64,000 nucleotides of DNA from positions 124,001-188,000 of the forward strand of contig VIIQ02000647.1 in NCBI GenBank assembly GCA_007449985.2, written 5' to 3'. The notes beneath the pieces were generated by a model, which saw nothing but the letters and a program-made list of their open reading frames with translations, was not told where the DNA came from and did no database searches. Position 1 is the stretch's first letter. Each line of letters opens with the position of its first letter. The DNA is from Desmodesmus armatus. Its lineage: Eukaryota > Chlorophyta > Chlorophyceae > Sphaeropleales > Scenedesmaceae. Shown one piece after another: positions 1 through 64,000 of the stretch. Both the position numbers and the translations under genes were made by a program.

Positions 1-247
1 ACAGCAGGAGCAGCAGGAGCAGGCGCAGGCGATGCAGCAGCTCGCTGACAGCAGCGCTGAGGCCGCAGCTGCTGCAGCAGCAGTGGCAGCTGCCGAGACT
101 GCGGCGGCAGCGGCAGCCGCCGCAGCAGCTGGTGGGGATGATGTCGAGGGTGCTGCTGCTGCTGCAGCTGCCGGTGCGCTGGACGCTGCTGCTGCTGCTG
201 CAGCGGCAGTGCCTGCTGCCGAAGCAGCAGCAGTTGCAGGCAGTTGA
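1..247 (+). CDS. C-terminal end of an Ala/Gln-rich protein (partial)
   Basis: The reading frame is open from the left edge to a TGA ending at 247. It encodes a Gln/Glu-rich stretch followed by long alanine runs broken by short acidic pieces (SSAE, GGDDVEG). No domain is recognisable. Such tails are common in green algal nuclear proteins, and the DNA is mostly GCAGCT-like repeats. The gene body lies outside the window, so neither function nor true frame can be proven. A chance open frame in repeat DNA is the main alternative. Confidence 0.4.
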   Translation, partial: QQEQQEQAQAMQQLADSSAEAAAAAAAVAAAETAAAAAAAAAAGGDDVEGAAAAAAAGALDAAAAAAAAVPAAEAAAVAGS

Positions 248-2676
248 GCAGCTGGTCAGTATGTCGGCAGGCTGCTCATGCAAGCATGCTGTCGGGTCAA
301 TGCCTGCTGGTGCTGCTGCAAGGGTTGCACCGCTGCTTGAGAGCCAGTGTTATGCAGCAGAAGGTCCTGCATGTTGCCAATGTGACGCCCTTCTCCTTGT
401 GGTTGGTCAGCTGTTTTCCAGGCTTCACTACATGAGGGTCTTACTGCGTGTGGTGGCAGCAGTATGGTGCAGTGTCATGTAGCTGTGGTGCTGTCTGGGT
501 GCTGTGAGGAGCTTGTTGCTAGTAACCTGCAGCACGTTTGGTATGCTTTTTTTGTTGACAGGTTTGTGAAAGGCTCGAAGGTCAGTCAAGCTACTGCCGC
601 GCTGTTTCATGTCTTGGTGCTTGTGTATGAAGGCCATGCAGGACTAGTGTGCTTGTGTGTTGGACTATCGCGTCCTGGGATCTATCTGCATCATAGTGGG
701 CTGGTGGTAAGCTGTGCCCTGATGTCTACACTACGGTGCTTCAGTACTTACTGGCTCTCCTGCGAAGCCCATTGTGTTTGTCTGACCATGCTCTACTTGC
801 ATTTGATGCGGCCTGTTAGGCCAGTGCCCTGGTCAGGGTTGTGTTAGTGTGATGTCAACGTAGGGTTACCGTCGCTTTGACTTGTCCAGGCGTGCTGTTT
901 GATTGGGACTGAACCACATGTAGTACATGCTTGGCTGCAGCCATCTCCATTCTGTGTGGCCGTGAACCTAAGGCGCTGTGCTGTGCTGTGTGACAGGGCC
1001 TAATGCTGCCCTGCCAGTGCAGCTGTGTTCTTGGGCAATTGTGCATGGCTGGACAGCAGTCTGTGGGAAGTACTTTACGATATTGGAGAGCTGGAGAGCT
1101 TCAGGCGGCCATCAACTGTTGGCAAGAGCTTTCGTGCATTGATTTGACTGATACGGCACTATATCGGGCGTGTGGTGGCTGGGCTTGCCCAACAGCACAT
1201 GTATCTGGTTTGTTGTGCCTGGCTGCACAGTGGTCTGGCAAACGGTGATGCCTGCAAGGTTTGGCCCGCCACTGCTGCCTTGAGAGTGCTCATGGGTGAT
1301 TTAGACAGCTGATTTGAGGCTAGTGCTCTGCATTGGCTGCTGATTTCAGTAGATTGCCGTCCCCTGCCGCTGTTGAAATCGTAGTTTTGCAGAAAGACTG
1401 ACGTGTTGGTGGCAGGAGCGCGTGGTTGGCTTGTCACACAGAAGTAGATGCCGCATGCGGCAGTAACTTGGCCCATGTTGCATGCTGTATGCCGCCAACA
1501 CCCTTTTCTTCAGCACTTCCTGACACATACATGCATGCAACCGTGGCATGATGATGATCAGACTGGCACCAGGTCACTACCACCCACCAGATAGATACTG
1601 GAATCATCCTGCAAATGTCTGATGCGGCTTAGCAAAGTTTAACTGTTTTATAGTTTACCAATTAAAATCGGTAAACTATGAATAATAATAATATATAAAT
1701 AATAATAATAATAATAATAGTTTAATCTGGATCTTGCAAGAATCTGATGATTGGTACCACGGTATGTGCCTGCACAGCTGCAGGTACCCATCAATGATCG
1801 GCTGCACTAATACAGTCTGCATGTTACATCACCTTGTGTTCACAGACGCTCACCGTCTACGATTGCATGCAGCCAGTTACATGCAATCAACGCATCATTG
1901 TCGAAAGCATGGGGTACCATTGCGTCTCCAGCAAGGGTCACCTTCTCCACCAGGCTCAGCGGCACATGCCGCCAGCCTTCACCCCCATGCTTATTATAGG
2001 TGCAGACTTCAAACAGCCTGGCAAGCGATCACAAAGAGCTGAAACCACTGCAAAAAACAAGACATAACCTGGGCACATTGCAGTGCCTGGGGTAAATGAG
2101 TCAGTGACATGTTGGGCACAAAAAACAGCTGGGTGTCCATGCCTCAGCAGCATGGAGGTACCTTATGCAGGCACCCCTTGGCCCTGCCAGTCCCCTCCAC
2201 ACCACCCACTCATGCAGTGGCATTTGGGACAGCTTTTGTATTGAATTGATACACAAACGTGCAAATCCTTTGTTAACCGGTCATGCAATGGCTCCAGATA
2301 CATGCAGGTAGAGCATAAGTTTGTATGTGCCAAAACGCATGGAACATAAAGTGCTCCTATATGAGCACCGTGCTGGGCCAGCTAGTGCTGTTAGCCACTA
2401 CAGCCTGCTGAAAACACCCTGCTGGGACTCTCCAAGTGACAACCGCATGATTGCGTTCAGCACAAGCTACGCTGTAGCTTGGAAAGGGTGACCCACGTGC
2501 CCCCCACCCTCTGACTCACGGGGGGGGGGGGGGTCGATGTAGGCTTCCTAATCACCTTCTGAAAACCTGGATACCCCTTTTAGTAAGGCCTCTCAAGTTT
2601 CTAACGGAGGCTTGACCCAAGGCTCGAAACTACTGTGCATCAGCAAAGCCCGGCCAGCGCTGCTCAGCCTGAGGCC
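248..2676. other. Intergenic/3' region without a supported gene
   Basis: Both strands hold only short open frames without recognisable domains or convincing splice structure. The stretch contains an AT-rich patch with a 10 bp inverted repeat (1650-1679), an AAT-type microsatellite (about 1680-1720) and a 14-base G run (2520-2533). It separates the partial left-edge gene from the 3' end of the minus-strand hydrolase. Confidence 0.5.
1650..1720. repeat. AT-rich inverted repeat followed by (AAT)n microsatellite
   Basis: ATAGTTTACC at 1650-1659 is matched by its exact reverse complement GGTAAACTAT at 1670-1679, with a 10-base AT-rich loop. An imperfect AAT microsatellite follows directly. The patch is far more AT-rich than its surroundings and may be a remnant of a small inverted-repeat element. 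Confidence 0.6.
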
Positions 2677-5600
2677 TCAAACAGCATGGCGCTTGAGGAA
2701 CTCTAGCTGCTTTGCCAGGTTTGGTCCCAGCGTCGGTTGCACATATGGATCAAAGTGGCCCACATCAAAAGTGACAAGGGTTCCCTGGGTGCCTTGGCCA
2801 CAGCAGCCGCTGCTGAGGCATATGGGCATAACTGATCCTTCTTGCCTGCAGGACACAGGGGAATTTATGCCATGCACAGTGCAGACAAACTCAGTAAACA
2901 GGTGTGAACAGGTGTGACAGCTGCAGGCCATACTACGTAGCTGGACTTGGCTGCGGCGGCTGCTGTAACAGCAGGACACCATGTACGATCACACCCAGGG
3001 CATTGGGTAGTGCGCTGAAGGTACAGTACAGTACCTTGAAGCGTGCATTGCAACAACCTTAATCAAGATCATCTCATCGATGATCGACAGTGGCTGGTTG
3101 AGAACAGCGGTGCACAATCAACATGACACAAGCCAAGGGTCAGGGTCACATGTACCAAGCTTACACACGTGTGACTCATATGTCAAAGCATGAACATGCC
3201 AAGCTTTGGGGAGGATCAACCCACACACCTACCTGCAATGATCATGAGTGGAGCTCGGACCTTATCCACAAAGGCAATCGGTGAGTACTGAGTGAGTGCA
3301 GTCTCAGTTGCAATGCGTGCCCTGGTCAAGTTCTGCCACTGGGCCTGCAAAACATACAGCAATGAAAAAGAATTTGATACACCGTCAACTGGCGAGAAGT
3401 GGACCGACATGGCAACTTGCCGTTGAACCCTTGATGCCCATGACTGCCTGTGTCATGTGGGGGCGGCGGCGGGGGGGGGGGGGGGGGGGGGCGGCGGCGA
3501 ATGTTTGCACGCCAGTCACAAAGGGAGCCTACATGTGACTGCCATACTTGCCGCGGAGGGTACTGCACTCCAGCAGCAAGGACATCCGATGATCGTGTGA
3601 CCGAATCTAGCAAGCACTAGATGATTATGCCAGCGTTGCCATGTATTGGCAAGTTTTAAAGGTGTCACTGACACCAGTAGCTTCCAAGGGTGTCACTACA
3701 CTACAGGTGGGCTCACCTCTGTGTGGGGGTGTGCGGCTGAGTAGATTTCCATGTCATGCTCAGTCAATTGCATCATGGCAGTACTGCCAATGCGGCCGGC
3801 CTGTACAAACACATGTGATCATGACACAGCATGGGTGAGCAAGATTATGCGATCGAACTAGCCGCCCACAAGCGGGTTATATTCTGGCAAGCCTGCAAGG
3901 CTCTGTGAGCCAGAATGCATGACTGTAACCACGCCTGATGAGGGCAATTTCTTGCACGATGCATCCACACCAAGCAGCTGTTGTTGCAACTGCACTGCCC
4001 AAGTCCTGACTGCAGGCCTGTCTGTACAGCTGCACGGCTGGTGCTTACAACAAGCCGTCCTCATGGCAGATACCTCTTAGGGTGCGGTCTTTTGACAGGC
4101 AATCCCCACTGGCAGGATGCTGTTGCCATAGCCGGCTGCTTCAAGGCTGCAGCTTGCAACTCGTCAGCCTGCAGCTCCCTCCCACCCTCCTCCATCCGTT
4201 TTCATGTCTTCTTTTCCCTCCCTCCCTCCCTCCCTCCCTCCCTCCCCTCCCTCCTCTCCCTCCCTCCCTCCTCCCTCCCTCCCTCCCTCCCTCCCTCCCT
4301 CCCTCCCTCCCGCCCTCCCTCCCTCCCGCCCCTCCCGCCTCCGCCCTCCCGCCCTCCCGCCCTCCCTCCCTCCCTCCCTCCTCCCTCCCTCCCTCCCTCC
4401 CTCCCTCCCTCCCTCCTCCCTCCCTCCCTCCCTCCCTCCCTCCCTCCCTCCCTCCCTCCCTCCCTCCCTCCCTCCCTCCCTCCCTCCCTCCCTCCCTCCC
4501 TCCCTCCCTCCCTCCCTCCCGCCCTCCCGCCCTCCCTCCCGCCCTCCCGCCCTCCCTCCCGCCCTCTCCCGCCCTCCCTCCCGCCCTCCCTCCCGCCCTC
4601 CTCCCTCCCTCCCTCCCTCCCTCCCTCCCTCCCTCCCCTCCATCCCGCCCTCCCTCCCTCCCTCCCGCCCTCCCTCCATCCCGCCCTCCCTCCATCCCGC
4701 CCTCCTCCATCCCGCCCTCCCTCCCGCTGTCTCCCTCACTCTCTCCTCACCAATGGGATATACACTGGCTGACCGCCATCCCTGCTGTCAGAAGCAAGGT
4801 CAGCTAGAGCTGCCATCACCACAAGTGCATTGCCTCTGGTTCCACGCATGGCTGCATTTGCTTGTGTGGCTTTGGCTCCGTCCAAGTGTGGCACCTGCTC
4901 AGCACAAAACACAGAGTGAGGTTACAACTGTGAACCTCTCCGAGAGTTGCGCAAGACAGTGCCTCATGTTTGACACTGGGCAGCACCAATCAGAGCTGCC
5001 CGCCCAAGGGGCAGCATGCTCAATGAGGTTGCGGCTTCTTGATACATGTCTGCTCCCTTGATCCTTGCTCTTGCTACAGAGTGTGCTGTATTACAGTAGT
5101 ACTTGCATCCCACCTCCATAAGAGTGCTGCATGCACACATCCACAGGCTGCAAACCACTTCTGTTCCAAAGCTGCTGTCACGATCAGAGTAAAATGAGTG
5201 CATTGATGTGGCGTAAGAGGTTCAGCAAGATACAGCAAAGGTCCATATACAGGCAGTCACAGACGCTGTGGTGACTGGGAGCTGTACAGAAAAGTAAAGT
5301 AAAAGTAAAGTAAGGTAAAGTAAAGTAAAGTAAAGTAAAGTAAAGTAAAGTAAAGTAAAGTAAAGTAAAGTAAAGTAAAGTAAAGTAAAGTAAAGTAAAA
5401 GTAAAGTAAAGTAAAGTAAAGTAAAAGTAAAGTAAAAGTAAAGTAAAAGTAACGTAAACAGCGCAGCACGGTTGGTGACACCCAGTACCGCTGGGTGAAA
5501 TGCAGCCATGCCACTGGGCCAGTGCCATTGGCAGCGTCTGTACTCACTTGGCTGATGACAGCCTTGATCTGGCCAGGCAGTTTGGAAGCCACCACAATGA

Positions 5601-6267
5601 CATGCCCGCCAGCAAAGGAAGTGCCCCATAGGCTGAGGCGATCTGCGTCCACGACTGACCTCATGTTTGTTTGAACGTGCTTGACAGCTGAGAACCAGTC
5701 TGCATGCTGCTTCTGGATGGATACCCACTGTCGAGGCAACCCATCAGATGAGCCCCAATGCCGGTAGTCAAACACAAGCACTGCAAAGCCAGCCTCTGCA
5801 AAGGGGCCTGCAAAGTTCCCAAGCCATGCCTTCTCCCCACCCATCCCGTGTGCCATGACAATGACAGGAGGCAAGCTGGCCTTGTTGCTGGAACCTTTGC
5901 TGATGTCCTTGCTGCTACTGCTGCTCTTGCTGTTACTGCTGCCCTTGATGGCGGTAGCTGTTATGGGGGGTGCCTTTGGCATGTACAGCGTTGCCCCACA
6001 CACCACGCCAGAGCAGTCGAAGCTGACACCTTGGGTGGTATAGCGACCTTGGTCCTTGACAGCTGCTTCGCGGGACCTTAGAAAAGACGCATCAGGGGCG
6101 TTCAAGGGTCCCTTGATGACTTGACCCTTCTTTGGGATGGCAGAGTCAGCTAGGGCATTGCTGCTGCTACTGCTGGAGTCAGGTGAAGCTAGAGCGGGGC
6201 TGATGCATGCGATAAATATTGATATTGTGACTATCGAAGGCAGTTTTGATGTTTTTCGCAGTTTCAT
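2677..6267 (-). CDS. Secreted/ER alpha/beta hydrolase (frameshifted last exon)
   Basis: A serine hydrolase of the alpha/beta fold. I start at the ATG at 6267 because it opens a signal peptide (MKLRKTSKLPSIV...ISPALA) before SPDSSSSS; an ATG 75 bases upstream is possible. Exon 1 (5548-6267) carries HGMGG and the nucleophile elbow GTSFAGG. Exon 2 is 4751-4894 (VPHLDGAKATQ...YIPL, phase 0). Two short, less certain exons lie near 4050-4165 and 3870-3900. Then comes 3233-3344 (WQNLTRARIA...MIIAG). The last exon, 2677-2845, carries the acid residue (KKDQLCP) and the catalytic His (VGHFDPY). Ser/Asp/His are therefore all present. The last exon is one base short: KKDQLCP and VGHFDPY lie in different frames, and the break is at a three-base C run (plus-strand GGG 2787-2789). 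Introns hold (TTTAC)n and (GGGA)n arrays. Substrate is unknown; esterase or dipeptidyl-peptidase-like activity is possible. Confidence 0.8.
3471..3491 (+). repeat. Poly-G tract (about 21 G)
   Basis: An uninterrupted G run on the plus strand flanked by GGC repeats, inside an intron of the minus-strand hydrolase. Comparable runs occur at 2520-2533, 10009-10029, 10359-10378 and 11342-11357. Lengths are prone to sequencing error. Confidence 0.9.
4211..4735. repeat. (CCCT)n / (GGGA)n tetranucleotide array in hydrolase intron
   Basis: About 525 bases of CCCT repeats with scattered CCCG and CCCAT variants. The array fills most of the intron after the exon at 4751-4894. In the transcript of the minus-strand gene it reads GGGAGGG, a homopurine tract able to form G-quadruplex or triplex structures. 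Long Pro/Leu/Ser and Gly/Arg/Glu open frames over it are by-products of the repeat. Confidence 0.95.
5287..5455. repeat. (AAAGT)n / (TTTAC)n pentanucleotide array in hydrolase intron 1
   Basis: About 30 copies of a TAAAG unit with a few AAAAG variants. It begins roughly 90 bases past the exon 1 donor (GTGAGT at 5547-5542) of the minus-strand hydrolase. Reading through the donor gives a repeating YFTLL peptide, which is not expected to be protein. Confidence 0.95.
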
Positions 6268-7500
6268 GGCGAACGCCGTGGACACTGTCGCTGTTGCAGC
6301 TTTGCCGTTGCAATTGTTGATACGAGACCGGGGGCTGTGCAAGTCACTGAATGTCTAGCAGTATTTTTCAATGACCAAACTTGATTGATGCTGCAATCAC
6401 ATGGAATTTGTGGGTAGTTGTTGGGGTTGAAGCGCGGGCTTGCTTTTCACTCGACCAGGCTGCCTCGACAGGTGAGGCACGGCCGTCCGCTGACACTTTT
6501 TAGCGGGAGCTACCTATATGGCTGGATGGTGTCGTGAGCATCAACGGGCAGGGCGAGGGGCACAGCGGCTCAACGTCAATAGCACTGACTCTTGTCCTTT
6601 CTGTGAGTAAGCCTAGCTTAATAGAGCTTTCTTGCAACCTTAATTGTCTGTTACAGTAACCTCGACAGGGTGCAGCTGCACTTGGGATGTGCAATTGCAG
6701 TTCCCCCGCGTGCCGGGGTTGCCGGCTGGCCTTCTCAGCAAAGCACGTTCAACAGTAATGCACGCAACCGTAGTGGTTCACGATGATCATGCATGTTTCT
6801 GACACAACATCGCGAAACATCACAGGTGTCAGGCACCTGCAGCTGCAGATTGTGCATGTGCATGCCATGACCACTCATGAAAAATACACTGTGAGGAGCA
6901 CCGCATGCACATCCGGTCTAGCAAACGTGTTGCTCAATGTCTGAAGTCACTCTGAGTACCTATTGCAGTACGAGGAGTCTGTCAAGACATGCACCCCGCT
7001 GGCAGGTTGCGGCGTGCACCTGCGTCATGAAGTTGCAGCATGTACAGGCTGGCAGCCACGGCCGGTTCTTGCTGCCAGGCATGGCCTGTTTCTGTATGGC
7101 TCACACATCTTCGTAGTCACTCTTGAGCCAGCCCAAGTCAAGCTACTGTTGCAACAGCATCACTTTTCAGAAAGGTGAGGCAGGAGTCCTGTGGATATGA
7201 GTGCACGCCAACACTTGGCTGCGATCTCAAGAGCAGCAGCTGCCACAGGAAGGCAGCCAGGGAAGCCTGCCGACATGCCCTCATCCTTTCGCGGCAACCA
7301 AAAGCCAGTGCTCACCCACATAGTACCGCCGAGGTACGGCAACGCCACACAATGTTACAGCCACCGCACAACTGCCAGCACCCACAGGTCTTGCCTCCCT
7401 CTGGCTGGGGTATTGAGAGCTCAGGACCAGTCAGCACTGCAGCACAATACTGCACATACTGGACAGCCAGTACATATGATATGCCATTACAGAAGTACAG
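6268..7500. other. Region upstream of hydrolase and downstream of mogA; nothing recognised
   Basis: Apart from the 5' leader of the hydrolase (up to at least 6342) and the 3' flank of the MogA gene, I see no domain-bearing frames, RNA genes or repeats of note. Short ORFs here lack splice signals and family motifs. Confidence 0.45.
7487..7491 (-). terminator. TGTAA motif behind the mogA stop codon
   Basis: TGTAA on the minus strand lies about 10 bases after the stop codon of the MogA gene. UGUAA is the established polyadenylation signal of volvocine green algae. The distance is short for a 3' UTR, so this may be coincidental. Confidence 0.35.
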
Positions 7501-8908
7501 TCAGCTGTCAGCTGGTTTGCTGCTGCGCCTGTCTGCTGGCGGCCTGAATGCTGCCACCACTGCTTCATGTGTCTCGATATAGGGCCCCTCCATGAGCTGG
7601 ATGCAGTAGGGAATGGACTGGAAAACTTCATCAAAGGTCTCCCGGATGGACTTGGGCTTGCCTGGCAGGTTTATGATGAGGGCCTTGCCACGCATGCCTG
7701 CAACGGCACAGCAGGCACGGTGACTGTAGGCCACACAGCAAACGTGTTTTGACGCCTGTGACTGGTCAACAATAATAAGGATTACTAGTATGGTATGGCA
7801 GTCTTGATTCCGTCAAGCCGACATCATGTCATGTTGATCACCACCGCTGGCTTGCGCCTGTGGCGCTGCTAAACAGCCTGCAATGTGAATGCTGACGTGC
7901 GCAGAATGCAGCTGGAGGTGATACAATATACCCTCCACTCAGCATCCCAGGTGTCTATAGCTTGGCTGCTGCGATGCGGCAGCATGCCACCAGCACCAAG
8001 ACGCCCCACCGGGGCCAGTTGGATACTCTACCATGCCCGCCTTTATCCATTGCCCTCCCTTTCAGGTGTGTCTCACGATCAAGAAGGACATCCAATGGGA
8101 CTCCCAATGATCACTTTACGCCGCCACCAGCCATCATTACCTATGGTGTGCGCTAGACCTTGCCTTTGAATATGAACATACCCACTTACCTGCTGTCTGC
8201 CGCGACAGCACTGCTGTGGGGACGTACTTCAGGCTAATTGCCCGCATCTGCTCCCCATAGCCTGGCAGCATGCGTGAGCACACGGCCTCTGTGGCCTCTG
8301 GTGTGACGTCACGGGGTGAGGGACCAGTGCCGCCAGTAGTTACTATGAGGCAACATCCCTGATTGTCAGCCTGCAGGAAGCATGGCAGAGGACGGGAAGG
8401 GAACGAGGGCGGTTGTTGCGCCAGCCTGTCAGGGTTGCAAACCCTTGCGAGGCGTTTCCTCCCTGGGACGCATTTGGGGATACCAGCCTGCTGCAGTCCA
8501 ACTTTTTCCGATGAAGGGCCTTACAACTGGCATGCAAGGTGGTGCGAACATGAAAACAAGTCTCTAGCATACCACAGGTACATAGGTACACACCACAGCA
8601 CCCATACACCCACCGCTGTGGTGCACCACGGAACCACAACACCCCTCAACAGCACAAGCAGCACAACCTACCAAGTCTTTCAATGTCGACTCAATGGTGG
8701 GCTGCTCATCTGGTACAACAACATACTTCGCTGTCCAGGGGCTTGCTACTGCTTCATGGAAGAATTGCAGGATTGCTGGGCCACTCAGGTCCTCATACAC
8801 ACCGCTGCTGGCACGGTCACTGACAGTCACCACACCGAAAATGGCGGGATCCCCGATGCTGCTGGAGCTGCCACCGGACAAGATTGGGCTGCTGCTGCTT
8901 GCCTGCAT
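7501..8908 (-). CDS. mogA: MogA-type molybdopterin adenylyltransferase
   Basis: Activates molybdopterin by adenylylation before molybdenum insertion, a late step of molybdenum cofactor synthesis. Three exons join in frame. 8672-8908 carries FGVVTVSDRASSGVYED and VVPDEQPTIESTL. 8190-8370 carries TTGGTGPSPRDVTPEAT and MLPGYGEQMR. 7501-7697 carries IINLPGKPKSIRETF and CIQLMEGPYIETHE. The SDR and GGTG motifs are the family's MPT-binding signatures. The start at 8908 gives about 204 residues, close to E. coli MogA (195); an upstream ATG at 9187 would add about 93 residues of uncertain meaning. The C-terminal PYCIQLMEGPYIET block matches bacterial MogA rather than plant Cnx1 G domains, and no MoeA/Cnx1E domain is attached. 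It shares a 450 bp divergent upstream region with SNF7. Confidence 0.92.
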
Positions 8909-9358
8909 GGTGCTGCCAATGGGAGTATACTTTGAGTGCTGGGTGCTGGGTGTCAAGTCTGGTGGACTGTTGGTGAAAGGGTGTGTCGGCGGTGGCAGCA
9001 ATCCTGCTGCTGTTGGGGGTTTGATGCAAGATGTATGTTTTTCTTGGTGGCTGTGCAGAGAACTGCATTGACGAGGCACAACCCGCATGAACTGGGTTCT
9101 GGGAACCCACAGCAAAACCTCCAGCAGAAACCCTGTTACGCGTTCAGGCAAGGCCACATTCTGCATGGGTGGTGAGCCAAACGCCACTGGTTACACACTG
9201 AACAACGTCCTCTTGCTCCTTCCTCCAGCACAGCCCCAACTCTGGCTGGGTGCATGCATAGGGGTTGAGTCAGTAGGGTGCCTCAGTTCAGCCCAAAGTC
9301 TGTCTCTAGTGCCGTAAGGCAGACGTTGGGTTTCTGATCATCTTCAAAAGCTATCACA
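8909..9358. promoter_or_regulatory. Divergent intergenic region between mogA (-) and SNF7 (+)
   Basis: The start codons of the two genes face away from each other across 450 bp, so both 5' leaders and core promoters must lie here. This holds unless the mogA start is the more distal ATG at 9187, which would shorten the region to 171 bp. I see no clear TATA box. Confidence 0.5.
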
Positions 9359-9994
9359 ATGTTCAAGAAGCTATTTGGGGGCGCCCAGAAGCCCCTGGTG
9401 CTCCAGGCACTAGCACAGCAGCGAACCAGACCATCAATGCGATGCAGAGCCTGGCAGAGCGCGAGGAGCAGTTAGGAAAGAAGAAGGATCTGCTCCAGAA
9501 ACGCATCGATGACGAGATGGAGAAGGCACGCGAGTTCACCAGGCAAAAGAAGAAAAGCCAGGCGCTCATGTGCCTCAAGAAGAAGAAGATGTATGAACAG
9601 CAGCTAGAACGCATGGATGCTCTGATTTCCCGCGTCCTGGAGCAGCGCAACATGCTGGAGGAGCAGCAGACCACCATTGGAGTGCTGGGTGCCATGCAGG
9701 ACGCAGCTAAGGCCCAGAAGAAGACCATGCAGGTGGGCATCAGGGGTTTCATTGCTTTGATTACATTGCTTGGCCTGTAGCACCCCCCTCTGATGCAGCA
9801 CACCCCCGATCGGGCGTGACCAAATTTCTTGGCACAGTGTGCAAGAGGGGGGGTTACAGTTTGCTTTCATTGGAAGGTGGTCTGTTATTTTCATTGACAT
9901 AGTGTGCGTTTGACAGTCAAAGGTTGCACACAGAAGCAGTTGCATGCATGCTGCATGGCTGGGGCTACCAGTCCAACGTTGTTTGTGTGAGTGT

Positions 9995-10025
<31 letters not shown>

Positions 10026-11863
10026 GGGGCTGTGTTGCTGATTGGCCTGTTCAGCAGGGGCGAAGGCTTTAGCACAAACAGTGCCACGTTTTTTTGCAAA
10101 CTTCAGGGTGTGACACACGACTGCACAAGCCAGCAGGACAGTCAAAGATGTGGTGTATGTAATATCAACATCCGTAACATTGTGTGCATTGTGTTTGTGC
10201 TGCTGCTGCTGTGCTGCAGGAGATGAAGATTGAGAACATTGACACCACGTTGGAGGAGATCCAGGAGGTTGGCGAGCAGATGCGCGTCATCAACGAAGCA
10301 ATCAGCCAGCCTGTGGGAGGACTCCAGGTACGCACTGCATACCACCCATGTACTGCGCGGGGGGGGGGGGGGGGGGGGCACAGATCGGGTGGAGTCCACG
10401 AGTTAGGTTTTGAGGGGGCAGGATTCTGAGGAGGAGACATGACAGAAGCCATCAGCGAGCCTGTGGGAGGACTTCAGGTGCGCACTGCACACAGATTGGG
10501 TGGAGGCAACAAATCAGTGAGACACGCTGCCGCTTCTGTCAGACCAGTAGCCGCGTGTTTCACGATGGTTTGATTGAGGGGCGGGGTCGTGACCAGCAGA
10601 TACTTCCACACAATTAAATACTGTGACTGCTGGGCTGACTCCGCACGACGTGGTGCCAGTCTTGGTGTCAGCACTGCATTGCTCGTTGCAACACTCCTCA
10701 ACTGCATGGTCAATGCACCCCTGCACACCAACTGTGCCAGCTGTCTGCAAGGCTAAGACAGGTTGACACTGTATATGAATGCATGCATGCAGTACTGTTG
10801 GCAGGCACACACTCTGATTTCACAATCGAGGCTGCTGGGCTAAACTGTGACTTGCCTGCCTGCGTTGCTGTGCCTGCCTGTGCTGCGGCAAGATTACAAT
10901 TGCCAGCATGCATTTCACTGTACACTGGCACATGGTCAGTCAACTCTGACACAGCTCACTGTGACAAATACACACGGTCTGTCAATGTTTTACCTGCCTG
11001 CCTCTGTTTGACTGTCCCCCTCTTTCCTGCCTGCCTGTGTTGCCCCCCCCCCCTCCCGGCGTTGAAACAGGACATGGATGTTGATGACCTTGAGGCTGAG
11101 CTGGCAGAGCTTGAGGCAGAGGAGCTGGACAACCAGCTGCTGGAGCCAGCACCAGTGCCAGCAGGTAGGTGTAACAGTTTTAGCATACACATACGAAGCA
11201 TGCATGCAATATCTATGTGTGGCATTATGTACTTTTATTGAAACTACAGCACTTGATCATAGTAGTCCTGCAGGGAGTGTGTGTAGGGTGGCGGCATTAG
11301 AGGGGTGCAGGTGCACAGGCATGGCAGGGGTTGCATGTGCTGGGGGGGGGGGGGGGGTCAAAGGCCATGGGGAACAACGACAGTAGCAGGAAGGGGTGCA
11401 AGCCACAAGGCGAGGAGGGAGGGGCTTTGAGGGAAGCGTTGAGGTGCCGGCAGCAACAGAGGTTGAGGACAGTGGCTTGGGCTGGAGCAAGCACCTGCAT
11501 TCTCAATCGCATGCAGTCGCAGCTCGGGCTGCATAGACAGCGGAGCATCTAGCAGTTTGGTTATGTACACGATTGCTGTGTTGCGTGGACAACATCTTGC
11601 TGCATCCTGCCCCTGGCCTGGCCCGGCCTGTTGCCCTATGCGGCGCAGCCAGTCTTGGTGTTGCCAACTTGGCATTCCCCAAGTCTGATGTTATGCCAAT
11701 GTCTTGTGTTGTCATCGTTTTGCTGCCATGTTTTGTGCTGTGTGCAGGCAAGGCTCCTGCAGCGACGCTGCCCAGTGTCCCTGCAGGCAGGGTACCAGCA
11801 GCACCAGCAAAGACGCAGGAGGAACTGGAGTTGGAGGCACTGCAGGCAGAGATGGCTCTCTAG
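9359..11863 (+). CDS. SNF7: ESCRT-III subunit SNF7/VPS32/CHMP4 (frameshifted exon 1)
   Basis: Core filament former of ESCRT-III, acting in endosomal sorting and membrane scission. Exon 1 (9359-9732) starts with MFKKLFGG, the CHMP4 amino terminus, and continues with MQSLAEREEQLGKKKDLL and QALMCLKKKKMYEQQL. Exons 2 (10220-10327: IENIDTTLEEIQEVGEQM), 3 (11071-11164: DMDVDDLEAELAELEAEELD) and 4 (11748-11863, ending LEALQAEMAL) join in phase. Basic N-terminal helices, an acidic C-terminus and a terminal helix after a Pro/Ala linker fit the family; length would be about 230 residues. MFKKLFGG and the rest of exon 1 lie in different frames. Exon 1 is one base short, and one extra G in the five-G run at 9377-9381 restores it. 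Partial copies of exon 2 and of the 3' end follow (see repeats). Confidence 0.92.
10009..10378 (+). repeat. GT dinucleotide plus two long poly-G tracts in SNF7 introns
   Basis: A (GT)n run leads into 21 G at 10009-10029 in intron 1, and 20 G lie at 10359-10378 in intron 2. A 16-base G run follows in intron 3 at 11342-11357. All are on the transcribed sense strand. Confidence 0.85.
10295..10490 (+). repeat. Tandem partial duplication of SNF7 exon 2 and its donor site
   Basis: The end of exon 2 with its donor (about 10295-10340, encoding EAISQPVGGLQ) is repeated about 150 bases downstream at 10445-10490 as EAISEPVGGLQ, again followed by a good donor (GTGCGC). Matching flanks continue (CACAGATCGGGTGGAG versus CACAGATTGGGTGGAG). 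The copy lacks most of the exon. Confidence 0.8.
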
Positions 11864-12157
11864 TCCTAGTCACAGCTCCGACCCGCAGCAGCAGCAGCAG
11901 CAGCTTATGGGAGTTGCTGGACCTTGAGACTCTACAGGGAGAGATGGCACTCTGACATCTGTAGTCGGCAGCAACAGCAGCAGCAGCAGCAGTCGTCCAG
12001 AAGCGGAGTCGGTGCAAGCGGCTGCACAGGCAGAGAAGGCACCCTGACAGCTGCACCCGGCAGCAACAGCAGCAGCGACAGCAGCCAAAGCGCAGGAGGC
12101 AACTGGAGCTCTACCGGCAGAGATGGCACCCTGGGTGCTGCTGCTGGCTGCTGCGGC

Positions 12158-12200
<43 letters not shown>
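11845..12200 (+). repeat. Diverged tandem copies of the SNF7 3' coding end plus CAG microsatellite
   Basis: The final codons of SNF7 (GGCAGAGATGGC at 11845) recur as related 12-mers at 11937, 12029 and 12116, a period of about 92, 92 and 87 bases. Each is followed by an (AGC)n stretch. The second copy still ends LETLQGEMAL plus stop. The array finishes in a pure CAG repeat (about 12159-12200). Confidence 0.75.
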
Positions 12201-12202
<2 letters not shown>

Positions 12203-13484
12203 GTGTTGGGCTGCTATGGGCAACTCTCTGCCCCTTGCAGCAAGAGTGTGTCTCATTGTTTACAGCCTCAACAACGCGGCCGTGATGCACAGTGCCCTTA
12301 GCCAAGTGCAGGGAGGTGCTGTGGGTGGTAGTGGCTGCAGTGGCTGGTAGTCCTAACTGCCCAAGCTCCCCAGCACAACGTTATGAGGTTGAGTGTCCAT
12401 TGTTGGTGCAGCACGGCTGTCGCTGGCTTTGTGCCACAAAGTTGCTTGCACACAGCGTTCCTAAGCAGCTGGCAATCAGGCGTGCTGCTGACACTCACAT
12501 GCGGTTGGATGTGGTGGTGATGTGAGGGGCGGAGTGAGTCGTGGTTGCAGGCTTATGTATGCCAGCTATAGCTACCAGTCGGGCATGCCAGCTGTGTCCA
12601 GCTGTGCAGCTTGAGAGGAAGTCGTTGCATGGGTGCTTTACCACAGTTGGTTGTACAATACATTGTTGGGTACATCGGGAGGGGGAGGGTTCATTGGGAG
12701 GGAGGAGGGTATGGGGGTGTGTGAAGGAGCCGCGTGTGCATGTGTCCATATACGCTGGTATCAGGGTGTGTGGCTGGTAGTGAGTGGTCCTGTGGATAAT
12801 GCACAGGGTCGGGTGCATGTGATGTTGGGCAGTTAAGATTTACCAGCTAGGGCGCAAACTGCCTCTGCATGGTCACAGTGACAAGTCTTTTGTCACAGAT
12901 GTAGAGTTGATTTGTGACAAGGGCAACCGTTGCTGGACTGTGGGAGAAATTCAGTTTACTTTGGTACCTCGGCGTCGCAACAGCTGTGGCGGGTGTAGGG
13001 CATGATCAAAGAATTGACCCCTGTGACTGGCTGCCACCCCACCCCTGCCAGAGCACACTATGATTAGCCAGATGCAGCCAATGTCTAGCCGCATTTGCAC
13101 CTGCATATGCATCACTAACCACTTCTTTTTGTTGACAGACACGACAGCTTCAGCCTCTGCGATCTTACTACAACAGATGCAGCCAACCCACTAGGGCTGT
13201 CCCAACCCTCAACATGAAGCAAGGGTATCTGTTCACACTGTAATCTGTTGGGGAGTGCCCACAGCCTCAATGACTGTCAATGACTAAGCACAGTTGGGAC
13301 CAAGGGAGTCTCCCAGCCCAGGACGTCACGGTGCGGTTTGCCGAAGAGAATTACTTGGTGTTTATGACCGTTTTGACATCGACATACAGTAAATCAACCA
13401 ACACCATCGACCACATTCCACCAAGCATCAGCAATCACACGGCCCACTCGTTTGCCCTGCCCTGAAGTACATAGCAGAATGTAG
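12201..13484. other. Intergenic between SNF7 and the EF-SAM-FYVE gene
   Basis: No frame here has recognisable domains. It should contain the SNF7 3' UTR and the promoter of the next gene. Otherwise I see nothing. Confidence 0.45.
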
Positions 13485-16400
13485 ATGATCACGTTTGAGA
13501 TAGGGGGCATGATGCTGGGTGGCAGGCAGCTTCGCCTGCCAACAGCCCTAGGCCTGCTGGTGGTGTTGGGTCTCCTGTCTGGAAGCTGCTTCCTCCCTGC
13601 AGCTGCTGGGGAAGATGGCCACCTTCGCAGGCTGTTCGAATCTCTTGATAAGGACCATGACGGTCAGTTGAGGAGGCAGGAGCTCAAGCAGTACATTGGG
13701 GGCCTCGCCCCAGAGTACAGCTCCAGCACCAAGCTAGACCAAGCAGTGGAAGCAGCCATCGGGCGGTTGGACAGCCCTGACGTGGGCTTTGGGGTCAGTT
13801 GGAAGGAGCTGGAGCAGCATTTGCACACGCTACTGCAGGTGAGAGGCGTCATGAGACTCCTGGCTGGCTGTGGCTGTGTGGGCAGCATCTGTAACAGCAT
13901 CAGCACCAGCTCGCATCAGCATCGCTACTGGTCTGCCTGCTTTTACAGGCAACCAGTAGCCGCATCGTGGTGTCATTAGCACACCTGGGCATGTCCTGCA
14001 GCAGGCTAGCATACCTTCTGTTCATTGCCCCACCCCTTCTCTGACGCCTGAACAGAAGCAAGCAGTGCTAGCTTGGCTTGCCACAGCATACATCGACTTA
14101 TCTGGTGCTAACATTTTTCCTTGCTGATGTCCCCAGGATGCCAAGGTTGCTGACTGGGTGACACACGGGCTGGGGATGCCTCAGTATGCTGAGGCATTCC
14201 GTAGTAACTCCATAACGGTGAGCAGCTGCTGCCCTGCCCACATTTCATGTGGCTTTCACTCCACCTCAGCTTCCTCAGCACACTTTGATGTAAAGAACCC
14301 CCCTTCGTGACACACGCGCTTATACCCAACCTCGGAATGTCACATCCTTGGATGGTTGCATTGGCTGGTTGCACTCCCTGTGCCTACACACCAGGAGACA
14401 AAGCAGGAACTTGCCCGACCCAGAGCTCTCAACACCAGCTATGCTGCAGTCGTACAGCAAGCCTCGGACAGAGGCCTCGTGACTGCGCTCAGATGTCTGC
14501 CTGCCTAGCATGCTGCTGCATACCCAATGTGTGCTGCTCGTGTGGTGTACCTTGCAGGCTTTGGACCTGCCGATGCTGGTGAATGATGGAGGAAAGCTCC
14601 TGCAAACTGAGCTCAAGGTGTGACACACAACACAGCAGCGACGGCAGCATCAGTGTAGTGTTCTGTCTCCCTGGCGGTATCCGCTAGCAACAGCTTCAGG
14701 CAAGGCATGCGTGCAGCCTAGTGCTGCATGCTGCGACAGTCCAGCTGCTATTGGTGCAACAGGAAGTCCATGTTGTACCGTGTGTTGTTGTACCCCAGAC
14801 AAAACGAGGTGCATGCATAAGTGTATGTGTTGTGTCTGCTCACACCAGGTTGAGAGCCCGTTGCACCGGCAGCAGCTGCTGCGCGCCATGCAGCGCCAAA
14901 TCCTGGGTCTTGGCTCCCCGCCCGGCCCGGTGCAGCATCTGCTCTGTGTCGTCAGCCCCGTCAGCTCACCAGCAGCACACACACCCACTCCGTCAGCAAC
15001 AGACGCATCCAGCACCAGCACACATCAACCTGCCGGGGCTGATGCAGGAGCAGGAGCAGCAGCTGGTGCTGGTCCTGCAGCTGCGGGTGTGGTGTGCTCC
15101 TGGTTGCCTCCTGCTGATGCAGGCCAGCCTGGCATGCACAAGTATCTTTTGCAGCGTGTTGACCATTCGTCAGCCGCAGCAACATGGCAGACCGTGGCGG
15201 AGCTGCAGGACAGTCTCAGCATGCGGTACAGGGATGTACTGCCACGGCCTGGCGTGTACCAGTACAGGCTTGCGGTGAGTGGGCTGATATGTGCTGACGT
15301 TTACGGTGCGTGCTTATGGTAGCAGCGCGTACCTCACGTGGCTATCGGATGACAGGCATGGCGGCACCCTAGTGCGATAGTTGTGCACATGTAAGAGAAG
15401 AAGGTGACAGCTGCCCCAGCATCCAGGCGGTGAAGCACCAACAGCAGCAGCAGCACGCTGGGAGAGCTGCAGCGAGCCCTTGCGCTCAGAAGGCATTCCA
15501 GCATGTGTGTGTCATCTTGTTCACTGTTGCTGAATGTGATGTCCCCGGCTGAAGCTTGTGCTTTTGCTGATCTGCCATGTGTGATGATGTGGTCCGCAGG
15601 CCTGGAATGTGTATGGGCGCTCACCGTACGTGCTGAGTTACGATGTGACAGTACCATCCGCAGCAGCAGCAGCAGCAGCAGCAGCGCCAGATGCACCAGC
15701 TACAGCAGCAGGGACGCAAGGCGTGCTTACGGGACTGGCAAGCTCAGAACAGCAGCTGCCCCGCGTGGTGCCATACGTTGCAGGGCAGCAGCAGCACCCA
15801 GCTAGCAGCCCGCCTGTCTGGCCCCAGCAGCAGCAGCAGCACGTAAGGACCGTGGGCAATGTGCAGGGCGGCTGCGGTTCTGCTGATGCAACCAGTGAGC
15901 CAGCGTGTGCAAATGGCCAACAGCAGCAGCTCAGCACAGGGCAGCAGACGTTTTCAAAGCCTGATGGCTGCAGTGCAGAGGGTCAGCGCAGCAGCAGTGT
16001 GGTGTGGCTTGTCGGCCTGGACGCCCAGCAGCCATGGAAGCATAGCACTCCTGCAACTGCGGCGGGCAGGGCGGCACAGCAGGGGTGGCTGCATCCATGC
16101 GCGCTGCAGGAGCTGCTGACGGGCGCAGTGGCATAGCTGGCCGTGCTGCTCTTGTATCAGCATCAGCTGGGGCATCAGCTGGGGCACCAGGTACTGCTGC
16201 TGGTGGCAGCAGTACGGCGGGTAACAGCAATAGCAAGCCAGCGATGACTGCGCGGCTCGCAGCGTTGCTGGGCAGCGCTTGGCACAGCAGCATGGACGGC
16301 TGGCTCAAGGCACTCGTCAACAGCCTGACAGCCTTCGTGCTGGTAGTGCTGCCGATCTGTGTGAGGCTGCTGCCTGTGCAGACTCTCGCGCAGGTGGTGC

Positions 16401-18332
16401 AGGCACTAGCCTGGCTGCTGCACTTCCTACCCAACGCTCTGCGGCAGCGGCTGCTGCTACGACCAGCAGCCGTACTGTCGCTACAGCAGCAGCACCCGGG
16501 ACGTGTGGTGCAGTTTGCACCCGACTTGCTGGCAGGTGCGCAGGGGAGCTGGAGTGGCGGTGGTGTCAGCGGCAGCAGTAGCAGTGGTGGCTCCCGAACT
16601 GGCACACCACGGAAGAAGCCTCCTGTGTTGCTAGAAGCTTCCACAGCGGGAGGCAGTGTTGCGTCTGCGCTTGCGGGGCAGGTGGCTGGTGCCCAAGGGG
16701 GTCAGGGCTCTGCAGTGAAAGCTCCTGCCGTCGGTGCCGCTGCTGCTGACCTCGCCGCAGCGGCAGCAGCCGCAGCAGCAGCCAGACGGCGGCTCATGCC
16801 TCGCAGTATCAGTGAGTCTGACCTCGTGAGGCAGCACCGGTCGCGGAGCCCATGCACACGAATTGTCACTGGCAGCAGGGAGACGTGCAGCGGCAACAGC
16901 AGCAGTTCAGGGGGCAGGAGCCTCATCACAGGGCTTCCTGACGCGGCGGCAGCAGCAGCAGGACAGCGCGGTGTCTCTGAGGGAGGGATTGCAGCACCGG
17001 GTGTTGCTGCTGGTGCAAGTGCTGCCCGGGAACTCAAATTCAGCGACCACAGCAGTGACGGGCTCGGCGCTGCAGCTGTGACAGCGGTTGGTGTGGACAG
17101 CGCCGGTATAGCAGCAGCTGGTGTCACTCTGTTAGGAGGTGCACCAGCAGCACCTGTGCCAGCAGACGCAGATGCGTTTGGCAGCATGGGTGAGGAGGTG
17201 GAGCGGGAGCGAGAGCTGCAACAGTATCTGTTGTACAGCAGCCATGGAAGCATCCTGCCAAACAACAAGTGCTGCGGCTTTCCAGGGTGAGTGAGGTTGC
17301 TGTTTTTGCAGACTTGTTGTGTGCTTCCAGTGCACTGCTGGACTTCGTACAACATTCTGAACTCTGCTGCCCTAGAGGGGAAGCAGCACCAAAGTAAACT
17401 GCAACAGCTGTGCCACCGGGTTTAAAAGAGCTCCATCTTACACCTGTTTCCTGTCCCTCTGCTTCTGCTGCAGGTGCCAGCAGCAGTTTGGCCTGCGCCA
17501 CTGGAAGGCCACCCTGCAGCGGCACTACTGCGGCCGCTGCCAGCAGGCCTTCTGCATGCAGCACACTGCATACAGCCCCCACGGAACCAGCGGTACCTGC
17601 GGCGTGCAGTCACGCTGCCTGTGCATCGACTGCTTCTACGAGTACACTCCAGAATACCAGGCTTTCCTCTCGTCCAGGAACACCCTGGTTGGCAAGAGGA
17701 GCAGGAGCGGCCCGCCAGCGGCGGCTGCGGCAGCTGCAGCGGCGGCGGCGGCTGCTTTTGGTGGGGTGTGGGAGGGTGACGGCGGCAGGAGAGGGGATGG
17801 TGGCAGCACTTCCGCTGGTGGTAGGCCTGCCAGTAGTGTGCTGAGTAGGCTGGTACCCCTGGTCCTGAGCAGCAGCAGCAAGCAGCTGGCAGGGGCAGAA
17901 TGTGTAGGTGCAGGCAGTGGCGCAGGCAGCGTCCTAGGGGGTGATGGGTCGCGGCCAACTGAGCAGCAGGGACAACCAGAGCCCCCGCTGTGTACAGCAG
18001 CCCCCGCGCATTTGACTGCGGACGGCAGCCACGGTGCTGAACAGCCGGGGCACTTACAGGAGCCGGTAAGCAGTTTGCAGCAGCAGCCGGTAGCCAGGCA
18101 GAGCTCCCTAGGTGTAGGGTCGATGGCTGTACAGCCTGCTGCTGCCTGCTCTCAGGGCATGAAGAGCCGCATGCTGTGGGGCCGGGGCTTGACCAAAGCG
18201 CTGGGGGTGGTGCGGTTCAAGCATGCAGGGATGTGCATGGTGCTAGCCAGGCACCACTCCCTGGGGCAGCCGCAGCAACAGCAGGAGGAGCGCCAGCAGC
18301 TGCAGCAGCAGCACTTGCGGGCTTGGGGGTAG
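13485..18332 (+). CDS. Membrane protein with lumenal EF-hand + SAM (STIM-like), FN3-like region, TM segment and FYVE-type zinc finger
   Basis: Exons: 13485-13838, 14137-14217, 14558-14617, 14849-15274, 15600-15842, 16070-17286 and 17474-18332, about 1079 residues. Exon 1 has a signal peptide (LPTALGLLVVLGLLSG) and a perfect EF-hand loop DKDHDGQLRRQE (residues 55-66), then a second degenerate helix-loop-helix (SPDVGFGVSWKELEQHL). Exons 2-4 form a SAM domain (VADWVTHGLGMPQYAEAF, LQTELKVESPLHRQQLL). Exons 4-5 look like an FN3 domain (YLLQRVDHSS...VYQYRLA-AWNVYGRSPY). Exon 6 has a membrane helix (ALVNSLTAFVLVVLPICV). Exon 7 completes a Cys/His finger (CCGFPGCQQQF, RHYCGRCQQAFC, RCLCIDCF) of FYVE type, lacking WxxD. 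The tail is Ala/Gln-rich. The frame changes between 15842 and 16134. I favour an intron 15843-16069 (GTAAGG...GGGCAG), which restores it; a one-base loss is the alternative. Predicted role: calcium sensing in the ER or vesicle lumen coupled to phosphoinositide membranes (inference). Confidence 0.75.
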
Positions 18333-19368
18333 GGCCTGTGGTGGCTGCGGGCAGACAGACCATATGACTGTATGTTTTTGGCGAGAGGTGCTCATTGTGA
18401 TTTGTCTCTTGATGACGCGATGCTCAGAAATGGTGACGCACATGTACAGGGTTGAAGGCATGCGCCCAGGTGACAGTACGCGTTGTTTTCATTTTGTTTT
18501 GCATCTGCCGCACAAGAATATTTGTGATGCTACTGTAGAATGGGCAACTTTGGGCATACGCGGCACACGCAAGATGTAGTTTAGCGACAGTTGGTTTGAG
18601 TGTGCTTTTGGACGTTTATGCGTGGCAACGACATGTTTTTGGTTGACTGAGTGACTTGGTGGCCTAGTAGATGGTTTGGCAGTTGGAGTGTGCTTTCGGC
18701 AGTTGGGCAATGGCTGTCCCATGTTGAGTGTAAGGGTGACTTGTGAGTGCCGGGGTTGGCTTGTACAAAGAGCCTGTGCTGGCATGTATTGGTGCAGGAG
18801 TGTGACGTGTGGAATGCACGTTGTCTCCCTACTCACTTGACCATGTCGTGAAGTTGTGCTACAACTTTGCAACTGGAGTGCTGATGTACTACAACTGGAT
18901 TGCTGATGTATTGCGAGGTGGTGCCGCATGCTGTTGTCGCAGCTGTGTGGTAAATCACCTGCGCAGGGGCCTGACAAGTTAGCACGGCCAGGGTGATGTA
19001 ACTGCTTGATGATCCCTTTGAAATGGGCTGTTTCGGGCATGGGGTTGCGGATAACCAATTTGCTGTCAGGGGTGGTATTTGTTGGTGCTGCGCAAAGGGG
19101 AGAGGCCTGTGGGCAGCTTCGGTCGTACATGTATTCTTGAAATGTGATACATAATAAGGTTACCTGGGTGAAAGCCGAATGCTGCTGCGGAAGGTGGACC
19201 GTCGTCGACACTGAGTGTCATGACACGTGATGACGGGAATTTCGTGTGACTAGTGTCAGTGCACGCACGTGTCCCCGGCCAATCTCATTCGTTGTTCAAC
19301 CAAATAGTCATAGCGGTCTCCAAGTGGGACACTCGACACAAACACACGTAGACGGGCATCCGCCCAAT
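18333..19368. other. Intergenic; 3' region of the EF-SAM-FYVE gene and upstream of the PPR gene
   Basis: No supported gene. A TGTAA occurs near 18727 on the plus strand and could be the polyadenylation signal of the upstream gene. The long minus-strand open frame 18489-19211 has no motif and is probably spurious. Confidence 0.45.
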
Positions 19369-22300
19369 ATGCTTGTGCGCCAGCAGAACGCCCACTACAA
19401 ATCTTCTCCAAATTACAACTACTGGTATGGGGGGCTGGTGCAGTCTGCGCATGCATGCCGAGCCCCAGGCTTTGCAGTTGTCGTGGGCGGGTGCTCCAAC
19501 AGTGCACCACTGCCAGCGGGCCTCCCAACGCCATCAGCCCCAGCAGACAACGGTGTTTCCTCGAGTGACATCTCTGGGCTCAAGCTCGCGCTGGCAGCGG
19601 CCGCGCCAGAGGACGTGAAGAATATCCTCGACAGCATCCAGCACACCAGCTTGGCGGGGGAGCGTATACTGTGATCATTTCCACGTTTGGTAAGTGAAAG
19701 CCTGGTGCGCACAGCCGGGCGGTTTTGCCACCTTGGGCGTCCCCATCCTCTACTACAGCACCGTCCTCTACTACAGCAGTGACTCATCATGCTGTCCTGT
19801 TTTCAGGGCGTCGCGGCGAACTGGAGAAGGCGCGCCAGGTCTTTGAGTATGTTCCGCTCCAGCAGCGCAACGTCTGGCACGTGACAGCCATTTGCAGCTC
19901 CTATGCAAACGCAGGTACACAACAGATGGGTGGGCGCTTGCGCGCCTGGTTACTGGACCAGGTCTGCATGCACAACACAAGGCCAGCCCAACACGAGCAA
20001 ACCCTCCTTCTGCAGAGCTGAGGCCAGTCAGACCATATGGGCTGCATCTTACTTCCTTGCGGCATGCGGCATGCACTGAGGACAGTCCTCTCGTGAGCAA
20101 CAGTGGTGACTCGCTAGGCTTGGCGCACAGCAGTGCTGCCTGCCCCCTGCATTTGCCCCTCATGCTCCAGGTGACTGGCAGAGCGCTGTCAAGCAGCTGA
20201 AGCAGTCTGCAGCAGAGGGTGTTGACCACCCCCAGCTGGCGCCCAACACCATCACCTACTCCACCGTGATAGAGGCATGCGCGCGCACTGGGCGCCTGGA
20301 CGTGGCGGTGGACCTGTTCCAAGAGATGTTTGCCGCAGGTGGGTCCTGCTGGTTTGCCTTTGGATCTTCAACCATTGGAACATCCCACATGGTGTGCATC
20401 CTGCCACATGCATGTGGGTGAAAGTACCTTGCTGCAGTTGTGCCTTGACCACAGCTGCTCCATGCCTGTTCACCATAATTGCAAGAGGCGGCTCCTGTCG
20501 GGCTGCAAGAGCAAAGCGCGCATTGCCACTTCTACTTCGGGGTGTCAGGGTCAGGGGCCCGGTTTGAAGCCCTTCACGAGCCAAGCCAGGGGCAATGCAC
20601 CCAATGGCATGTTTGCGCCTGAAGCCGCTTGCAGTGCGCCTCCTGCAGGAGCCTAGGCCTACTCACAAACTGTCAGCAGCAGCCATGTGCTGAAGCGACC
20701 TGGAAATGCTGTGCCACAGGCTGTGCTCACCCCTGCACCCTACCGGTACCCCACCCCACCCCACCCCCGCCCTGCCCATGAAAAACCACAGCTTTGAAGC
20801 CCGACCCGGTCACCTATGCCATCCTGCTGACCCACTTCAGCCGCGTTGCTGACTGGGATCAAGTCAACTCCCTGCTTGATGAGATGCACAGCAAGGGCAT
20901 GGCTGCACGTACACCCATGTACGCCGCTACATCCGCCACCTGTGCCAAAGCTACAACTGGAATCGCGCCCTGAGCTTGTATCTCATCACGAAGGATCTGG
21001 GTGCTGAGGTGACCGCCCCCATCTACTCAGAGCTGCTGCAGGTTAGTTCAAAGTCAAACCTGCGCAAATTCAAGCTGCAAACGGTTGTTGTTCACAGCTG
21101 CAGCACAAGGGTGTTATCTCCAGCACAATCTTCAGCCTGTGGTACTGTGTACCGCACAGGCCTGAGCTGCACAGCAATGTCATGATACCATACCCAGAAT
21201 GCCAGTGGGACACTTTGTTGAACCCAATCTGCAAGTTGCAGCCGCGGCTAGGGTAGCATGCCAGTGCGCAGTTGCACACAGCACCCCCTGAGGGCACTGC
21301 TGGTTTTGCATTGACAAGCAGCTGTCACCACTTGTGGCAAGGTACCTACTGCCACCTTGCGATCTGCCATCGGTGTGACGCCGAACACACAAGATGGACT
21401 GCCGTCTGTATGGCATGTCAATTTCAACTTTACACACACCGGCACGTCACGACATCATCCCATCTTGGCTTGCTGCTCCCCCCCCCCCCCCTGCATATGC
21501 ATGCATGCTTCACTGGCTTTCCATCCTGCAGGCCCTGAGTGGTGCGGGCAAGCCCTGCATGGTGGCCCAGCTGCTGCAAGAGGCCCACCAAGACGACGTC
21601 CCTCACACCGGGCGCCTGCTGGACACCAGCCTGGCCCACCTGCAGGCCCTAGGCCACCATGACAAGGCCAGCACCCTCCACGACCTCATGATGCGCCAAG
21701 GCTGGGCCCCTAGCCCCGCCTACATCCCATACCCTGCCCCTGAGGATGAGGCGGTTGCGCAGTGGGATGCTGAGCCTGCCGACGTGCCTACATACCACAA
21801 AGCCTCTAGTGGTGAGGATACCGGTGCGGTTGTTGCACCTGGTATGGCTGCCAACAGCAACAGCGGCCGCCCCCAGCGCAGCAGCAGCGAGTGCAGCGCA
21901 GTCAGCAGCTACTGCAGTTATGGTGCCGCTTGTGAGGCGGGCAGGGGCAAGCTGTACCAGCATGACCATCCAACAGGCAGCTTTCCAAGTTGCGTCGGTC
22001 TGCCAGCAGACAGCACCTCAGACACACCAGCAACACCCCCATCCACAGCAGTCGGTTGCTTCAGCAGCATGCTGTCACCAGCACGTACTGACATAAGCTT
22101 TGCCAGCAGGTACAGCAGAGCTTCCAGGCACAGTTGGTCAAGCAGCAGTGTCAGCAAAGCAGGCTCGGACAGGGGGTGCCTGTCAGTCAATGCGAGCCCC
22201 GCTGCTAGCCCTGTCAGGCCTCAGCAGGCAACTGTGCCTAATTGCCACAGAGCTGACTGCCTGCTGAGTGCGAACAACAGCCCAGGCACTCCGCATCTGC

Positions 22301-22660
22301 AGAGACAGCTGTTGCTGCACCCCTGATGGCCTCCCTTGGACAGCCCCAGCACACACACGCTGTGCGGCCTGCTCAGATACGTGCTGACATTGGCAGCAGC
22401 AGCGTCAATGCAGCCGGAAGCAGCAGCGGCACTGCTGCCAGCAGCAGCAGCGCAGCGGCAGCAGTGACGCTGCTGCCGGCTTCCGCAGTACCAAGGGTGC
22501 CACCGGTGCTGCTGTCTCTGCTGGTGGTGGCATGTTTGGGCCCTGCTATGCCTACATCCCCACTCATGGCCCCTCAGGCATGATGTACACAGTGGCAGGG
22601 CCTTACTACTATGATGCAGGTGGCAACTGGTTTCGCCTAGGCGGCTTGTCAGTCAACTGA
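19369..22660 (+). CDS. Pentatricopeptide repeat (PPR) protein, four apparent -1 frameshifts
   Basis: PPR proteins bind organellar RNA in a sequence-specific way. Exons: 19369-19689 (N-terminus, ...AYTVIISTFG), 19807-19914 (RRGELEKARQVFEYV), 20171-20338 (PNTITYSTVIEACARTGRLD), 20792-21041 (LKPDPVTYAILLTHFSR, WNRALSLYLITKDLG) and 21532-22660 (KASTLHDLMMRQGW, then a low-complexity Ser/Ala tail ending YYYDAGGNWFRLGG). About five to six 35-residue helical repeats are visible. I chose the ATG at 19369; the frame is open upstream to 19246 without an ATG. One base is missing from exon 1 (G run 19656-19660), one from exon 4 (near 20908) and two from the last exon (between about 22200 and 22480). With these allowed, every exon phase matches. 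Organelle targeting is likely but not shown. The RNA target is unknown. Confidence 0.82.
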
Positions 22661-23693
22661 GGCAGAAACTTGAGGTCAGAGTCACTGTATCGCAGGTACT
22701 ATAGCAGCTACAAGTAGTATCTTTGTGATAGGATCCTCGCCTTGCAACTCAGGGCGTTGCATTGTTTTGGTGGCTGCCAGCAAAGCTGCTAGTAGCAGCA
22801 CTGCGCTAGCTCTCGCCTTGCAAATCAGGGTGTTACGTTGTTTGATGGCTAGCAGCAGTGCACTGCTGCTGCTGCTGGCAGCTGGGGTTTCTTGTGCTTT
22901 TGCTGTTTGGGCGGGGTGCTGTGTTGCTTTGCAAGCTCTTTGCAGCAAGGAAGATTGTTGGGAATGTACTACTTTCAGTGTGATGGTGTGATGTTGTCGA
23001 AAAATGTGTGTATGGCATTTGACACTGGCATGTGCAGTGCGTGTTCAGGTGGGAGTCATCGAAGTGTTTGAGGTTGGCTGTGAATGAGCAAGCCAGCAGA
23101 ACATCAGCAGAGAGGGAAAATGATGGCCCAGTGCGCTGCTATAGCAGGTGCTGGCAGTTTGATTGTGGCAGCACTTGAGGTGTGCTGCTGGATTAGGGTG
23201 TGTTGCTTGCAGCATGGCATGCTGCTGCATGCGCAGGTGTTATGACCCATAATCCCTTGCCAAGCCATATCCATGGCATAGCCTTGTAATCGCCTGGCAA
23301 GGGGTTATGGGTGTGCGCCTGGGTTGCTGGTAGTGAAGATTCGGCTTTTTTGTGAAGGGCGCACCTGGCTGTTGCTGTCTCCCATGTGCCAGAGGTATTC
23401 CCAGCCGCTGGGAGCTTCGATGCATGTGCAGTGCCACTGATTGGCCTGATTTTTTTGGGTGGGGCTGACGTCTTCTTCTTCCACTCTGGCTGGATTGAAG
23501 CTGTCCTGGAAGGTGGCAGAGTTGACTGCATTTCTCATCATGAATTTCCCCCTGTGTTGATGGGTGTGTGCCGCAACGGTTGTGCTGATGCCATCATCAT
23601 GATCGTCATCATCATCAGGAGGGGAACGGTTCCCCTCACCGGTGGTGGTACCACTGTGCATCCACTAGTTTCTCCTGCCGCAACAGTTGTGTT

Positions 23694-23805
23694 GATGGGT
23701 TTTATCCAACCATCGTGGACTCACACGGGGTTTACCGCCATCGATGTGTTTTATCCAACCGCCGTTGATAGGTCACCATTGATGGGTTTCATCCAATCGC
23801 CATGG
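23694..23805 (+). repeat. Diverged tandem repeat, TTTTATCCAACC core
   Basis: Three related blocks, each with a TT(T/C)ATCCAA(C/T)C core (GATGGGTTTTATCCAACCATCG, TGTGTTTTATCCAACCGCCG, GATGGGTTTCATCCAATCGCC), spaced about 50 bases. The frame over it reads MGFIQ-like repeats but has no other coding signature. Confidence 0.55.
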
Positions 23806-26024
23806 CCCCACTTGTGTGTGTGCCTTAGGGCCAGGAGTATCAACTGGTTGAGTCCAAACATCAGGCACTTGCTTTGTGGAAGCCTGTCTACTGCTGCTAG
23901 GCTTAATTTTGTGATGTGCTGGAATGGGGAAGTGAGGCCCTGGTGTGATGCCCACTCGCCCTTGGGCAATTCGCCGACATTCACAAATGTCTGACGCTTG
24001 TTGGAAAAGGGACTGTGTGGGTCCTTGGTGTGCCTGCCTGCTGTGTTGGCTGCCACCTGTAGGCTCTGGCATTTGAACACAGTTGGACACAGTGTCTTGA
24101 GTTGTTGAGTTGTGGCAACCGTTGCAGCAACTCTCAGTCGCCGAGAGCTGCTGCTGGATTATCTGTCAGGTTTTGTTTTGTGGCGCCGGCTGACTTTGCA
24201 TACCGTGTGGTTGGCAACCATCCCTCCTGCATGTTCCAATGAATTCTCGCTATGCCATATCGCTATGCTATGCCATGCGCGGCACCCTATTTTGGCACCC
24301 TGTTTGGCGAGCAGACCACCACACTGTGTCTGTGCAGCGGTGGCCTAGCTCCACCCATCAGGCCCAGAACGGCTGACCACAGGACAGGCAAGTGTTTGCT
24401 GCCCTGTACAGCATGAGGGCATGTTTGACAGGCAGACAGGAAGTGAGTACAATGTCTGCTGATGGTGTTGATGGGTCTACTTACGCCTGAGTACCTCCCC
24501 CTCCCCTAAGATGGTTTGTACAGTGTGCATGCGTTGTTTGTAGTTGTTGTTTCAGCCCTTAGGTGAAGAACTTATATACCTATGTGGCGTGGCTATTGCC
24601 CAGTATTTGAGCTGCATGCAAGGTCGGGTTGCAATTTACAGTGCTCGTCGTAGCAGTGATGACCAGCAATGACGTTGTGGCTTGCAGGTTGAAAGCAAAG
24701 CCGCTTGTTTTGACTGCACTGATCACCGTTGAGCCTTTGATTGTGCACTAAAACTACCTGTGATGTACCTGCCTGGCCAGGCGGCTCTGTGGGTCGTGGC
24801 AGTACATGCGAGAGCGCATCATACAGCGGGTGGCACACACCATCTTGATAATTTTACTTGAGTTGGGCAAGGCGGAGAATCTGCATGACTTCAGTTGTTG
24901 TGTGTTGCAGGATATATCACCGGCGAGTATCGTTTGATTCCCCTATCGTTTGGTTCCTCACTGGGGGTTGGCACTCCCCCTCCCTTATCTTACCTCATAC
25001 ACAAGATAGGTGCTTCTCGATTTGGTGTATGCTTCCGCAGCATACACAGTTGTCTACGAGTCTTTTCCTGTCTGCAGAAGACTGTTGTTTTGCAGACTGC
25101 CACATGTGTGGGGTTCAGCATAAGGGGCCTCTCAGCACAGAGCTGTGCAGCAAACGGGACAACTTGACACAGACACAATTGCGCCTGGGGGCGGGCTGGG
25201 TCTTCTGGGGTGGCCATGTTGGCTGGTTCAGCTGATGTGGGTTTAAACCCAAATTTGAGGTTCAAACGGTGTGGGGTTTGCAACTGCTAAGCAGGTAAAG
25301 CGCCGTGCAGTTATGATTGATGGCACTACCTCATCTTGTTTTGCACTCAGTATGGCCCAGGCTCTCCAGTGACCCAGGTCACTGGAGGCCTGGTGTTGTC
25401 TGTTGTATATTTGTATTTCGGTGCCCCTGGTGGTGTCTTGCTTGCTCTTGCACCAAGGTCGGCTTGCTGCTGCATGCGCATCAAGCCTAGCTGGAAACAC
25501 GTGTAGTGATGGTGACGGCCCATGCCGAGATGACATGCCATCTCAAATTCAGCTGGATCGTGAGGGCATGGTACCCCTTGCTAAGAGTTGTAGCCAGATG
25601 TGGGCCTGGCTGAGCACAGCCCGCATGTGTGTCAGTAGGTGAGTGATCATCACTCAGCCTCACTCAGCCACTCGGAGTAATACTGCCAGTAGTACTGCCA
25701 GTGATAATGCAGTGCACTTGTGCAGCTTTCTTCCCACGTCTTCTGCTGCTCTCAACTGTCTTTGCATGAGTGTTTGCTTGAAGTTTTTGGTAGCATGAGA
25801 CGTGTCGCAGAAGATTGGCAGGTTCTTGTTTCAGGTTTCACGTGGTTCGCATATTGTGGTGCTTTTCTAGTAGTGCGTCCCTTCAACGTTCTCCAGAGCT
25901 TCGGGGTTTCTTTCTCAGTGCTGCATTGCCTTGGTCCATGCCATGGACCACCAGTGGTGTTCATGGGCAAAGCTTGCACATGTCAGCACCTTCGCGTGCC
26001 ACCGGCAAGTGAAGCATCACTGAT

Positions 26025-26074
26025 GATGAGTCGAGATGAGTCGTGATGAGTCGTGATGAGTCGTGATGAGTCAT
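26025..26074 (+). repeat. Five tandem copies of GATGAGTCGT-like 10-mer
   Basis: Units GATGAGTCGA, GATGAGTCGT (x3) and GATGAGTCAT run without gaps. The core TGAGTC(G/A) resembles half-sites of bZIP factors, but the 10 bp helical periodicity could equally be a simple minisatellite. Confidence 0.85.
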
Positions 26075-29000
26075 GGTCATGGGATGCATCATACCCGGTC
26101 CGGCGGCGCCGTGCTTGCCATGTGCAGTCTGCAATCGATGGTTGGTGCCCAACAACTCTGGCCACCGACGTGGAATTGGTTTGAGTTGAGTCAGCTTCAA
26201 CTCAGTCTCATGCCGCTTTCATGGCCGTTGCTGTCCCAGCCATGGCATGAATGTTTATAACCACCAATGGTTTGGGTGGAGCAGCGGTCTACTAGACAAA
26301 GCTAGTAGCTTTGTGCTGACTCAGCACTCTGGAGTCCTTTATATGCTGCTTGAGCGGCATATCCGGTCAGCATGTTCATGGATGTAGAGTTTCAGTCTCA
26401 GTCGTGTCTCTACTGTCAGCACCTGTGGCAGCGGATCGCAGTTGTTTGAATTGCACAGCTTGCCGCCCTGCGGCTGGGCACTCGTTGTAAGCTTCACTGA
26501 GGCAGTTAGGCCAACAGCAGCTGCCAACACTGATGGGCAGACTGCCAGCCCCGAAAACAATTGCTGGCCTTACAAGCCTTGGAGCGCCTCCATCACGCGT
26601 TAGGACCCCTTGTTGTCTGCAATCGGCTTCAATTGCTTTTCTGTGCATTTGTTGTTGTATGCATTCAACACTGCAGCCCGCATCGGCTGTTGGCATTATC
26701 AGGCACCAGGCAGCTGGCAGGTACTACCCTAGTAGGGCTACAATCCTGCCACGGTTTGCTGCATGAGCTTCGTGCTGGGGTCCCCTGCTTCTAGTGCGGT
26801 AACCAGGCACGCTGCAGTCTGCTGCTAGCCTGCCAGGCTCAGCCAGCTTAGGGCAGTACTATTGTGGTGCTTCTCTAGTCACTTGGCTAGTTACTAGCCT
26901 GTAGCTGCTGATGCTGGGGCGTCCCGAGTCACACTACCCTTGTCTCACTGAGTAGGGTAGTCGGCAATCTACTCAGTCGCATGCTGCTTTTGTGGGCCAT
27001 TGCTTTGATTGCCGTGGCTGAGTGGTGCATGTTGCAGCTTGTAGGGCTTTCGTGCTGCAGGAGCAGCATAACTTACAACCTGAGGGTTGTGCCTGTTTGC
27101 GGATGCAGAGTGCCAGTTGTGTCTTTACTATCCAGCATGTTTGGTAGACCAGCGTACAGTTGTGGCCGCTTGGATTGCACAGCACACATGCGGCAGCTCG
27201 CCACTTGGCAACAGTGCGCAGCATGCTGGTGCACCAGCCACGTGGGGGGCGGCCTACGGACCTGGGGCCAGAAACGCTGGCCTCAGTGCCGGCACTGAAG
27301 TTGCAGGCCTCCTGCATGCCCTAGAGCCCTGGTGTCCGTAGTTGCTTTTCAATGTTGCATGTTGTTGACCAGGTAGTAGTTTAGTTGAACCAGTCGACGA
27401 GCAGAGGTGCACAGCAGCAGGGAAGCATGGACACCTCATCAAACATGAGTTCTTAAAGAGACTGCAGGATACTCTGTGCAGGTGTACCTCAAAGGCTATG
27501 ACATCTGCCGGCCTCTTTTACGCCAGAAGATCATGACAGCATCGTTTGTCCTGGAGGCTTCATGACCTGTGAAGCTGCACGTGGTGCACCAAGGCCACTA
27601 TGCAAACGCACGTGCCTGTGCAGTGATCTGTGAGCCAGTACACCTTGAAGAGCATTGCGGAAAGCCAGCAGACCGATAGAGTTTACAACGGTGCCGCCAG
27701 CACACATTGCCATGATATCGCAGCGCCTCCATACATAGCAACTCAGTTGGACTTGGCCGCATGAGCACACAAGGCTGTGGTTGTTGGCACCCTCATGCAT
27801 GCATGGGGTGCCTATACAAACCACAGCAACACAGGTGTCTAGTGACGAACCACAACGCAAGCACACCTCGCTTTGAGCGGCCTGTCTCACCCCCCAACCA
27901 CACTGCACCAGCCCCTTCCCAACCGCTGTTGGTGGCGCCCGATTCCCCTGCAAGCTTCGTCCTCAGCACCCAACCAGCAAATGGCAGCTGCATTTCCAGG
28001 GTCAAGCTCTCTCAGGTGCCCTGTGCTAGGACAGGGCGCTCTGCACCGCTGGGTCCGCACTCTCTATCAGCACATCATAAAAGTACTTCCCACCAGCACA
28101 CTTCCTCCCTGTGTCTAGACACACGCACAGACACAGGCACAGACACACGCACACCAGCTCACGGCGCACTTCTGAAACCCATAAACCCCAAGAGCTCTAA
28201 GGTCGGTTCCATGACCTTATTTCATGCGGGCTGTTCAACCACCCTACAGATGCCCCTGCCAGCAACACAGGCAGCCCCAACAGATGTCACAGATGGTGGA
28301 GAGGCGTGCAGCTCACATCCTGCAGCGTGTCTTCCAGCTCTTGGATGAGTAATGTCACCCACCACACCTTTCTGTGCACTGCCTTTCATCAACACCTGCA
28401 CACGCGCGCATTCTGCTTCTGCACACAAAGGCTGTATCAACAGCTGAATCCGGACCGCAAGGATAGGAAGGAAGACCCGCAAGCACAATGCAAAAGCAAC
28501 CTCCAAGTACACTGGAGCTGGCGCGCGGCTTTCAGCCGCTGTTTGTGGGAGCACACACCCAGGCCACCCAAGCTTTGAGCACACCCCCACAACCATAACA
28601 TGGTCAAGTGCGGGTGAGAGCAAGAGGCGCTGACCCCTGCTGCTATCAAGGCTGCAGGTTGTATGTGGGGCTAGCCCGCTGGCCACTCCCAGTCAGCTTG
28701 CGTACAGAGACTGCCAGCAAGCAGGGAAACACACGATACAACTTACCATGAACCAATGGGTCCACGTCTTGGTACACCCAACACCAATTGGACACCAGTA
28801 CTACTCAGCAGGAGCACCACGTCTCACTACAGCTGGCATGCCAACTGCAGACACTCGCTCATACTGGCCAGCCTCAGGCCATCAGAACCTGGCCAGTTGA
28901 TGGGAACACCCAGGTAGCCGCATCCCGGACTGCTGGAGGAACGGCACTGTCAAGCAAGGCCCCCCTGTGCTCACACTGCCCCCATGCACCTACATTGTGC

Positions 29001-31299
29001 AGGCATCATACTTAAAATGCATACTATAACAGCACACTGAAACTACGTATCAGTAGATAGCAGTAACCAAGGGAAAAAGGGGGAGGGAAAAGGGTTGACA
29101 AAAGAAGGTGGTTTGAGTGCACCTGTGCACCGCGTCCTTAGCCCATACGGTCAGCCACAAAAACAAGACAGGTTGCGGCTCTGCAAACCCACGATTGCAG
29201 TTTGACAGCCAAGCACCTCACATGTGTGTGCACCACAACATAAGACAAGCCTACGTACGCCACCAGCTGCAGCGCAACCTTGTTCCACTGAGCCACGCAA
29301 CACTGGGACCGCAAACATACCTCGACACATGGTGCCACAACGTAATCAACGCCAACACAGCAGCAGGCGGGTATCTACAGCAGATGTGAGCGCAGGGTCT
29401 TTCGGTATCCATATGCCGGTGCTGCCAAACGCGCACACAGCACACCCGCACGGTTGGGTGAAGTGTTCATGTATCATGGTCCTTCGCTTGCCTGTGGGCT
29501 GCACAGTAGGAGGGACCCGCCGGCGGCATTCATGCAGCAAACCACCACAGCTGAGGATCTGCAACTACCACATGGCAGAGCATCCTGAGCCCAGCCATGG
29601 GGTGCACACAGTCCTAAGCGGCACTTGCAACACCCAGCGATAGCACCACACACAAGCCCACTTTGTAGCAGTGCGTCCGGTCAGGCGTGGTCCCTGACCC
29701 AGTTGAATGGCAGTAGAAAGAGTAACCAATAGTAGTAACAGCAGTAGTACCCACCAGATCACACGCGCAACCCCTCAGCAAGCTTACATAGGAGGCATGC
29801 CGCGCTGTCCCACAAAGCTCTCCTAGTGCAGTAAGCCAACAATGCCCGGTGGATCATGCAACAGCAGCACTGCTAGTGGTGGCACCACACAGCATCCACA
29901 AGCCTTCCCCACCGCATAGTGCTCCGCTCAGTAACAGTAATAGAAGGGGAGGTGTCACTGCCGCTGCATCGTGCTGCCTCTGTGCTGTCACCCCATTGGT
30001 AATATCTATGCAGGGAAAGAAAGGCCGGCTGACAGCCAGCACGGCACTCATTGAAATCCGACACAGCAGTGCCATACACCCACAAGTAGTACATGTTGTG
30101 GAAACAAAGAAGAAAAGGTAATAATTGGCCTATGGCCAAGTCGGCTGGGCCCATACTGGTGGAATTTCCGCGTATGGCTAGTTTGGGTGTGTCACACCTC
30201 ACCAAGACCTGAGCCGGAGGCCGTTTCCAGCACAGCAGATGTGCTTGCTCCATTGCATTGCGTATTGGCTGACCAGAACCCTGCTATAATGCAGCTAGTC
30301 TGTTCTGGACAACAGGTTACAGCACACACCACAGCATGCACGACACGTTTCCGAAACTCGAGTGCAGTTGACAGTACGTTGTTGTCCGGCGCGCAAGAGA
30401 TGATCGGACGTAAGAACAAAGGAAATGCGTGTGTATAAGCAACATGCCAGCGGATGCTGAGGTCGGAGTCGGCAAGCTGGGTGACCGTTGCAGTCAGTGT
30501 GACTTGGGCACAGCAGCAGACATACGGTAGAAAAAAGAGATCCTCAAATTTAGCTCGGATTGTCAAAAAAACTGGTGTGAACGGGACGGAGCTCAAAAAA
30601 TCGAGACAGGTGTGAGATAGTGTTGACCAGAATTTGGAGACCATGCGCGGTGCTCACAGCACCGACATCGGAACATAATAGACCGGTGTATCCTCGGTTC
30701 TGGAGAGGTCGGAAATCGACCGCTATAGGCAAAGCCCTTTGGGCCCAGCCAATAACACAAGGACACTGTAACCAGTACAGACAAGATAACGTACCCCCCT
30801 GTCTGTCCACACCCCACTACATCCCTCTGCCACAAGTCCCTGTGGGAGGGTGAAATGTTGCTTCCGCACACACCGCTGCAGTGCAGCCACAAACTGGTTG
30901 CCAAACAGATACTAAACATGCAACAAGAGAGTGACAACACGCGAGCTGCCTGCACTGCATGTCCATGCCATGGCAAGGTGACAGGTGGAGATGTCCGGGA
31001 GCCTTCAATCCTCTTCTGCCAATGACACACTGCAAGGGCATGGGAGAAACAGCACCAGGACTCAGCTGCGCGTGTCCCGCATCCAACAACCCCACAAAGG
31101 CATGCGCAATCCCAGCCTCAACATGCCAGCCATCAACATCTCAAGTCTCAAACTGTCACACACGTGCGGTCAACCAGCAAATTCACCCCACTGCACCGCC
31201 CGTCTTTGATGCGAGGGTCGGCAGGGTGCCTCCATTATGCAACAACAGGTACACACATGACGGCACAGGAACGGCGCAGAAAAACACCGTGATGCCAAC

Positions 31300-31373
<74 letters not shown>
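31300..31373. repeat. (CA)n microsatellite
   Basis: About 37 uninterrupted CA dinucleotides. Open frames through it (VCVCVC, THTHTH) are artefacts. Confidence 0.97.
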
Positions 31374-31375
<2 letters not shown>

Positions 31376-34300
31376 CTTCCAAACGGGTTGAGATCTTGCA
31401 CGACCTTGGGCTGTCCCAACAGACAGCTTTTCACCCCCAGAATCAACCAGGAGCATAATATAATCGCCTGTGCTGCTACACCACTGACTGGCGAGCTGGG
31501 ACACAACACCCCCTGATTAGATGCCCCCTTGTGCACCATGCTCACGCAGCCTCGCTCTTATCAACCGCACCCATAACCCGCACAACCCTGGACCACCCCC
31601 ATCCACAAGCGCCACTCTCCAGGCAGGCAGCTTGCCAAGTAGTGCTTGTGCACAAAGTGACAGAGCAGCAGTGGCCAGCTGTGGACATCATGTGTTGCCT
31701 GGGCAACATACGCAAACATCCCTGCTGTAAAGCAGGCCACACAATGTATCCTGGAAACTGCCGGCACCCTTATCACCAGAGGGCAAAGTCGCCTCTGGAT
31801 CCTGGAAGCTGTTGGCACCCTTATCACCAGAAAGCAAAGTCCCCTTGCCCTAGGGGCCACCGGGCTGCCAAAGGTGCAAGGATGATAACCAAACGGCGGA
31901 CCTCATGTGCAGCCGTGAACAATGACAACACAGACATCATGATGGGCACAGGGACATCATGCATAGGACAGGGCATGTGCATCGGTGCATTGCGCACAGG
32001 CGTCTGTGCCACAGGACATGGTAAGTGTGACATGCCTGACAACTGAACCCAACACTGCTGGTCGTGTTTGTGCCAGCCATGCCCTTGATAAATGCATGTG
32101 CGATTATGGACTTGCGCCTTGAACAGCGGCTAGATGCGCAGCACCGCGGGGTCGGCTCAGCGCCAATCCCCCACCCTCACCGCCCACCGCATCACGTGTA
32201 TTCTGCCATGCCTGTTGGTGTGGCAAGCATTCCGGCGCATGAAATGACAGGCAGTGGTGCCCGTTGAGTTGCGCTTGGTGCACCCATGCACACACCCATC
32301 GCAGCCAACAACACAGCATTCAAAGCGACAGGGAGGGCGCCATGCAACTGCATAGCCAGTAGTAACTCTCCCGTGCTGCTGCAGCACAGCAGCCGCTATT
32401 CGCGCTGTGCCAAGCTGCCCAACACTGTCAGCAGCAAACATGCACGCTGACTGATGCGATGCTCAGCCGCATCTTGTGAGAAGCTGACATCCCGCCACTG
32501 AATACGACAGCTGTGCGCATTATTTTGTGTTTTAGCCAACAGACCAAAACCCCAGCCACAGGCGCCACCGAACATCCGAACATCGTCAGCACTCACCCCC
32601 ATACAACCGCAGGAAGACAGCCCTACGCCCACCAGCAGGCGTGACGTACACTGCCAAAAAGGTTGTCGCGGCTGAGCGGGACTTAGGTATGCAGATGCAT
32701 GCAAGGGCCTTCAAAAGGCTTTGCATAGCCCAAGCTTAGGGCACGGATAACCCGAGATTAAGCAGACATCACAGGCCAGGGGCATACCCTGGCAGCAGCA
32801 GGGAGATGCAAGCTGCATAAACCTCACACAAGGCTATATCAAGAGCGAAAGCAAGACACACAAGGCACCTCCATAGGAGGTAGAGTAGATTGCAGGGCAA
32901 ATGCGTTTCCAAGGTGCCGCAAGCCGCCAAAACAAGTCCTTCTCCTGCCTGGACCAGTGTAGATGGCACAGACCAAGGATGGCGGGCCAACAAAAAGCAC
33001 GTACAGACCAGAGTAACCAAAAGAGAGGCCCCAGAGACAGGGAGGACCTGCCACAAAGGCCGTGACCCTGGGCTAGTTGCTCCAGGACCGGCAACATCAC
33101 CCAAGTCTTGTGCTCAACCACATCAGCGTACTTGTACATGTGTGCAAGTGGTGGTGCCCCAAGCAGCCACAAGGTGGTCCAACGGCTGGCAAGGCACCAG
33201 CTTGCGCCCTGCCCGCAAAACACAGATGATTTGCAGGCTCTGAACACACTGATACTGCACCTAGCACGCACCCAAGCCATGGGCGGGACCTGCAGGACAG
33301 CTCTGCTGCTCACTGTGCGCAATGCTCACAGTACTACCAGAACCTGCAGCTGGAGGAGATACTTGCAGTTCAGCACACTAACGCAAGCTCAGTCCGCACT
33401 TCAGCACACCGGTACAAGCACAGTCCGCACTAACTGCAATCAAGCTGTGATCAGAAAAAGAAGACTCGAGATCCATCCTTGCTGTACCGATACTTCCCGG
33501 TACAGACCGTACAGATCTTCACAGACAATCCACACACAGAGGGGACATTTCATCCGTCCAGGACATCCAGCAGACAATGAAAGCTTTTTTTTAATTGTTG
33601 AACTGCTGTCACACGTCGCAGATGAGGCCAATCTGCTTAGAGCCCTGAATCTTGCTGCAGCGATGTGCATGTTCAAGCCACCCCCAGATAAACACCGATT
33701 GCAGCACACACCCGTGATAAAGCAGTACAGTAGCAAAGCAGAAGGAAGATACATGCACTGATGACCTGGCCAGGCACAAAACACTTCTCTATGGCCGGGC
33801 GTCTTCAATTGCAGCTCAAGCAATCGCACAGACAGACCACTCTGCCAACTTGGTCTTTTAGACAAAGCAAAAGCAGGGATCTACACACTAGACACATGTA
33901 ACATTGCTCAATTACTTGCCAGACTTGAGCAATATTGACCGTGCAAGGTGTGGCAGTCGCCACACATACAGGCAAGGTACGACGGACCGAGCAGGAACCG
34001 CAAAGGCGGCACATGACAAGCGCCAGCCAGCGCTACATGACCGCATGAATGTGCAAAGGACACAGAAAGAGCAACAACAATGATGCCGCGCAGGATCTGC
34101 CACGCAATGGGTGTTGCGAGTTGGCAGGGCCGCAACACAACAGCTGCTAGCCCTGGTTCTCGCATGAATCTTGTGTCAACTGTGACTGACTGGCAAAATG
34201 TCCCTTTCAGGAGCCAAACAGGGCTCCTGGGACACATGCGCAGGCAAAACCTGTTCTAGGTGCGGTAGCGCCTTGCTCCATGCAGGCCGGCACGCTTGTG

Positions 34301-34815
34301 ATAAGTCATTTTCCTGCTTCACTCGGACGACAAGAAGAACATACCATGAGAGACATGCCTGCGTGGAGCCCAGTCAGGACTGCCCATGCGTGCTTGCACC
34401 TGCTTGCAGCCGGGGCAACTGCAGAGCACAGGCACTGCTTTGCCTTGTGACATTCAAACACCAGCTTGGCAATGCAACAACAGTGAAAACACAATGTAAT
34501 TTATGATAGTAGACACTCCACACTGGAGCGCGCCCTCCCCAACCAACACCTTCAGTCGCTGCGTCAGCGCAGCAAAACAAGACCCAAGCATCACCGACAA
34601 GCGCACCACCAAGCACCTGCTGGTGGTGCAAACAGTGCACACCGAGCCGGTCAGACCACTAAACCCACCACAAGGGGCCCAAGCCACTGCATCACCCAAC
34701 GCACAGCCCTCAACACACGGTCGCACCTGACCATGCATGTGGACTGATACGGTGTCAGCCGACAGCACGCGCCCCTGGAACGGGCACAGGCCGTCATGCA
34801 GTGCTTGTGCACCGG

Positions 34816-36369
34816 TCACAGCTGCCCCCACCCTTGGAGGACCAGCGCCTGGCTGGGGTTCACAATGCTGTGGGCAGAGTGCCAGGTGGCTGGCAGCCTC
34901 TCGCCGAGCACGTTGCAGGGGGCTGATGCTTGCCGTGCCTGCTGCTGCGCCTGCTCATGCTGCCTGAAAGACAGCCGCTGCTGCAGAAGGCTGCTGAGAG
35001 TGGGAGCGTCTGCGCCCTGCAGGGTGCTGGGGTTGTGCTGCAGGTGCTGCTGCAGCAGCCCTGGGCTGAAAGCAGGGGCCATGGGGTTGCCTGCTCCACT
35101 CACCGGCAGTGCTGAGCCTACAGTGATGATCTGTGGGGCGGATGCATGTCCTGCTGTCTGCAATGAGCTGTTGGCTGTCAGGCTGCCACCACTGCTGCCG
35201 CTGCCGCCGTGCATGTGCAGCAGCTGCACCAAGTCCTGATGCAGCTGCTGCATCGAGTCCATGCTGTGGTTCCCATTAGCAGTGACACTGTTCGTGCTGA
35301 GCAGTTGCTGCTGCAGGAGCAGCTCCTGCTGTTGCTGCTGCAGCTGCAGCAGCTGCTGCTGCGTCTTGTGCTGCTGCTTGAGCTGCAGCAGGCGCTTTAT
35401 GACACTGAGCTTGTTGATGTTCTGCTCAATCACATCCTGCTGGACCTCAAGTGCTGTCTCCCGGCTGGGCTCGCAGGTCAGGGCTGTCAGCAGCTCCTGC
35501 TCAGACAGGCCCAGCGAGGCCCACTGAGACAGGAGGGAGTCACAGCTGCTGACCTGTGGCGCTGACAGCAGCACTGCGTTGCTGCCGGACATGAACCCAC
35601 CCATGTGGCCCCCTGCCACAGGCATGGCAGATCCAGGGTAGGCCAGGATGCTGTCAGACATTGGGGCAGCAGAGCCGGGCCGCACCACAGGGTCGTGCTG
35701 GCAGGACATGGCCAGCACAGGGTGCTGCATGTCTGCAGGAGGCTGCCGCACTGGCTGCATGTGTGGCCCGCATGGGCCGCCAACCTGCAGGAAACCACTG
35801 CTGGGCTGCTGCTGCATTGTGCTGGGCCCTTGCACTGCTGCATGCGCCATGCACCCACTGCCCTGCACATACATGTGTGTGCTGACCACAGGCACGGACA
35901 GGCAGCCCTGCATGCTGCTGCTGTTGCAGGTGCTGGCCAGGCTGCCATCCAGGGCAGGGATGGGCCAGCCGCATGGCGCATTCGACACCAGCGCGAATGG
36001 CGACAGCTGCTGCTGTGGTTGAAGAGGCTGCTGCTGCTGCTGTAGCTGTGGCTGAGCGCCCAGAAAAGGTGTACAGGGCCCCCTTACAGTGGGCGCATGG
36101 CTGCCTGAGGTTGGCACCATGACTGTTGTGGATGGGTTACACAGGCCAGATGAGGGCAGTGGGCCTTGGCTGCTGGGGAGGCCGGCCCTCAAGCTGCTAG
36201 AATTCTGCTGCCCTGCTGGCGCTGCTGCCAGGCTGGCAGAGCTGATGTTGCGGCGGGGCTGTCTGTTCCTGCTGTCGGGGCTGTTGACCAGCAGGCAGCT
36301 GGTGCTGGCGTTGCGGCGGCGTTGCAGCTTGCTGCGGCTGTTTGAGCTGCTGCGACCCACCATGGGCAT
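34816..36369 (-). CDS. Gln/Met/Ser-rich protein of unknown function (about 517 aa)
   Basis: The longest uninterrupted frame of the window that is not caused by simple repeats. It starts MPMVGRSSSNSRSKLQRRRN (basic, Ser-rich) and continues with Pro/Gln-rich stretches. A helical segment, SLLSQWASLGLSEQELL, is followed by an acidic-to-basic helix (VQQDVIEQNINKLSVIKRLL) that runs into a poly-Gln/Leu coiled-coil-like region. It ends in a Gln-rich tail (LLQQRLSFRQHEQAQQQ). This composition suits a transcriptional or RNA-associated regulator, but no domain is identifiable. The first ATG may not be the true start, because upstream exons could join near 36380. It is divergent from the J-domain gene. 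Confidence 0.6.
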   Translation of the reverse strand: MPMVGRSSSNSRSKLQRRRNASTSCLLVNSPDSRNRQPRRNISSASLAAAPAGQQNSSSLRAGLPSSQGPLPSSGLCNPSTTVMVPTSGSHAPTVRGPCTPFLGAQPQLQQQQQPLQPQQQLSPFALVSNAPCGWPIPALDGSLASTCNSSSMQGCLSVPVVSTHMYVQGSGCMAHAAVQGPSTMQQQPSSGFLQVGGPCGPHMQPVRQPPADMQHPVLAMSCQHDPVVRPGSAAPMSDSILAYPGSAMPVAGGHMGGFMSGSNAVLLSAPQVSSCDSLLSQWASLGLSEQELLTALTCEPSRETALEVQQDVIEQNINKLSVIKRLLQLKQQHKTQQQLLQLQQQQQELLLQQQLLSTNSVTANGNHSMDSMQQLHQDLVQLLHMHGGSGSSGGSLTANSSLQTAGHASAPQIITVGSALPVSGAGNPMAPAFSPGLLQQHLQHNPSTLQGADAPTLSSLLQQRLSFRQHEQAQQQARQASAPCNVLGERLPATWHSAHSIVNPSQALVLQGWGQL

Positions 36370-37877
36370 GAAGACACCTTGCGGCAGGAGCGATACAAAA
36401 GATAGTAGAGATTGATGCTGTCCTCAGAACAGGTCCACTTTGCCTCTAGCTGCCTCTGACCGTCAAGCCTTTGCCTTGGGGAGGCGGAATCCCACTCAAA
36501 ATCTATCGGCAACACAGCAGCTGCAGTGCAGTTGTCTGCTTGAGGCAAGGGCCTGGAGGGTACTCCAATCCAGGTCCTAGTCCCACAGTATGTGCGTGAA
36601 ACACATACCAGTTCCTTTTGGTGTCGTCTGGTCGATACTCCCAGGGATACTCGACTTCGGGATACTCGACAGGACATCCTGGGTTGGGGATCCTGATGTC
36701 TTGTGTCCTGGGGGATCACCAGTGGTTATTGAACCACTCGTACCACCTGTCAAGCAAACAACGGAGAGTTATTGCACAAAACAAGTGCTACTTGCAGTCC
36801 CGCGAGCCTGGGAACCAGAACAGCACAACACAAACAGGACGGACCGGGCCTGTTTGGCGCAAGGAAGGGCCAGAGTGAGGCGCCTGGATGCTCACCGGTC
36901 GCCTCTCGAAGCGCCGCAAGCGACATCACAGTGCCTGGTCCCTGACAGTGCCTGGTTTGAGCTGATGGGCTGACGGTAACGCGTGTTCGCCTGTCTACAA
37001 CTATTGCTGTTTGGTTATTCTAACAGCCATCGAGGGGGGAAACGATGTGGTGATCCCTCACACAGACAGACAGATTCCGTATCCTTCCCCTCAGCCTCGA
37101 ACGGCTTGGCGGAGTACACAGGATTCAGTGCCTAGATCTCTTCTTCCTCCAGCAGGTCAATACATCAACTGGTGTGTGTCAGTTTCCCACTGGTGTCCCT
37201 TCAACTTCCAAATTTTCTGGACCTCCTGCCTGGCCTCCTGCCCCGGTGACCCTGTGGAAGTTCGTTTGGTAACTCCCTATGCCTTTTTGTTGGTCACGTC
37301 CCTCTCACTCCCAACACCTTCTGTTGGTCACGTCCCTCTCAATTAGGGTTTGATAGGCTCAGTCATGTGCACAGCACTGATGACAAACACACAAATTCGA
37401 GCGAGGCCGTTTGAAGACCTCAGAAAGCTTTTTGAAACGTTTTCTTATTCGGTGGTTAGAATAGGCTGACAACCTGAGCAGTTTAGTGCTCTGAAAGGTC
37501 ATTTTAGTCATGGCTAGCCCATCGAGTCAGTCCGCCCTGGGACCCGTCCGGAGGCTCTTAAGTTTCTCAAGGGACCTCCTTGATTGTGAGCTGTCCGATT
37601 GCCTGGGCGGGGCTTTCAATCGGGGCCCCCGGGTGGACGTTGTGGTCGCCATGATGTCAAAAATTATGGTCCCGGAGGCAGTTGGCAGCAGTGCAGGCAT
37701 GACCGACAACAATTGTCGAACCTTTCCTAGGATTCATTCTTCTAGCCAATGTCCAGCACCTGAGAAATCCCCCCATGTTTGCCCAGCACTTGTGCAGGGC
37801 AGCAGCAGCTAAGTGGTACTGTAGCAGGGGTATCCCTGTCGCCGTTGCATCCTTCCAGCTTTACAGGCATATCGTGA
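36370..37877. other. Divergent intergenic region with a compositionally distinct block
   Basis: Between the Gln-rich gene (-) and the J-domain gene (+). From about 36590 to 37760 the sequence loses the CAG/TGCATG character of the neighbourhood. It shows repeated GGGATACTCGAC (near 36645-36670) and a direct repeat TGTTGGTCACGTCCCTCTCA (near 37289 and 37322). A 100-codon frame at 37510-37812 has no known domain. A transposable-element fragment is plausible but not shown. Confidence 0.4.
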
Positions 37878-39543
37878 ATGGAGCGTCTGCTGGATAGAGC
37901 TTTCAACAAGGCTCATGGGGAAGCCACAGCTGTGCTTGACAGCGTGGCGTCTGCAGCGCCGCAAACCAAAGCAAAGCAGCAGAAGAGCAAAGACGACATG
38001 TTGCGAGAGCTATCCACACCCATGACAGCAGATGACGTTGTGCAACGCATCGGACTTGCTTTCAAAGATAAAGAATTTTTCAGGTAAGGCCCCATAACAT
38101 ACGATGTCGGGTGGGTCATTGCAACACTGCTGCTGTCATCCAGCAAACTTGCTGACAGCGCCAACAAACCCCCGCCCGCCTGCCACACTTGCAATCAACT
38201 ACTATACTTCGAATCAGGTTGCTGCAGCTCCCAGGCCCGGAATTGAGTCAGCTTGGCAGGGCGGTGTGGAATGTCAGCAGCAGTGACCTCAGCAAGGCAT
38301 ACAGGAAGCTGTCGCTGCTGGTCCATCCTGACAAAGCCCCTAGCCCTGAGGCTCGGCAGGCATTCGAGCAGCTGAAGGAGGCGTACAACGAACTCAGGGA
38401 CTCAGACAAACTCGTGAGTGACTTGAGTGCGCTGTGTGCTGGTTGAGTGAGTGGGCACCTGCATCAAAACAGAGCCCAGGACAGTTGCACGTTTGGTGCT
38501 TTCTCCGGCCACTGGCAGTAGGCAGTCTCACCGCCAGCATCACAAGCCGATGCCAGTCGCATACCCAAGCCCAAATTTCACTGCCAGCACCAACGGCAAC
38601 AGGCAAAGAGGCAGGCCGTTGCGCCACAGCAGCCATGCTGCACTCAGCAGCTCTCCCCAGCACAGGTGCACAGCGCTGCAACACTACCGCCCACAGCTTC
38701 CAGCCTGGGGCACAGCAAAGTGTGTGTGGTGATCATGCTGGTGTCTCTGTCGACAGAGAGTGTACATGCTAAACATGCATGTGATCTGACTGTGTGTGCT
38801 GGTGGTGTGTGCGACAGGCTGCCAGGCTGAGGGATGCTGAGCCCGCCCTGCAGAAAGCAGCCGAGCGGGCTGCAGCGACTGCCAGCGTGTCGGACAAGGT
38901 CGGGCTGAATGCAGCTGCAGAGGAGCTTAAAGCTAAGCTGCGGCAGCAGGAGGTGTGTGGAGAGAGCTGTGCTGGCCTTGTGTCGCTCCTGCATTCATCC
39001 AGCCACCAGTGACACAAACAGCGTGTGCCATCAATCGCAACTTAAAAGGGGTCAGGTCATGCGTCTGGACAGCCAGTGATGCGTCATGTCACCAAAATCC
39101 AAGCATCTCTTGCACCGTTTCCCGCCAGCAGGAGGTTGCATGGTTGCATGTGGCACAACCGGTTGACACAGGTTGCAACATGCATGCCAGCACAGCTACC
39201 CACCTTGCATGTGACGCTGGCAGACTGCTGTGGTGCTGCTGTCCTGCAGGCCAAGAGCTTCCAGGCAGAGATACAGAAGCAGATGCAGCAGCGGGCAGCA
39301 CAGGCAGCACTACGGAAGCAGCGAGCGCAGGCCAGCCGGTACAAGCAGGATAGTGACAGCGGGGAGGGCTCAGACGGTGATGGCCACAAGAAGCAGGCAC
39401 AGCAACAGCATCAAAAGCGCAGCAACAGCAAACCGAAGGCAGCAAGGGCAGAGCCTGACAGCAGCAGCGGCAACGAGGGGGGGCAAGATGAGGAGGTCCG
39501 CAAGGGCAACGTTGCTAAGCGCAAAAAACCCCGGTTCATGTAG
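37878..39543 (+). CDS. J-domain (DnaJ-like) co-chaperone, probably nuclear
   Basis: J domains stimulate Hsp70 ATPase. Exons 37878-38083, 38218-38413, 38818-38952 and 39250-39543 join in phase (2, 0, 0), giving 276 residues. Exon 2 carries the J domain: VSSSDLSKAYRKLSLLVHPD with the diagnostic HPD, then AFEQLKEAYNELRD. Exon 1 leads in with TPMTADDVVQRIGLAFKDKE. Exons 3-4 are helical and charged (AARLRDAEPALQKAAERAAA, QAEIQKQMQQRAAQ), followed by a Ser/Asp/Gln-rich linker and a basic end KRKKPRFM. There is no Gly/Phe or zinc domain, so this is a class C (type III) J protein. The layout recalls DNAJC8-like splicing-associated proteins, but the match is only general. No frameshift. Confidence 0.85.
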
Positions 39544-40465
39544 CGCATCAGTGTGCGGCAGCTGGACCTTCACATATGGAAGTGCATTGGTTGCAGCCGC
39601 AATGCTGCTTTCTCTTTGTGTGCCGCTGCTGTAGCAGCGCGCGATATCACCGTCCTGAAGGTGCTTAGTGGTGCTGGGTCAGCAGCCACAGCAGTAGCGT
39701 TGCATGCGATGTGAGCTTTGAGCTCCAGTCAGCAACGTAATCAGCAATGCGCTAGCCGAGGCTGTGCCTTTTTAGCCATCGCTCTGCATGTCTCAGTGAC
39801 GTGAAGGGACTTCACAGCACAGTGCAACATGCTGCATGCGTGTCTGCCGCAGAGCGGCGGCAGACGCATGCAGCCTTGTGATAGCTTGTTTCCTGTGAGG
39901 CACTCTGGCCCGCCAGGTTGTTGGAGGGGTTGCTGTGTCCGTGGATACTGTCCGGATGCTGCACAGGTTGCACTGCCGAGTCCTGCAACATAGCTGAGTG
40001 AGGGGCGAGCAAGTCGGTGCACTTTGCAAAATTGCAAGCAGGCCCCTCTCTGGTTTCATCCCTGTTTGCTTTGGTTTTCCCTATACTTGCTCTACTATCC
40101 CGTGATATCAATAAATGGCTGGCATGAGCTCCTTGAGATTTACAGGTACAAGTGATACACTGATTGAGCGAGCTTGCACAGTCACCCATGCTTTGCATAC
40201 CAGCAAACTAGCTAGCACCAGTCACACGACCTTTCTGGTGCTGAACAGTGCCCAAGGAAGCTGTGGCTCTCACAGTGCCAAACCAGCCTTGCACCAGCTG
40301 AGCCGGTGACACTTCAGCCAGTAACTTACACCACACCACACAAACACCTCTTCACTTCAAGAGCATCCCTGCAGGAGCATACTGCTGCAGCATGCTGGGC
40401 ACGCCACATTAGTCAAGCTGGCAGATGCTCAGCCACTCTACTGCCCCAGCACGGTGCACTGTCAG
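39544..40465. other. Convergent 3' region between the J-domain gene (+) and inositol monophosphatase (-)
   Basis: The two genes end toward each other with 922 bp between stops. A strong hairpin lies at 39831-39874. Minus-strand TGTAA motifs occur (about 40138 and 40327 as TTACA on the plus strand) that could serve the phosphatase 3' end. I see no gene. Confidence 0.5.
39831..39874. repeat. Short hairpin in convergent intergenic region
   Basis: GCTGCATGCGTGTCTGCCGC pairs with GCGGCAGAC-GCATGCAGC across a short GA-rich loop, with a two-base bulge on the left arm. The stem is about 18 bp and GC-rich. It has no poly-T tail, so a bacterial-type terminator reading is not meant. Confidence 0.7.
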
Positions 40466-43400
40466 CTAGCTGCTGGCCCCTTTGGGTGCTGCTGCTGGCG
40501 TTGCTGCTGGTGCCGGTGGCTCTTCCGGACTGGTTTTGCAGGCTGCCAGCAGCCGCGCCACCGCGGGGCCTATGTGTGCGTTGGACCCCAGCACACGCCT
40601 GCTCATGACGCCCCAGGGGCCGCCAGCGGGATCCAGCAGCACGCCGCCTGCCTCCTGCAGGATGATGGCTCCTGCAGCGTGAGAAAGCACACATATCAGA
40701 TTATAGTATGATATAAACATAGAACATATAGTGTATTATGACATAGCCTCCTGCAGAATGATGGCTCCTGCAGCGTCAGAAAACACCCACAGAACCATGC
40801 AGACAGCTGGTTGATCAGACATGTATGTATCAAACTGAGCTTCTATCTCAACCATACAGACCTAGTGACAGCCGATGGTTGGACGTATGGACTGATATGC
40901 GTGGCTGGTGCCACTTGATGCGCCATGTTCCATGCAACCCTTGCTCCAAAGTGCTGCTGCTTTCTGCATCGTCTGCTGCAGCATGCTAAAAGTTTGATGC
41001 AGTATGCACCTGCATCCAAACGAATCAATCCCGGGCTGACACTCCAGTGCTGCAAACTGCCCTTGCTAGCAGTGGTTTCACTTGCATAACCCCCAGCCCC
41101 CAAAATAGTAGTACCCCAACATTACCAGCAGCAACCTGTGCCCCACATCTGGCTACGTGTCACTTCTGAATGCCCGTCGTAACCCAGAGCAAAATGTCAA
41201 TTGTTTTGTGTTGCGATCATCGCAACATGTGATATGAGCAGCCTGTGCTGTCTCTGCCATGCAACTGCAGCAGACATTGGGCATACCTGCTGCAACGTCC
41301 CAGCAGCCGCCAAACCCTATCTCGTAAAACGCGTCCAGCCGCCCGCAGGCCACCCCCGCCAGGTTCATCGCACATGACCCGCAGCAGCGGACACTGCATT
41401 GACAGAACCCGCAGCCACAACAAACTTGTCAGTTCCGCGTGTAGTGCATGCTGGCTTGGTGTAACAAATCAACACAAGAGACTTCCATTGTGCTGTGGGG
41501 TGGTGTGTTGTGTTGAGTCAGTGGGCTACCAGCATGGTGCAGCAGGGTCAGTGGAATGGGCATCTTTGGCGTGCCACGCTGGCAGTCTGTACTGCAGCCT
41601 ACACTGCAGCATGTGCTGCAGCCTGTATTGCAGCCTGTCTGCAGTCTGTACTGCAGCCTGTGCTGCAGCTATACTGCAGCCTGTACTGCAGCTATACTAC
41701 AGAGCTGTTTCTCAACTGCTGAGCTGCGCCCATACTATGGCTTGCTGAGCTGCAGCCATATTGTGGCTAATGCTGAACTGCCGCCATAATATGGCTAGTG
41801 CTGAACTGCAGCCATAATATGGCTAGTGCTGAGCTGCAGCCATACTATGGCTGATGCTGAGCTGCAGCCATATATGTCCTGTAGTACAGGACAGCAGTGC
41901 TGGGCCCAGTGCATCATTACCTCCGGAGCAAGTAGTCAAATGGTTCAGAAAGTCATGCCACAGTCTCCCTTGCCAAGTGAGTGCAAGCCTCACCTGCGCA
42001 TTTTGGCAATCAAGGTCTGCATGCGCTCAAACACGGCTGCCACAGTCTCGGGAGACCGCATGGTGCCGACCTCCGTAGCAAAAAGACCCTTTCTCAAGTC
42101 TGCAGGCGCACAGCACAGCACAGCACAGCAAAGCACTCATTCGTCTTGCACATGGTGCATCTTTTTCCAGTTATTGCTGTGAAACGGTGTTGACTTTTTT
42201 TCACATGCGCAAGAGCCTGTGTCTTGTCGTGAGGTGACTTGGTCAATACTGTGGTTTGCTGAGCCAAGCGCAACGGGCCCCTGGTGCCTGATGCTCAAGC
42301 CTCTGCAACAGTCCCCCAGCAAAACGTATTTATGGGGAAGAAAAATGTTACACGCAGACACATTCGCCACACATCAATGGCATTGCCTGCCAGGGTTGAA
42401 TTGGTTGAAACACTAAGGTGGGGAAAAACCCCGATCCCCGTCAGTGGTTTGCACCACCTACACCAGATAGTAGCCTGATTCAAAGCAAGACAGCAAAGGA
42501 GACTTCATTGACATCCTGAGGCAACACGGCAACCTTGTACAGAAGTGGGAAGCAAACAGCTAGGATCCAGCAGGCAGCAGCACCAAGAAATACCCCTTGT
42601 CAGGTCAGATACCCAAAGTCAGCCCAAGAAGGCGCGCCCGGCGCACTTTCATCTTGTACAGAGTGTATGCCAACGCAGACTGCTCTCCATGTTGAGACAC
42701 TGATCGCACACATTCAGGGTCGTCCAGTACCACAGCATCAGACAGGGGGAAGGCCGGGCAAGCGGCGCGCAAATCATCGTAAACAGGGCACTCCAACAGG
42801 AAGTGCTTCAAGTCTTCCACATTACGACTAGTTCCTGTCCTTGCCAGTACAGCTTGGCGGTGGGCCAAGGTAGCATCCTCTCCACAACACAATTGACACA
42901 GGCGGTCAGCACGGGGCACAGAGACCCTTCGCTTACGGCCCTGTTCTATTTCAAGGTGGGCTGAACCAATACGCAACTGGGCAAGGTTACGCGCTACATC
43001 AAAGGGCAGGCACAACTTGATATGCGGAGGGGCATCGTCCCTTGAGAAGGGGTTGAAGCCAGGATCTAGCGGGTAGACCCATGCATGATGTGTAAGCTTG
43101 TGAATGCCGATAGAAGGGGCGGAGCGTGGGTCACCTTGGGTGAGACCTCGCCACCGGGCCCTGAATAGGGCAGCCAGCGCGGCCTGCACTGCAGACTCCT
43201 CCCACCTCTGTTGCATCACCCAGTCAAGGGACTGCTGCTGCCAATCACCAGCAAGCAACTGCAACGAGCACATAGTTTGCAGGAAACAAGAGGACCAACA
43301 CTCGCGACAACCTGCAAGTGCAAGCGCGACATCCTCACGCCACACACACCCCGCCAGGGATCTCGGCTGATCGTCACGAGCATCAGACAACTTCGTCCAC

Positions 43401-46400
43401 CATCGCGCAGCCAGCACCACCCAGTGATACATAATGGGTCGACGATGCATGTCCCTGTACACGACGTCAGTGGCAATGCCTTTGATAGACCCAGTCGTGA
43501 TGCGCAAGAACGATGTGTGTACCTTCTCGGCCTGGGTATCGTAAGGCGTGTTCTGCAGGCGCAGGAGCAAATATCGCGGGTCCCCATATGTGAGATGCAT
43601 ACGAGAGGACTGGCTCAACAAGTATATCGAACATTCTGCACTTGATGTCAAACTGAGTCAAACACGAGCGGCGACAACGGGTCAGCATGGCATGCATTGC
43701 CTTGCTGCCAGACACCGCCAGAGCATCGGAGGCGCCCAGGAGCCCACGGGTCTCATGCACGCGCACACCCAGATAAGCGTGCTCACTCTGCCGCGCAATC
43801 TCGCGCCTTCGATACACAAGACGGAACCCTGCCGGCACCTTCATGCCACGCTGGCGGAAACAAACGGCACAAGTCTTGTGCGGGGCAAGATTCACCTCCA
43901 TCCCAAACAGGTGGCAGAACACACTCAACACATCAACAAGCTCCTGCAATTCGCCCTGCTCAAAGCTCAGGAGACCAACGTCATCAGCATACATGACATC
44001 TGGCACATGCAGCCCACTAAGCACCGGCCCTGCCCCTGGCAGCTTATGCCTGAACATGTAATGGGGAAGAAAATGTTACACGCAGACACATTCGCCACAC
44101 ATCAATGGCATTGCCTGCCAGGGTTGAACCGGTTGAAACACTAAGGTGGGGGAAAACCCCGATCCCCGTCAGTGGTTGGCACCACCTACACCAGATAGTA
44201 GCCTGATTCAAAGCAAGACAGCAAAGGAGACTTCGTTGACATCCTGAGGCAACACGACAACCTTGTACAGAAGTGGGAAGCAAACAGCTATGATCCAGCA
44301 GGCAGCAACACCAAGAAATACCCCTTGTCAGGTCAGATACCCAAAGTCAGCCCAAGAAGGCGCGCCCGGCGCACTTTCATCTTGTACAGAGTGTATGCCA
44401 ACGCAGACTGCTCTCCATGTTGAGACACTGATCGCACACATTCAGGGTCGTCCAGTACCACAGCATCAGACAGGGGGAAGGCCGGGCAAGCGGCGCGCAA
44501 ATCATCGTAAACAGGGCACTCCAACAGGAAGTGCTTCAAGTCTTCCACATTACGACTAGTTCCTGTCCTTGCCAGTACAGCTTGGCGGTGGGCCAAGGTA
44601 GCATCCTCTCCACAACACAATTGACACAGGCGGTCAGCACGGGGCACAGAGACCCTTCGCTTACGGCCCTGTTCTATTTCAAGGTGGGCTGAACCAATAC
44701 GCAACTGGGCAAGGTTACGCGCTACATCAAAGGGCAGGCACAACTTGATATGCGGAGGGGCATCGTCCCTTGAGAAGGGGTTGAAGCCAGGATCTAGCGG
44801 GTAGACCCATGCATGATGTGTAAGCTTGTGAATGCCGATAGAAGGGGCGGAGCGTGGGTCACCTTGGGTGAGACCTCGCCACCGGGCCCTGAATAGGGCA
44901 GCCAGCGCGGCCTGCACTGCAGACTCCTCCCACCTCTGTTGCATCACCCAGTCAAGGGACTGCTGCTGCCAATCACCAGCAAGCAACTGCAACGAGCACA
45001 TAGTTTGCAGGAAACAAGAGGACCAACACTCACGACAACCTGCAAGTGCAAGCGCGACATCCTCACGCCACACACACCCCGCCAGGGATCTCGGCTGATC
45101 GTCACGAGCATCAGACAACTTCGTCCACCATCGCGCAGCCAGCACCACCCAGTGATACATAATGGGTCGACGATGCATGTCCCTGTACACGACGTCAGTG
45201 GCAATGCCTTTGATAGACCCAGTCGTGATGCGCAAGAACGATGTGTGTACCTTCTCGGCCTGGGTATCGTAAGGCGTGTTCTGCAGGCGCAGGAGCAAAT
45301 ATCGCGGGTCCCCATATGTGAGATGCATACGAGAGGACTGGCTCAACAAGTATATCGAACATTCTGCACTTGATGTCAAACTGAGTCAAACACGAGCGGC
45401 GACAACGGGTCAGCATGGCATGCATTGCCTTGCTGCCAGACACCGCCAGAGCATCGGAGGCGCCCAGGAGCCCACGGGTCTCATGCACGCGCACACCCAG
45501 ATAAGCGTGCTCACTCTGCCGCGCAATCTCGCGCCTTCGATACACAAGACGGAACCCTGCCGGCACCTTCATGCCACGCTGGCGGAAACAAACGGCACAA
45601 GTCTTGTGCGGGGCAAGATTCACCTCCATCCCAAACAGGTGGCAGAACACACTCAACACATCAACAAGCTCCTGCAATTCGCCCTGCTCAAAGCTCAGGA
45701 GACCAACGTCATCAGCATACATGACATCTGGCACATGCAGCCCACTAAGCACCGGCCCTGCCCCTGGCAGCTTATGCCTGAACATGTAATGGGGAAGAAA
45801 ATGTTACACGCAGACACATTCGCCACACATCAATGGCATTGCCTGCCAGGGTTGAACCGGTTGAAACACTAAGGTGGGGGAAAACCCCGATCCCCGTCAG
45901 TGGTTGGCACCACCTACACCAGATAGTAGCCTGATTCAAAGCAAGACAGCAAAGGAGACTTCGTTGACATCCTGAGGCAACACGACAACCTTGTACAGAA
46001 GTGGGAAGCAAACAGCTAGGATCCAGCAGGCAGCAACACCAAGAAATACCCCTTGTCAGGTCAGATACCCAAAGTCAGCCCAAGAAGGCGCGCCCGGCGC
46101 ACTTTCATCTTGTACAGAGTGTATGCCAACGCAGACTGCTCTCCATGTTGAAACACTGATCGCACACATTCAGGGTCGTCCAGTACCACAGCATCAGACA
46201 GGGGGAAGGCCGGGCAAGCGGCGCGCAAATCATCGTAAACAGGGCACTCCAACAGGAAGTGCTTAATGCAAGAGCTCTATGAACAAGCCAAACAAGAGAG
46301 GGCTAAGTTCGCTACCCTGCTTGGTGCCAGAGGCTGTGGTCAAAACCTCACCCAGCTCACCATTAACGGCCACCTGACAGCAAACACGGTCATACATGGA

Positions 46401-48222
46401 GACCAGCATGTCCATGAAGGGACCATGCACTCCCAATTCGCGGCACCGCTCAAGCAAGAGGTCTCGCCTCACCGTATCGAAAGCCTTTTTAAAATCAACA
46501 AACACCACATACAACCGCCGCCGCTGATGCCGGGCCACACTGATGAGGTGGTTGAGCGTGAAGAGTGCATCAAGTGTACCATACCCAGGCCTGAAACCAC
46601 ACTGAGTAGGGGCGCGAAGAGAGAGCAGGGATGCCAGCCGCTCAAAACGCTGATTCATGAGACGCTCCAACAGGCGAGAAAATACATGCGACACAGATAT
46701 CCCTCTGTACTGGTCCCTTACCGCCAAGGCAGCAGGGCTAAGGGACTTCGGCACCGGAACCAACTTGCTGGTGCGCATAACCTCTGGTACACATGCACAT
46801 GAGAGCATGGCCTGCAACAACCACTGCGCACACTCGACCACAACAGGGGAAGCAGGCGCTGCGTCGCCCCCAGAGCCACCCTCTCGGACAGGAGCACATG
46901 CCAACCTCAACAGCTCACCCGTCAGACCCTGCGAATCAGGGGCTTTGCCTGTCGGCAGAGCCATACACTGTTGTACCTCAGCATATTAGACAGGCTCAGC
47001 ATATGAGACAGGCTCATTGAGCGTTGTACCTCAGCATATGAGACAGGCTCATTTATGCTACAAGAGCACCATCTGCTCTCTTTTCCAGATCAGAACTGAG
47101 AACTCAGCTGTCTGCATAGGAATAGGGCACTAGGTTTCCGGCGCATAAGCACTCCCCTAGCATTACCCCAGCCGGCTATGCATAAACACTTGTCCTGCAT
47201 TACCATCGCCACCAGCCATCCAGCTATGCATAAGCACTTGTCTTGCATTACCCCCCAGACAGATGCGCACCAACACTTGCCCTTCGTTACTATGGTTAGC
47301 TGTTCACAGTAACCTGTTCACCTTGTGTGTCTGACACCCTGATGGGTTTGTCGTTCAAGAATGCCCCACAGCCCCTTGCAGCGTAGAAGAGCTCCCCAAG
47401 CATGGGGTTGTACACCACCCCCACCACTGGCTGCTGCTGCACTGCCAGTCCTATACTGACACACGTGAAGGGGTAGCCGTGGACAAAGTTGGTGGTGCCA
47501 TCTAGCGGGTCCACCTGTTTGGTAGCAGAGGAGAAGGGCATAGATAGGGCACAGACAAGTTAGGCCAGGTGGAGGGGGGGGGGTATATGCACAGTAGGAT
47601 ACGGGTGAGGGGGTGGCGGTGGTTTGCAGCTGCGTGTTTGAGTGTGCAAAGGGCAGCGGAGAGGTTCGGAAGCCCAATCCTGACAGCACCAAGTGCATGA
47701 ACATGGCGGCAGGTGGCCCAGCGCAAACTGCAGCGGCAGCCCATTGTGGTACATTAGCAATGGTGTTGGCACTACAGTGCTGGTGGCCATGTAAGATCTC
47801 GCAGAGATTCCCTCACAATGCACTGCTGCTGACATGTGACACACTCCATGGGTTGCACTCAGCTAGCACATGGAGGCTGTACGGCAGGGCAACACGCCTT
47901 AGTAATATTTGACCCTTCAGTGGGTGCATTGAGCCCTGCTCACCATCCACGTTGGCTCGTCTGTCAAGTCTGGCTGACCACCATTTGCTGAGGCCTGTTC
48001 TTCACCAATGAATTGATGGCTGGGGAAGTGCTGCACCAGCAGCTGGTGGATGACGTCCTCACAGTTCTTGTCTGTCTCTGTCACTAGGTCTACATGTGTG
48101 CTCTTTTGTTCAATCCCCTTGTCCCCTTTGTCCACATCAAAAGAGTCCTTGATGATTTTGCCTGCTGCCAGTGCTGCTTGTTTTGCCACGGCAAGGCACT
48201 GCTGAAGGTCAATGGCCTCCAT
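40466..48222 (-). CDS. Inositol monophosphatase family protein
   Basis: Mg2+-dependent phosphatase releasing inositol from inositol phosphates. Five exons join in phase: 47944-48222, 47322-47514, 41994-42099, 41287-41393, 40466-40671 (296 residues, typical length). All metal ligands are visible: FIGEE in exon 1, [10 protein letters not shown] at the start of exon 2, and [10 protein letters not shown] in exon 4. Also present are [15 protein letters not shown] (exon 3) and [19 protein letters not shown] (exon 5). I start at the ATG at 48222 ([15 protein letters not shown]); upstream frame to 48465 could supply a targeting peptide. The intron between 42099 and 47322 is 5222 bp because a LINE fragment array has inserted in the same orientation. 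The intron between 41287 and 40671 carries a duplicated acceptor, and the intron between 41994 and 41393 carries minisatellites. No frameshift, so the gene appears functional. Confidence 0.93.
40650..40786 (-). repeat. Duplicated acceptor/exon start of the phosphatase last exon
   Basis: The block at 40650-40690, spanning the last-exon acceptor, is repeated with few changes at 40746-40786 (96 bases upstream in the gene). The copy retains CTGCAG and the first codons. Splicing to it would hit an in-frame stop shortly after, so it is probably a decoy or unused. Confidence 0.8.
41580..41875. repeat. Two adjoining minisatellites in a phosphatase intron
   Basis: 41580-41700 consists of about 15-base CTGTACTGCAGCCTG-like units. 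41715-41875 consists of about 30-33-base units built on GCTGAGCTGCAGCCATACTA, five to six copies with small changes. Confidence 0.85.
42605..44060 (-). pseudogene. LINE RT motif C to C-terminal region, copy 1
   Basis: Near-identical to copy 2, offset by exactly 1728 bp (44057 corresponds to 45785, 43651 to 45379). It ends the array; after 42332 the sequence is host intron (...AGCAAAACGTATT). Confidence 0.88.
44333..45788 (-). pseudogene. LINE RT motif C to C-terminal Cys/His region, copy 2
   Basis: Frame one (45785-45195) has [20 protein letters not shown] (RT motif C), [11 protein letters not shown] and [16 protein letters not shown]. Frame two (45379-44333) has [20 protein letters not shown], a [15 protein letters not shown] zinc-like knuckle and [15 protein letters not shown], typical of LINE ORF2 ends. 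The frame change between them is shared with copy 1, so it predates the duplication. Confidence 0.88.
46263..46990 (-). pseudogene. LINE reverse transcriptase, N-terminal/palm part (fragment)
   Basis: Encodes [49 protein letters not shown] (RT motif A) and [18 protein letters not shown] (motif B), then stops at TAA at the junction with a 3'-end copy. A stop lies just upstream of EVQQ, where short repeats (GCATATGAGACAGGCTCA, about 46984-47056) begin. The catalytic YADD block is missing from this piece. Confidence 0.9.
46970..47300. repeat. Short direct repeats flanking the LINE 5' side
   Basis: GTTGTACCTCAGCATAT(T/G)AGACAGGCTCA occurs twice (about 46972 and 47025), with an extra partial copy. 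Then 47135-47285 holds about four diverged GCATAAGCACTTGTC(C/T)TGCATTACC units. Confidence 0.65.
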
Positions 48223-49114
48223 CAGGAAGTCAAAAGGAGAGCGTTTGTATACGATTGAGCCAATGGCCTTGTGAGTCAGCTTGCGTGCTGGCGGGTCAAA
48301 GCGGGTCAAAGCCAGATCGAGATCGTGCAAGGAGTGACAGAGACACCGTGCACCGCAGGCCATCAATACCAACACGATGTGAGCACTGTGAACTTGCGAA
48401 AAGTTCCAGATGCAGCTGCATCGCCCATCGCATGCCTTTGTGACAAAACCCCAGGTTGTAGTCAAACTCAGCTGTCACAGTGTGTACATGGGTGGGCCAC
48501 CCAGGGTGGCTGCCCCTGAATGGGGTCGCCTGGTGTTGCAGCAGCTGTTGATATGCATCCTTGAAACCATACCTGTCACAATGCCTCGTACACTTCGATA
48601 GCACTGCATCCTGCTGTGGGGCAAGTGCAATGCTAACATCGGCATCGACAACACAACAACACTGCATTCGCAAGACGTTTCAGCCCATGATGGCATCAAC
48701 AACATCTCACTGTATAGGCACATCGATTTAATTTCAAATTCAAAAATGCAAACTTGGAGTTGCACAACCCTGTTTCTTGGGCCTCCTCACAGCAGTTGCA
48801 CTGCATCACTGCGTATCAAGCACCTTTGCAGTGGGCCAGTGAAGTCACCAGCCTGCAGCGACATAAAGACATAAAGCAGCAACCAAAACATCACACACTT
48901 ATGTACCCACGCATTTATACCCAACTTCGGACTGTTAAAACTTCGGATGGTTGATGCATTGGCTGGATGCACTCCCTGTGTCTACACACAGCAGCAAGTA
49001 GGCACCAGCCTAGCACACCGCAGGCAATCAGGCAAGGTATAAACGCTTTCATCACACCATGGGACCTGGATGGTGCATGCCCTATTCGAACGCAACGGTG
49101 GATGATATCACAGG
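48223..49114. other. Intergenic between phosphatase 5' end and XRCC2 3' end
   Basis: Both neighbours are on the minus strand. The phosphatase promoter and any leader exon should lie here. I see no additional gene, and short frames have no motif. Confidence 0.45.
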
Positions 49115-52091
49115 TCAAGTGAAAGTAAAGGCGTGCGTACCTGCCACTGCGCTTGTACCACCGCGCCAAGGTGGTTGTTGCCATCCTGATGATAGCTTTG
49201 ACTGCCAGCTGGCATCAAGAGCAGCCTGTGGGTCACAGCAGTCTGCACAGGCAACAGCAGCAAACAGGCGCCACCCCTTGCTGTCTAATAGGATGGTGCA
49301 TTTGTTATGCCACATGCTTCTTGTCAGGGGCGCAAACTGGGACCAGCCCTGCCCAGTGTGTACTAGTTGAACACCAGTTTGTCGCTGAGATCCACATCAT
49401 TGTATGTCGTGTACCGCAATGCAGTGACAGCTGTTTGCACATGCCATGCTGCCAGTCGCAAGTGTGACATCAGCTAGTGATGGACTGGCACCCCTTGACG
49501 TTTCTGGGGTTGGAGGTCCATGAGTTGGTCCGAGTAAAGCATCTGCTCCGTCAGCCCAAACCAAAATCCAAAATGCAACTGCAGCAAAGTCTGAACAAGC
49601 ACAAAATGACAGAACATGAACATGAGAAAGAATGTACAAGGTTGCCTACCTGCAGCGACTCTGTAAGCACCTCCCTCTGCACCAGCTTGGCCACTCCTGC
49701 CCTTTCCAGCTGCTGCACCCCTGCCTGCTTGCTCACCACCACCGGAACCCGCCATTGCTGCGACACAGACTGCAACAACGCTGCCACCGCCCTCTGCACA
49801 CGCAAAGCATCAAACCCAGGAACCTGCCCATCCTGCATGCTGCTGCTGATGTGCCCTTCCGGCATGAAGCCCCCCTTGTGCTGCTGCTGCATGGAATATC
49901 CGCTGTGGCCGGGCAACGGCTGCTGCTGCTGTTGCTGTGGGGGAGGCTGCGCTGGCCAGCTGGGTTGCTGCTGGTTGAGGAAGGGCAGCTGCTGATTAGA
50001 TGCGCTGAAGACAGCAGCCCTGTCGTGCCAGACGTTCGCTGCTATGTTGTCCACCAGCAGAAGCCGGCAGCACCCCTGGCATTGGCAGGTTGCAGGCAGT
50101 CAGCACAGGCAGCACCTCAACAACCCACAAGTCGCTTCCTTGCGAATTGCAGTCTGTGCAAAGCTGCGCAGCCTTGGCACCACTACGCTTGATCCTGCAG
50201 CCAGGATCTTGCTGCCAGCAAGATCAAGCCCGGCGCTGACAGATTGAAACACAGCTGGTGTCGCAAGGGGCATGGGCTGCTGCATACTGACATGCACGTG
50301 TATGAATGTAGCAAGCAACAAAGAACAGTTGATGTACAAGTACCTGATACAAGTGTGACTATAATATCAGGGTTAACTGAGTGCATACATGCAGGACACA
50401 TGCATCATCCCAGTGTGCATGGACTGTCCTGCTGACCTTGAGGGTGGCCAGCTGCTTTGGTAGGGTAGTGAGGGCCAACAGGAGCTCCAGGGTATTGAAG
50501 CAGCGTACCTGTATAGCACGAAAGTAAACCCTAGATGTCAATTCACCCTATGCAGATGAATGCACTCGTCACATGCATATGGATTTGGACAACACCACAA
50601 GCTGGCAACCCCTTGGCTTTGGCATGCTAGGCATGTCACGACCTGCTGCAGCTACTTTGCAGCAAGGGGCATCCTTGCCGTAGGATTCAGCAGAGTCGTA
50701 TGGTGCGAGGTGCGCAAGCCTCTCCAGCACCAGCACAGAAATCAGTGGCTGCACCTTGGAGAGTTCCATTCACGCCAATGCATGTCACAGTAACGCCCTT
50801 GCAAGGAGGGCATTACGCCAGCTGTGCAGCTTAGTTAGGGTGTCACGTCAAAGTGAGGCGGCTGCACAGAGTGTCTGAATCATGAGTCAAGCTGCCACTA
50901 ACTGCTTGAACTGCATGCATGCTTGTTGACCAGCCTGTATCTTTCTCTTGGATAACACAGTATCTCTGACTGTGCATGTGCTTGTAGCGCCCAACTGGTG
51001 GAAGGCCTGGAACTGATACTGCAATGCTTAGGCTACTGGTGCCAGGACCGGGGTAGGAAGTAGAGAGCCTGATCTCACCAGGTGGAATCTTGGCAGCACC
51101 ACAGGTACGCAGCCAGGCGCCCTGAGCTGCAGGACCTGCAGGGATAGATATGAATGTGACAGCAGCAGACAGCGCCATGAACGTGATTGTGTGGTGCTGC
51201 ACAGAACAAAAGCCAGGTGTGCCTGAGCGGACAGCTGAGCCATGCAGCTAAACACAGAACTCAGTTGCCGGTGGCGCTCAGTGCTTGACGACACTATTGA
51301 CGACATATTGCTTCACATAGCAGCTCTTTGGGCACATATCTGTGATCCCGCTGTGGCTGGCATGGGTCCCAAACCAAATTGCAATTTTTGCGATATGCGC
51401 AGCCGCTGTTACAGCTGGGGATGTTCGATCAGAACTCCCCATGGACAGCTGCAGGGTCCAGCTGCAGGGCTGCAGAGTTGCTTGCCTGCAGAAGCCTCAG
51501 GGTGTCAAACTTGCCGTCACAGTCCACCAGCACAACATGCTCTGCACATACAAGCAAGCAGCATGCCTCATGCATCTGGGATACTTGTGCTGCTGCTTCA
51601 TGAACACAGGCAACCCCATATTGTACAATGATGGCTGTTTGAATTCCAGGCTCACATATCTGATGGCATACTCAGCAACAGCTGCGAGTAGGACAGTTGT
51701 TCATGCACGCATGATGACCAGATGCAGAAGTAGTGACAGCTTGCCTTGTTCCTGGCCAGGTTGCACGTTGGCTGTGCTGCACAGGCAGTGTGCCACCATC
51801 TGCAAACAGCACAGCAGCACACTGGTGCATGTGTGTTGTGCCAGAGCAGGTCCCTTTCAGCTGTGCACGGTTATTTAATGGTCCAACCTGCAACAGCATC
51901 TCTGACTTTGCGGATCCTGCAGGGCCAGCCAGCTCCAGTATGTTTCCAGGCCTGAGCTTGACATGAGCATCGATGAAGGGCAGCCCTGTGGCCACGGCCT
52001 CTCGACTTTGCCGCCTGAAAAACTCAGCTGCAGTCTCGTCTGGCGTTACCCATCGCAACAGGCTCGCCGGGACAGTCGTTGCACCCTCCAT
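49115..52091 (-). CDS. XRCC2: RAD51 paralogue XRCC2
   Basis: Homologous-recombination factor of the RAD51 paralogue complex. Exon 1 (51888-52091) begins MEGATTVPASLLRWVTPDET and ends with the Walker A block ILELAGPAGSAKSEMLLQ. A 26-base exon (51656-51681, VAEYAIRY; one base short of phase) follows. An exon from 51539 has VVLVDCDGKFDTLRLLQ (compare human LFIDTDYHFDMLRL). Then 50437-50508 (RCFNTLELLLALTTLPKQL), 49650-50075 with Walker B RLLLVDNIAANVWHD and a helix ALRVQRAVAALLQSVSQQW, and 49115-49348 (SQFAPLTRSMWHNKCTILL). Oddities are an Ala before the P-loop Lys (SAKS instead of the usual GK(T/S)) and a roughly 60-residue Gln/Pro/Met-rich insertion after Walker B. The donor of the third exon is unclear (GTCCAT near 51480 or a GC donor). 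Confidence 0.82.
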
Positions 52092-52179
52092 CACCGCATA
52101 TCGCTGGATCAGATCGTGTATCCAATGTTTGATTTCTACCAAGCCTGCCGGTATAAAGTTTATCTGCAAGTCAAAATCA

Positions 52180-52184
52180 TTACA
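52180..52184 (-). terminator. TGTAA motif downstream of the envelope-protein stop
   Basis: Minus-strand TGTAA about 45 bases after the stop at 52229, matching the green algal polyadenylation signal in sequence and position. Confidence 0.4.
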
Positions 52185-52228
52185 TTTTGAGAAAGTACAT
52201 TTGGTATACAGCCATCGCAGAACCCTGC

Positions 52229-53455
52229 TCAACTCAAAGATGCAGCTGCCTCAACTGTCTCAGCCTCAGGGGAGTCTTTGCTCTTCAACTGGGCTGCAAC
52301 CTCGTCGATGGAAGCATTCAGCTGAGCAATTTTGTCAATGAGGTCCTGCTTGGTGGCTTCTGGGTCTTTGGGTGTGTCATCCTCAAGGAAGCGGGGCAGT
52401 CGCAACCTTGAGTCGTCATTCAGAAGTGCCTTACTGATCTGCAGGGCAGCCAAACATACATACAAACACACACAAGGACGTGTCAGGCATCCAAACACCA
52501 AAACGCACAACGATGACACCTCAAGCCTGCTCAAGCAACACACGCAGACATACTGCGGTACTGCTGCCGTGATGCTCTCACAGATGCAGTTCGATCTGGC
52601 AGCCCTAGGCTCTGAACACCCCGGGGGGCAAACAGGGGATGAAGAACGCCAGCTCCACTTGCAGCTCATACTTGCAACAATGAAGGACCAGTCCAGCCTT
52701 GCAATGAACAGATGCTGCGCAGCTCCTGTGTCAGCACCTTGACAGCCCACCCTGCTCAAGGCCTTGCTGGGCATACCAAACTAAGTACAACTGGAGTACT
52801 GTCCAATTTTTTGATATTTGCAAGGACCTCTTGCCTACCTGTGGGGCCAGCAGGAAGCCTAGGGCTCCAAACACCACACCACCCATCATGAAGCCAGCAA
52901 GGAAACTGGAGTCACTGCTGCGGCTCTCAGCCCTGTAAGACAATACAGTGCACAGTAGGAAAGGATCTCAGGAAGCTACCATGTGGACGACTGTCCCAAG
53001 CCTTACAACGCCCAGCGGGGGGAGTCTGAAAGCGGGCCAAATTTGGTGGGCAAAGCTGCTGCGGCGCTGATGCAAACTGGCAGCTGCTTCTTGTGGCCAA
53101 GCACCACAGTCGACCATCACCATGAGCTTTTACTTTGTGTCAAGACACCGTTTCAGCAGCTGCACAATACCCTGCTCAAAGCTTTCAACTGCACCAAAGC
53201 TACGCTGCTGCTGCTGCTTCTGCAACCACTGCTGCCTGAACACAGGTCCACCACCTGGTGCATACCTGGCCACTACCGTTGCCTGCCGGGAGCTCCAGGA
53301 AGGCTGGCATTTTACGGCTGGCAGCAGCTGCTGGGGTCTGCTGTTGCCCACTGCCTGCTGCCTCCTTGCTGCTGCCCGCACCGCGCTGGTTCCTGTGGCA
53401 CAGGGTCCAGCAGTGTCATTTGCAGCTAGTTGCACGCTCACAACGGTTGTTAAGC
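52229..53455 (-). CDS. Chloroplast inner-envelope-type small membrane protein (At1g42960-like)
   Basis: Three visible exons. 53266-53455 is an Arg/Ala/Gln/Ser-rich transit-peptide-like segment ending QATVVAR. 52839-52932 carries AESRSSDSSFLAGFMMGGVV and ends FLLAPQ. 52229-52438 carries ISKALLNDD, LPRFLEDDTPKDPEATKQ and DKIAQLNASIDEVAAQLKS. They join in phase as ...APQ-ISKALL. The single Gly-rich membrane helix followed by APQISKAL and the DKIAQLN.(S)AID.V coil is the pattern of the plant inner-envelope protein At1g42960. The first exon has no ATG in frame after an upstream TAG and begins at a good acceptor (CTTTCAG before 53455), so a leader exon is missing. A candidate ATG lies near 53652 (MSSLVPIGASD). 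Molecular function is unknown in plants too. Confidence 0.78.
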
Positions 53456-53804
53456 CTGAAAGGTGGGCCTATATCAGCACACCAAACCCATTCATCCTGT
53501 GATGGACACACCTGTGCTGCACAGCATGCTACTGCTGCTGTCTGTAACGCTGCAAGGGCTTCTGTGTGTGATGGCGCCTCTGAGAGTCCTCGGAGCTTGG
53601 TACGTTAAATGAAACAGTGTCTGAAGCGCCTATTGGAACGAGGGAGGACATGCACGAAACGCTTCAACTGCCACGGACAGATCGACGCTACAAATTCCTT
53701 TCTTGGTATCGACTGTAGGGAACGGCTCTTGCTGTACATCGTCATAACAGCATCCATTTAGCTGAACGCCTGCTTGTGACGGCCCCCTGTGGCCAAGTGC
53801 AGCC
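53456..53804. promoter_or_regulatory. Divergent upstream region: envelope protein (-) / M20 amidohydrolase (+)
   Basis: The two genes are transcribed away from each other across about 350 bp or less. The region must hold the leader exon of the minus gene and the promoters of both. No TATA box is obvious. Confidence 0.45.
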
Positions 53805-56775
53805 ATGCCACACATCCATCTGTCACTGCTGGTGACCCTGTGCATGTTCCTGCTGGCGCTCAATGGAGCTATTGCCGTAGACATTGAGGCCCTCAAGTCG
53901 TCTGCGCAGGCTCTGCAGCCGTGGCTCAAGCAAATCAGGCGGGAATTTCACCAGTTCCCAGAGCTGATGTTTCAAGAGCACAGCACCAGTGCCCGTATCA
54001 GACAGCACCTGGACTGGATTGACATACCCTACAAGTATCCATTTGCTAAGACTGGAGTGGTTGCTCGGATTGGCAAGGGGAAGCCTGTCATAGCCCTTCG
54101 AGCAGATATTGATGCGCTACCTGTGCATGAGCCAGAGGGACTGGCATTCGTCAGTAAGAATGAGGGCAAGATGCATGCATGCGGGCATGACGGTGAGCCC
54201 CCAGTATGCGCAACATAGAAGTAGGATCACTTCGAATGTGCTGGCCGCTTGTGCCTGGCAGCCTCATGTCCTGGTGTGCCTGTTCAACCATCGGATCGCA
54301 CCCACTGTGGAGCTTCGGTGGGCATGACCCAACACGGAAGTAACTCAGGAAGCATCACACAACAGTTCACGCTACACATGTGTATTTGTCTTACTGTCAA
54401 TTGCCCCCACTTCAGCCCATCAACGTGGTTTTTCCCCTGCTTGACAATGACACCCACACACCCGCCACACCCACCGGGCAAAAACCACCAACCACCTCCC
54501 ACCCCTCGCAGGTCACATGACCATGCTGCTGGGTGCAGCTCGGCTGCTAAAAGAGCGGGAAAGCGAACTCAAGGGCACAGTGCTGCTAGTGTTCCAGCCA
54601 GCAGAAGAGGGTGGTGCAGGTGCTGACATCATGATCCAAGAAGGCGCCATAGAGGGTGCCAGTGCTGCATACGCTATGCATGTGTGGCCTACAATCCCTA
54701 CTGGGCAGCTGGCTACAAGGAGTGGCACTATCATGGCTGGGGTAAGGGAGCACCCAACGCTTTGCCACACTGCTTGCCAGCCTGGACCTCTGCTGCACTG
54801 CATAATGTATAAAAATATATTAACATATGTTAATAAGTATATATGTATATTAATCATATAGCATGCCAGCCTCAGACTACAGCAGCCCCTGTCACCTTTG
54901 TCACTGCACTGCCACTGGAAATTATGCAAGTTGAGGTCTGCAGCTTTCTCAAGTCCTCAGTGTGTTATTTGCAGATAGCAAATCAGCCCCCCACCCCCAC
55001 CCCCACCCCCACCCCACCCCCCGCCCTTGCACGGCCTATCCCAGCACCAGTTCTGCAAGTGTTCACTCAAGTCCCTATCCAACTCAGGGGCCTCTTGTGT
55101 GCCTGCTTCTGTGCGTGTGTCCCATGTGCAGTCCTACACGTTCAAGTTCACTGTTCGGGGCCGAGGGGGTCATGCAGCCCTCCCCCACCTGAACATCGAC
55201 CCTGTTCCTGCAGCAGCAGCACTGATAACGGCCCTACAAACACTGGTTTCCCGTGAGACATCACCTCTAGGCAGCACAGTGCTGAGTGTCACTCAACTGC
55301 AGGTAGGTGAAGCAGCAGCAGCAGCGGCGGCGGCTGCTGGAAGCCTTTGCAGGCACTAGCGGAACTGAGCGCTCACTTCCACTAGTATGTGATCTTCACC
55401 ACTGTCTTGTTTTGCAATGGCACCAAACGTACAGTGTAAGGCACTTGGCTTGGTGACAATGGATACAATGCTACTGACAGTCAGAAACCGTCTCGTAAGG
55501 TCTCGTGTGTAACATGTTATGTGTGCACAGGGCAGTGATGCCGACAACATCATTCCAGATGAGGTCATACTGCGGGGAACACTGAGGGCACTGACTCACG
55601 AGCACATGATGTTCATCAAGGGCAGGATTGAACAGGTAAAGGCGGCAAGCAATAACGGCGTCCCAGCTTGTATAAGAGCCCTGCTGCTGATGACACACCT
55701 ATGGCGCTGCGTGCGGCGTTGTTTGACGTTAGGTGGTGTGGATAGCTGGTGCTGTTGCTCTTTTGGCTCGTTGCCGTGCAGTTTGGTGCCTCACTGGCAG
55801 GCGGCTGAGCGCAGCAGCAGCGTGGCAGTACAGCATGCTACTTTGTAGCAGTGTGTTGCATTGAACAGTGTTGCTGATATGAGCGACAGCTCCAGCCAAC
55901 AGCTCCAGCTTTTGGCTGGGTGGAAGGGTGGAGTGCGAGGGAGCATGTGTACTTCTTTGAAGGCACCTGCAGCCCATGGTTGACTCCCTATTGACATAGC
56001 GTGCTGGCTGCTGCTGGTACTGCTGTTGCTGCTGCTGCTGCTGCAGATGGTGCCAGCTGTTGTTGGGGCCTACCAATGCAATGGCACAGTGGACTGGCTT
56101 GAAGATGAGCACCCCTACTACCCTCCAACTGTGAACGACCCTGGTGCAGCTGAGTTTGCCAAGGGTGTCCTTGGCAAGTTGGTGGGGAATGGCAATGTAA
56201 GCGATAGTACACCGTGTCTGCACTGATAGGATTGTGCTTGTTGAATCCGGATCGTGAAGCAGTGATGAATGTTGGATGGGTCACAGGGTGATTGCTGGGC
56301 TGGTTGCTACAGCTGCCACCTGCTACAGCCTGCAGTACTGCACCGCTAGGCTTGTGCGGTGTTTCTTGCATGTGCAGCTGGGTGGGCACAAGATACTTAT
56401 GACACACTCGATCACACCTGCAAATCACAGTATATATATTGTCACTGTGCTAAGGGGCTTCCGTGCATGCTGACAATTCAAGTGTTCTGTATTGACTCTG
56501 TGCAATTACAGGTGTTGGAGACAGACCCGGTCATGCCTGGCGAGGACTTTTCATTCTTTGGACGCAAAGTTCCTGCCACAATGATGTTCATCGGCATCAG
56601 GAACGAGACTTTGGGCTCAATCCACAACTTGCACAGTCCCAATTTCAAGCTGGATGAGAGTGTTTTGCCGCTAGGAGCGGCGGTGCATGCGTCTCTTGCG
56701 ATGTCTTATCTTGAAAGGAATCAGGAGGGGTTCCAGGGTGTTGATGTTGATGCAGAGGGTAGTTGCAAGTTGTAG
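53805..56775 (+). CDS. M20 family amidohydrolase, ILR1/IAA-amino acid hydrolase type
   Basis: Hydrolyses amide-linked acyl or auxin-amino acid conjugates in plants; substrate here unknown. Six exons join in phase to 435 residues, the usual family length: 53805-54192, 54512-54741, 55132-55302, 55531-55635, 56047-56196, 56512-56775. It has an N-terminal signal peptide (LSLLVTLCMFLLALNGAIA). Family motifs in order: REFHQFPELMFQEHSTS, ALRADIDALPV, MHACGHDG-H across the first junction, VFQPAEEGGAGA, FTVRGRGGHAALPH, DEVILRGTLRA, VMPGEDFSFF and HNLHSPNF. Metal ligands (Cys/His of ACGHDGH, Glu-Glu, His of RGGHA) are all present. Introns include a (CCCCCA)n tract (about 54986-55020) and an AT-rich palindromic patch (about 54803-54862). 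There is no ER-retention signal; the C-terminus is DAEGSCKL. Confidence 0.95.
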
Positions 56776-57036
56776 ACAGGCTGTTGACAGGTGGTCAAAG
56801 TTGTGGCAGTCAAAGGTGTGATCAGCCTTCGGCGGCAATGCGTTTTTATTTTCCGTACTTTGTGGCCTAGTTTGCTGGGATCCTCACAGACAAGTGCGCA
56901 GGTTGCCTCCCCAACTGTCACGATCCACATGCAGAAACTGCCCACAACCGCCGAAGCTGCTGCTGCTGTCGGTCGCACTTCCTTCTGCATTAAAGTCTGA
57001 ATCACTAGGGCGCCTCTGCGGCTGCCCTTCCTGTAC

Positions 57037-60000
57037 ATGGCCTTGAGCACTGCTGCACACTCCCACAGAGCTTGCATTCAGGGCCTGTGTTCCTTTCGCA
57101 TCTGCAACCGGCGCAACGGGGCCTACAGGGTCGCAGTAGCTTCCTTAAGCACTCAAGCCTCATCCTCTCAGTCCAGCAGTAGCTCAGTTCCACAGCCCAA
57201 GATGCAGGCTCACGGCATCACGCTCACAGCTGAAGAGAAGGCCCTGTTTGACACGTTGCTAGCAGCAGCAGAGTTTGCTGGTTGCAAAACCGTGCTTAGG
57301 GCAGCAGGAGGCTGGGTCAGGGACAAGCTGTTGGGCAAGCAGTCTGCAGACATTGACATTGCCCTAGACAACATGCTGGGCAAGACCTTTGCAGAAAAGG
57401 TAGGACACAAGCCCGGGGTTGGTATGCTGATGCAGCCTGGTGAGGCGTCTAGCAGTAGCTACAGTGCTGCAGTCCACAGCCGTTCTGCCAGCCCTACCTA
57501 TTGAGCTCAATTGCAGCTGCAGGCCTCAGCCCACGCTGCCACTGATTGCGTGATGGAGAGTGATGGCAACTGTGCGTGCACCACAGTTTAGCAGAGTCTC
57601 AGAAGCGCTACACCAGCTGTTTCCTAAAGGCTGAAACCATTCCGCCCATCAGCAGGGTGCTGCAGCAGCTGCTAGAGTCATATTGCTGAGCATAGCAGCC
57701 AGCACACATCAGCCGATGCCCTAGCTGCACCCTCATCCAGCTGCAACTTGTTAGTGGGTGCAAGATGACCAGCAGCCAGCATCTCATGCAGACTGGGGTT
57801 GCACCCACGAACACTACCAAGAGGCTGTCCTCACACTGTGTCATGTGTGACTTGACGTCACGAGCCCCTGGCTGCATCCTCACTTGTGCCGAGGCTGGGA
57901 CTCTGACTCCCCCACACTTTACACTGCACTGTACTGCCACAACAGGTGAATGAATACCTGGCCTCCCAAGGAAAGGAGACCCACTCAGCCGCCGTTATTC
58001 AGTCAAACCCTGACCAGTCAAAGCATCTGGAAACAGCCCGTATGAAGATCAACGCTCTGTGGATTGACCTAGTCAACTTGCGCTCAGAGACCTACGCAGA
58101 CGGCAGCCGCATCCCAACCATGGAGTTTGGGAATCCACTGCAGGATGCAGAGCGACGGTGCGTGGTCGCACGCTGTGCAGTGACGTAGTACGCAAGCATG
58201 GGTTCCTGCAGGGCCTGTGCTTCAGTTGCGAGCAAGCACCGTGTTGGCATAGGGGTATGTGATGACAATGAAGATCACACATTGAATGATGTGAGGTCTG
58301 ATAACAACCAGCTGGACGCCCAGACTGGGTCACAGCGGTAACGGCCGACGCTTGCAGCGCCGGGTGTGCAGGTTTGTGACTTAGCCAGTGTCAGTGCAGC
58401 ACAGCCTGGGAAGCACATACCAACTGATGTGATTCCGCCCCCCCTGTACCTAACCAAAAAAACTGATGCAGTTGCCTCCAGGAAGTTGAAGACTCAACAG
58501 CCATTGGGGTGTGTGGTGTGTGGTGCAAGCATGTGTGTTGCAGGCAGCAAATCCTGCAGGCAGCGCTTTGGTGAGCTTTGGGGGCCCATACTGATGCCGT
58601 TTTCTGATTCTGTCTGTCTGTCTTGTCTGTATCTTTTGCATGTCCTTGTGTCTGGCAGAGACTTCACGATCAACAGCCTCTTCTACAACCTCAATGAGGG
58701 AGTGGTGGAGGACTTTACTGGAAAAGGGCTTGATGACCTAGGCCAAGGCGTCTTGCGTACACCCCTGCCGCCGCTGCAGACCTTCTTGGATGGTGAGCTG
58801 AGATGTCAGAGCGCTGTTGGAATGGGGTGGAAGCGGCAACGGATACAGCCCAGCACATATGGCACATCAGCTTGCTGTCGCAGCTATGTGTGGCCAGAGA
58901 GTGTGCTGTGAGCTGAGACTGTCAGAGCGCTGTTGAAGCGCACTGGTGTGGAAGCGGCAACATGTACAGCCCAGCACACACAGCACACCAGCTTGCTGTG
59001 GCAGCGACACGTGGCCAGAGGGTGTGCTGTCAAAACACGACTATGCCTTGTGCATGGTGGCTGGACAACTTTGGGGTCCTGTGTGTTGATTGGGCCGCTG
59101 CCCTGACTTCCTGGTACCCTGCCGGCTGCTTCACCCTGCCCTGCAGATCCCCTGCGAGTGATGCGCGCCGTCCGTTTTGCCACTCGCTTTGGCTTTGCAC
59201 CAGACCCTGCCATCATGGAAGCGGCATCCAGTGATGAGGTGAGCGACCTGTGCAAGGGGGCCCCTGTGCAGGCCAAGCCAAGATAAGGTAGCGCTCCCTA
59301 GTAGCAGCCATGGTTGTCCTGTGCCTGCCTTTGGACGGAGGGCTCTGCATGGGCTGACATCGTCTGGAGCAAGGCGTGATCTGCAGGGCTTCCTCAAGAT
59401 GTCAGAGGTCCTACACGTTAGACTGGCATCATTCATTCGAATGAAGGTGTGACTCACACCTTTCAAAATCTGCAGGCGTGCCTAGCAAGTTCCAACATGC
59501 TGGGGTGCTACACCTTGGTGCAGCTTGGGTGTGGCTGTGTTTGTTTGCAGTGCCGCACTCCTACGGTGCAGCAGTGCATGTTTTGCTGCCTCATATCCAA
59601 CTGATTTCCCCTGTACGCCAGCAGGCGTGCTGCACACCAACTTGCTGCTATCAAAGCAGAGTCTTCTGCACTGCCAGCAGGCGTGCTGCACACTCACTGG
59701 CTGCTGGTCAACAGCACGTGCTGCCAGTGATACACGACATCTGTTGCTGGGGCTTGGTGGAGTCACATTTCCGAGGCTGCACACAGCATGGAAAGCCTGG
59801 GGTGCTGCTGTGTGACTGTCACAGGTCCTGTTTCCCGCAAGAGCTTTACTGTGAATCAGCACATGTGCACCCTGTTGAAAGCCTGCTAGCATCACTACCA
59901 CAGTGCCCATCAACCACAGTGAAGTAGGACGCCCCAAGCAGGACGCCCACCCAAGGGTGCCCGGCCGTGTTACATCCCAGCCCTACGTTGCTGGCTGCTC

Positions 60001-63000
60001 AGCTGCTGCTGCTGGTGCCGCCTCAGCACCCTCTGGCACCTTGACTGCCTTGTAGAGCAGCAGGTATGCCATGTGCCAGTCCCCACCACCACACAGTGCC
60101 AGCACATCCTCATCTTTCTTCATGACGAGCTCATCATCGTCAAACAGCACCCAGCTGCCGTCGTGCTGCTTCACCCAAGACACGTAGTGCCCCGAGTCTG
60201 CGCTGCGACCCTTGTGAGTGAGCACACCTGTCAGCTCGTACTTGCCTGGGTGGTGGGACACAGCAGCGGCGGCAGCAGCAGAGGTGCGAGTTGGACCCCT
60301 TGTCAGGATGTTGATGCACAGGAAACCCCACAGTAAGAAGTGAAACGGCCAAGATGTGTTTTGCAGCTGCACAAGGCTGCATGCTGGCGAAAGAAGAAGG
60401 CCCGCAACTGCGTTGGTAATGAGGCAGTAAATCCCTTTGTGGTGAAGCCCTGGACGGCCGCTGGCAGCACCTGCCAGGCGTGCCAGCCAACAACAGTTTC
60501 ATGGTGTCACTGCGCAATGTTTGAGTGTCCTGGTAGGCGGTCAACCCTAGTGTACACCCCACACACAGAGGCAGTGCCACTCAATGCCCTTACCTGTCAG
60601 CGCACCGACCACAGACCCAGAGCTGCTTGCACCGCCCTCCGCATCCTTCATATCCACATCACCACCAGCTGCAGTAGGTGCCTCACCGGCTCCTGCTGCC
60701 GCCTCTGCGGCTCCCGGACCGGGCTTGGGCCCGTCCTCGGTTTTGAGCTGCTTTGCTGTGCGCTTCTGCCGTGCCAACATGTCCTGGTAGTTTCTGTATG
60801 CCTCCCGGGCTGGCTGGAGCTGCTGCTGCAGCTCGGGCGTGCAGAAGTCGTAGACATCTAGCTCTGCTGGGAACGCCACCTGCATAAGGGAGGGGGCAGA
60901 TGGACATCAATCAACACAATGTTGGATGGTTGATGCATTCGCTGGATGCAATGGCTGTGCCTACACAACGCTGGCAGCTGCACCAGGCCAAACTTGGGCT
61001 TCCAACACTGTGCACTACAGTACTCCCTCTGTCAAGGTATTGGCCCTGTAACCAATTCCAGCCGCAGCACACACAAGTGCGTTCTTGCAGAAGCTTGTTG
61101 TGATGCACAGCTCCATCTACATTTCAGGAAACACCTCACTCAGCCAGCCAGGCAGCCAGATAGCCTACCTTGCGCAGGATCTTGGCCTTCTGGCCACCAT
61201 CTGGTGTGCGCTTGAAGAAGAAGCGCATCATTTGTACTGTGAGGTAGGGTGAGAGGCCAGCAATCTTGCTGCTGCCTGTGAACTGCACCAGCCTGTCCAC
61301 CGTGGCGCTGTTCTTCTCCCTGCACAGCGGGAGCAGCAACAGCAGGTGTGCAGGTGTGCAGGTGCATCACGTGTTTGACACCCACTTGCGTGTGGTGAGT
61401 CCCCAGCTGTTCTGCCAGGCATGGTCCTTCCTCCCCCCCCCCCCCCCCACACACACACACAGAGCAGCTGCATGTGTTTTGGGGACAGCAACAACAGAAG
61501 TGCAGGTGCAGCAGCTGTATTTGTTGGGGACAGCAACGGCAGGTGTGCAGGTGTGCAGCTGCATGTGTTGCAAACTTCCAGGCATGCGGCAACCGTCTCA
61601 CCACGGACGACAAGACCACTGCGCTGTGCAAGCTTCACTGAGCCGGCCAATCCGCTGTGTCCTGTTGTGCCTGGTTTCAACTCTGCACAACTTTGCAGAG
61701 TTGAAGCCAGGCACAGCATGACACAGCGGATTGGCCGGCTCGGTGAAGCTTGCACAGCGCAGTGGTCTTCGTCACTTGATGCTTCCGCCTGCCATGCTGT
61801 TATAAGGATCACTAGCCAGCTGACATCACCATGTCGGCCCCCCACCTGTCCTCCACCAACCCCAGGGCAATACCCTGGTGCAGGTAGTTGACATCTTGGC
61901 TGATGTTGCACTTGAGGGAGTAGACCAGGCTGTCCTCCTGCACAGCAGTAAATGACATGCAACACACTTTGTTGCATTTGATTACAGCAATAGTTGACAC
62001 TGAACACACTTTGTTGCATTTCATTTTGCACTTCATGCTTCTGCAAGAGGATTGAAAACTCGGTACATGGTGTGTAGCGCTCAAGTTGCAGCTACTGCAC
62101 GAGGGAAGCCTGGCAGCAATTGCAGAGGGACTAGCAGTACCAGCAACTGGTGGTAGCTAGTGCCTGCAGTAAGTCCAGTGTACAATTCAAGTAATCAAAT
62201 GCAGGCTTGTGCTGTAAGATATCGGTGGCCAATGCCACCTGCTGTAAGTGCCCATTGCATTGGCAAGGGACGCTCTTACTGCATGGCTCAGCAGCAGAGC
62301 AAGCAAGCTTGGTGTGCTGCTTGACTTACTGCTGAACCTGCAGCACAGGCATAGTCAGGTCTGACTTTGTGTCAGCACCCACCTTGAACTCCTCTCCTGT
62401 CTCTTCACTCTTCAGCGCTGTGTGCAGCTTCACACCAAACAGCTGGTCAACCATTGGCTGCCCCACCTCATCCTGTGGCCACCAGGAACGCAGCAACAGC
62501 GACACGGCTAAGCAAACGGACGACCCCGTAGAATGCAGTGGGCACAGTCCACACCTGTACTAATCTGCTGCCGCCGCAAGTCTGGTGCTGCATTGCCAGG
62601 TCACAACCAAGCTTAGCTGAACCCATAAGCGGCGCCCGTGCACTGCTAGCCCTGCGCAGTCAAGCAATGACTGAACGTGTGCATGTGCATACATGTGCAT
62701 GGGCATGAGGTTTTGTGCCTACACCGGCGTTGATTGTGCATACTCGGCAGTTGATTGTGGTGCCGCAACTGACCTTGAGACCCTCCTTGAGTGTGTACAT
62801 GATGTTGGTGAAGCACTCCTCCGCGTCCTGCTGCATGTAGAAGCCCTCGTTGGTCTGCTGCGCAAACTGAGGGAAGCGCTGCCGCAGCATCAGCAGGAAC
62901 TTGAAGGGCGGGAAAGGCTCCCCGCCCTTCTTCAGGTCCTGGAACAGCTCCTGGTTGCTGCAAGCAGCTTCTTGCCTGTATCTGTGCTGAGGCTGGAGGC

Positions 63001-64000
63001 GGGAGCTGCTGCTGCTGCGGGGTTGAATCCCAACACTGCGTCACGCAAGCCCTGTATGCTGTACAGGCACTGCACGGTGCTGTTCATGTAGCAGGTGTTG
63101 CCTAGGTTCTTGAGGCCGGAGCCGTAGGCCTTGGTTGCCAGGGTGTTCTGCTCCTCTTCTGGAAGGTCCTCCACAAACTTGGGCATGTTGGCGGGAGCAT
63201 CGACCTTGACCTCGTCTGCTGAGCCCATCATCATGAGGGTCATACCCTCCTTGGGCTGCTGCTTGCCCCAGTCGTCGTCCTTCAGCTGCCCACCCTTGAT
63301 GAGAACCTTCTGACGGTCTGGGGGCACACCGCTGAGGGTGAACAGCTGGCTCTTGAAGACGAGAGGTGGCTGCGACAGGTCCACCTCGACATCCTTGTAC
63401 AGCTCCTTGCCCCACTTGACGTTGACCTTCATGCTGCAAACACCAGACAGTGCACACCACAGTGTTGAGACTGCTGTCCAAAGCTGGGTCTCTGGTTCCT
63501 TGGACTTTCACCCCTTGGTGTCCTTCCTTCCCGCTGCTTGACAGGGCTTGCTGCTAATATGTCACCCAGGCTAAAGTACAGCTGTTTGGGTTGGCTTGCA
63601 TACCCATGCAGCAGCCAAGTGCAGGAACTGCTTCTCGTCATTCAGATCACACCTGCTTTCGGCCCTCTTCGCTGTCCCGCTCCACACAAGTAGCTGAAGT
63701 GCTGTCGCAAACACGAAATCAACAATCCGGCTGAAACGTTGCGCTTGAGCTTGAGCTGGCACACACTTTGCTGATCAAGAAGGACGAACTGCCACAACTG
63801 CAGAACAAACAAAGGGCTGGCGCTGAACACACACTAAGTGGTGCATGGTCATCATGGATGCCTTGAAAGCTGGATCAGTCCAGCCCCATGACAGTTACAT
63901 GACTAAACGCTGACAGCTTACTGCCTCTTCATCTCCCTCCTCGACCTTGCTGCTGGTCTACCCGCAGGTACGCAATGCTCTGGGCTCCAAGGTCAGCAAG
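57037..64000 (+). CDS. CCA1: CCA-adding tRNA nucleotidyltransferase (5' part; continues past window)
   Basis: Adds the CCA end to tRNAs. Exons 57037-57399, 57946-58157, 58659-58792 and 59147-59238 join in phase; a fifth begins at 63968 and runs off the window. Exon 1 has an Arg/Ser-rich organelle-targeting presequence, then the class II signature TVLRAAGGWVRDKLLGKQSA with the catalytic DIDIAL. Exons 2-3 give RRDFTINSLFYNL, and exon 4 gives PLRVMRAVRFATRFGFAPD. After ASSDE the next family block (compare yeast ALKSKISRER) is not found until 63968: VRNALGSKVSK follows a perfect CCGCAG acceptor in the right phase (0). Intron 4 is therefore 4729 bp and contains the whole UBP6 gene in antisense. 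An internal Met before LTAEEKALF could start a cytosolic/nuclear form, as in yeast CCA1. Confidence 0.93.
58793..59035 (+). repeat. Tandem duplication in CCA1 intron 3 starting at the donor site
   Basis: 58793-58910 (GTGAGCTGAGATGTCAGAGCG...GTGTGCTGT) is followed by a diverged copy at 58911-59035 (GTGAGCTGAGACTGTCAGAGCG...). Shared internal blocks include GGAAGCGGCAAC, ACAGCCCAGCACA and CAGCTTGCTGT. The copied unit begins with the intron's donor. Confidence 0.8.
59970..59974 (-). terminator. TGTAA motif directly behind the UBP6 stop
   Basis: Minus-strand TGTAA starts about 10 bases after the UBP6 stop codon at 59983. A possible green algal polyadenylation signal, suspiciously close to the stop. 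Confidence 0.35.
59983..63432 (-). CDS. UBP6: Proteasome-associated deubiquitinase UBP6/USP14 (nested in CCA1 intron 4)
   Basis: Trims ubiquitin chains at the 26S proteasome. Exons 62774-63432, 62383-62472, 61846-61937, 61169-61319, 60594-60879 and 59983-60245 give 513 residues (human USP14: 494). Exon 1 starts with the ubiquitin-like domain (MKVNVKWGKELYKDVEVDL, VLIKGGQLKDDDW) and has the Cys box GLKNLGNTCYMNSTVQCL, then FAQQTNEGFYMQQDAEECF. Later blocks are DEVGQPMVDQLFGVKL, SLKCNISQDVNYLHQGI, YLTVQMMRFFFKR, LDVYDFCTPELQQQL and the His box SADSGHYVSWVKQHDGSW with GGGDWHMAYLLLYKAV. Catalytic Cys, His and Asp (LFDDDE) are present. Exon 1 is 659 bases where 660 are needed: GKKLLAA and NQELFQDLKKGGE lie in frames one base apart near 62957. 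An Ala/Gly/Glu-rich linker precedes the last exon. The intron 61320-61845 holds a long perfect-looking hairpin. Confidence 0.95.
61612..61769. repeat. Near-perfect 76 bp inverted repeat (hairpin) with 6-base loop
   Basis: Left arm 61612-61687 and right arm 61694-61769 are reverse complements except for four positions, with loop CAACTT (61688-61693). Weaker pairing extends a few bases outward (GACG/CGTC). In plus-strand RNA three of the four differences are G:U wobbles and one is a C/U mismatch; in minus-strand RNA they would be A/C and G/A mismatches. It lies in an intron of UBP6 (-) and at the same time in intron 4 of CCA1 (+). Confidence 0.92.

Follow-up and report, generated by a model that had tools for sequence, protein, structure and literature searches.

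The closest described systems are the STIM proteins of animals, which read lumenal calcium and whose origin has been placed, in the part of the source available to us, at the base of the animals (PMC7016017, 2020). In green algae and early plants, according to one excerpt, Orai is present without STIM, and an unknown sensor is probably used (PMC11085791), and a further partial source describes Chlamydomonas as possessing Orai with STIMs apparently missing (PMC8318260, 2021). For land plants the existence of store-operated entry has been questioned in the accessible text of PMC11894410 (2025). Here we describe a gene in the window (the whole stretch of 64,000 nucleotides of Desmodesmus armatus DNA that was analysed) whose product has the domain order signal peptide, EF, hidden EF, STIM-type SAM, FN3, membrane stretch, finger with twelve ligands and basic tail. 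A reading of this DNA from sequence alone (the sequence-only reading) had noted EF-SAM, FN3, a membrane helix and a finger in a single algal gene, and this observation is confirmed. Literature searches, judged by title or by the start of the abstract among the records listed (12 of 158 in one case), turned up no earlier account of an algal protein of this kind; most subscription journals lay outside these searches and an earlier mention is possible. The available parts of PMC11990657, PMC9694693 and PMC7935092 likewise hold no description of one. Because green algae have been thought to be without STIM yet to have Orai, the gene offers a candidate, open to test, for the sensor that was missing.

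Gene structure

On the forward strand the gene begins with an ATG at 13485 and closes with the stop codon at 18332. The frame is preserved across five introns with GT-AG borders. Since it shifts between the FN3 exon and the membrane exon, a sixth intron is required there; its best donor is at 15895 and several acceptors fit, up to 16190, although the frame change may instead be a one-base assembly error. With the acceptor at 16190/16191 the protein has 1056 residues. Placement of the acceptor by likeness to a relative, P0012, was tried and rejected: the similarity of 15843-16133 in frame 0 was no better than that of shuffles (16 of 100 reach the score), and the acceptor is therefore not fixed. 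TGTAA serves as a poly(A) signal in green algae. Scans of the window found neither a tRNA nor an RNA family that reaches its gathering score. The features are as follows.

13485..13838, +, exon 1: signal peptide, canonical EF and hidden EF; GTGAG donor; homologous to P0001
13485..13610, +, predicted signal peptide, about residues 1-42; N-terminal hydrophobic stretch
13647..13682, +, canonical EF loop DKDHDGQLRRQE; ligands D1, D/N3, D/N5 and E12 conserved
13767..13811, +, hidden (second, degenerate) EF segment LDSPDVGFGVSWKEL; within the hhalign alignment with STIM
14137..14217, +, exon 2: first part of SAM
14558..14617, +, exon 3: middle of SAM
14849..15274, +, exon 4: last SAM helix (to 14914), low-complexity insert and most of FN3
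15600..15894, +, exon 5: last FN3 strand and linker; 3' end provisional
16191..17286, +, exon 6: linker, membrane helix, cytosolic linker and first Cys pair of the finger; 5' end provisional
16322..16378, +, membrane helix SLTAFVLVVLPICVRLLPV; hydropathy 2.23; aligned to P0012 and P0013
17273..17286, +, finger part 1, C-x4-C, split by an intron
17474..18332, +, exon 7: remainder of the finger, C-terminal tail and stop codon
17474..17633, +, finger part 2, ligands HYCGRC..FCMQHT..SPHG..C..C.C..C
18165..18233, +, conserved basic C-terminal segment SRMLWGRGLTKALGVVRFKHAGM; chosen by eye, nine sequences including the window
18729..18733, +, TGTAA, possible poly(A) signal; another TGTAA at 18997

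A single gene and a conserved family

A database search with residues 40-330, in which the 7993 candidates sharing most words with the query were scored, gave a single match, Chlorella vulgaris D9Q98_006407 (8e-39). Searching with the EF-SAM of that protein gave ten family members in eleven rows, the eleventh, P0011 (E 0.74), being dropped as unrelated, and the window finger added three further members (20 candidates). Such searches reach relatives that share exact words with the query. Seven of the 13 relatives (P0001-P0006 and P0014) have every part from EF through SAM, FN3 and membrane stretch to finger in a single sequence, P0004 with intron-like inserts and P0003 in a gene model fused to a methyltransferase. 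P0008 starts downstream of the first EF loop, P0013 holds the membrane stretch and finger only, and P0007, P0009 and P0010 end inside the finger. P0012, which from the form of its name looks like an assembled transcript, starts in the last SAM helix and joins the end of SAM to FN3, membrane helix and finger. Those members that carry a name are from Chlorella vulgaris and two species of Micractinium; M. conductrix, like C. vulgaris, belongs to the Trebouxiophyceae. A tree of the fingers has three groups with mostly weak support and places the window with P0012-P0014, apart from Chlorella (also weakly supported), together with P0008 on a long branch. Conservation in 13 relatives rules out a chance or low-complexity artefact. 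Back-translated patterns found no relatives in viral contigs or in prokaryote genomes. The search for paralogues in the gene's own genome gave nothing beyond a 22-residue match on contig C213 (0.008-0.03). This match, similar to the finger's last part but lacking the final Cys and running at once into a stop, looks like a decayed fragment.

The frame changes between the halves and the first frame stops at 16136, as would be expected of two neighbouring genes, one for a secreted EF-SAM-FN3 protein and one for a membrane-finger protein. However, both halves lie in one protein in P0001-P0006 and P0014, the apparent transcript P0012 links the end of SAM to the finger, TGTAA is absent between 15390 and 18729, and the intron from 15895 is phase-compatible. 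On these grounds the two-gene arrangement is rejected as extremely improbable. The single gene that had been claimed stands, a break between FN3 and membrane helix being contradicted by the Chlorella gene model and by P0012.

The predicted lumenal half

The N-terminal hydrophobic stretch of the window protein has an 11-residue hydropathy of 2.93, and seven of the eight EF-bearing sequences exceed 2, in agreement with the signal peptide proposed earlier. In the canonical EF, D1, D/N3, D/N5 and E12 are conserved in all eight sequences that reach that far. When the window sequence alone was searched against the PDB the best match was the STIM2 EF-SAM (4.5e-6, residues 47-179), with C. elegans STIM second (2.8e-4); the Chlorella sequence alone gave a weaker result, with C. 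elegans STIM at rank 4 (0.0034). With a profile built from seven EF-SAMs, three STIM chains were the only full-length EF-SAM matches among the best 60 of 450, although three EF-only proteins with several EF hands scored slightly above them. The same three chains took ranks 1-3 of the 37 sequences matched by SAM alone (3.4e-6 to 9e-6), followed by liprin-beta-1 (2.5e-4), which has several SAMs, and by liprin-alpha-3 and SARM1 (1.1e-3). The matched SAM span is equal in length to that of STIM and 1 to 5 residues longer than the other compared rows.

Alignment by hhalign of the family profile with two STIM sequences gave 97.1% (E 5.4e-11) over 118 columns, and SAM alone aligned with STIM without gaps over 56 columns. 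Shuffling the columns 60 times never came near the real score (18.4 against 66.5). The hidden EF, between EF and SAM, falls inside the 118 columns and appears in the AlphaFold model of P0005 as helices 81-95 and 106-119. This model matches the STIM EF-SAM structurally over 37-188, and in it EF and SAM are predicted to be packed as one unit with the geometry of the C. elegans STIM EF-SAM. The lumenal half is a STIM-type EF-SAM, and the layout of canonical EF, hidden EF and SAM given by the sequence-only reading agrees with the PDB, profile, hhalign and model comparisons, the comparison with STIM1 having been its own suggestion. The Pfam STIM1 EF family (PF25578) had no match in the window protein at E<=10 and at best 0.014 in the relatives (16 bits against a cut-off of 32.2). 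NCBIfam gave weak matches only, the best of EF type.

FN3 and the membrane helix

Between SAM and membrane helix there is a clear domain of fibronectin type III fold, in a region that varies among members and contains large inserts. A hydropathy maximum follows it in all 14 sequences including the window (1.33-2.23; modest in the Chlorella group and P0008), in line with the FN3 and single membrane helix that had been described.

The predicted cytosolic finger and basic tail

Eleven intact fingers, including that of the window, were compared, with the three broken ones (P0007, P0009 and P0010) left out. All share the pattern C-x4-C..H-x-C-x2-C-x4-C-x2-H-x5-H-x5-C-x5-C-x-C-x2-C, with twelve invariant Cys/His positions that may, judging from this pattern, bind three zinc ions. 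The PI3P signature of FYVE domains consists of WxxD, R(R/K)HHCRxCG and RVC. Neither WxxD nor R(R/K)HHCRxCG nor RVCxxC occurs in any of the 11 fingers. At E<=1 Pfam FYVE matched eight of them (best 0.0031), AN1 four (best 0.0069) and IBR three (best 1.8e-4). The window finger scored 14.1 bits with FYVE, where the cut-off is 27.8; the E-values of IBR and AN1 were better than that of FYVE, all three scores being below cut-off. Against solved chains the finger profile matched the C2H2 fingers of WT1 first, over its first half only (3.6e-5 summed, 0.043 for the best single finger), ahead of FYVE (0.14-1.2) and AN1 (1.6). The best rows of a single-sequence PDB search were unrelated proteins (octaheme reductase 0.033, eS31 0.053), with the Vps27 FYVE at 0.23. 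AlphaFold gave the finger low confidence in two models, and the list of structural matches for the P0005 model was filled by FN3. 'FYVE-like' is thus a fair description of the finger, but binding of PI3P is unsupported; of the finger claimed earlier, a zinc-finger-like module beyond the membrane helix remains, while its reading as a PI3P-binding FYVE domain is not supported.

The basic tail after the finger carries a net charge of +4 to +8 in nine sequences picked by eye. An amphipathic C-terminal helix was considered and rejected, as 225-811 of 1000 shuffles reach the same value. SOAR had no match at E<=10 in the window and P0001 or at E<=1 in nine relatives, and its best match across the genome (0.40) was below cut-off, which fits the proposal of a cytosolic module in place of the STIM coiled coil.

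Orai in the same genome

The search for an Orai-like channel that had been suggested found an Orai gene outside the window (C657:277571-279151). Its joined exons score 123 bits to Pfam Orai-1 (cut-off 25) and align in two stretches with 4hkr (Drosophila Orai). At the filter position in TM1 it has Gln (codon CAG) where the aligned animal Orai has Glu. In human Orai1 the E106Q change is described, in the available part of PMC12893689, as a loss of function that abolishes calcium flow. Taken together these two points argue against a plain counterpart of the animal CRAC channel in this alga, unless its pore relies on other residues or the base is an assembly error. Searches of the genome for IP3R, TRIC and the STIM EF family gave no match, and their controls were silent too.

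Proposed function and alternatives

The sequence-only reading is partly supported: it agrees with the STIM-type lumenal EF-SAM, FN3, one helix, a finger on the far side, no SOAR detected and an Orai gene in the genome, whereas a PI3P-binding FYVE is not supported. We think it rather probable, if well short of certain, that these single-pass membrane proteins form a conserved family of green algae and resemble STIM in their action on the lumenal side. From its domain layout, the protein would be expected to read lumenal calcium as STIM does. Its place would be the ER (or a different calcium store), with EF-SAM facing the lumen and compact while calcium is bound. When the store empties, calcium would leave the EF, EF-SAM would open and the proteins would cluster, gathering the cytosolic fingers and basic tails. 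These might then bind more tightly to a protein partner or to a membrane that is acidic or contains phosphoinositides, and an ER contact site could form where the store had emptied, the cytosolic effector standing in for the SOAR coiled coil of STIM. Candidate targets are the plasma membrane with Orai, or an endosome.

FN3 domains are common in surface receptors, and the clear FN3 together with C-termini in which no KDEL- or KKxx-like ending is seen by eye might suit a receptor or adhesion protein of the cell surface or secretory pathway, with EF-SAM-FN3 outside, the finger inside for sorting and calcium merely stabilising the fold. However, animal STIM is not known to carry a classic KDEL signal either, the EF-SAM geometry of the P0005 model is that of STIM and the FN3 region is variable with large inserts between members, and we consider such a receptor unlikely. 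We judge it more doubtful still that EF and SAM were joined independently of STIM, by convergence from an algal SAM. In its favour, every named member is a green alga, the search reaching relatives that share exact words, and STIM is placed near the base of the animals (PMC7016017, in part). Against this, the SAM is nearest to STIM among the solved SAMs matched and equal to it in length, and with the family profile other SAM exons of this genome, perhaps incomplete SAMs, reach 17.8 bits at best and otherwise no more than 4.3, against 28.7-30.1 bits for STIM.

A rival reading gives the protein the role of the missing activator of algal Orai, a true sensor of store-operated calcium entry that would gate Orai by finger or basic tail and not by SOAR. 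A STIM-type EF-SAM and an Orai gene occur in one genome, the C-terminus of STIM is polybasic and binds plasma-membrane lipids (PMC7795233, in part), the algal family ends in a basic segment, and the available text of PMC11085791 expects a different protein of similar function in these groups. On the other side, no SOAR is matched or lies above cut-off in the genome, the Orai gene has Gln for Glu, a change that abolishes flow in human Orai1 (PMC12893689, in part), and the co-occurrence rests on one genome. We regard this role as possible, though with the chances against it. Equally tentative is the suggestion that green algae do have STIM, an ancient EF-SAM store sensor older than the animals, whose algal form would use a zinc finger and basic tail instead of SOAR to link the emptying of the store with membrane contact and with Orai (or another target). 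If this were true, store-operated entry would be older than animals and its cytosolic effectors interchangeable. The question of the missing sensor gains a named gene, with family members also in Chlorella vulgaris.

Comparison with known systems

Like the finger of FYVE proteins (Vps27, EEA1, HRS, WDFY3), that of the algal protein has the order CxxC, CxxH, CxxC, and the CxxH is found in the Vps27 FYVE too; profile matches to solved FYVE chains are weak (0.14-0.37). It differs in a first pair of C-x4-C and an extra invariant His and Cys, and in being without the WxxD, RRHHCR or RVC motifs. The spacing of AN1 fingers is CxxC-x4-CxxH-x5-H, and the algal finger shares it; its first half resembles the C2H2 fingers of WT1, although a second His pair is absent. 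Unlike AN1, IBR and C2H2 fingers it has an extra C-x-C-x2-C at the end.

As in animal STIM1 and STIM2, there is a signal peptide, a canonical EF, a hidden EF and a STIM-type SAM with one membrane helix further on, and from sequence the lumenal half probably works like that of STIM. Unlike STIM1 and STIM2, the algal protein has FN3 between SAM and membrane helix and, on the cytosolic side, the finger and basic tail with no SOAR coiled coil found. The STIM C-terminus is a polybasic lipid-binding segment; the algal family ends in a basic segment, which is no more amphipathic than shuffles. Since SOAR, a defining feature of STIM, was not found, the algal protein is not filed as STIM. The STIM sensor module appears in this family as one separable from its effector, an EF-SAM joined to a quite different cytosolic device.

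Relatives of the family

The database entry P0003, from Micractinium conductrix, is annotated as catechol O-methyltransferase-like. Its first ~630 residues belong to the EF-SAM/finger family, and it is probably a fused gene model by which the family has been hidden in databases. In the window alga's own genome (G000), 22 residues encoded on another contig, C213, at 33256-33321 (-) (locus L010), match the final part of the family finger. This match lacks the final Cys and is followed immediately by a stop; it is possibly a decayed copy.

Other features of the window

4215-4725, TCCC repeat
5257-6354 (-), alpha/beta hydrolase frame, running into an AAAGT tandem repeat (5291-5458) inside its span
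9310-9780 (+), Snf7/CHMP4 (ESCRT-III) exon (Pfam, 4.1e-14)
42581-44290 and 44309-46018, two almost identical copies in tandem, offset by 1728
62932-63507 (-), ubiquitin-like segment and start of a ubiquitin hydrolase, USP14/Ubp6-like

The Snf7/CHMP4 exon lies upstream of the EF-SAM/finger gene (13485..18332) and is probably a chance neighbour. What is duplicated at 42581-44290 and 44309-46018 is part of a reverse-transcriptase gene; the two copies are identical over stretches of 723 and 986 bases, separated by a single mismatch.

An Orai gene outside the window

An Orai channel gene was found in the same genome at 277571-279151 of contig C657 (locus L005), in which the Glu at the TM1 filter position is replaced by Gln (codon CAG). 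In human Orai1 the corresponding substitution, E106Q, is reported to be loss of function (PMC12893689).
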